From Spirochaetaceae bacterium (GTDB lineage: Bacteria; Spirochaetota; Spirochaetia; Treponematales; Breznakiellaceae), in contig JAIRPY010000094.1 in NCBI GenBank assembly GCA_031256905.1, positions 1 through 40,169 of the forward strand: a stretch of DNA of 40,169 nucleotides, read 5' to 3'. Under the pieces are notes generated by a model that saw nothing but the letters and a program-made list of their open reading frames with translations, was not told the DNA's origin and ran no database searches. Shown here in pieces: positions 1 through 40,169 of the stretch (positions within the stretch are counted from its first letter, which is position 1; each line of letters begins with the position of its first letter). The translations under genes were made by a program, and so were the position numbers.

Positions 1-2
1 AC

Positions 3-239
3 AAGCCCTTTAAGTTTGATTTGGACGAAAGACTGCGGATTAGGTACTTTGTGCGGAGTTATCTGCAACGGAAGGGAATTGCGGAATTCGACCGGATTGT
101 TTTGGAAATTATGCCCCTCTTGAAAAACGGCCACACCCCGGAAGATCAGACGATCAAAAGCGTCTTGGAAGACATCGCTATTCCGGTCGGCAAAGACGCC
201 TGGCAGTTAAAAAACAGCGAGTTAGCTTTACTGCAATAA
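3..239 (+). CDS. C-terminal fragment of an uncharacterised protein (5' end lies outside the window)
   Basis: Open frame runs from the window edge (KPFKFDLDERLRIRYFVRSYLQRKG...) to a stop at 239. The listed start at 21 is an internal TTG. Family not confidently recognised; possibly the tail of a DNA methylase-like protein. Confidence 0.5.
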   Translation, partial: KPFKFDLDERLRIRYFVRSYLQRKGIAEFDRIVLEIMPLLKNGHTPEDQTIKSVLEDIAIPVGKDAWQLKNSELALLQ

Positions 240-258
240 CCCCTTACCGAGAAAAAAG

Positions 259-1056
259 ATGCAGGAAAAAACAATAGAAATAATAATCGCGGATCCGGCT
301 AAAAACATCACGATTTTTGTCCTGAGTCCCGTGGAAGACCGGGCAGAAACGGCAAAACGGATTCTCGCGGACCGGTCCCTTGGGGCAGAGCAGGTGGGGT
401 TTGTCATTCCCCCGAAAAGCCCCGAAGATCTATGGCGGCTTGAAATGATGGGCGGCGAGTTCTGCGGCAACGCCGCTCGGAGTTTCGGGCTGTGGGCGGC
501 CCGGAACGCCGGACTTTCCGGACCCGCGGAAGTCTCCATCGGAATCAGCGGCCTGGCAAGCCCTCTGGGAACCCGGGTTCATGCGGAAAAGGGCATCGCC
601 GAAGTAGCAATCCCCGGTCCCTATCGCCAGGAAGTTCTCAATTTCCAGGGGCAGACTTTGCGAGCCTATCGATTCGACGGCATCACCCACGTCATAGCCC
701 CCATTCCCCCGGACGAAAAAACGTTTTTCGGGATCAAAAAGGAATTTGAAAAAAAGTTCGGGCAAGATAAAGCATTGGGAGTGATGTTCTACGATCAATC
801 CAAAGGATTTATGGTCCCCGGCGTATACGTGTACGGCACAAATTCCCTGATTTTTGAATCGAGTTGCGGTTCGGGCTCCGGGGCTTTGGGAATATGGCTG
901 AGCGAAGATCTGCCGGCCGGCGAAGCCTCTTGGAATATAGCCCAACCCGGCGGATGTATCGAAACGAGAGTGTTAAAAGAGCAGGGCTTGGTCCGGGAAG
1001 TTTTTATCGGCGGGCGGGTAATCCTCAGCGAACCGATGCGTATCGGCGTAAAATAA
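259..1056 (+). CDS. DapF-superfamily two-cysteine epimerase, CntK-like (histidine racemase type)
   Basis: Two catalytic Cys motifs (GGEFCGNAARS and ESSCGSGSGALG), plus EQVGF, GVMFYD and QPGGCI segments that resemble Staphylococcus CntK more than canonical DapF. Confidence 0.75.
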   Translation: MQEKTIEIIIADPAKNITIFVLSPVEDRAETAKRILADRSLGAEQVGFVIPPKSPEDLWRLEMMGGEFCGNAARSFGLWAARNAGLSGPAEVSIGISGLASPLGTRVHAEKGIAEVAIPGPYRQEVLNFQGQTLRAYRFDGITHVIAPIPPDEKTFFGIKKEFEKKFGQDKALGVMFYDQSKGFMVPGVYVYGTNSLIFESSCGSGSGALGIWLSEDLPAGEASWNIAQPGGCIETRVLKEQGLVREVFIGGRVILSEPMRIGVK

Positions 1057-1059
1057 AAT

Positions 1060-1132
1060 TAGCGGCAATTGGACTTGAACCAATGACCTAACGGATATGA
1101 GCCGTTTGCTCTGCCAACTGAGCTATACCGCC
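1060..1132 (-). tRNA. tRNA-Met (anticodon CAT)
   Basis: Reverse complement GGCGGTATAGCTCAGTTGGCAGAGCAAACGGCTCATATCCGTTAGGTCATTGGTTCAAGTCCAATTGCCGCTA folds as a cloverleaf with a 7-bp acceptor stem, AACGG/CCGTT anticodon stem and CTCATAT loop. A CAT anticodon could also be tRNA-Ile2. Confidence 0.93.
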
Positions 1133-1291
1133 ACTATTTTTTGAATATACTAAATCGAACATTTTTTGTCAATCTTTTACACCCAAGTTTTTTACTTTTT
1201 TCTTCTTCTTTTCTCTCTTCTTTTCCCCTTCTTTTTTCCCTTCTTGCCCCCCTTTTTTCCCCTTTTTTACTTTGACCTGCTCGCTGGCGGG

Positions 1292-2647
1292 TTAGGCTGA
1301 CAAAGCCGCTACCGCCGCGCCGAACAGGGAGGCCTGTTCCACCGGAACTATCGTATAAGATCGGGGCTTTTGGGCGTTCAGCATACTATGCAGATAGGAT
1401 TCGAGGGCGGTTCTCATCCCTTTGTACCGCATAAACGTGGTGCCTTCCACCGCGATGCGGATCGGCGCGAAGGGGTTGAAGCTCTGGGTGCGTTCGGCCG
1501 CGGCGGCCACCATGGCGGCGGAAAAAAGTCCGGCCCGTTCGGTAAGGATCGAAACGAGATACGCGCAGGAAGCCAGGGCATTTTCCTCGTCGGGCCCGAA
1601 AAGCGCGGCTATGTTCCCTTCTCCCGAAAGGGGCGAGTACATAAAATCGTTTAAGTCCTTGGTCTGCAAGGTGTTCCAGGTTAAAAATTCATCGGCCCTT
1701 TTAAATTTGAGCAGACCGTCTTGGACCGCTTGTTTGAGGATATGCAGAGTCAGGGGACCCAGATACGCGCCGGCCACGCTTTTTTCAAGGGTATATTTTC
1801 CCGGGGTTTTGGTGGCGGCGTCGTATTCCTTATCCAGAACGCCCATGTAGCGGTGCGCGAAGGTGCCGGTTTCGCAGACCACGATTTGCGGCGCGGTTTC
1901 CGAAGCGAAGCCTATTTTGGGAATACTGACTTCGGGGTACGCGGTATTGACGCCGGTCCCCAAGATAAAACCGATTACCGGACCTCCCGGTAGGGCGTAG
2001 CGGTCTTTTCCGCGTAATTCCCCCCGGGCGGGGAGGTCTGCAAGCCCAAAAAGCAGAGTCGCCGCAGTATCGTTAAGCAGGACGATGCGTTCCGGGATTT
2101 TTTTTACGTTTCTGCGTTTGAGGGCTTCCCGCAGGCCCTGTCCTATGGCTTTTCCTAGGACCTCCGGGGCGTCAATTTCTTTGCTGAAGGTGATGAGGAT
2201 CCCGTCCGCTTCTTTGGTGATGTCCATGTGATACGAAAAGGTGAAGCCTATACCCGGAACATCCGGGGCTTTTTCGAGGAGCGGCGCGGTCAGTCCGGCG
2301 ATTTGATCGAAGAATTGTTCGGCCGTTACTCTGCCTTGGGTGCCGGGCATGGGGGCTTTTTGGGTATGTTGAGCAACCGCTTTTCCGGATTCGTCAAAGC
2401 TGACCAGAGCGGCGCGGAGGTTAGTGCCTCCCGCGTCGAGGGCGATGACGGTTTTCCCCTGAGGAACCCGCCCGATAGGGCTGATATAGGCCGGAATCAT
2501 GGGAAGACTGGACGATTGTCCCCGCAGGCCCCGTTCCATATCGATGAGGGTATCCTTCACCAAACCGATGGGGTCGATTCGGTCATAATGAAAACCGTAA
2601 TATCGGGCGAATTCAGATAATTCATTTGGATTAAAAGATGCATTCAT
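1292..2647 (-). CDS. Hexokinase
   Basis: Protein contains IALDAGGTNLRAALVSF, GFTFSYHMD, LLNDTAATLL and GFILGTGVNTAY, the hexokinase-family phosphate and sugar motifs. Start placed at ATG 2647 (MNASFNPNELS) rather than the longer ORF start at 2689. Confidence 0.9.
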   Translation of the reverse strand: MNASFNPNELSEFARYYGFHYDRIDPIGLVKDTLIDMERGLRGQSSSLPMIPAYISPIGRVPQGKTVIALDAGGTNLRAALVSFDESGKAVAQHTQKAPMPGTQGRVTAEQFFDQIAGLTAPLLEKAPDVPGIGFTFSYHMDITKEADGILITFSKEIDAPEVLGKAIGQGLREALKRRNVKKIPERIVLLNDTAATLLFGLADLPARGELRGKDRYALPGGPVIGFILGTGVNTAYPEVSIPKIGFASETAPQIVVCETGTFAHRYMGVLDKEYDAATKTPGKYTLEKSVAGAYLGPLTLHILKQAVQDGLLKFKRADEFLTWNTLQTKDLNDFMYSPLSGEGNIAALFGPDEENALASCAYLVSILTERAGLFSAAMVAAAAERTQSFNPFAPIRIAVEGTTFMRYKGMRTALESYLHSMLNAQKPRSYTIVPVEQASLFGAAVAALSA

Positions 2648-2682
2648 AAAATCAAAATACCCTAATCCGCCGGATGGATCAA
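2648..2682 (-). promoter_or_regulatory. Predicted hexokinase promoter, leaderless arrangement
   Basis: On the minus strand: TTGATC (2682-2677), 17 nt, TATTTT (2659-2654), GATTTT, then ATG at 2647. No SD possible. Confidence 0.55.
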
Positions 2683-2736
2683 GTATCAATCCGGAGCCTC
2701 ATGGGCGATGGGCCGAAAAAAATATATATTAAAAGC

Positions 2737-3207
2737 ATGGAAATGAATCATTTTGACGAAGCCGGCAACGCTATTATGGTAGATGTTTCCGGCAAAGATA
2801 TAACAGCCCGAAGGGCCATAGCGAAGGGGCATATCACAGCGGGAGAAGAAACCTTGCAGGCGGTTCGCGGCGGCGGCTCGGCTAAGGGCGACGTGCTGGG
2901 CGCGGCTCGGATTGCGGGCATTCTGGCGGCGAAACGTACCGCCGAGCTGATCCCCCTCTGCCATCCTCTCAGCTTTGACGCTTGTTCCATCGATTTTGAA
3001 ATTCTGGACGGGCGCATTGAAGCGGTCTGCACAGTAAAACTGTCGGGCCGAACCGGTGTGGAAATGGAAGCCCTTACCGGGGTATCCATCGCTTTACTTA
3101 CTATATATGATATGTGCAAAGCGATGGATCGGGGGATGGTTATCGGCGGAATCCGGCTGTGGGAAAAGCGGGGCGGAAAAAGCGGCGTTTTCATTCGCCC
3201 CGAATAG
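2737..3207 (+). CDS. moaC: Cyclic pyranopterin monophosphate synthase (MoaC)
   Basis: [71 protein letters not shown] and GGKSG match MoaC. Start moved to ATG 2737, directly after TATATT-N6. Confidence 0.93.
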
Positions 3208-3227
3208 CCGGGCTTGATATTGGCGGG

Positions 3228-4802
3228 TTACAGAAATCCCCGGCTGGTGAGAAAGGCCTTAGCCGCGGTTTCAGGTTTTTGCTTTAGCACATCTACCTGA
3301 TAATTCATTTCCCGCATGGCCTTTTCATCGATTTGTCCGGCGAGAAGTTCGAAGATTTCCGGGAGTTCCGGGAAGGTTTTGAGGAGTTCCGGTTTTACCA
3401 GAGGAATTGCGTCATACGGAGGAAAGTGCTGAAGATCGTCTTCCAGTATGACGAGATCGAATTCCGCCAGAAGTCCGTCGGTGGAAAACGCGTCAATGAC
3501 GTCGCTTTGACGGTTAATAAGCGCGGTGTATCGGGGAACGCCGTCCATCCCAATGACCTCTTTAAACCGCAGGTTATACCGGGTTTCAAGGCCGGGGAGC
3601 CCGTCAAAGCGATTCATGAATTCCATCGTAGGAGTCATAATAAGCCCGGAGCTGACCTTCGCCAAATCCGAAATACTGGCGAGCTGATACTTTTCCGCGG
3701 TGTCCCGCCGTACCGCCAGCGCGTAGGTATTGTTAAAACCCAGCGCGGGAAACATTTGGAGGCCGTATTTTTCAGCAAATTCTTTTTTGACGAATTCGTA
3801 TATTTCGGTTTTGCTCAAATACGCGGACTGTCCCAAAATACTGCTGTACGCGGTGCCGAGATATTCTACATACATATTAATTTCATTTTTTTTCAGAGCT
3901 TCAAAAATAATTTGCGTGCCTCCGAGATCAAACAGTCTTACTACTTGTATATCGGTTTTGGCTTCGATGAGCTGTCCGTAGAGTTCGCTCATGAGATTTT
4001 GTTCGGTGTAATCTTTTGCGCCGAGGATAAGAGTTTTTTCAGCTTGCGGTTTTTTTGAAACGGCCATGCCCGCCATAAATCCGGCAACGCACAATCCGGC
4101 GGCGGCTAATCCGATGCGGCGTTGCATAAGAATCTTCCGGATGCGCATTTTATCGAGGGATTGTATATCCTTACGAAAGGCTATGGGCGATACGAATCCT
4201 TCGATGCGGGCTGTGAGAAAATCGATGCCGAGAGAAAGCAGACACGCCGGAATCGCGCCGGAAAGAATTTGCGCGGTATTGACGGTACGGATGCCGGAAT
4301 ACACAAGATAGCCCAAACCGCCCGCGCCGATAAAGGCCGCGATGGTTACTAATCCTACCGCCGCCACCGCAGAGATTCGCACTCCGGCCATGATAACCGG
4401 TAACGCGAGAGGCAGTTTTACTTTCAGCAGGATCTGCCGGGATGTCATGCCTATGCCCGTTGCGGCTTCGACGATGTCCTGGGAAATAGAATCCAAGCCG
4501 GTAACGGTATTTTTGATGATGGGAAGCAGAGAATATACCACCGCCATAAATATCGCAGGCCGGGTTCCGATGCCGAGAAAAGGAATCAGGAATCCGAGAA
4601 GCGCGAGACTCGGTAAAGCCTGTACGATATTCGCTAAACCTAATATAAAGGGCCGAAGTTTTTTCATGTAACTAACCGCGATGCCCAGGGGAACGCCAAT
4701 CGCCGTGGACAGTAACACGGCAAGCACCGTAAGCCGGCAGTGTTCTATAAGAAAACGAAGGATTTCAGCGCGATTTTGCGCCATATACTGGAGTATATAC
4801 AT
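3228..4802 (-). CDS. Glycine betaine/choline-type ABC transporter, permease fused to substrate-binding domain
   Basis: N-terminal binding-protein-dependent permease (IVQALPSLALLGFLIPFLGIGTRPAI, FIGAGGLGYLVYSGI) followed by an OpuAC-type periplasmic domain (LILGAKDYTEQNLMSELYGQLIEA...). Confidence 0.9.
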   Translation of the reverse strand: MYILQYMAQNRAEILRFLIEHCRLTVLAVLLSTAIGVPLGIAVSYMKKLRPFILGLANIVQALPSLALLGFLIPFLGIGTRPAIFMAVVYSLLPIIKNTVTGLDSISQDIVEAATGIGMTSRQILLKVKLPLALPVIMAGVRISAVAAVGLVTIAAFIGAGGLGYLVYSGIRTVNTAQILSGAIPACLLSLGIDFLTARIEGFVSPIAFRKDIQSLDKMRIRKILMQRRIGLAAAGLCVAGFMAGMAVSKKPQAEKTLILGAKDYTEQNLMSELYGQLIEAKTDIQVVRLFDLGGTQIIFEALKKNEINMYVEYLGTAYSSILGQSAYLSKTEIYEFVKKEFAEKYGLQMFPALGFNNTYALAVRRDTAEKYQLASISDLAKVSSGLIMTPTMEFMNRFDGLPGLETRYNLRFKEVIGMDGVPRYTALINRQSDVIDAFSTDGLLAEFDLVILEDDLQHFPPYDAIPLVKPELLKTFPELPEIFELLAGQIDEKAMREMNYQVDVLKQKPETAAKAFLTSRGFL

Positions 4803-5929
4803 TATTGATCCACATATCTTTTGCTGAGAGCCGTCACGAGACTGCTTTTGGTGATAATGCCCGCGAGTTTTCCATCTTCTTCGATTACCGGCGCGGAAGA
4901 AACGTTCCGCTGTTTCATCTGCCGGAGAACGTCTAAAATAGAATCCTGCGCTTTGGCGGCGTATATATTTCTGTGCAGAATCTGGGCCGCCGGCTTATGG
5001 TAATCCGGAGCGTCTTCGACATCCTCCGAGTATACCGCTCCCTCAAGTTTATTCTCGTCATCCACGATAAGAATACTGTCGACGCTACGGAACCGCATGG
5101 TTTCCAGGCAACGCAGAAGAGAACAGTTTTTGTGCGTCGAGACAGGATTTATGAGCATAATATCTTCCGCCCGAATGAGTTCAGGAGTCGTCCAAATACG
5201 ATGTTTTCCCACGAATTTAGCCGTAAAACCGTCTACCGGATTTTTCAGTATTTTTTCCGGCGCGTCGTATTGCAGAATTTCGCCTTGGTAAAGGATGCAG
5301 ATTCGATCCGCGAGCTTTATCGCTTCGTCCATATCATGGGTAACGAAGACCACCGTTTTTCTGAGCTTGCTTTGAAGCCGTAACAGCTCGTCCTGAAGCT
5401 GTTCTCTTGTGATCGGGTCTAACGCGGAAAAGGGTTCATCCATCAAGATAATTTCCGGATCCCGGGCGAAAGCCCGGGCAACCCCAACTCGCTGTTGCTG
5501 GCCTCCGGAAAGTTGCGCCGGATACCGATCAAGAAAAACCTCCGGATGCAATCCTACCATTTCAAGAAGTTCCGCGTTTTTTTGCAGTATTTTCTTCCGC
5601 TCCGCTTTTTTCTTCGCCCCTCCCAAAGAAGAAACTATTTCGATGTTCTGCCGGATAGTCAAATGGGGAAAAAGCCCGACCGATTGAATCACATAACCGA
5701 TATTGCGGCGCAAACGATACACGTTTTTTGTTTTTATATCTTCGCCGCGGATGCAAATACTCCCAGATGTAGGCTCTAAAAGCCGGTTTATCATCTTGAG
5801 AACCGTAGTTTTCCCGCATCCCGAAGGACCTATCAAAACAGCGATTTCATTTTCATGAACATCAAAGGTTATGCCTCTGATTACATCCTGCTGTTTATAT
5901 TTTTTTACCACACCCTTGAACTGTATCAC
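4802..5929 (-). CDS. Glycine betaine/proline-type ABC transporter ATP-binding protein with CBS domains
   Basis: Walker A GPSGCGKTTVLK, signature LSGGQQQRVGVARA, Walker B IILMDEPFSALDP; two C-terminal CBS motifs. GTG start; stop adjoins the permease start. Confidence 0.92.
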   Translation of the reverse strand: MIQFKGVVKKYKQQDVIRGITFDVHENEIAVLIGPSGCGKTTVLKMINRLLEPTSGSICIRGEDIKTKNVYRLRRNIGYVIQSVGLFPHLTIRQNIEIVSSLGGAKKKAERKKILQKNAELLEMVGLHPEVFLDRYPAQLSGGQQQRVGVARAFARDPEIILMDEPFSALDPITREQLQDELLRLQSKLRKTVVFVTHDMDEAIKLADRICILYQGEILQYDAPEKILKNPVDGFTAKFVGKHRIWTTPELIRAEDIMLINPVSTHKNCSLLRCLETMRFRSVDSILIVDDENKLEGAVYSEDVEDAPDYHKPAAQILHRNIYAAKAQDSILDVLRQMKQRNVSSAPVIEEDGKLAGIITKSSLVTALSKRYVDQ

Positions 5930-5997
5930 TAATGTTAATAGTGCTGAAAAAGAAGATAAAGATCCAATATTTTTTTAATCTTTTTTGAAAAAAACTC

Positions 5998-6639
5998 TTA
6001 AACTTTTAAAAGTTCTAAAAGGTGACAAACTTCTTCCACGCCGTCCACCACGACGCCTCCCATGCCAAGGCGGAGACCCGGCGCGACATCGAGATCCCGG
6101 CGGTCGCCGACCGCAAGACACTCCTCCAAAGGCGCGCCGCAGAGCCGCACAGCCTCCAGAAAGGGCTCAACAGCAGGCTTTGACACAAAACACGTATCCA
6201 ACCCAACTACCCCGGTAAAACAATCTTCCACACCCAAAACCGCCAACGTCTTCCGGGCCACCAGAACCGGATTGTTGGTAACTACCGCCAGCTTCGCCTT
6301 ACAACGCAGTAACGCTGTCTGCAGCGCGGTATCGGCTTTGAGAAAATCCGCCGGCTCGTAGAGTTCTTCCCGCCAGCGGATACTCTCCGCAATGGAAATT
6401 CCAAAAGCCTTGAAGGTATTGCCCAAACTTATCTGCCGGCCCCCATGAGTTTCAGCCCATTCAGCGCGATATTCGGCAATCTCCCGTTTCATCGCCTCCA
6501 AAGGCGCGCCCCGAACCTCCGCAAGCCGCTGGATAGACGCATCAATCTGAAATCGCAGATACTCCGGATGAGTATACAACGTGCCATCCATGTCAAAAAT
6601 AATGGCGGATATTTTTTCAGGTCTTTTACAGATTTGCAC
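5998..6639 (-). CDS. HAD-superfamily hydrolase
   Basis: IIFDMDGTLYTHPEYL, VVTNNP and CLAVGDRRDLDV motifs. Confidence 0.85.
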   Translation of the reverse strand: MQICKRPEKISAIIFDMDGTLYTHPEYLRFQIDASIQRLAEVRGAPLEAMKREIAEYRAEWAETHGGRQISLGNTFKAFGISIAESIRWREELYEPADFLKADTALQTALLRCKAKLAVVTNNPVLVARKTLAVLGVEDCFTGVVGLDTCFVSKPAVEPFLEAVRLCGAPLEECLAVGDRRDLDVAPGLRLGMGGVVVDGVEEVCHLLELLKV

Positions 6640-8017
6640 TTTTTCCCTTAGATTTTTTATCAGAAAAATCTTTCAAAAAATCTCGGTCCTGGCAATAAAC
6701 CCGATACGCTTCAGCGTACTGAGCCCGTCTCTGGGGGTCCGGGACGTACCGCCGGCGGATCCGAATCAGGCGATCCGCGGCTTCCCCAAAACTTCCCGCT
6801 TCTCCCAGGGCCATCGTTCCTAACACCGCAGACCCTGCAAGTTCGCCATCCCGTATCTCCGGAATCAGCAGAGTACAGCCGGTAATATCCGCCTTAAGCT
6901 GATTCCACCGCGCATTCCGGCCCTGCCCGCCGGAAACCCGCATCTCTTCAATTGGAAACCCGGATTTCTCAAAAATATCGAGAACCCCTCGGGTCATAAA
7001 GCCGAGAGCTTCCAAAAGACCCCGGCCTAAGGCGGAGGTATGCAGAATATTTTTTCCAAAAAAACCGATTTTAGGAAAGAAACGGACCTTTTCGGAAGAT
7101 AAGGTTTCGTCCGAAGGAATAAGGTTCTCCAAAATTTCCTCGTAAGACCGCCGAACCTGCCCCGTGAGAACCCGATACTGCTCGAAAAGCCGCCCGGAAT
7201 CCGGTATAACCCCGCCGATATTCCACAAACCCCTTTCCAAATGGGGCAAAACCCGTAATTCTTGGCTTTTGAGGTAGCCTTCGGCGCAGAGGTTTAGGCC
7301 CTCCGACGTTCCCGCCCGATTGCAAACCCTTCCGGGTTTGATCGCGCCCACTCCCAGGAGGGACATAATGAAATCCGGGCCGCCTGCGAGGATGGGTATT
7401 TCCGGCGGAAGGCCGTAACGCTCCCCGGCGGACGGCGAAACTTTGCCAATCCTCGTTCCCAATTGCGCAAAAGGCGGAAATTTTTCCCGATCCAGCCCGG
7501 CCGAAAGGCATTGTTCTTCATCCCAATAATACGGAACATAGGCCTCGGACGGCAAAACCGTAACCGGGTCCGCTCCAAGTTTGAAGGAAAGCCATTCCTG
7601 GGCGGAGAAAAGATACCGAGTCTGGGCGTATGCTTCGGGCTTATTCTGCAAAAACCAGAGGGCTTGGGGAAGAAAAAAGGACCGAGGCTTGGGCAGAGCC
7701 GCTAGAGAGGCTAGTCTTTCGGTCCCGGAAGGCTCCGGCGAAAGGACCGGATCGTACCAGTGCAGAGGGTCCAGGGCCTGATCCTGATTCGTAACCGGCA
7801 CGAAGGTAGGACCGTTTCCGGAAATGCAAACCGCCTTCGGAGGACTGGTCCGGGGAAGCCTTTGGACCGCCTTGAGAAGCGCGGTTTCCCAGTCCGATGC
7901 CTGAATCCGCCCCGGCGATGGATAAATCTCCCGGGCAAAAGCCAGCTCCCTTCCATAGGTATCGATAATCCCAACTTTCAGAGACGACGTGCCGATATCC
8001 GCGCAAAAAATGGTCAT
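6626..8017 (-). CDS. FGGY-family carbohydrate kinase (xylulokinase-like)
   Basis: ADIGTSSLKVGIID N-terminus, RAGTSEGLN, RVSGGQGRNARWNQLKADITG and GTMALGEAG motifs typical of FGGY kinases. Confidence 0.87.
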   Translation of the reverse strand: MTIFCADIGTSSLKVGIIDTYGRELAFAREIYPSPGRIQASDWETALLKAVQRLPRTSPPKAVCISGNGPTFVPVTNQDQALDPLHWYDPVLSPEPSGTERLASLAALPKPRSFFLPQALWFLQNKPEAYAQTRYLFSAQEWLSFKLGADPVTVLPSEAYVPYYWDEEQCLSAGLDREKFPPFAQLGTRIGKVSPSAGERYGLPPEIPILAGGPDFIMSLLGVGAIKPGRVCNRAGTSEGLNLCAEGYLKSQELRVLPHLERGLWNIGGVIPDSGRLFEQYRVLTGQVRRSYEEILENLIPSDETLSSEKVRFFPKIGFFGKNILHTSALGRGLLEALGFMTRGVLDIFEKSGFPIEEMRVSGGQGRNARWNQLKADITGCTLLIPEIRDGELAGSAVLGTMALGEAGSFGEAADRLIRIRRRYVPDPQRRAQYAEAYRVYCQDRDFLKDFSDKKSKGKSANL

Positions 8018-9252
8018 TCCGGAAGCCCTGAAAATAATTTGACGATAATATCCCGGTTATCCAAAAGGGAACTGAGAGAAAGGCCCTGGTGCAATCGGGA
8101 TATAGTTTGGGCAAAGAGTTTTGTGATATTCACGTTGATATACCATTCCCGTTTGAGCACTTCTTCATGGTAAATCGCGTTGGTGCCGATAATCCGGTAA
8201 AAAAAGCCCTGAATATAGGCTTCATCGAAGTATGAAATCGCATTTCCCGAAAACAAAGGCAGGCTGATGGCGGCTAATACTTTGCCCGCGCCCTGTTCTT
8301 TCAAAAATTGCATGGCTTTAAGCAAGGTTCCTCCGGTTCCAAGCATATCATCCGCCATAAGTACGGTTTTACCCTTTACATTACCCAGCAGTTTCAGTTC
8401 TCCGATGTTGTTATCCATTGCGTCTTTGGACACTCGGGAATAATCTCGTTCTTTGTAGAGTAAAGCCAAGGGCTTCTTGAGAGCTGTGGCGTAGAATTTA
8501 TTACGGTCCACCGCGCCGGTATCCGGGGAGACCACGACAAAATCGTCGTTGAGGATCCCCGGAATTTGAGAAAGGGTCCGGATAATCTGATAACTGGCAT
8601 GAAGATTTTCAACCCGCATATAATTAAAGGCGTTGCCGATTTCCCTGGAATGAATATCCAAAGTGATGATGCGGTTTACCCCGAGGGATTCCAGAATTTT
8701 TCCGACCCGGCTGGCGGTAAGGCCCTCCCGGCCCTTTTTTTTGTGTTGCCGCGCGTAGGGGTAGACTGGGATGACCAAGGTGACTCGGTCCGCGCCGGCT
8801 TGTTTTACCGCGTCTACGGTAACGAAGAGGGTCATGAGGTGGTCGTTTATGGAAAGCACCTTTTTGAGTTCTCCTTCGTTAAAGGCGACGGGGTAGCGGT
8901 TTTCGACATCTTGGATGATGTAGACGTCCTTTCCTCGGATGGATTCGAGGATTTCCGCTTTTATTTCGCCGTTGGCGAAGAGGGAGAATCGGGCGGGGAC
9001 CTTAAACCGGGGGCATCGGAAGCCGGCGGTTTTATCGGAGCTCCGGTGAACCGGACTGAGGGCATCGCTGATAAAATTGATCTGTTGGGCCGCGGCCGTG
9101 GGGTCCATCGCGTATTGAACCGCCAATTCCGCGGTCCTGGCTTCAAAGTGATGACGGTATCCTCGCCGCAGATGGGTTGTAACTTCATCTGCGAAAACTT
9201 CGCCGCCGGGGCAGGCTATTACGGCAAGATTCGCCGGAGTGGAATAGTTCAT
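8014..9252 (-). CDS. prs: Ribose-phosphate pyrophosphokinase (PRPP synthetase)
   Basis: FANGEIKAEI, VIPVYPYARQHKK, ITLDIHSREI, DFVVVSPDTGAVDR and TVLMADDMLGTGGTL (PRPP motif). Confidence 0.88.
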   Translation of the reverse strand: MNYSTPANLAVIACPGGEVFADEVTTHLRRGYRHHFEARTAELAVQYAMDPTAAAQQINFISDALSPVHRSSDKTAGFRCPRFKVPARFSLFANGEIKAEILESIRGKDVYIIQDVENRYPVAFNEGELKKVLSINDHLMTLFVTVDAVKQAGADRVTLVIPVYPYARQHKKKGREGLTASRVGKILESLGVNRIITLDIHSREIGNAFNYMRVENLHASYQIIRTLSQIPGILNDDFVVVSPDTGAVDRNKFYATALKKPLALLYKERDYSRVSKDAMDNNIGELKLLGNVKGKTVLMADDMLGTGGTLLKAMQFLKEQGAGKVLAAISLPLFSGNAISYFDEAYIQGFFYRIIGTNAIYHEEVLKREWYINVNITKLFAQTISRLHQGLSLSSLLDNRDIIVKLFSGLPE

Positions 9253-9291
9253 GGGTTACATCGCTATAGCGCATTCCCTAAAAATATGCAA
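9253..9291 (-). promoter_or_regulatory. Predicted prs promoter with a very short leader
   Basis: Minus strand TTGCAT (9291-9286), 17 nt, TATAGC (9268-9263), GATGTAACCC, ATG 9252. No SD. Confidence 0.5.
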
Positions 9292-9306
9292 GCCCCAAGC
9301 CTAGAC

Positions 9307-9341
9307 TTGACAAATCCTTCAGAGTCCGTTTATTTTTCAGT
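9307..9341 (+). promoter_or_regulatory. Predicted CDF-transporter promoter, leaderless arrangement
   Basis: TTGACA (9307-9312), 17 nt, TTATTT (9330-9335), ttcagt, ATG 9342 (or 18 nt to TATTTT, N5). No SD. Confidence 0.55.
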
Positions 9342-10196
9342 ATGGACAAAGCAAAAGCCGGTTACTTTGAAGGATTTATTTCGATAGGGGTGAATTCGGC
9401 GTTGTTTGCCCTGAAATTATGGGCGGGAATCCTCACGAACTCCCTGGCCCTGACCGCAGATGCCTGGCATACTTTTTCCGATTCGCTAAGCTCTCTGATT
9501 CTTATTATCGGGGTGAAACTTTCCTCAAAAAAAGCGGACCGGGAACATCCCTTCGGCCATGGCCGAATCGAGCATATTACCTCGCTTTTTATTGCTTTCT
9601 TCCTCGGCCTTATCGCCTATGAATTTTTAAAAACCGCGGCCGGGCAATTTATCCGCCGGGAATCCCCGGTTTACGGAAAAACCGCGCTGGCCGTTACGAG
9701 CCTTTCGATTATTGCGAAGGAACTCCTGGCCCAATACGCTTTTTCCATCGCCCGAAAAACCCAAAATCCCAGCGTAAGAGCCGACGGCTGGCATCACCGA
9801 AGCGACGCGCTGTCTTCCGTCGGGGTGTTAGCCGGCCTCTTGTTTGGGAAAAACCTGTGGTGGATAGACTCGGCCCTGGGCGGAGCTATAGCCTTCCTGC
9901 TGTTTTACACCGCCTATGGAATCATCAAAGCCAGTGCCGCGGCCCTGCTCGGCGAAGAGCCGGATCAAAATTTAATCGATCAGATAACTGAAGAGGTTAA
10001 GGGCCGATACAATCAGGATTTGGCTCTGCATCACTTTCATATACACAATTATGTGACCCATAAAGAATTGACTTTGCACATTCGTCTCGATAAAACCCTG
10101 AGCATCGACCAGGGCCATAGCATAGCGACCGATATTGAACATAAAATCGCGGAAAAGTTCGGGATTATCGCTACGGTTCATGTAGAACCTAACTAG
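9342..10196 (+). CDS. Cation diffusion facilitator (CDF) family transporter
   Basis: LTADAWHTFSDSLSSL, HPFGHGRIEHITS and VRADGWHHRSDALSSVGVL (HD..D metal motifs), plus a C-terminal cytoplasmic domain. Confidence 0.92.
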   Translation: MDKAKAGYFEGFISIGVNSALFALKLWAGILTNSLALTADAWHTFSDSLSSLILIIGVKLSSKKADREHPFGHGRIEHITSLFIAFFLGLIAYEFLKTAAGQFIRRESPVYGKTALAVTSLSIIAKELLAQYAFSIARKTQNPSVRADGWHHRSDALSSVGVLAGLLFGKNLWWIDSALGGAIAFLLFYTAYGIIKASAAALLGEEPDQNLIDQITEEVKGRYNQDLALHHFHIHNYVTHKELTLHIRLDKTLSIDQGHSIATDIEHKIAEKFGIIATVHVEPN

Positions 10197-10243
10197 GTAT
10201 ATTTTCTTTTCGGTCCTTTTCGTCCTCCCAGGACTTCTAGGTC

Positions 10244-10705
10244 CGGGAGCCTCATAGCCTGATGGGAAAGCCTCGTAGCCTGGGGGGAAAGCCCCACACC
10301 ATGATACGAAAACCTCATCCCATGGGGGGAAAGCCTCATCCCATGGGGGGAAAGCCTCATCCCATGGGGGGAAAGCCTCATCCCATGGGGGGAAAGGCTC
10401 ATCCCATGATACGAAAGCCCCACACCATGATACGAAAACCTCACACCATGGGGGGAAAGCCTCATCCCATGGGGGGAAAGCCTCATCCCATGAGGGGAAA
10501 GGCTCACACCATGGGGGGAAAGCCCCACACCATGATACGAAAACCTCACACCATGGGGGGAAAGCCTCATCCCATGAGGGGAAAGCCTCATCCCATGGGG
10601 AGAAAGGCTCACACCATGGGGGGAAAGGCTCATCCCATGGGGGGAAAGGCTCATCCCATGGGGGGAAAGCCTCATCCCATGGGGGGAAAGCCCCATAGCA
10701 GGGGT
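10244..10705. repeat. 21-bp tandem repeat array, about 22 units, mosaic variants
   Basis: Dominant unit ggaaagcctcatcccatgggg, with linked variants (ccatgata/cgaaaa, ggctcaca, ccccaca, ccatgagg). Outermost units are degenerate. Lies between convergent gene ends. Confidence 0.95.
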
Positions 10706-10735
10706 TCAGGGATGACTACAGGTTAGGGAGAAGAG

Positions 10736-12861
10736 CTATTCGGCTTTGAATTTGGAAAGTTCGGATTGGAGGAGGTCGATAGAACGTTTTGTTTCGCCGC
10801 TTATGGCGTTGACTTGGAGGACGGCCTGGTTAATTTTTTCCGCTTCTTTGGCCATTTCATTCATGCTGTCGGAGATTTCTGCGGTTCCTTGTTCTAAGGT
10901 TCGGCATTCGCCGCCGATTTCTCGGCCTCCTTGCCGCATTCGGGTGAAACTTTCCTTAATAGTTTGGGTTCCTTCGGTGAGGCGGGTGACGGCTTCCAGA
11001 ATCTGCTTGCTTCCGAGGTCCTGTTCTTCCATTGCGCTTCGGACCGCGCTCTCCTGGGCCGATACGGTTCTCACCCCTTGGTCGATAGCCTCAAAACGTT
11101 CGAGCACCCCCGCGGCGGCCGTAGATATTTTGTCAATCGAGGTCTTGATTTCCTTCAAAACTCCGGCGATGGTCTTTGATTGTTTCGAGGAAGATTCCGC
11201 GAGTTTTCGGATTTCTTCGGCCACGACCGCGAAACCCTTCCCGGATTCCCCGGCATGGGCCGCTTCAATAGCGGCATTCATCGAAAGCAGGTTGGTTTGG
11301 CTGGCGATATTCGCCATCACCGAGGTAATGCCGATAAGGCCCTCCGATTCTTTCGCCACATTTTGCATTTCCCCGGCAATGCCGCTCAAACCGGTTCGGC
11401 CGCTTTCGGCCGCGGCGGATAAGTTTTCCATATTTTTCGCGTTGCCTATCAAAGTTCGGGCCACATTGGCGATATTTGAAACCATTTCTTCGACCGCCGC
11501 GGAGGATTTGGCTATATCTTCGGCTTGAGTTTCAATATGTTTCCCCAAGTTTTCAATAACGCCGTCAATATCCCCGATAACCTTAGCAGTCTTGTCTACG
11601 TTTTTCCCCTGGGTTTGGGTTTGCCGCTCCACATTGCCGATACTAGCGGTAATTTCTTTGACGGCCAAGGCGGTTTCGTCCATGTTTTCCGCGAGCTTTC
11701 CCCCGATTTCCCCAAGACCCGCGGCCTGAACCTTCACCTGCCGGATAAGTTCCTGAATAGAATCAAGAATCTTGTTGAAGTAAGTTCCCATGGCGCCGAT
11801 TTCATCATTACTGTAGATTCTAAGCCGTTTAGTAAGGTCTCCTTCTCCTTCGGAAATGTCTTTCATGCGATCCGCTACTCGGTTGATGCGCCGGGAAAGA
11901 CTGTTGGACACCAGGTAAATGCACCCCGCCGCAACCACCGCCGCCCCGGCAATAAAAAGAAGCGCGAAATGAACGAGTTTTACCAAAGGCGCCCGGACCG
12001 TTTTGAGGTCCGCCATGGCAAGAATAAGATAAGGATTCTTTGCAGTCCCCACAGTAAAGGGATAAGCCACCCAAATAGCATCCTTGGAGGTGAAGGCGGT
12101 CGAGTCCTTTCGGGCAATGAGCCGAGGGATTATGTCCGCTCCCGCGCTGGGAAAGGACGCGCTGGTTCCTTGGGAGAAGGGTTTGCCGAGCATATCGTCT
12201 TGGTAGTGGGCGCAGATGGTTCCATCGCCGGCGACTACCGCGACATGGCCGGTTTGATAGGGCCGAAGACCCGCAACATAAGGCTGAAGAGGACCAATAT
12301 TCACCTGCATTCCCACAACCCCCAGGACCTTTCCCCGGACAATAATAGCAGATCGGACTTCGATAATCAGCGCGTTTTTGCCCTGCCTATTCATCGTCAT
12401 CGGGAAACTGACGAAGTCGTTTTGGTCCGTTTCCGCGAGGACCTGCTGGTACCCCGGGTAGGTCTCCGGGGTAATAATCTCGTTTAGGTGGCTGTAATAG
12501 GGGATAAACTCCGCATCTTCTTCGTCGATGACGCCTTTATGCCAGAAAGCGTACATTCCAGTTATATTTTCATCGGATTTGAGGATATTCCGCAGGATGT
12601 CGGTAAACTCGGTGCGGCGGATTTCGGGATAGACCTGTTCGTAGCCGCTCATAATGACAGAAAGAGCTTTGGTTTTTTCAAGGTAGGCTTTGTAATACTC
12701 GGTAACTTTGGCGGCGTAGAGGGCGGCTTGGCTGGTCATATCTTGCAGGATGACCCGGTCCTGCATTTTCGCTCCCTGGAAGAAGAGGACGACTATAATG
12801 ACCGCTATAAGGGTCAAAGTTAGAAGCGAATTGGTAAGGGTAAGCCGGTATTTGAACTTCA
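10736..12861 (-). CDS. Methyl-accepting chemotaxis protein
   Basis: N-terminal TM, large extracytoplasmic (Cache-like) domain, second TM, HAMP ([29 protein letters not shown]), signaling hairpin ([49 protein letters not shown]). Start at ATG ~12861 ([12 protein letters not shown]) preceded by SD-like GGGAG. Confidence 0.93.
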
Positions 12862-12960
12862 TGGTTTCTCCCAAAAGAGGATATACAAGAGTGTCTAACA
12901 TTTTTTCAATTTAGTCAATCTTTTTATCCGTTAATTACAATTACAAATTTTTTAAAAGGT

Positions 12961-12989
12961 TTGCATTTAAAGTAATTGTATGGTAGAAT
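12961..12989 (+). promoter_or_regulatory. Predicted promoter of the methyltransferase/corrinoid operon
   Basis: TTGCAT (12961-12966), 17 nt, TAGAAT (12984-12989), SD taggag at 13005-13010, ATG 13016. The ORF-track start at 12980 would overlap this -10. Confidence 0.6.
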
Positions 12990-13015
12990 ACTTTAAAAAG
13001 CTGGTAGGAGAAAAG

Positions 13016-13825
13016 ATGCTCATAATAGGTGAAAAAATAAACGGGTCCATACCTTCGGTGGCCCGGGGGATTGCCGAGAAAAACGGCGATATGATTCGGG
13101 ACTTGGCGAAACGGCAGGCCGATGCAGGCGCGGCGTTTATCGATGTATGCGCTTCGGTGCCGCCTTCTGCGGAACTTGAAACCCTGCATTGGCTCATTGA
13201 TATGGTTCAGAGCGTAACCGATAGGCCCATCGCTATTGACAGTCCCAGCGCGCACATCTGCGCGGAAGCGATTCGGTTCTGCAAAAGACCGGGCCTGATC
13301 AATTCGGTTTCTATGGAAGGGGACAAAATCGATAAAATTTTCCCCTTGATTGCTGATACGTCTTGGGAATGCATCGCTTTGCTCTGCGACGATACGGAAA
13401 TTTCCAAAACCGTGGAAAAACGGCTGAGCGTTTTCGAGAAAATTATGCAAAAAGCCCAGGAATACCGCATCCCGGCGAACCGGCTTCACATTGATCCTTT
13501 GGTGCAGATGCTTTGCACTTCGGAGGACGGCATCCTCTCGATCCTCGAGGCCCTGCGGGAAATCAAGAAACGGTATCCGAAGATTCACATTACCGGCGGG
13601 GCCAGCAATATTTCCTTCAATCTGCCTATGCGCAGGTACATAAACCAGGGGTTCATCGTTCTTTCCATGAGCGCGGGTATGGACAGCGCGATTCTTGACC
13701 CTCTGAATCGGGATCTGATGGGGCTGATTTACGCCGCGGAAGCCCTCCTCGGGCAGGACGAATTTTGCATGGAATACATCGGCGCGTTCCGAGCCGGCCT
13801 TTTCGGGAACGAAAAACGTTCATAA
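13016..13825 (+). CDS. Methyltetrahydrofolate:corrinoid methyltransferase family (pterin-binding; MtgA/AcsE-like)
   Basis: MLIIGEKINGSIPSV, RQADAGAAFIDVCAS, PIAIDSPSA, NSVSMEG, HIDPLVQ and ITGGASNISFNLPMR. Pterin-binding TIM-barrel motifs. Confidence 0.87.
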   Translation: MLIIGEKINGSIPSVARGIAEKNGDMIRDLAKRQADAGAAFIDVCASVPPSAELETLHWLIDMVQSVTDRPIAIDSPSAHICAEAIRFCKRPGLINSVSMEGDKIDKIFPLIADTSWECIALLCDDTEISKTVEKRLSVFEKIMQKAQEYRIPANRLHIDPLVQMLCTSEDGILSILEALREIKKRYPKIHITGGASNISFNLPMRRYINQGFIVLSMSAGMDSAILDPLNRDLMGLIYAAEALLGQDEFCMEYIGAFRAGLFGNEKRS

Positions 13826-13866
13826 ATATTTTATAAATATTAAGGAATATTTTATAAATATTAAGG
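13825..13866 (+). repeat. Perfect 21-bp tandem duplication (2 copies) ahead of the corrinoid-protein gene
   Basis: AATATTTTATAAATATTAAGG at 13825-13845 and 13846-13866, each ending in an SD-like AAGG. Confidence 0.9.
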
Positions 13867-13874
13867 AGAAATAT

Positions 13875-14507
13875 ATGACTAAAATTCAGGAAATCGCTCA
13901 AGCCGTTGAAGCGGGAAAATCCAAGATTGTCGGCGGTTTGGTAGAAGAAGCTCTTGCGGAAGGCCTCGATCCGGTCAAGATTTTAAACGAAGGCATGATC
14001 GGAGCCATGGACGTCGTAGGAGAGAAATTTAAACGGTCCGAAATTTTCGTACCCGAAATGCTGGTCGCGGCCCGGGCAATGAAAAAAGGCGTGGAAGTGC
14101 TGAAACCAAAACTCGCAGGAAAGGCCAACGTCGGCCTGGGCAAGTGCATCATCGGCACCGTCGCCGGAGATATGCACGACATCGGCAAAAACCTCGTCTG
14201 CATGATGATCGAAAGTACGGGCTTCGAGGTAATCGACTTGGGCGTCGACGTATCTTCAGAAAAATTTATCGACGCCCTGAAAAAAAACCCGGACGCCAAA
14301 ATCCTCGGCCTTTCGGCTCTGCTTACCACCACCATGCCGGCCATCAAGCAAACCATCGAAGCCGTTAACGCCGCAGGCCTAACGGGTTTCAAGATTATCA
14401 TCGGCGGCGCGCCGGTTACCGCAGATTACGCCAAACAAGTCGGCGCCGACGGCTACTCTCCCGACGCCGCCAGCGCGGCGGCCCTCGCAAAACAGCTGGT
14501 CGCCTAG
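13875..14507 (+). CDS. Corrinoid (cobalamin-binding) methyltransferase protein, MtgC/MtbC-like
   Basis: Canonical GTVAGDMHDIGKNLV (DxHxxG), SALLTTTM and IIIGGAPVT. N-terminal helical B12-binding cap. Confidence 0.93.
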   Translation: MTKIQEIAQAVEAGKSKIVGGLVEEALAEGLDPVKILNEGMIGAMDVVGEKFKRSEIFVPEMLVAARAMKKGVEVLKPKLAGKANVGLGKCIIGTVAGDMHDIGKNLVCMMIESTGFEVIDLGVDVSSEKFIDALKKNPDAKILGLSALLTTTMPAIKQTIEAVNAAGLTGFKIIIGGAPVTADYAKQVGADGYSPDAASAAALAKQLVA

Positions 14508-14516
14508 CCCTTAACC

Positions 14517-14536
14517 CGGCGCGCGGCCGCGCGCCG
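14517..14536. terminator. Perfect 20-bp GC-only palindrome between convergent genes; possible bidirectional terminator
   Basis: CGGCGCGCGGCCGCGCGCCG is identical to its own reverse complement. No strong U-tract follows. Confidence 0.45.
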
Positions 14537-14541
14537 TAAAT

Positions 14542-14928
14542 TTACCCTTTCCGGACGTGCAGGGGAATTGAACTGAGGATTTTTTCATCGATATAAAGAA
14601 TGAAATTGACGACTCCGCTGGTTTTAAATCGAAGATTCGTAATACTGAAAACGAGATGCGATACCGCGGTGGCGTTGCCGACTCCCTTTACGTCTACATT
14701 GCCGTTTATGGTATCCATGTTCATTTCGCCGTTGAGATCCCGGGTTTCGATCCGGAAAGTATGGGATGAAAATTCCCAAATATCAAAGCGAATCCTAATC
14801 ACCACCGATAACTGGGGATGAATACAGGGAAAATTACGGGAAATAATCGTATCAAAGGTGCCGACAATAGTTAGTTTGCCCCCATTTTCTTGGGCGTAAT
14901 CGCAAAAGGTAAACAATTCTATCTTCAT
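14542..14928 (-). CDS. Small conserved hypothetical protein (DUF6941-like)
   Basis: MKIELFTFCDYAQENGGKLTIVGTFDTI resembles the FCDYA-type small protein family. Preceded by an extended -10, TGG-TATGAT-N6-ATG. Confidence 0.65.
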   Translation of the reverse strand: MKIELFTFCDYAQENGGKLTIVGTFDTIISRNFPCIHPQLSVVIRIRFDIWEFSSHTFRIETRDLNGEMNMDTINGNVDVKGVGNATAVSHLVFSITNLRFKTSGVVNFILYIDEKILSSIPLHVRKG

Positions 14929-14955
14929 ACATCAATCATACCAAAAATTTCGGTT

Positions 14956-16002
14956 TTACGCTGGACCCTTAGATTCCCGATGACGGGTAAACTCTCGCCG
15001 GCGAATCTGCTGAAGGAGAATCTCGTCTAAGGGCAGAGCCTCCGTTTTGGCTGGAGCGCAGGGTTTCCCGGTTTCATCTTGAATGGAAAGTCCTTCATTC
15101 CCAAGGCGGCGGGAACACTTTTCCGGAGAAAAATTTCCGGTTTGAAAATAGGGTACTAAAACTTCGGCCGCGGCCTCAGAGCCAGCCCGCAGAGCCGCAT
15201 CGTAGACATCGACAAAAGAGCGGGTATCTTCTTTACCTTGTTCGGTAGGATAAAACCAGGCCCGCCGGGCAAGATTAAGATAATCCACCTGCAAAGGCAG
15301 TCTCTTCGGATGGAAATACAGAAGCGGTATTTTTTCCCCTGTTTCGCTTTCCGCCGAAGTCAGAAGAAAAAATTCTCTGCAGTCCCGAAAGGTGTTATCG
15401 ATTCGTTTAAGCAGAGCGCGATCCTTGCCGGCTCGTTCTGGAAAAACCTTTTGCAAACTTTGGCAGAGCAGTTCCTTGAGCCCGGCCGGAGGCGTTTCGC
15501 ATACCCTTACCAAGGCCTTTTGATCCCACGCCGCCGGAGTTTGTCCCCGTAAGAGGGCCAACATGAGAACATCCAAAATCCGCTCGAAAAAGGCATGAGC
15601 AGTTCCGCGTCTAAAAACCTGCCCGAAACGTTGAAATTTTTCAGCCTCCGAAGGAAGAACCGTCGATTTGTACACAATATAGGGATGACAAAACCGATCC
15701 AGCAGAGCATGAGTCATGAAACCCAAAGCATAAGCTCCCAAAGGCGAAACTTCCTGTCCCGGAGGCGGCAGAGTCTGAGATAAAAGACAGGCGGCAAAAT
15801 TACCAAAACCCCGCCGATGCAGAAGACCGCCGTATTCCAACGACACCGGACGAGTTATCTGATTGTGGTAAAATATATCCGGTCCCTGACAGCCTAGCCA
15901 AAAAATCCCCGGATTCTCCGCCCCAACCCGCAGAGGAATCCGGGTACTCAAACCGGCAAAAAGCATCTCCCCAAAAAGACTGTGCAGAATGTGCGCGGGC
16001 AT
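14956..16002 (-). CDS. Zinc-dependent phospholipase C-like protein
   Basis: MPAHILHSLFGEMLFAG, NPGIFWLGCQGPDIFYHN and GFMTHALLDRFCHPYIVYKS. His/Asp-rich motifs of the zinc-dependent PLC-like family. Confidence 0.7.
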   Translation of the reverse strand: MPAHILHSLFGEMLFAGLSTRIPLRVGAENPGIFWLGCQGPDIFYHNQITRPVSLEYGGLLHRRGFGNFAACLLSQTLPPPGQEVSPLGAYALGFMTHALLDRFCHPYIVYKSTVLPSEAEKFQRFGQVFRRGTAHAFFERILDVLMLALLRGQTPAAWDQKALVRVCETPPAGLKELLCQSLQKVFPERAGKDRALLKRIDNTFRDCREFFLLTSAESETGEKIPLLYFHPKRLPLQVDYLNLARRAWFYPTEQGKEDTRSFVDVYDAALRAGSEAAAEVLVPYFQTGNFSPEKCSRRLGNEGLSIQDETGKPCAPAKTEALPLDEILLQQIRRREFTRHRESKGPA

Positions 16003-16037
16003 GGACTCACTCTACCGAAATTTCCAGCTTTTAACAA
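16003..16037 (-). promoter_or_regulatory. Predicted promoter, leaderless arrangement
   Basis: Minus strand TTGTTA (16037-16032), 17 nt, TAGAGT (16014-16009), GAGTCC, ATG 16002. No SD. Confidence 0.5.
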
Positions 16038-16103
16038 CCGGCCCTTCCGCTTATAATTCTTCAGGTTGACAAAAGATCGAAAAAAAGTCTTCTTGGAAGT
16101 AGC

Positions 16104-17360
16104 ATGGAATATATGTACATTGCCCAGTCGGCGAAAGAAACGGCTAAATGCAAAATCGGCAAGACTCAGAATTTAGAAAGAAGATTGAAAGAATATAACG
16201 CCATGACCGGATCAAAAAATAATGTTTACCAATACCTCTTCGCCGGCGAAGTGAAAAACGCCGGACCGGTAGAAAAGGCAGTGAAAGAAAAGTATCCCCA
16301 TCTGCGGGAGGAAAAAAGCCGGGAAATATATTTTTACAACGCCGTTCTTTTTAACGATTATGTCGGGTTTATAAAAGCGCATAAGCTCTTCGTGAAAGAA
16401 ATTATTTTTAAATCCGAAGATAAAATCGTAAAAGCAGTAAAGAAAATGCCTCCTTCCCTTGAAGAACGGGGAATGTCTAAAAATGACGTTTTGCAAAAAG
16501 CCAAAAAGATAAAAAACGATGAGTTCTACACCCGCTACGAAGATGTCGAAAAAGAAGTTTTAATGTACGATAAAAGCATCTGGCAAGATAAAGTTATCTT
16601 TTGCAACTGCGATGACCCGGTGGATAATGACGAAAAAAGAACTTCCGCCTTTGGGTTATATTTTCTGCGGAACTTCGAGGAACTCAAGGTAAAGCAATTA
16701 ATCTGCACCCATTACGGCGGAGGCATCGATTTATTCAACCCCGGCGGGAAAGGCTACATCTTCACCAAAGAAGGTTTCGGCGAAGGAAAACAATTTCCTC
16801 CGGGCTATACCGGCAGTTTCGATGATCCGTTATCGTTACAAATCCTGCGCGAAGAAGCGGACATCGTCTGCACGAATCCGCCCTTCTCAAAAGCCAAAGA
16901 GTATTGGAAAACCATTATCGATAGCGGGAAAAAATTTCTCGTCATTTCAAACATAGCAAATCCCCTTACAAACGCCTATTTACCCTACTTTTACGCCAAT
17001 AAAGTATGGGCCGGATATAACGAAGTGGATTGGTATTTAACGCCTAAAAAAGAACTTACCAGAGCGGCGGGGCATTGGTATACTAATCTTCCCATGAGAG
17101 ACCGCCCGAAAAGTAAAAATCTAAAAATACTAAAGCTGAAAGAAATTCCGGAAAAATATAAAAAGCATGACGATAACAAAATGTTGTTGGTAGATAATTG
17201 CTATATTCCGGGGGATTATAAAAAACCTTTTGCCGTTTCCGCCCGATCCATATTAAACGGTTTGCTGGAGAAGGGATATATTCTTATTCATGACAAGCGG
17301 TATACTCCGTATATAAACGGAAAAGAATGTTTCGCCCGGGTATTAGTGCAGAAAACCTGA
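16104..17360 (+). CDS. GIY-YIG/T5orf172-like domain fused to an EcoRI-type adenine-specific DNA methyltransferase
   Basis: N-term MEYMYIAQSAKETAKCKIGKTQNLERRLKEYN...REIYFYN (GIY-YIG/T5orf172 pattern). C-term NDEFYTRYEDVEKEV, VIFCNCDDPVDN and DIVCTNPPFSKAKEYW (NPPF methyltransferase motif). Confidence 0.8.
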   Translation: MEYMYIAQSAKETAKCKIGKTQNLERRLKEYNAMTGSKNNVYQYLFAGEVKNAGPVEKAVKEKYPHLREEKSREIYFYNAVLFNDYVGFIKAHKLFVKEIIFKSEDKIVKAVKKMPPSLEERGMSKNDVLQKAKKIKNDEFYTRYEDVEKEVLMYDKSIWQDKVIFCNCDDPVDNDEKRTSAFGLYFLRNFEELKVKQLICTHYGGGIDLFNPGGKGYIFTKEGFGEGKQFPPGYTGSFDDPLSLQILREEADIVCTNPPFSKAKEYWKTIIDSGKKFLVISNIANPLTNAYLPYFYANKVWAGYNEVDWYLTPKKELTRAAGHWYTNLPMRDRPKSKNLKILKLKEIPEKYKKHDDNKMLLVDNCYIPGDYKKPFAVSARSILNGLLEKGYILIHDKRYTPYINGKECFARVLVQKT

Positions 17361-17404
17361 CGGCCGGGTTAATTGCCCGCCGATTTAGCCGCGACAGCTT
17401 TACT

Positions 17405-17428
17405 GCCCGGGTTTTTAAAAACCCGGGC
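17405..17428. terminator. Perfect 24-bp palindrome, likely bidirectional terminator between convergent genes
   Basis: GCCCGGGTTTTTAAAAACCCGGGC is exactly self-complementary, between the methyltransferase (+) and coiled-coil gene (-) stop codons. Confidence 0.6.
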
Positions 17429-17501
17429 GGACTTCTGCGGATCAAGTTTTAAGCTGAAAGCCCTGTCTGAAATCTGCTAGGCGGGTTTTTCTGCGCGGCG
17501 G

Positions 17502-20500
17502 TTACTCTTTCGGCATAATTTCAAGGACCAGTTCAACTTCGCCCTTGGAACGTTTTACCGCCCGGGCAATTTCGTCCACTTTCCAGCCTTGCCGGGCAAG
17601 CCGAATGATATTATCCCGCACTCCCAGGGATGGCGCGCCCTTGTCGTCGTCAAAAACTTTGTCTGTATTTCTAGGCGCATCCATCAGCTTAACCTGATCC
17701 AGCATTTGTTTGTTTAAATCTTCAAGCCGAGTTTCAGCCCGGGCAAGCCATTCCCGGGCCTTCTGCATATCCTTAATGCGCTCTTCAACGGTCGAAAGCG
17801 CGGTGTCCAACAAAGACAGTTTATCTGCAACTTCCCGAGCCCGGGTATTCTCTTCAGTAAGACTTGCAACCGCAGAACGAAGCGAGCCAATCTCCGCGGA
17901 AAGTCCGCTCACCTCGTCAGTGATATGCCGGGATATTTTTTCCGATTCCTGAAGGGATTTGAAATTCCGATCTATGCCGTCGTTGGTAGCGTCTAAAGTT
18001 TGATTCTTTTTTTCTATGCGCTGATATTTTTCTTCGGTATCGACCAGCGCGTCGTTGAGTTTGCGTATCTGAATCTGAATTTGCTGAAGAGTATCGTCGG
18101 AATCAGAAACTTCGGTGAGCTTTTCCTCGACAGCCGCAGACACCTGCAAGAGCCGGTTAAACTCGGTTTCCATCTGTTCAATCCGGTGCTTCTCTGTGAG
18201 AAACCGAGTCATCTTCGCGTTTACCTCATCTTCGAGCCGTTTAATTTTAACGAGCTGGCCCTCCAAATCCATAGCTTCAAGTCTGCGCTGATCGATGCGG
18301 TCGTAGTCGCCCTGAAGTTCCGCAAGCCGGCGTTCCAGTTCTACTTTCAGCTCGTCGGTACGCTCAAAAAGCCGAGTCTGGCTGGCGAACTCTTTTATGC
18401 GCCGATCCGCTTCTTTTATCGCGGAATCTAACGTTTTCACATCTTCGCTGATCCGGGCAAACACTTCTGCGCGATGCGTATCTGCGTCTTTGTCCGCGTC
18501 GTTTATGGCGGAACGGAAGGCCTTCAAACGCTCCTCGCTTTCTGCAAGGAGTTCCGCAGACCGTTTCCGGGCTTCGCTCAGGGATCCGTCCAGTTCTTGC
18601 AGTTCTTGAGCGAACTCAGTCTGACGCTTGTCTAAATCCTGCCGGGACCCTTCCAGCTTATTCGCAATCTCCTGATTTTGAGCTTCAATTTTTTCGGCGA
18701 CAGCGTTAATGCGTTCTTCCAAACCGCTCTGACTGTGCTGAATTTGTTCAGTAATACTGCGTTCATACCGTTCGATTTCCGCTTTCGCCGAAGCCTCTGC
18801 GGAAGCCCGGGAGGTTTCTAAACTCTGCTGAATCTGCGCTTGCAGGGCATCAAGAGAATCCCCGGCGGATTGCATTCGGGAGCGCAGGTCTGTTTCAAAC
18901 CCGTCCGCCTCGGTTTTGACGCTCTCAAGCTCCGATAGTAACGCTTTCTTTTGTTCAGCGAAAGCTCCTCGCAGTTCTTCATGAAGGGTCTGCTCTTTTT
19001 GTTTATACTGGGCGTCCGCATCCTGAATAAAACCCGTAATTTTCACGTGCTGACTTTCCTGCCATTCCTTGAGCCACTGCCCGATATCCTCGCTCCGCTT
19101 CCCCAGATCCTTGGCGAAATCATCTTCGAACCTCTGAAACTGCTCCGCCACATTCTGATAAGCCTGAGACTTTAAAACCGCCAAATCCTGTTCCGCATCG
19201 TTCATGCCGGTTTTCAGGGCTTCTAACGCCGTTTCAAACGCTGAAACCGCCTTTTCCCGGGCTTCCGCAGAATCCGACTCAAACCGGGAAATGTCGTCTT
19301 GCAGTCTCTGCTCAATGCCGCTCATATACCGGCGCAGTTCAGCGTCAAGCCCCGAAGCGTCATCCGCAAGAGTCTCAAGCCGTTTAAAATGCTCCCCCTG
19401 AGCCGTCTGATACTCCTCAAACTTGGCCTCGGTTTCTTCCAAAATTCTGCGCTCCACCGAATCCGCGGCAGACCGCAAACTGGTTTCCAGCGCGGCCATA
19501 GCATCGTCAAAATGAGAACCTAAAGCCGCTATACGTTGTTCCATCGCAGAAGAAGATTCGTCAAGAGAAGAAAGTAAACCTTGGGCCTTCGCTTCCTCGG
19601 CTTCACTGATCGACTTCCACTGCTCAAACCGGGCGTCCAGGGCCTGCAAAGCCTGCTGTTCCGTTTCCCGGGCCTGGTGTTCCAGCCGGGTCCGGAGATC
19701 CGCCCCGGCGCGTTCCGCTTCCTGCCGGGCTTCGGCGAGGTTTTGCCCTAGGGCCTCAATCTGAGCGTTCCACTTAGCCAGTTCTTCTCCGGCCAGGCCC
19801 TTCGCCCGCTCTTCCGCGGCGGCCGCCGCTTCTGCCAGCTCCCCGGCGACCCGGGATGCGGTATCGTCAATTTTCGTTCCCACCTCGGCGAGGCGAGATT
19901 CCGCAGATTCAAGGTCCTGGAAAAGCTGATTCCGCAGATTCCCAAAAGCGGATTCCAACTCCGCAAATTGCCGGCGCATTTTGGCTTCTTCTTCGCCTGC
20001 GGCAGACAGGGCTTTCTCTTTGGCTTTGACAACCGCCAGGGCCATCTCGTTTTCCAGTAAAGCCTGCGCTTGATTAAGCCGGTCCTCGATGCCTGTAAAC
20101 CGCTCCTCCTCGGAGGCCAGCCCGGCGGTAATGCGGCGTTCCGCCTCCGCGCAGAAAGCCTCAGTTTCAGCCATAACCCGCCGAATCTCCGCGTCCTCCG
20201 CAGAGGCCGCCTGTTTCCAAGCCTCAAGTCGGCGGGCGTTCTCCTCAGCTCCGGCGCGCTCGAGGTCTTCCCGGCCCCGCCGGAGCCGGTCCTCCAATTC
20301 CGCCAACGATACCGCGCTCTCGGCCGAGGCGTCCTGCAACTCCCGCAGAAGGGAGCGGGTCCTTTCGTTCTCGGCGTCCATACTGAGTTTCCACTGTTCC
20401 AGCCCCGCGCCGGCCAGGGCGGCGGCTTTTTCCTCCCCGGACTTTACGGTTTGGAGCATCTGGTTCTCAATGTTTGCCCTGAGGGTTTCAAGATTCCCGC

Positions 20501-23500
20501 GTAACGTCTCAAACTGCCTTTGGGCTTCGGCGATTTCGTCAAAAACGCGCTGTTTAGTCTCCCTGGAAACTCGTTCCAGTTCGGCCAAAAGCTGACGGGC
20601 TTGGGCCTCTCCGGTTTCTCCGGCTTGTTTCCATCGTTCCAGCCCCTGATCGCTCAGGGATTGGGCTTTTTCTTCTGCTTCGGCCGCGGCTCTGGTTAGA
20701 AGCTCTTCGATTTGATCGGCGGTTTCCTGAATTTTTGACTGAATGCCGTCGAATCGGCCCTCGTTTTCGGCGTATGCGGCTTCCAACTCTCCGAGAAGCT
20801 GACGAGCTTTGCGGTCTCCTTCTTCCGCGGTTTCTTTCCAGCGTTCCAGTCCGCGATTGCTTAGGGATTGGGCTTTTTCCTCCGCGTCCCGGACCGCGTT
20901 TTCCATCGTTGAGGCGATGCGATCCGCCGCGGCGGTAATTTGCGTTTGAGCTTCATCGAATCGGCCCTCGGCCCGGGCGGATTCCTCGGCGATCCGGTCA
21001 AGCAGAGCGCGAACCTTCTCTTCTTCGGCTAGGATTGTCTGTTTCCATGTTTCCAGAGCGGAAGTCCAGGCCATTTCGGCGCGTTTTTCCGCGGACCCGA
21101 GGCCCTCGTTTATAATCTGCTCGGCCCGGCTGGCCGTATCGTTGATCTTCGTCTGGAGTTCCTCGAATTGCCCGGCGGTTTCCCGGATTTCTTCGGAAAT
21201 CCGGCGTTTCGAGGTTTCCAAAGAAGTTTCCAACTCGGCCAACTGGGAGCGGAGTTGGGCATCCTCGGTCTCGACGGTCTGCTTCCATTTGGCAAGTTCC
21301 TGAGATGCGGTTTCCGCGGCGCGTTTTTCCGCAGACTGTAGGGTATTAGTCATGGTCGACTCGATAGTATCGCAGGTTTCGTCGATTTTACTCTGCAAAT
21401 GTTCGATTCGTCCCTGGGCGTTTGCGATTTCACTGGTAATTTCGAGTTCCGTGTCTTCCAAAGAGGTTTCCAACTCGGCCAACTGGGAGCGGAGTTGGGC
21501 ATCCTCGGTCTCGACGGTCTGCTTCCATTTGTCGAGTTCTGCGGTGAAAAAGGTTTCGATCCCCGCAAGGCCCTTCCGGATTTCGGCGTCTTTGGTTTCA
21601 AGATGCTGTTTCCACTGGCTGAGTTTGGCGTCCGCGATTTCTGCGGCTTGGGCTTCCGCGCTGGCGAGGGCGGCTTCCAAGTCCGCGAGGGCGGCCCGAA
21701 CCTGGGCGTCCCGTTCTTCCGCGGCGGCTTTCCATTTATCGAGTTCCCCGGCGGCTTCCGCGGACGCGAGTTCCTGCGCGCTGGCTATGGCGGTCCGAAT
21801 CCGATCTTCGATATGAGCGGCGGCTTCGTTGAGTTCGGTCTGGAGCGCGTTGATCTGCCCGGTTCCTCCGAGGATTTCCTGGGAAATCCGTTCTTTTGTA
21901 TCTGTCAGGGAAAGTTCAAGGCTGGCAAGAACGTTTTGAACCTTTACTTCCTCGGTTTCCACGGCTTGTTTCCAGCGTTCCAGTTCGGTTTCCGCGGCGG
22001 CCGAAGCTTGATCGTGCGCGTTATCCCACGCCTGCGTCAGTTCGGATTCGATATGCCCGGCGGTTTCGTCAAGTTTTGTCTGCAGCGCTTCAAGTCTTTC
22101 CGTGATTTCAGCGATGCCTTCGGAGGCCTGCTGTTTTGCTTCGTCGGCCGCGGTTTCAATATTTGCAAGCAGGTCTTTGGCGAGGCCGTTTTGGGTTTCC
22201 ACGGCTTGTTTCCAGCGTTCCAGTTCTTCGTCGGCCCGCAGAAGTCCTTCTTCTTTTGCGCTGGCGACGGCGTTGACCAATTCTACTTCGATATGGGATG
22301 AAGTGGCGTCTAATTTACTTTTCAGTCCTTCGATTTGCTTGCCGGCCCCGGCGATTTCCCTAGAAATTTGATTTTGCGTGTCTTCGAGGGAAGTTTCCAG
22401 CACGGAAATGATCTGTTTCGCCTTACCTTCCGCTTCTTCGACGGCTTGTTTCCATTTTTCGAGTTCCGAATCTGCAATAGCCAGGGCCCGTTCTTCGGCT
22501 TCGCTGACCTCATTTTCGATATGTCCGATAAGTTCGTCGATTTTAGTTTGAATCCCGTCAAGCCGATGGTTCATCTGTTCTATTTCGTTGGCCATATACT
22601 TTTCGGTTTCCGCTCCGGCGTTTTCGAGGTCCCGGAGGAGCTGACGGGATCGTTCGTCGCCTTCGGCCGCGGCTTCTTTCCATCGGTCGAGGCCTGCGGT
22701 CATTTCCTCGGCGATGCGTCCTTGGGTTTCGGCGGCGGCGTTCAGCATCGTATCCTGCATTTGCTGGATATTTTCGTCCATATCTTCCCGGAGTTTGTTT
22801 AATTTTTCCGTTATCCTTTGGGTTTCGCCGCCGAATTCGGTTTTGAAGGCCCCAAGGGAGGTCTGCATTTCCTCAAGAATTCGACTCGAGGCGGCATCCC
22901 GTTCTTCCACCCGCTGATTCCACTGTTCAAAGCGGTCTGCGGCGTTTTGGGAAATTCGTTCCTCGATGGTTTTTCCCTCGGTTCCAATCTGATTCCGCAA
23001 AGCTCCCAGGGAAGCATCAATATTTTCCTCCAGGTCCCGGAGCCGTTGTTCCATAGCGTCGGTTTCCGCGGTGAAATGGGTTTTAATTTCCCCGGAGGCG
23101 GCTTCAAGGTCCGCGAGAACCTGCCGGGTTTTCGCGTCTCCTTCCATAGTAAGTTTGTTCCAGCTTGCGATGCGTTCTTCGTTGGCTTCGAGGATTTGCC
23201 GGTCCAGGGTCTGCATCCGGTCGGCGAAACGTTTTTCCAGATCCTCGATTCTTGAATCCGCAGATTTTTTAACCTCGGCGATGTGTTCTTCCAGCATAGC
23301 GGTTTGGGCTGTGGTATTTTCCCGGGATTCGTCGGCTATATTTTTCAGGTCCTCGAGAAAACGTTTCATCCTTTCATTTTCCGATTCCACGGTCATTTCC
23401 CAACTGCTCCGCTGGGCCTCGAGGCGTTCCTGAAGGTCCTGAAGATCCCGGTTCCATTCTTCTTTAAAAAGATTCTGCTGATTTTCCAATTCGGAAGCGT

Positions 23501-24389
23501 CGGTTTTCCAGCTTTCTTTACAGTCGGTGACGAGTTTTTGCGTTTCTTTGAGCTGGGTCCGGGCGTATTCGAGGTGGGCGTCGAGGTCCTTTTCGATGGC
23601 GGTCTGCAACATTTCGATGCGTTCTACCGCTTGTTCCCGCAGTTTGAGAAGCGCGGCGTTTTCCATGTTATCCGCCCGAACCGCGGCTTGTTCGAGGGCG
23701 TCATTAAGACTGCGGCTGATGAAATTCATATCCCGGTCGATGCGCTCGATCCGGCTTTGCTCGGCTTGTTCGATGGCTTCTTTGCCTTCGGCGATTCGGC
23801 GTTCCGCCTGTTCCGCGTCGGACCGCAGGGTATTCACCTGATCCGCCGCGGAAGCCAGGACCTGCCGGGCTATATCTTCCAGCGCGGCGGCGTTTTCTGC
23901 GGCGAACCGTTGTTCCACTTCGGCCAGCCCCTGCTCGAGGGCTTCGAATTTTTCTTTACTGTCCGCGACTCGTTTATTGACTTTTTCGACGAATACGGAT
24001 TCTTCCCGAATGCGATTGAGGTTTTCCTGGACCCGGACGCTCATTTCGATGAGTTCCTTGAGGGAAACGTCGTATCCGTTGAGGCGTTCATCGATGCGGG
24101 TCACCGCGGCGGCTTTTGCCGCGAGTTCTTCGTCGGTAATTTGCAGACGGCGCATCAGTTCCTTCGCGGCTTTCTGTTGCACATCCAGGGAAATGCTGTA
24201 ATCTTTCACGGCCCCTTCTTTTTCCGCGACAAATTCGGTGAGTTCCTCCTTGAGTTCCGTAGCGTACTGCTGGATTTTCTGCATGGATTGGCTGTGTTTA
24301 TCGATTTGGCGGTACAAAAAGAGAACCATCCCCACAATGCCGAGGGTCGCTATGTTCCCCAGGGAAAAAATTTCAGAAAAAATATCCAT
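17502..24389 (-). CDS. Giant SpiroCoCo-type coiled-coil protein (2295 aa), N-terminal TM and C-terminal HTH
   Basis: N-term IFSLGNIATLGIVGMVLFLYRQI membrane segment. Over 2000 residues of E/A/K/R/Q-rich coiled coil with repeated LExWKQxxExE modules. C-term VRDNIIRLARQGWKVDEIARAVKRSKGEVELVLEIMPKE. Confidence 0.85.
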   Translation of the reverse strand: MDIFSEIFSLGNIATLGIVGMVLFLYRQIDKHSQSMQKIQQYATELKEELTEFVAEKEGAVKDYSISLDVQQKAAKELMRRLQITDEELAAKAAAVTRIDERLNGYDVSLKELIEMSVRVQENLNRIREESVFVEKVNKRVADSKEKFEALEQGLAEVEQRFAAENAAALEDIARQVLASAADQVNTLRSDAEQAERRIAEGKEAIEQAEQSRIERIDRDMNFISRSLNDALEQAAVRADNMENAALLKLREQAVERIEMLQTAIEKDLDAHLEYARTQLKETQKLVTDCKESWKTDASELENQQNLFKEEWNRDLQDLQERLEAQRSSWEMTVESENERMKRFLEDLKNIADESRENTTAQTAMLEEHIAEVKKSADSRIEDLEKRFADRMQTLDRQILEANEERIASWNKLTMEGDAKTRQVLADLEAASGEIKTHFTAETDAMEQRLRDLEENIDASLGALRNQIGTEGKTIEERISQNAADRFEQWNQRVEERDAASSRILEEMQTSLGAFKTEFGGETQRITEKLNKLREDMDENIQQMQDTMLNAAAETQGRIAEEMTAGLDRWKEAAAEGDERSRQLLRDLENAGAETEKYMANEIEQMNHRLDGIQTKIDELIGHIENEVSEAEERALAIADSELEKWKQAVEEAEGKAKQIISVLETSLEDTQNQISREIAGAGKQIEGLKSKLDATSSHIEVELVNAVASAKEEGLLRADEELERWKQAVETQNGLAKDLLANIETAADEAKQQASEGIAEITERLEALQTKLDETAGHIESELTQAWDNAHDQASAAAETELERWKQAVETEEVKVQNVLASLELSLTDTKERISQEILGGTGQINALQTELNEAAAHIEDRIRTAIASAQELASAEAAGELDKWKAAAEERDAQVRAALADLEAALASAEAQAAEIADAKLSQWKQHLETKDAEIRKGLAGIETFFTAELDKWKQTVETEDAQLRSQLAELETSLEDTELEITSEIANAQGRIEHLQSKIDETCDTIESTMTNTLQSAEKRAAETASQELAKWKQTVETEDAQLRSQLAELETSLETSKRRISEEIRETAGQFEELQTKINDTASRAEQIINEGLGSAEKRAEMAWTSALETWKQTILAEEEKVRALLDRIAEESARAEGRFDEAQTQITAAADRIASTMENAVRDAEEKAQSLSNRGLERWKETAEEGDRKARQLLGELEAAYAENEGRFDGIQSKIQETADQIEELLTRAAAEAEEKAQSLSDQGLERWKQAGETGEAQARQLLAELERVSRETKQRVFDEIAEAQRQFETLRGNLETLRANIENQMLQTVKSGEEKAAALAGAGLEQWKLSMDAENERTRSLLRELQDASAESAVSLAELEDRLRRGREDLERAGAEENARRLEAWKQAASAEDAEIRRVMAETEAFCAEAERRITAGLASEEERFTGIEDRLNQAQALLENEMALAVVKAKEKALSAAGEEEAKMRRQFAELESAFGNLRNQLFQDLESAESRLAEVGTKIDDTASRVAGELAEAAAAAEERAKGLAGEELAKWNAQIEALGQNLAEARQEAERAGADLRTRLEHQARETEQQALQALDARFEQWKSISEAEEAKAQGLLSSLDESSSAMEQRIAALGSHFDDAMAALETSLRSAADSVERRILEETEAKFEEYQTAQGEHFKRLETLADDASGLDAELRRYMSGIEQRLQDDISRFESDSAEAREKAVSAFETALEALKTGMNDAEQDLAVLKSQAYQNVAEQFQRFEDDFAKDLGKRSEDIGQWLKEWQESQHVKITGFIQDADAQYKQKEQTLHEELRGAFAEQKKALLSELESVKTEADGFETDLRSRMQSAGDSLDALQAQIQQSLETSRASAEASAKAEIERYERSITEQIQHSQSGLEERINAVAEKIEAQNQEIANKLEGSRQDLDKRQTEFAQELQELDGSLSEARKRSAELLAESEERLKAFRSAINDADKDADTHRAEVFARISEDVKTLDSAIKEADRRIKEFASQTRLFERTDELKVELERRLAELQGDYDRIDQRRLEAMDLEGQLVKIKRLEDEVNAKMTRFLTEKHRIEQMETEFNRLLQVSAAVEEKLTEVSDSDDTLQQIQIQIRKLNDALVDTEEKYQRIEKKNQTLDATNDGIDRNFKSLQESEKISRHITDEVSGLSAEIGSLRSAVASLTEENTRAREVADKLSLLDTALSTVEERIKDMQKAREWLARAETRLEDLNKQMLDQVKLMDAPRNTDKVFDDDKGAPSLGVRDNIIRLARQGWKVDEIARAVKRSKGEVELVLEIMPKE

Positions 24390-24391
24390 AC

Positions 24392-25066
24392 TTATACCTT
24401 AATATACTCCCGTAAAGCGGAATACCGAGAAAATATAAAATCCGCGTTTCCAACACGGCCTTTCCTAAACCAAGGCGCGATCAACGCGGCCCAAATCCCC
24501 GCGTTTTTAGCTCCCATTATATCATATTTCACGCTGTTGCCAACGTACAGCAGTCTATCCTCCGGAATTCCCAAGCGGGCCGTCAACGCCCGAAACGGAG
24601 CCGGCGCCGGCTTAAGCGCGCCAATCTGCTCAGAGCAGAGGACCGCATCCCAATAACCCCCAAGACCCAGGTTTTCAAGTTTCGTCTCCGGGGGAAAATC
24701 CGAAAGAAGCCCCAGCTTTAGGCCCGCGCCCCGAATAGCCTCCAGGGTTTCCCGCAATTCCGGGTAAAGCCGGATGCGCTTGAAAAGAGGCTCCCAGCCC
24801 CGATAAATGAGGTCTTCGGTTTTTTGCTTCACCCAGCCCGGGTCCGCCCGGAGAAGGGTCCCCATAATACGGGCCTGCTTATCGTAAAAGGTATCCGAAT
24901 CTCCGCTCTGGAACGGGCCGCCTCTAAGGATAGTCCGGGCTTTCCCCAAGGCAAAGAGCAGACGATGCTCTTTGACGATAAAAGGAATCAGAGGCAGGTA
25001 AAACCGGTAATTCGGATAGAGGGTCCCATCCAAATCAAACGCGACCCCGTCAAATTTTCTGCTCAT
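24392..25066 (-). CDS. HAD-superfamily hydrolase
   Basis: VAFDLDGTLYPNYRFY, LGLLSDFPPETK and LLYVGNSVKYDIMGAKNAG. SD GAGGAA upstream. Confidence 0.85.
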   Translation of the reverse strand: MSRKFDGVAFDLDGTLYPNYRFYLPLIPFIVKEHRLLFALGKARTILRGGPFQSGDSDTFYDKQARIMGTLLRADPGWVKQKTEDLIYRGWEPLFKRIRLYPELRETLEAIRGAGLKLGLLSDFPPETKLENLGLGGYWDAVLCSEQIGALKPAPAPFRALTARLGIPEDRLLYVGNSVKYDIMGAKNAGIWAALIAPWFRKGRVGNADFIFSRYSALREYIKV

Positions 25067-25117
25067 CGTATTCCTCTTTCATACTAAAAATATACCCGAA
25101 TGGCAAGTACCGCTTTA

Positions 25118-25132
25118 TGCTATACTACAAGT
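25118..25132 (+). promoter_or_regulatory. Predicted extended -10 promoter, leaderless arrangement
   Basis: TGC-TATACT (25118-25126), acaagt, ATG 25133. No SD. Confidence 0.55.
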
Positions 25133-26011
25133 ATGTATGATATTACCGCTTTGTACGAGGCCGAAACCGTGCCGCAGGCGATTGCTCTGTTGCAAGAGCA
25201 TCCCCGGGCGTACATTATCGCTGGAGGCAGTGATATGCTGATCCGCATCCGGAAGGGAGGGCTCCCAAATTGCGAGCTGGTGAGCCTCCGGGGCATCCTG
25301 AATCTGCGGGGAGTTTCCCTCGAGGCCGACGAAACCCTCAGAATCGGACCCCTCACGGTTTTTTCCCATCTCGTCCGGGACCCCCTGATCCGCCGGCACA
25401 TTCCGCCCCTGGCCGAAGCCGCAGAATTCGTAGGAGGACCCCAAATCCGCAACGTCGGCACCATCGGCGGCAATATCTGTAACGGCGCCAGCTCCGCAGA
25501 TACCGCCCCAACCCTCCTCGCTTGGGATGCGATCCTTGAATATACCGGTCCCGCCGGAATCCGCCAGATCCCCATCGAAAACCATTACCTCGCCCCGGGG
25601 AAAACCGCCCTCGCCCGGGACGAAATCCTCACCGCAATCCTCATCCCCAAGCAAAACCGGGAAGGATACCACGGGTGCAGTCTCAAATACGCCCGGCGAA
25701 ACGCTATGGATCTTGCGATCTTGGGCTGTTCGGTAAATGTCAGGCTTGAAGCCGGTATCCTGCGGGATGTACGGGCGGCTTACGGCGTGGCAGGCCCCGT
25801 GCCTCTGCGAGCCCGAACCGCCGAAAACGTCATCCGAGGAAAGCCCCTCTCCGAAGGAGCCTCCCTCGGCAAAGCCGTGCGAAACGCAATAAACCCCCGT
25901 ACAAGCTGGCGGGGAACCCAAGAATTCCGGCTCCACTTGGCAGAAGAATTGACAAACCGAGCCTTGGCCCAGGCAATCCGCGCCGCAGGAAGCTCCGTAT
26001 GCGATGCGTAA
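25133..26011 (+). CDS. Molybdenum-hydroxylase (xanthine dehydrogenase/CO dehydrogenase family) FAD-binding subunit
   Basis: YIIAGGSDMLIRIRKG, GGPQIRNVGTIGGNICNGASSADTAPTLLAWDA and YARRNAMDLAILGCSV. Confidence 0.92.
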   Translation: MYDITALYEAETVPQAIALLQEHPRAYIIAGGSDMLIRIRKGGLPNCELVSLRGILNLRGVSLEADETLRIGPLTVFSHLVRDPLIRRHIPPLAEAAEFVGGPQIRNVGTIGGNICNGASSADTAPTLLAWDAILEYTGPAGIRQIPIENHYLAPGKTALARDEILTAILIPKQNREGYHGCSLKYARRNAMDLAILGCSVNVRLEAGILRDVRAAYGVAGPVPLRARTAENVIRGKPLSEGASLGKAVRNAINPRTSWRGTQEFRLHLAEELTNRALAQAIRAAGSSVCDA

Positions 26012-26469
26012 TAAACGGAAGACCCGCAGAAGCCCGGGTAGATGTCACGATGTCCCTGGCGGATATGCTCCGGGATGAGTTCGGCCTTACCAGTGTAAAG
26101 AAGGGCTGTGAAGTAGGAGAATGCGGGGCCTGTACGGTCCTGGTCGATGGGGAAAGCGTTAACGCCTGCATTTACCTTGCGGTGTGGGCGGAGGGCCGGG
26201 AGATTCTCACCGTTGAAGGCCTTACCCGGCTTGACGGCGGCCTTTCGGAAGTTCAGCAGGCCTTCATCGAGGAAGGAGCCGTGCAGTGCGGATTCTGCAC
26301 CCCGGGATTTCTTTTGACCGCCCAGGAGCTTGTTCAGCGGGGCGGGGCCTACACCGAAGAGGAACTGCGGAAAGCTCTTTCCGGGCATCTCTGCCGCTGT
26401 ACGGGCTATGAAAATATACTAAACGCGGTAAAGCGATTGGTCGATCTGACGCCGCCCGGAGACGTCTAA
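25999..26469 (+). CDS. Molybdenum-hydroxylase [2Fe-2S] subunit
   Basis: CEVGECGACTVLVDGESVNAC (plant-type 2Fe-2S) and CGFCTPGFLLTAQEL...GHLCRCTGYENILNAV (second cluster). Overlaps the FAD-subunit stop. Confidence 0.95.
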   Translation: MRCVINGRPAEARVDVTMSLADMLRDEFGLTSVKKGCEVGECGACTVLVDGESVNACIYLAVWAEGREILTVEGLTRLDGGLSEVQQAFIEEGAVQCGFCTPGFLLTAQELVQRGGAYTEEELRKALSGHLCRCTGYENILNAVKRLVDLTPPGDV

Positions 26470-27134
26470 CCCTTTACCCCCGGGGTGTTCGTCTGGGGGT
26501 TGCAATAAGCTTCTGCGATTTCCGCGGCGGATACCGCGTCTTGGGCGTACATATCCGCGCCGATAGCCTCGCAGTAGTGTTTTGTTACCGGCGCGCCGCC
26601 GATCATAATTTTTACTTTTTCTCGCAATTTTGCGTCGGCCACGGCTTGGGTTAGGGCTTTTAGGTGGGGCATTGTCGTGGTGAGCGATGCGGTGCAGACG
26701 ATTATCCGGGCGTGTTCTCGTTCTGCGGCTTCGATGAACCGTTCGCTTGGGACGGACGCGCCTAAGTCGATTACCCGCAGGCCTAGGCCCCGCATCATTA
26801 CTCCTATTAGATTTTTTTCTATTTCCTGAATGTCTCCTTTAGCCGTGCCGATTACCACGGTTCCCTTTTGCGGGGATTCGCAGGCTTCAAGATAGGGTTG
26901 AAGCTGGCGGATTCCGAGATTTAAAGCCCGGGCGGTAATCAGCACTTCGGTGATGAAAATTTCGTTTTTCCGGTACCGGCGTTCCACTTCCGCCATGCCA
27001 GGAATAAGCCCGTGTTTCAGGATGTCCCCGACGGGGTACTGCTCCGCGATGGCCCGGGAAATCAGGCTCATCATCTCCTGGGCTTTCCCGGACTGCAGGG
27101 TCCGGGCAATTTCTTGCAATTCAAGCATTCCCAT
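26466..27134 (-). CDS. Corrinoid-protein-family protein with altered cobalt-ligand motif
   Basis: MtbC/MtgC-like throughout (N-terminal cap, TASLTTTMPHL, IMIGGAPVT), but DxHxxG is replaced by GTAKGDIQEIEKNLIG. Confidence 0.9.
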   Translation of the reverse strand: MGMLELQEIARTLQSGKAQEMMSLISRAIAEQYPVGDILKHGLIPGMAEVERRYRKNEIFITEVLITARALNLGIRQLQPYLEACESPQKGTVVIGTAKGDIQEIEKNLIGVMMRGLGLRVIDLGASVPSERFIEAAEREHARIIVCTASLTTTMPHLKALTQAVADAKLREKVKIMIGGAPVTKHYCEAIGADMYAQDAVSAAEIAEAYCNPQTNTPGVKG

Positions 27135-27172
27135 TCCTTGTTTTTTATGCCGTTTTCCTTAGTTTGCGGCTT

Positions 27173-28561
27173 TTATTCATCCTTGATGAGTCTGCGGCAG
27201 GCGAGGGAAAAGTTGTGTTCCGAGATCTCCTGCGCCATTCCGCCCTGTCCCCGGTATTTTCCCGGGCTTACGCCGATGTAATGTTTAAAAGTCTTGGAAA
27301 ACCAGCTTTGATCTTCAAAACCGCAGGACCCCGCGATTTCGCTGAGCGAAAGATCCGTTTCGGTGAGCATCCGGCTGGCCTTTTCGACTCTGATGCGGTT
27401 GAGGTAACTCGACAGATTTTCCCCCATTTCTTCCTTGAAAATCGTGCTGAAATAGGGCGCGGACAAACCCGAAGCCGACGCAATTTCTTGCAGACTGATC
27501 TTCCGGGTGTAGTTTTCCCAAATGAACCGCTCGGCTTTCCGCAGAGCCGACGCGTGCCGCACCCCGTGGAACGAAAAGATCTGCCCGGCCATGCGTTCAA
27601 CAATGCTGTGGAGCACGTCGGTTAATTCTTCCACATTTTGGGCCCTTTGAATCCGTTTTAGATGCTCGTTGTTGGTTTCCAGGAGAATCTTTTCCGTGGT
27701 GCCTGAAGCCGCATGGGTTCGGGACAAGAGAACCACAAGCTCTATAGCCCGAAACTGGATGTACCGAAACTGATCCGGATTGGCGAAGAGCAAAACCGCC
27801 AAAAGCTCGTTAAGGATGCGCCGGCCCGTATCATTATCCCCCCGCCGGAGCGCGGACAGTAACATCCGTTCCTTGTCCAAAGGATAATCCGGCAAGGGGG
27901 ATCCCGCAGGATACTGCTCCTTCAGTTCCTGAATCTTCGCGGATAAATCTGTCTGCTGTTCGGCGCGGCGTTTCATGGTTTTGTAATACTCTTCGCTTCC
28001 GGCGGACAGGGATTCCGCCAAAATCAGCATCAGTTCCGCCAGAGCTTTAATCCGGTCCGAATCGCCTTTGGGAAACCGGGCTACTTTCTCCCGAATTTCT
28101 TCTATCGAAACGTTTCCGCCCCCCATCTGATACATGAGGTCTGCGGTTTCCTTAGGGTCGATTCCCAAAAAACCGGTCCCCACCAAGGATCCGACAAACC
28201 GGTCCTCCGCATATACCGGGCTGGTCCAGAACATAAAACCCAACTCGCACATGTATATATGGGACCCCCGGAACCGGTTCGATTCCTTGATCCCGTTGAT
28301 GTGCATTTCCGCGCAGGGACCCGCCGAAAAATCCTGGGCAACCTCGGGCTCCACTCCCCCTCGATGCTTCATGCAGTAAAGGCAGGGCGTCCAAACCCCA
28401 TCCTTGACCGCCTCAGGAATAGGCAGATAAGTATGATCCTCGACGCAGGCAAGCGCGCCCGTGGCTTTTGCGTATACGGTCAACATTTTGTATGCCTTGA
28501 GCAAGATAGGATCAGTCCGGCTTGAGGCGTTGACGTTGCTTTTTTCTTTTTTTTCTTTCAT
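27173..28561 (-). CDS. PocR-sensory-domain AraC-family transcriptional regulator
   Basis: N-term PocR-like segment with CLYCMKH...CAEMH...YMCELGFMFWTSPVY. C-term AraC HTH (ISLQEIASASGLSAPYFSTIFKEEMGENLSSYLNRIRVEKA...CGFEDQSWFSKTFKHYIGVSPGKYR). Confidence 0.88.
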   Translation of the reverse strand: MKEKKEKSNVNASSRTDPILLKAYKMLTVYAKATGALACVEDHTYLPIPEAVKDGVWTPCLYCMKHRGGVEPEVAQDFSAGPCAEMHINGIKESNRFRGSHIYMCELGFMFWTSPVYAEDRFVGSLVGTGFLGIDPKETADLMYQMGGGNVSIEEIREKVARFPKGDSDRIKALAELMLILAESLSAGSEEYYKTMKRRAEQQTDLSAKIQELKEQYPAGSPLPDYPLDKERMLLSALRRGDNDTGRRILNELLAVLLFANPDQFRYIQFRAIELVVLLSRTHAASGTTEKILLETNNEHLKRIQRAQNVEELTDVLHSIVERMAGQIFSFHGVRHASALRKAERFIWENYTRKISLQEIASASGLSAPYFSTIFKEEMGENLSSYLNRIRVEKASRMLTETDLSLSEIAGSCGFEDQSWFSKTFKHYIGVSPGKYRGQGGMAQEISEHNFSLACRRLIKDE

Positions 28562-28582
28562 ACGAGCTGACCCCTCACTGTC

Positions 28583-29998
28583 TTAATAATATATACTTTC
28601 TTCCTTCTTGTATTGTACTTTATTGTAATACGCCGGTTTTATTTTGACAATCGGCGAGTACCCCCCGGATTCCCGGTATTTTCCAGGACTCACTCCGAGG
28701 TAACTTTTGAAGATCTTCGAGAACCAGCTTTGATCCTCAAAACCGCAGGCGCCGGATATTTCGCTTAAAGGCAGATCCGTTTCAGAAAGCAGGGCCGCCG
28801 CCTTTTCCACCCTCAGTCGGTTCAGATAACCGGAAAGGTTTTCTCCCATTTCTTCTTTAAATATACTACTAAAATAGGACGCCGACAGTCCCGAAACCTC
28901 AGCGATTTCCTGCAAACTGAGTTTTCGGGTGTAATGTTCCCAAATATACCGCTCGGCCTTCCGCAACGCGGACGCGTGCCGGACCCCCTGAAACGAAAAA
29001 ATGCGCCCTCCAATGCAGTCTATGATGCCCCCCAGGATGTGCATAATTTCCGAGACGCTCTTGGATTCCTGAATCTTCTTGAAATACCGGTTATTGACTT
29101 CGAGGGCCGTCCGGTACTCGGCGGATTCCTTGGTATGTCCCGCGCTGAGGGCCTCCCGGGAAAGCATCACCGCCAATTCAATAGCCCGAAGTTGCATAAA
29201 ATCCACATTCCCCGGATTAGCCGCGCCAATGCCCTCCAGAAGTTCATGCAGAATCTTCCGGGCATTATCGTAATCTCCGCGCCTCAGCGCGGCAAGCAAA
29301 AGCCGCTCCTTATCCAAAGGATGATCCTGCTTTTTTCCCTTGGCCGCCTTCCCCGGCCCCGCCGGAACCCCGGGTTTTTTATACATCCGGGCGAAGTTTT
29401 CATTTTCTTTGGACAGCCCGGTCTGCTTCGGATTCGGCTGTTTCATACCGGAAATTTGTTCCGCGCAAAACCCAAGCATCTGGGCGAGAGCTTTTATCTC
29501 CTCATACGTTCGGGACCGGCTTTGCGCGGCATACTTGAGAGCTTCGGTCTCGGTCACCGCGCCTTTGCTGAGGACAAGAATCCGCCGGATTACTTCCTGG
29601 GGGTCTACGTGCAGTACCTGTCCGGCGTTCAAGGCCCCGATGAACCGTCCCCCCGCGTAGATCACACTGATCCAGAAGATCAATCCCAGTTCGCAGGTGT
29701 AAATGTAGGTCCCGCCGTTTCGGTGGGCTTCGAACATACTCTCCGAGTGCATGGGATTGCAGGGATATTCCCAATTTCCCCAGTCCCGAGGCGCGTCCTG
29801 GCTGTGCTTGCGGCAGAGTTCGCAGAAAAATGTTCGGTCCTTATAAGGCACAATCTTCAGAGGATTGCCGCTGTGGTCCATCAAAGCCACGGAGCAGTCC
29901 GCCGCCCGCTGATAAGAAGTCATCACTTTAGAGGCTTTCATCAGTAAGGGCTCCACTTCCCGGCGGTTTATAATACTGGATTGACAACAAGGATTCAT
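28583..29998 (-). CDS. PocR-sensory-domain AraC-family transcriptional regulator (paralogue of the 27173-28561 product)
   Basis: PocR-like CELCRKH...CNPMH...YTCELGLIFWISVIYAGGRFIGALNAGQV. AraC HTH nearly the same as the neighbour. SD AGGAG upstream. Confidence 0.88.
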   Translation of the reverse strand: MNPCCQSSIINRREVEPLLMKASKVMTSYQRAADCSVALMDHSGNPLKIVPYKDRTFFCELCRKHSQDAPRDWGNWEYPCNPMHSESMFEAHRNGGTYIYTCELGLIFWISVIYAGGRFIGALNAGQVLHVDPQEVIRRILVLSKGAVTETEALKYAAQSRSRTYEEIKALAQMLGFCAEQISGMKQPNPKQTGLSKENENFARMYKKPGVPAGPGKAAKGKKQDHPLDKERLLLAALRRGDYDNARKILHELLEGIGAANPGNVDFMQLRAIELAVMLSREALSAGHTKESAEYRTALEVNNRYFKKIQESKSVSEIMHILGGIIDCIGGRIFSFQGVRHASALRKAERYIWEHYTRKLSLQEIAEVSGLSASYFSSIFKEEMGENLSGYLNRLRVEKAAALLSETDLPLSEISGACGFEDQSWFSKIFKSYLGVSPGKYRESGGYSPIVKIKPAYYNKVQYKKEESIYY

Positions 29999-30243
29999 AA
30001 AAAATCTCCTATAAATACATCAGTAATTAAAAGTGTACTCATAGCTGTTTTGAACGGACTACACCCTAATGGCTATTTTTCTTTTTCTTTTTGAAAAAAA
30101 TGTCTGCCCCCAGGTTAAAGGCCCATCGATCTTAGCAAGGGGTCATACAACCGAAGAAAAAATAATTCATGGAACATTCAGGACTGATATATAGAGAAAA
30201 TTTACTGTAGGGTATATATTTTTTCCGAGGATTCAGGCATCGA

Positions 30244-30329
30244 AGCAGATGAACCTGCTCCTTTTCCAAAGGTTTTGTGGATCGCTACCTAAACGTCTAG
30301 AGCATCCTCAACCGCAACGTTTGAGGATG
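30244..30329. other. Cluster of three short inverted repeats (possible structured 3' UTR/RNA)
   Basis: AGCAG-N6-CTGCT (30244-30259), CCTTT-TCC-AAAGG (30260-30272), CATCCTCAA-N9-TTGAGGATG (30303-30329). Confidence 0.4.
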
Positions 30330-30338
30330 GCGCAAACT

Positions 30339-30782
30339 TTAATGTTCCCAGCGGTTCTGATTATGCCGGCGGACCACCCGCACGGAACGGTTCTGGTATT
30401 GTCCATCGCTGGAAGTTTCTTGATATTTTTTGTAAGGGCCGTCCCCGGACTTATAACCTTCGCCAGGTCCGGCGTCAGAGTAGGCCGGCTCTTCCTTATA
30501 GTCCCGGTCCACCCGAAATAACGCGGAACGATTTCGTTTTCGTTCCCGGACATATCGTTCCAATACCTGCAAGGATTCATCAAATCCCCCAAGGAATTCC
30601 GTTAGGTCCTCGGCAAAAAGGATCACCGATTGCCGTTCAAAACCGCCGCCGCCTTCCCCCCGATTTTTACTCTCCACAATGTTAAGATATAAATCGCCCA
30701 TTCGGTTCTCTTTCACATTGAAGAAATAGGTCCTATTCTGTAACTGCACTTTTGTCGAATATAACTCGCCCCGTATGCCCAT
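30339..30782 (-). CDS. PUR-domain (DUF3276-type) DNA/RNA-binding protein, BpuR-like
   Basis: MGIRGELYSTKVQLQNRTYFFNVKENRMGDLYLNIVESK and SVILFAEDLTEFLGGFDESLQVLERYV. Basic, low-complexity C-terminus. SD AAGGAA upstream. Confidence 0.75.
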   Translation of the reverse strand: MGIRGELYSTKVQLQNRTYFFNVKENRMGDLYLNIVESKNRGEGGGGFERQSVILFAEDLTEFLGGFDESLQVLERYVRERKRNRSALFRVDRDYKEEPAYSDAGPGEGYKSGDGPYKKYQETSSDGQYQNRSVRVVRRHNQNRWEH

Positions 30783-30805
30783 GTTTTATTCCTTTTGTAT
30801 CGAAG

Positions 30806-32623
30806 CTATTTGAGCGTATCCGCTTCGATAACCATACGCCTCTGCCACTCGATGAGGTCCCGTTCCAATGCCGTATCAGAACCTTCCGCATCAGCCATAA
30901 CCCGAAATACCGGTTCCGTCGCGGAACCGCGCATCCAAATCCATGCTTTTTCCCGGCCCGCATCCCCGCAGAATGCGATCTTAAGCCCCCCTTTGCCGGC
31001 CTCCCCGAAACGGGTAATTCCCCGGCGTTCTTCCATTCCGTTGTAACACGCCGGGGTCCAACCGTTTATGCCGTACCGAACTCGCAGTTCTTCCTTTCGT
31101 TCCTCCCAAGAGCGCAAAAATATTGTCTGATAGCGGTCTTTTAACCCGGTATGATCCCTCGTTCTTACCTGCAAAGCCGCTTCCGGCGTGTACGATCCTG
31201 TGGTAGTAAACTTGGGAAGGGAATCAAGGAGGTCGGAAAGAGAAAAATCCCGCGGATACCCATTTTGATGAGAAAGACGCCGCCAGATATCGAAAAAGCC
31301 TTCGCGCCCGTCCCCGCCCCGAAGGGTCAAGAGTTTTACAATAGCCATAACCGTGTTAATCGGGTCCCGGACAGCCGATGGGTGCGTTATGTTGCCTCCG
31401 GCAGAGCCTTCTCCCAAAATTCGCACGGTCCAGCCTTGTTCCCGCAGGCGGCGGGCAAGGCCGACCACGTTAGCCTCCCCGACTTCCGCCCGGAACACCG
31501 AAACCCCGAAAGCCTGCGCGATCCGGTCGATCCGCAGGGATGTCGGATCGTTTACCGCCACCGCAACTTTTTTCCCGGCGGTGCCGTCCGGGGCAAGCTC
31601 TCCGGTCCAGACCAGATGGGCAAACTCTCCGACACACGCCAGGGCAAACCCTTCCTGAGCCTCAAGGCTCCGGGCTTTTCCGGCGGCTTCGTCCCAGATG
31701 ACCAGATTGCCCCGATCCCCATCGCAGTCAGGCACGTAGCCTAAAATAACTTCGGGATGCGTCTGATGAGTTTCCTCAAGAAACCGTCGGCAAGGTTCTA
31801 GGGCCTCTCCTTCAGGCACAATCTTGTGCGCGATACCCCCCGGGGTATCGTTTATGGCGTACACCGGAATGCCCAATTCCCCAAAAAATTCCCGATCAAT
31901 AGACAAAGTCCGGGCAGAACCGTTAAAATCCACCGCAATTCCCAGAGGTTTTTTCTGCAATCCTTCGATTAGAGCTTGAGAAAGGGTTTTTTCAACTCCG
32001 AAAACCACCTTTTTGGTGAAATTAAGGTATGCGGCGTAGGCTTCTTTTTTTACCGCCGGCGCCTCGGCGTACACGTCCGGGATGGGAGTCGGAGCAGACA
32101 AAGCCGGGAGCCGGGCAACCCGGTCCGGGTCGGCGGTGAAGGCCCGAAAATCAGCGATCAGCTTGGACGCTTCCTCGGCCGACAGAACTCCGCCGTCAAT
32201 CCGCCCGAATTTAAGCCCGTTATGCCCAATAGGATTATGGCTTGCCGAAATGTACACAAAGCCGCAGGCGGATTCCGCGCTTCGGGCGTACGCCATAATC
32301 TCCGGGGCTGAGGTTATTTCGGCAAATCTTACTTGGCAATTTTCGGCGGCGAAGGCCCGAAGCATTGCATCCGCGATGGCCGGTCCTGTGGGTCTCGTAT
32401 CCATCCCGACGATAATCGTCGGATGGTCCGTATCGCGCTTCAGGCAGTCCGCGAACACCTTGGCGGCGCAGAAGGCCATGAGGGCATGGGACTCGGAAAT
32501 GTTCGGGCTGTTACTTTCCTCCCGGCAGGCGGTTTCCTTTGCGTCATCGCTGGCGAAGACTCCCCGCCAGCCCGAAGGCGAGAGGATCATATTCTCTAAA
32601 GCCGCTTTAAATTCCTGCATCAT
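30806..32623 (-). CDS. Phosphohexomutase (phosphoglucomutase/phosphomannomutase family)
   Basis: IIVGMDTRPTGPAIADA, YISASHNPIGHNGLKF (phosphoserine loop), GYVPDCDGDRGNLV (metal loop), WIWMRGSATEPVFRVMADA. Start at ATG 32623, overlapping the atpB TGA (ATGA). Confidence 0.88.
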   Translation of the reverse strand: MMQEFKAALENMILSPSGWRGVFASDDAKETACREESNSPNISESHALMAFCAAKVFADCLKRDTDHPTIIVGMDTRPTGPAIADAMLRAFAAENCQVRFAEITSAPEIMAYARSAESACGFVYISASHNPIGHNGLKFGRIDGGVLSAEEASKLIADFRAFTADPDRVARLPALSAPTPIPDVYAEAPAVKKEAYAAYLNFTKKVVFGVEKTLSQALIEGLQKKPLGIAVDFNGSARTLSIDREFFGELGIPVYAINDTPGGIAHKIVPEGEALEPCRRFLEETHQTHPEVILGYVPDCDGDRGNLVIWDEAAGKARSLEAQEGFALACVGEFAHLVWTGELAPDGTAGKKVAVAVNDPTSLRIDRIAQAFGVSVFRAEVGEANVVGLARRLREQGWTVRILGEGSAGGNITHPSAVRDPINTVMAIVKLLTLRGGDGREGFFDIWRRLSHQNGYPRDFSLSDLLDSLPKFTTTGSYTPEAALQVRTRDHTGLKDRYQTIFLRSWEERKEELRVRYGINGWTPACYNGMEERRGITRFGEAGKGGLKIAFCGDAGREKAWIWMRGSATEPVFRVMADAEGSDTALERDLIEWQRRMVIEADTLK

Positions 32624-33378
32624 TCTTCCACCGCTTCTGAGATGAACAATGTAGTAAGGAAGGAAAACACCACCGCCTGAATCAGGCCGTCGAAAAAGTC
32701 GAAGTATATGGACAAAGCCGTAGGGATTGCAATAGGAATCGGCAGAGCGTCTTCGACGAGAAGCATGATAATAAACCCTCCGAGGATATTGCCGAAAAGC
32801 CGTAGACACAGGGACAAGGGGCGGACAATATATTCCAAAAGGTTGAAGGGAAGCATCATCGGGGCGGGCTGGAAGAGTTTACGGACCCAACCTTTCAGGC
32901 CTCGGGCTTTCAGGCCCCCGAAAAGAACCAGCAGGATCGACAGGAGCGCGAGGGCGGCGGTAAAGTTTATATCCCTCCCGGGAGGCTTGATCTCGAAGGG
33001 CGCATTGATGTGGAAAGCGGAAATCGAAAGGGGCGAAATCGCCGGGATGATATTTGCAATGAGCAGGAAGAGGAATATTGTGCCGATATAGGGTCCATAC
33101 GTTTTAGCCCGATGTCCGAAGTATTGACTCGAAAAGGAGTTAAGAAATTCGACAGCCCCTTCGAGGAATATTTGGGGTCCTTTCGGCACGGCCTGCATTT
33201 TGCGGGTTAAGAGGACCCCGGCAAGGATCAAAATACCCATAACAACCCAAGACACAACGATGGTTTCGTTTATATCCAGGGCGGTTACGGTTTTGCCGAG
33301 AAACGTAATCGACATTCCCTCGGGGAGGGGTATGGAAAAAACCGTTTTGAATTCCGTCAGGGATTCTTTTATATCCAT
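32620..33378 (-). CDS. atpB: F0F1-type ATP synthase subunit a
   Basis: IVRPLSLCLRLFGNILGGFIIMLL (conserved essential Arg helix), FDFFDGLIQAVVFSFLTTLFISEAVEE C-terminus. Confidence 0.93.
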   Translation of the reverse strand: MDIKESLTEFKTVFSIPLPEGMSITFLGKTVTALDINETIVVSWVVMGILILAGVLLTRKMQAVPKGPQIFLEGAVEFLNSFSSQYFGHRAKTYGPYIGTIFLFLLIANIIPAISPLSISAFHINAPFEIKPPGRDINFTAALALLSILLVLFGGLKARGLKGWVRKLFQPAPMMLPFNLLEYIVRPLSLCLRLFGNILGGFIIMLLVEDALPIPIAIPTALSIYFDFFDGLIQAVVFSFLTTLFISEAVEE

Positions 33379-33467
33379 GATGGATCTTACATACTACATA
33401 TTATGGAATTGATCAAGCCCTTCTTTTCTTTATTTAAAAGAGAAAAAATGTAATTTTTTTAGAAAAA

Positions 33468-33992
33468 TCAGGATAGTTCGTTATCTTTAAAGAAAAAATC
33501 GTCTTTAAAATACTTTTTCAGCAAAGTTTCTGAAACCGCGTCTTTTTTGTTCATGTGCGTATAGGTTTCTTCGAGGAAGCCTTTGGTCGTGTAGAAGCAT
33601 CCGAGGACGAAAAATTCCGCGACTTTACTAACCACCCCGATAGCGGCGTACATCTGCATCGGGTTGTCATGGACGAAATCGGACATAATGTATTCGATGA
33701 CGATTTGCTCCGCCAGGCTTATTCCATAGAGGGTTTCTGAGACCGGGAAATTATGCCGCATCTGCTCTTTCCCAAGGACCACGAAGAAATTGCCCACTCC
33801 GGAACGGTCTAACCCCCGGTCTATCGTCCGGGCGACCAGGGAATACAACGCACTGTTCATGTCGATGAGGGCCTTGTCGTCTAAGGCGTTGTAGTGTTTC
33901 AGCTGTTCCGCCTTCCGAATCTTCTCTTTCCACCGGATCGCCAAATTCCGGGCGTTAAAATTCAATGCGTCGATTAGGGTACTCTCTACCAT
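33468..33992 (-). CDS. RsbRD-N-terminal-like helical protein (putative)
   Basis: All-alpha pattern beginning LIDALNFNARNLAIRWKEKIRKAEQLKHYNALDD, resembling RsbRD/sensor N-terminal domains. Homology not checked. Confidence 0.5.
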   Translation of the reverse strand: MVESTLIDALNFNARNLAIRWKEKIRKAEQLKHYNALDDKALIDMNSALYSLVARTIDRGLDRSGVGNFFVVLGKEQMRHNFPVSETLYGISLAEQIVIEYIMSDFVHDNPMQMYAAIGVVSKVAEFFVLGCFYTTKGFLEETYTHMNKKDAVSETLLKKYFKDDFFFKDNELS

Positions 33993-34027
33993 AAATAAAG
34001 TGTACCACGGCTCTTCAAAATATACAA
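33993..34027 (-). promoter_or_regulatory. Predicted promoter, leaderless arrangement
   Basis: Minus strand TTGTAT (34027-34022), 17 nt ending TGG (extended -10), TACACT (34004-33999), TTATTT, ATG 33992. No SD. Confidence 0.55.
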
Positions 34028-34092
34028 GAAATTTCTTAAATTTTTCTCTTTTGAAAAATACATTTTTAAAAACTTTTTAAAATAAAAATATT

Positions 34093-35148
34093 CTAACGCA
34101 AAGTAAGGGTTAAAAGCAAGGGAAGATGATCGCTTACGCCGCCGCCGGTACGGGGATTATACCCGTAGGGTTTATCGGCTTTGAGAAAGGCCTCTTCCTG
34201 GACGACTTGGCAGTCGCTGAACTCCCAGCCGGTTTCGTCGAAGAGCCCGGGCGACAACAGAAAGTGATCAATCCTTTCCCAAGCCTCTCGGAAATAATAG
34301 GACCCGGCATCTGATATTTCGCTCCAAGGAGAATAGAAAACCAGCGAGTCTTCGGGAAAATGTTCCGGTTCCGGCGGAGTTTTCCGGCTGAGGATGAGAA
34401 AATCCGACTGAGCGGAGCCGGCGAGTTCCGCGGCCTCCGGATCGTCCGGCAGGAGCGCGAGGACCCGCGGGCTTTTGCGGTAAAATTCATCGTAATTTTC
34501 GTTGAGGTCCCCTAGGATAATCACCGGTATAGCCGGATATTCCTGCCGCAATTCCCGAAGCCGCCGCAAAATAAGCCGGGCCGAGGCTTTCCGCAGGGTT
34601 TCGGTTTCATCATCTCCTCCAAGTTTCGATTTCCAATGGCACACAAAGCAGACAAACGGAGCGTCTTTGACCCGAAACCATATTTCGAGCAGGGGCCGGG
34701 GCGGAGTTTCTCCGTTTATCGTGATAGAATGAAGGAAGGTCCCTTCAAAAGGGATGCGGCTCAACACGCCGAGGCCCAAGGCTCCGCCGGGATTTGCGCC
34801 GAAAAAACGCCAGTTGTACGGATTTTTCCCGCTTTTTTCAAAGGCTTCCGCCAGGTCTGCCAGAACTTGGGAGTTTTCGATTTCGATCAGCCCCAGAATG
34901 TCCGGCGGAGGGTCGCTTATTTTTTTAAGCCCCAGGGCAAAAGTGTTCAGTCTTCCCCGGTACTTTTCCTCGGTCCAGCCTGCGGAAGCGCGATAATCGT
35001 CATATTCTCTCCCGGTTTCTTGTCCGTCAAAAAGGGCCTGCATATTCCAGGTAATGATCCGCATTTTTTCAAAGTTTTCTAACTTTTCCGATGTCTCGCA
35101 TCCCAAAAACCAGAATGCCAAGAATCCGATGAAAAGAATTTTTTCCAT
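34093..35148 (-). CDS. Endonuclease/exonuclease/phosphatase-family lipoprotein
   Basis: Lipobox LAFWFLGC; RIITWNMQALFDG, DILGLIEIENSQVL, PVIILGDLNENYDE, GGVSDHLPLLLTL. SD GGAGG upstream. Confidence 0.85.
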   Translation of the reverse strand: MEKILFIGFLAFWFLGCETSEKLENFEKMRIITWNMQALFDGQETGREYDDYRASAGWTEEKYRGRLNTFALGLKKISDPPPDILGLIEIENSQVLADLAEAFEKSGKNPYNWRFFGANPGGALGLGVLSRIPFEGTFLHSITINGETPPRPLLEIWFRVKDAPFVCFVCHWKSKLGGDDETETLRKASARLILRRLRELRQEYPAIPVIILGDLNENYDEFYRKSPRVLALLPDDPEAAELAGSAQSDFLILSRKTPPEPEHFPEDSLVFYSPWSEISDAGSYYFREAWERIDHFLLSPGLFDETGWEFSDCQVVQEEAFLKADKPYGYNPRTGGGVSDHLPLLLTLTLR

Positions 35149-35213
35149 CTAAAACCTCCACCATGGAAAAGGTTTTATGCGGAAATCTGCTTTAATTTTT
35201 TTGCAGAAATGCT

Positions 35214-37016
35214 TTAGTTTAAAAGATCCTTGCGGATTAGGGTAATTAGTTCTTGAGGGGCCTCGTGGAGGGACACGAGGCGGTTTTCTTTTGCATTTCT
35301 GGGTTTTATTTCGACGCAATTCCCGGCAAGATTTTTGTCTCCGACGACAACCCGATACGGAAGGCCGATGAGGTCTCCGTCTTTGAATTTGACCCCAGGC
35401 CGTTCCGGGCGGTCGTCGAGCAGAACCTCGATGCCGGCGTGTTCCAGCTCTGCGGTCAGCTTGTCTGCGGCGGCTTGCATCTCGCCTTCGTACTTGACCG
35501 GAATGATGAGAACCTGGTACGGCGCCACCGAGGAGGGCCATATAATGCCTGCATCGTCGTGATGTTCTTCGATAATCGACGCAAGGGTCCGGTCGATCCC
35601 GATGCCGTAACAGCCCATCGTGGGAACCTGACTTTTGCCGTTTTCATCCAGATACCGGACCTGCATCCCTTGGGTATATTTATAGCCCAGTTTGAAAATA
35701 TGCCCCAGCTCGTTGCCTTTTTTTTCGTAGAGTTCGCCGCCGCACTGGGGGCACCGATCTCCTGCCCGGACAATACGCAGATCGGCGGTACGCCAAGACG
35801 TAAAATCCCGGCCGTAAGCTACATGGGTATAGTGAACATCCCGAGCCAATCCGCCGGTGATCGCATCCTGCATGGCGGTTACGGTCGTATCCGCGATAAC
35901 CGGAATTTTCGTAAGCCCCACAGGACCCGCAAACCCCAGGGGCGCGCCGGTGAGCCGTTCCGCCTCGGCGTCCGGGGCCAGGGCAACTTCCGAGGCTTTG
36001 AGAACCGCCGCGAGTTTCACCTCGTTTACATCCAAATCGCCCCGGATGGCCACTGCAAAAAAGGCTTCGGGATAGACTTCCGGCGCGTCCGCCCTGGGCT
36101 TCCGCTTTTCGAGTTTTTCTCCGCCGGGCGTTTCGGAAAGGTCCAGTTCCACATTCAGAGCTTTGTAGATGAGAGTCTTAATGAAATTTTTCGCATCGGT
36201 TTTGAGGAAAGCGCAGAGTTCGTTAATGGTTTTAACCGAAGGAGTATCAATTTTCTCAATATTTTTCTTCGCCTCTGCTGAGGGGAGGGTAAAATCCGGC
36301 TGGCAGGATGCTTTTTCTACATTTGCGGCGTATTCGCAGGTTTTGCAGAAGAGGAGGGTATTGTCCCCGATGTCGCTTTCTACCATGAATTCTTCGGACC
36401 CGGTACCGCCCATCGCGCCGGAATCCGCCCGGACCGGAAGGACCGAAAGTCCGCATCGCTTGAAGATCCGCCGGTAGGCCTGGCCCATAGCCTGATACGT
36501 CTCCTCGAGACTTGCCTCATTTGGATGGTATGAATAGGCGTCTTTCATGACAAACTCCCGTCCCCGCATGACTCCATACCGGGGGCGGATTTCATCCCGA
36601 TACTTGGTGTTGATCTGGTAGAGCGTTAGGGGCAACTGCCGGTAACTGGATACCTCATCCCGAACAATCGCGGTAAAGACTTCTTCCGCCGTGGGGGACA
36701 CCACGAAATCCGCATCGAGACGGTTTTTCACCCGCAGAAGGGATTCGCCCATCGCGTCCCATCGGCCCGATTCTTTCCATAAATCCCCGGGTACTATTAC
36801 CGTAGGTTTTATTTCCAAACCGCCAATGGCATCCATTTCTTCTCGGATAATCTGTTCGACTTTTCTGAAGGACCGTAAACCCAAAGGTAAATAGGCGAAC
36901 AGCCCATTGGCGAGTTTACGTAACATTCCCGCCCGAAACATGAGCCGGTGACTTGGAATGACCGCGTCGGCCGGAACTTCCCGCAAAGTTGGAATGAAGG
37001 TTTGAGAGAAACGCAT
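35214..37016 (-). CDS. proS: Prolyl-tRNA synthetase, bacterial type with editing insertion
   Basis: MRFSQTFIPTLREVPADAVIPSHRLMFRAGMLRKLANGLFAYLPLGLRS, RYGVMRGREFVMKDAYSY, GCYGIGIDRTLASIIEEHHDDAGIIWPSSVAPYQV. Confidence 0.97.
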   Translation of the reverse strand: MRFSQTFIPTLREVPADAVIPSHRLMFRAGMLRKLANGLFAYLPLGLRSFRKVEQIIREEMDAIGGLEIKPTVIVPGDLWKESGRWDAMGESLLRVKNRLDADFVVSPTAEEVFTAIVRDEVSSYRQLPLTLYQINTKYRDEIRPRYGVMRGREFVMKDAYSYHPNEASLEETYQAMGQAYRRIFKRCGLSVLPVRADSGAMGGTGSEEFMVESDIGDNTLLFCKTCEYAANVEKASCQPDFTLPSAEAKKNIEKIDTPSVKTINELCAFLKTDAKNFIKTLIYKALNVELDLSETPGGEKLEKRKPRADAPEVYPEAFFAVAIRGDLDVNEVKLAAVLKASEVALAPDAEAERLTGAPLGFAGPVGLTKIPVIADTTVTAMQDAITGGLARDVHYTHVAYGRDFTSWRTADLRIVRAGDRCPQCGGELYEKKGNELGHIFKLGYKYTQGMQVRYLDENGKSQVPTMGCYGIGIDRTLASIIEEHHDDAGIIWPSSVAPYQVLIIPVKYEGEMQAAADKLTAELEHAGIEVLLDDRPERPGVKFKDGDLIGLPYRVVVGDKNLAGNCVEIKPRNAKENRLVSLHEAPQELITLIRKDLLN

Positions 37017-37019
37017 CGG

Positions 37020-37859
37020 CTACTGCCATTCCTCAAAGTCTGATTCGGTATCTTGCCATTCCTCAAAGTCCGATTCGGGTTCGGTATCCTCCGGCACGAT
37101 GGACAGGAGTTCCACCTCGAAAATTAAGGTTGAATACCCGGGAATCACATTACCCCCGCCTTGGGACCCGTAGGCCAATTCCGAAGGGATGTACAGCCGG
37201 TACTTGCTCCCGGGATTCATGAGCTGAACCCCCTCGCTCCAGCCCGGAATGACCGCGTAAAGCGGAAACTCCGTGGGTTCTTCCCGATCATAGGAGCTGT
37301 CGAAGACCGTTCCGTCAATAAAGGTCCCCCGGTAATGCACCAAGACCGTGTCCTCAGGACCGGGCTTTTCCCCGGCGCCTTCCGCGAGAACCTCGTATTG
37401 CAGACCGCTGGGGGTAACCTGAATCCCCGGTTTTTCCGCGTTTTCCGCCAGAAAGGTCTTTTCCTTTGTCTGGGCCGCTTCGTTTTGCTTGGTCATGGCT
37501 TCGGTGTAAGCGGTTTGCACTTTAGCGATTGCTTCGTCTAGGGTCAAAGCGGTGGTTTTGTCCTCGATGACCTCCTGCATTCCTTGCATAAAAGCGTTAT
37601 AATCGAATGAAAGGGCCAGCTCTTTGAGGTTTGAGCCTATCATCATGCCGAAAGCATAACTGATGTCGCCCTTCGAGGCGGCTTTTTCCTCGGTCCCGGC
37701 TGAGGCAGGGACGGCCGAGGAAGCCTCCCTGGAAGAGGCCGGACTTCCAGTCCCGGCCGAAGAGCCGGAGGGGGAAGATTTTCCCTCGTGCTTTCCTTCG
37801 GAATACACGGTCCATCCCAGGGTAAAAATCAAACAGCCTAAAAATATTCTTTTCGTCAT
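37020..37859 (-). CDS. FKBP-type peptidyl-prolyl cis-trans isomerase (exported)
   Basis: FKBP domain VTPSGLQYEVLAEGAGEKPGPEDTVLVHYRGTFIDGTVFDSSYDR...GWSEGVQLMNPGSKYRLYIPSELAYG. Signal peptide; C-terminal duplicated ESDFEEWQ. Confidence 0.93.
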   Translation of the reverse strand: MTKRIFLGCLIFTLGWTVYSEGKHEGKSSPSGSSAGTGSPASSREASSAVPASAGTEEKAASKGDISYAFGMMIGSNLKELALSFDYNAFMQGMQEVIEDKTTALTLDEAIAKVQTAYTEAMTKQNEAAQTKEKTFLAENAEKPGIQVTPSGLQYEVLAEGAGEKPGPEDTVLVHYRGTFIDGTVFDSSYDREEPTEFPLYAVIPGWSEGVQLMNPGSKYRLYIPSELAYGSQGGGNVIPGYSTLIFEVELLSIVPEDTEPESDFEEWQDTESDFEEWQ

Positions 37860-37894
37860 TTTCTTTTCCTTTTTTTCGTTTTTTTTTCGTTTTT

Positions 37895-38575
37895 TTATTT
37901 TAAAATATCGAGGAGTTCCACCTCGAATACGAGGGCGGAGTGGGGGGGAATGACGTCGGCCGCGCCTTGGGCTCCGTAGCCGAGTTCCGCCGGGATGAAC
38001 AGCCGGTACTTACTGCCGACCGCCATAAGCTGGATGCCTTCGGTCCAGCCTTTGATAACGCCCTGTAATGGAAACTCGATGGGTTGTCCTTGGTCGTAGG
38101 AGCTGTCGAAGACGGTTCCATCGCTTAAGGCTCCTCGGTAATGGACTGATACGGTATCGGCGGGACCCGGTTTCGCGCCGGCGCCTTCGGTGAGAACTTC
38201 GTATTGCAGACCGCTGGGGGTAATTTGAATTCCCGGATTTTTAGCGTTTTCCGCTAGAAATGCGGCTTGTTCTTCTTTATACACTTCTGATTGGACCTCC
38301 ATGCTTTTATTGTACACTGCGTTGGCCTTTTCTATGGCTTCGGTAACGGTGAATTTAGTTTTTTTGCCTTCGCTGTATTCCCGAAATCCCTGAGCGAGGG
38401 CGTCGAAATCGCAATCAAAACTGTCGATCAGATTTTTGTATCCCGCGGCGATAGCCATGCCCAAGGCGTAACTGGTATCGGTTTCCGCGACGGAGGACTT
38501 CCCGGTATTTTCGTCGTTTTTTGGGTTGCATCCGAGGAAGACCCCAATCCCCAGGCAGAAAAGTATTTTTTTCAT
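37895..38575 (-). CDS. FKBP-type peptidyl-prolyl cis-trans isomerase lipoprotein
   Basis: Lipobox IGVFLGC; FKBP domain ITPSGLQYEVLTEGAGAKPGPADTVSVHYRGALSDGTVFDSSYDQ. Tandem paralogue of the preceding gene. Confidence 0.93.
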   Translation of the reverse strand: MKKILFCLGIGVFLGCNPKNDENTGKSSVAETDTSYALGMAIAAGYKNLIDSFDCDFDALAQGFREYSEGKKTKFTVTEAIEKANAVYNKSMEVQSEVYKEEQAAFLAENAKNPGIQITPSGLQYEVLTEGAGAKPGPADTVSVHYRGALSDGTVFDSSYDQGQPIEFPLQGVIKGWTEGIQLMAVGSKYRLFIPAELGYGAQGAADVIPPHSALVFEVELLDILK

Positions 38576-38609
38576 CCTTAAATTCCTACATTTCCCTGAA
38601 AATAAAGTA

Positions 38610-38635
38610 AACCGGCGTCTCGCAAAACGCCGGTT
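38610..38635 (-). terminator. Likely intrinsic terminator downstream of tRNA-Lys
   Basis: AACCGGCGT-ctcgcaaa-ACGCCGGTT inverted repeat with T-rich flanks. Confidence 0.6.
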
Positions 38636-38670
38636 TTCAGGAGTTTTTTAGACTTGTATCTCATGCCTTC

Positions 38671-38743
38671 TGAGCCGCGCTGGATTCGAACCATCGACCC
38701 ACGCCTTAAAAGGGCGTTGCTCTACCTACTGAGCTAGCGGCCC
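38671..38743 (-). tRNA. tRNA-Lys (anticodon TTT)
   Basis: Reverse complement GGGCCGCTAGCTCAGTAGGTAGAGCAACGCCCTTTTAAGGCGTGGGTCGATGGTTCGAATCCAGCGCGGCTCA. ACGCC/GGCGT anticodon stem, CTTTTAA loop. Confidence 0.95.
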
Positions 38744-38879
38744 ACGTATATTTTATAAAATAACAAGAAAGAAAAAAAATGTCAAGATCGAGAAATATTT
38801 TTTTTCTTTTTTTATCTCATTTTTTTTTTCAATTTTTTTATCTCAATTTTTGGATGTAGATTTAAACGATGAAAAAAAC

Positions 38880-38891
38880 TATACTGAAACT
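38880..38891 (+). promoter_or_regulatory. Predicted -10 of pepT, leaderless arrangement
   Basis: TATACT (38880-38885), gaaact, ATG 38892. No SD; -35 not obvious. Confidence 0.45.
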
Positions 38892-40148
38892 ATGAAATGG
38901 GATGATCCAGCTATCACCCGCCGGGTGGTCCAGCGGTTTTTAGCCTATACCCGATATTGCACCACCAGCGACCGGCATATTCTGGAAACGCCGTCTACTC
39001 CGGGGCAGTGGGACCTGGCCAAAGCCTTAGTCGAAGAACTTCAGGGCCTGGGCCTTTCCGATACGGAATTGACCCCCAAATGTTACGTCATCGCCCGAAT
39101 TCCGGCAAGCCCGGGCTGTTCAAACCGCCCAATCCCGGCTTTCATGGCTCATCTGGATACCGCCGACGATGTATCCGGGCAAAATGTCCAGGCCTGCTTC
39201 GTGGAGGCCTATAACGGAAAGAAAATCGACCTCGCAGACGGTTACGCCCTGGACCCCGGGACAGACCCGGACCTCGCGGCCCAAACCGGAAAGGCAATAA
39301 TTCACACCGACGGCACAACCCTGCTGGGCGCGGACGATAAAGCCGGCATCGCGGAAATTATGACCGCGGTAGAGTACCTCCTAGCTCATCCCGAAATAGC
39401 CCATGGCAAAATCGAGGTGATCTTCACCCCGGACGAGGAAACCGGCAAGGGCCTCCCGGAATTTCCCCGAAAAGCCGTCACCGCAGATGTTTGCTATACC
39501 GTAGACGGCGGACCCGCCGGGGAAATCGAAGCCGAATGCTTCAACGCCTACAAAGCCGATGTCCGCTTCACCGGAAAAGTCATGCATTTAGGCTACGCCC
39601 GAGGCCTCATGGCCAACGCCGCGCTCATGGCGGCTTCCTTTGCCGCGATGCTCCCCCGCTCGGAAAGCCCGGAAGCCACCGACGGCTATTTCGGCTACTA
39701 CTGCCCCATGGCTATCGAAGGAACCCCGGAAAAGGCCTCCCTCGAATGCTACATCCGAGATTTCGACCGAGCAAAGGCAGAAGGCCGGGTAACCGCTCTG
39801 GAACACTTCGCCAAAGCCGTGGAAGCCCAATTCCCGGGAGGCAAAATCGCAATAGATTCCCATCCCCAATATTTTAATATGAAAGAAAAAATCGACGCCC
39901 GCCCGGAAGTCCTCGATATTCTGAAACAAGCCGTCGCCAACATAGGCCTACCCTGGCGGCTCAAGCCAATCCGAGGCGGTACAGATGGCTCCCGGCTCAC
40001 CGAATTGGGGATCCCTACCCCCAATATCTTTACCGGCGGACGCCATTGGCATAGTTGCACCGAATGGGTCTCGGTCCCAGAAATGACCGCCGCCGTAAAA
40101 ACTATAATCGAAACCGCCCGACTCTGGAGCGCAAACAAATTACGCTAA
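38892..40148 (+). CDS. pepT: Peptidase T (tripeptide aminopeptidase)
   Basis: AFMAHLDTADDVSGQNV, TDGTTLLGADDKAGIAEIMTA, IEVIFTPDEETGKG, YTVDGGPAGEIEAECFNA, KPIRGGTDGSRLTELGIPTPNIFTGG. Confidence 0.94.
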   Translation: MKWDDPAITRRVVQRFLAYTRYCTTSDRHILETPSTPGQWDLAKALVEELQGLGLSDTELTPKCYVIARIPASPGCSNRPIPAFMAHLDTADDVSGQNVQACFVEAYNGKKIDLADGYALDPGTDPDLAAQTGKAIIHTDGTTLLGADDKAGIAEIMTAVEYLLAHPEIAHGKIEVIFTPDEETGKGLPEFPRKAVTADVCYTVDGGPAGEIEAECFNAYKADVRFTGKVMHLGYARGLMANAALMAASFAAMLPRSESPEATDGYFGYYCPMAIEGTPEKASLECYIRDFDRAKAEGRVTALEHFAKAVEAQFPGGKIAIDSHPQYFNMKEKIDARPEVLDILKQAVANIGLPWRLKPIRGGTDGSRLTELGIPTPNIFTGGRHWHSCTEWVSVPEMTAAVKTIIETARLWSANKLR

Positions 40149-40169
40149 AAACCTAAAACCTTTCCCCGG

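Follow-up and report, generated by a model that had tools for sequence, protein, structure and literature searches.

The locus and the corrinoid-like protein

The DNA analysed here (the window) is a 40,169-nucleotide stretch of a Spirochaetaceae bacterium (contig JAIRPY010000094.1), part of a 2.09-Mb genome that is 73% complete in 137 contigs. Three genes follow one another closely on its minus strand. The first encodes a PocR-AraC protein of 471 aa (regulator 2, 28583..29998) and lies 21 bp upstream of the second, which encodes a PocR-AraC protein of 462 aa (regulator 1, 27173..28561) and in turn lies 38 bp upstream of a gene for a degenerate corrinoid-fold protein (26466..27134). Each regulator combines a PocR domain (PF10114, 38.9 and 64 bits for regulators 1 and 2) with an HTH_18 domain (79.6 and 81.1 bits). 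The operon is preceded by a conserved 28 bp cis element, AAAATAGCCATTAGGGTGTAGTCCGTTC (30052..30079, minus strand), which is its probable operator or promoter. For comparison, the window also holds an intact canonical paralogue of the third gene with the motif GDMHDIGKN (13875..14507, plus strand), located behind a gene for an MtgA-like methyl-THF:corrinoid methyltransferase (12980-13825).

The minus-strand frame at 26466-27134 translates into a 222-aa protein containing ...IGTAKGDIQEIEKNLIGV... and, as an earlier note on this DNA had stated, is intact over all 222 codons. Pfam recognizes both halves of a methyltransferase corrinoid protein, the PF02607 cap (54.4 bits, E 1.4e-14) and the PF02310 Rossmann domain (76.6 bits, E 1.9e-21), both above cut-off; these two B12 domains are the only ones found, with no DNA-binding domain or MerR-type HTH in the 222 residues. 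The AlphaFold model has a mean pLDDT of 88.9, and its best Foldseek matches are MttC (7xcn) and MtmC (3ezx); the Rossmann half superimposes on the Moorella corrinoid protein 1y80 at 0.8 Å over 120 columns. In NCBIfam the protein comes closest to MtgC and the pyl_corrinoid subfamily, scoring 168.4 of 370 (NF047996) and 154.1 of 215.3 (TIGR02370), under the curated cut-offs; since the intact paralogue (42% identity) also falls below these cut-offs, the sub-threshold scores say little. A foreign or contaminating gene is ruled out by the base composition, which is like that of the neighbours (GC3 0.62 against 0.60-0.65, with similar codon use), and by the presence of the operon across the genus.

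In the order of PF02607 and PF02310, in length and in its Foldseek matches the protein is like the MttC/MtbC/MtmC/MtgC carriers (TIGR02370, NF047996). Unlike them, it is without the cobalt-ligand His, the Gly of DxHxxG and the SxL motif, and its gene is linked to a PocR-AraC pair rather than to a methyltransferase. Residues D101-I-Q103-E-I-E106, within GTAKGDIQEIEKN (26811..26849, minus strand), align to GDMHDIGKN of the paralogue; Q103 (codon 26826-26828) is found at the position of the cobalt-ligand His and E106 (codon 26817-26819) at that of the Gly. Translation and alignment thus bear out the two replacements that the earlier note had read from the DNA. Its statement that TASLTTTM is kept was half right, as intact homologues have S-A-L where this protein has T148, A149 and S150 (26685..26693, minus strand), with both S148 and L150 of SxL replaced. 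The IGGAPVT segment is retained in the window, as had been noted, including both residues of the GG pair (G179 and G180, 26595..26600, minus strand), but the first Gly is S, T, A or Y across most of the degenerate clade described below and is Ser in 14 of 15 sequences from the window genus and its sister genus.

Loss of the corrinoid site across a clade

We searched 99 relatives as well as 200 family genomes, retrieved the loci and obtained 101 homologues for a phylogenetic tree. Forty of these, each from a different genome and together representing 18 genera of the family, have lost the His or the Gly of DxHxxG, usually both, and this common loss rules out a private mutation. Chance or a sequencing artefact is likewise ruled out, because the three closest orthologues (76-79% protein identity), from the MAGs Spirochaetaceae bacterium Cf509_bin31 and Treponema sp. 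Pc512_bin91 and bin5, carry an identical GDIQEIEKN in three other genomes. This form is present in four of the five gene-bearing members of the window genus; the other motifs of the clade include GDLKDMEKN, GDIQDTEKN, GDMRDTEKN, GENEETTKN, DDTEETLKN and more. Calculated without the motif columns, the tree unites the 40 degenerate homologues in a single clade (SH-aLRT 99), and the motif state requires a single change on it (0 of 500 shuffles as low). The sister of this clade (genome G038, locus L059) has an intact GDLHNIGKN, one PocR-AraC gene and a gene for a G3E GTPase. A clade altered at the lower-ligand position, which the earlier note had suggested looking for with Gln, therefore exists, with Gln as one replacement among Q, R, E, K and Y; no orthologue with an intact DxHxxG, which the note had taken as a sign of a strain-specific mutation, occurs inside it. 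The degenerate form was not found outside the family, where the best homologues whose motifs were read (394 genomes of the order, 296 of the phylum) are all intact.

After removal of redundancy, residue conservation was compared between 24 clade members and 31 intact homologues. Positions that are conserved among the intact homologues but not in the clade include H103, G106, V110, D127, S148, L150 and G179, together with G51, F54, V61 and A68 of the helical cap. The sequence D123-L124-G125 as well as G180, P182 and A193-D194 are invariant or nearly so in the clade, which has also acquired newly conserved residues, for example Y33, E140, C147 and C188. In the window genus and the sister genus, 14 of 15 sequences have Q103 and 14 of 15 have E106. 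Two of the 24 non-redundant members have His at position 103, neither of them with the Gly of DxHxxG. F54 and V61, which are seven residues apart, correspond to the two cap residues that lie over the upper cobalt face (Phe708 and Leu715 in MetH). In SAerR these are Trp94 and Phe101, and MetH has Phe in place of the Trp (PMC9144470). Counting nine site residues (D101, H103, G106, S148, L150, G179, G180, F54 and V61), intact homologues keep eight or nine, clade members two to four and the window protein three; D101 and the second Gly of the GG pair are the site residues that are retained. When contact residues were set against the remaining conserved positions in a Fisher test, the result was weak (p 0.04, with a partly assumed contact set), and we place no weight on it.

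Since the defining residues were tested and are absent, the protein is not a functional corrinoid carrier, and it is almost certainly not a methyl carrier today. With the site lost on both faces at once, binding of corrinoid in the normal way is unlikely, though it may be bound weakly or unusually. The earlier note had led with the idea that corrinoid is bound base-on or His-off. Absence of the His would not by itself decide this, because MetH has been observed to bind cobalamin base-off/His-off, loading it with the His flipped off (PMC10567725). Solved structures of a CarH His-to-Ala mutant also exist among the structure search matches. A protein that still binds corrinoid in one of these modes could act as a B12 or methyl-B12 sensor reporting to the PocR-AraC pair, a role that would fit its descent from a corrinoid carrier, its good predicted fold, the retained D101 and second Gly, and the sensing of B12 by the same-fold regulators AerR and CarH. 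However, H103, G106, S148, L150, G179, F54 and V61 are lost jointly and with varied replacements, and Glu or Asp at the motif Gly would be expected to crowd the nucleotide tail. With both faces of the site lost and Gln merely one of many replacements, base-on or His-off binding is no longer the leading idea, and we consider a corrinoid sensor rather unlikely.

The cleft between cap and Rossmann domain might instead bind another ligand such as haem, a C1 compound or a different cofactor. A ligand switch of this kind has been published for the fold: the SCHIC domain of AppA, a B12-binding fold in a regulator, has replaced cap residues and binds haem instead of cobalamin, which is not its ligand (PMC9144470). 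The newly conserved residues of the clade would be in keeping with such a switch. Yet SCHIC still has an axial His for haem, two residues from the usual position. No such His is conserved in the window clade, and its alignment shows neither a His nor a Met newly conserved at the site. The replacements also differ between genera, and genus-specific replacements are unlike the adoption of one new ligand; we regard this alternative as quite unlikely.

The PocR-AraC pair and its upstream element

Co-occurrence with PocR-AraC genes, which the earlier note had proposed to examine, holds for 38 of the 40 degenerate loci, where a PocR-AraC gene is directly upstream on the same strand. One exception (L104) is at a contig end; the other (L114, genome G191) is real, with no PocR-AraC gene within 4.7 kb upstream. 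A second PocR-AraC gene precedes the first in 36 of 36 loci with enough sequence, and the pair contains the only PocR domains detected in the window genome (73% complete). Cys 60, 63, 83 and 105 of regulator 1 are invariant in 36 orthologues and have counterparts in Cys 59, 62, 80 and 102 of regulator 2; across both PocR domains the four Cys are conserved in 83-100% of orthologues and may form a metal or Fe-S site.

No MtgA-like gene is found near the degenerate copies, the one exception being the intact cluster that lies separately in the window, at a distance of 12 kb. The conserved neighbour clusters of the degenerate gene, part of which were covered by Pfam, include no methyltransferase or RACo. 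The window genome, at its 73% completeness, has two RACo-like genes, and MTTB-type methyltransferases were not found in it.

Several loci carry further genes. A CobW/HypB/UreG-type G3E GTPase gene follows the corrinoid gene in ten loci (L059 at 10065-11024, L051, L052, L053, L095-L098, L100 and L101); its product has 319 aa at the intact sister L059 and 192-267 aa at degenerate carriers, and the gene is absent in the window. Upstream of the PocR-AraC pair, 18 loci (including L055, L057, L058, L062-L064, L067, L102 and L103) have one or two MalT-like LuxR regulator genes, of which the window has none. Downstream, the window has genes for the XdhB and XdhC subunits of xanthine dehydrogenase (25100-26469, plus strand) without an adjacent molybdenum subunit; a single molybdenum-subunit domain was detected in this genome, on a different contig (C73). 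As xdhC is convergent with the corrinoid-like gene (4 bp overlap) and the two genes are not conserved at other loci, they are ruled out as part of the system.

Alignment of the upstream regions places the element, with consensus TTTTTAGCCRTTAGGGTGTANTNCGTTC, about 67 bp upstream of regulator 2. Of 36 clade loci, 35 carry it with seven differences or fewer, and the closest among 200 shuffles of each region has 8-10. It was not seen at the intact sister (G038). The window genome has a single copy. Scanning 25 genomes with a 24-base core and up to three mismatches gives exactly one site in 20 of them and none with the reversed control, and this single site per genome rules out a wider regulon acting through the element. 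Sites away from a degenerate gene occur in G044, which has the PocR pair without the gene, and in G192, near a contig end. On the simplest reading, the regulators would control their own operon through the element, either as an AraC operator or as a promoter that depends on an activator. The regulator pair and the single element per genome make up a compact module that apparently regulates itself.

Such a module does not appear in the literature searched. A PocR-domain histidine kinase has been suggested to regulate the mec cassette (PMC9768040); beyond that paper, searches on PocR with corrinoid, PocR with Treponema, and the AraC family with corrinoid protein returned nothing relevant. PocR-AraC regulators of corrinoid methyltransferase loci share PF10114 and HTH_18 with the window regulators and, in sister families, are encoded by a single gene beside an intact carrier; the window differs in having two of them, with a cis element of their own and without a methyltransferase. 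PocR-AraC beside an intact carrier is likewise found in other families of the order and class, with RACo adjoining in L069. At locus L039 of the Clostridia MAG RGIG6407, one gene (6369-7937, plus strand) joins an AraC regulator (cupin and HTH) with an intact corrinoid protein in a single product, and the next gene encodes another corrinoid protein, likewise intact; the fusion shows physical coupling of AraC and corrinoid domains elsewhere.

Selection and repeated gene loss

Pairwise dN/dS was calculated by the Nei-Gojobori method, leaving out saturated pairs. Within the window genus the values are 0.05-0.11 for the corrinoid-like gene, 0.04-0.06 for regulator 1 and 0.09-0.14 for regulator 2, and are rough because dS exceeds 1. 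In the sister genus (g10) the corrinoid-like gene gives 0.09-0.16, except in pairs with G126 (L107), where the ratio rises to 0.27-0.33; G128, the neighbour of G126 in the regulator tree, has lost the gene.

Orthologues of regulator 1 are present in 102 of 200 family genomes (E 1e-90). We read 41 further loci of this regulator, most of which have the pair, often with the cis element. None has an intact corrinoid-like gene, and in approximately 30 the sequence behind the pair is long enough for one to be seen. The pair, mostly with the element, is therefore present without the gene in some 30 other genomes of the family, and its persistence there indicates that the corrinoid-like protein is not essential to it. 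Frames behind these gene-less pairs are thioredoxin-like in L204-L206 and mostly spurious elsewhere. Hidden, more degenerate copies were ruled out: open frames of up to 210 aa lack similarity to the family, and L214 (genome G185) alone holds a remnant, a frameshifted stretch behind regulator 1 (562-715, minus strand) that represents a recent loss.

In the tree of regulator 1, the first branch within the family is L059, whose carrier is intact. Mapped onto this tree, the presence of the degenerate gene requires nine changes, at least six of them forced by well-supported branches; the gene has been lost at least six times. As the degenerate clade also arose only once, next to L059, this pattern points to an ancestral linkage, after which the gene would have been dropped repeatedly in separate lineages.

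These losses, the remnant in G185 and the raised ratios in pairs with G126 are what might be expected of a functionless passenger in slow decay after loss of the methyltransferase system. Against this, the frames are open in 40 genomes, the ratios of the window genus are low despite dS above 1, and Q103 and E106 have become fixed in two genera, which makes mere decay very unlikely. The earlier note's impression that this is not obvious decay is borne out by purifying selection where measured and by the many lineages that retain the gene. Of the frameshifts in relatives that it would have taken as a mark of a decaying pseudogene, the remnant in G185 is the sole case.

A proposed role beside the regulators

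The comparisons establish that the site is lost throughout the clade, which has a single origin; that the gene is under purifying selection where this was examined, strictly linked to the pair and later lost repeatedly; and that the cis element is conserved. The reading that we favour, with somewhat better than even confidence, is that a former methyl carrier is now an accessory subunit of the PocR-AraC pair, which would bind one or both regulators and tune their activity at their own promoter, carrying no methyl group and probably no His-ligated corrinoid. Contact between the proteins, autoregulation through the element and the absence of bound corrinoid are what we infer. The sensor or regulatory role that the earlier note had offered among its options gains weight from the sequence comparisons; that the constant core is formed by the regulator pair with its cis element, and not by the corrinoid protein, had escaped it.

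A plausible course of events would begin with a carrier of MttC/MtbC/MtgC type encoded beside the gene of a PocR-AraC activator, an arrangement still seen in sister families. In one branch of the family the activator gene would have been duplicated and the new upstream element would have arisen, and the neighbouring carrier would have lost corrinoid-site residues on both faces, with its fold and other residues staying under selection. At present the protein would bind the pair as an accessory subunit and tune its activity in the manner of AerR. Taken further, the carrier may have been rebuilt into a regulatory subunit, cofactor-free or with another ligand, that links a tandem PocR-AraC switch to some signal and represents a B12-fold co-regulator of an origin separate from AerR and CarH; this extension we put forward tentatively, at slightly less than even odds.

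Known regulators provide partial parallels. The AerR/PpaA co-regulators of PpsR/CrtJ are, like the product of the window gene, stand-alone B12-fold proteins encoded beside a transcription factor. HP1 of R. rubrum, of the AerR/PpaA type, lacks most conserved residues of the B12 motif and still regulates (PMC10734443), so that a regulatory role without these residues is possible in this fold. The window protein differs in being of methyl-carrier lineage and in having a PocR-domain AraC protein, instead of PpsR/CrtJ, as its candidate partner. By analogy, it most likely works like a B12-fold co-regulator; membership of AerR/PpaA is not claimed. CarH/LitR photoreceptor repressors have the same cap and Rossmann fold in a regulator, but CarH has its own MerR-type DNA-binding domain and the His, and the window protein is without both.

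Here a metabolic cofactor carrier has lost its cofactor site yet is retained beside a regulator, and relatives display the states before, during and after: an intact carrier with one regulator, a degenerate carrier with two, and the switch kept with the gene lost. This opens to experiment the questions of when a carrier ceases to bind corrinoid and of what keeps it from then on. It also carries a warning for annotation: a protein may score well against corrinoid-carrier models, and be taken for a methyltransferase system in a gut spirochaete, without carrying corrinoid.

Other features of the window

A 21-bp tandem array of approximately 20.6 copies (10264-10696) leaves frames open on both strands. 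In the product of the gene at 16104-17360 (plus strand), a T5orf172/GIY-YIG-type domain is joined to an EcoRI-type adenine methyltransferase. At 17502-24389 (minus strand) an open frame of 2295 aa consists mostly of repeated units that are rich in glutamate and alanine and probably form coiled coils.
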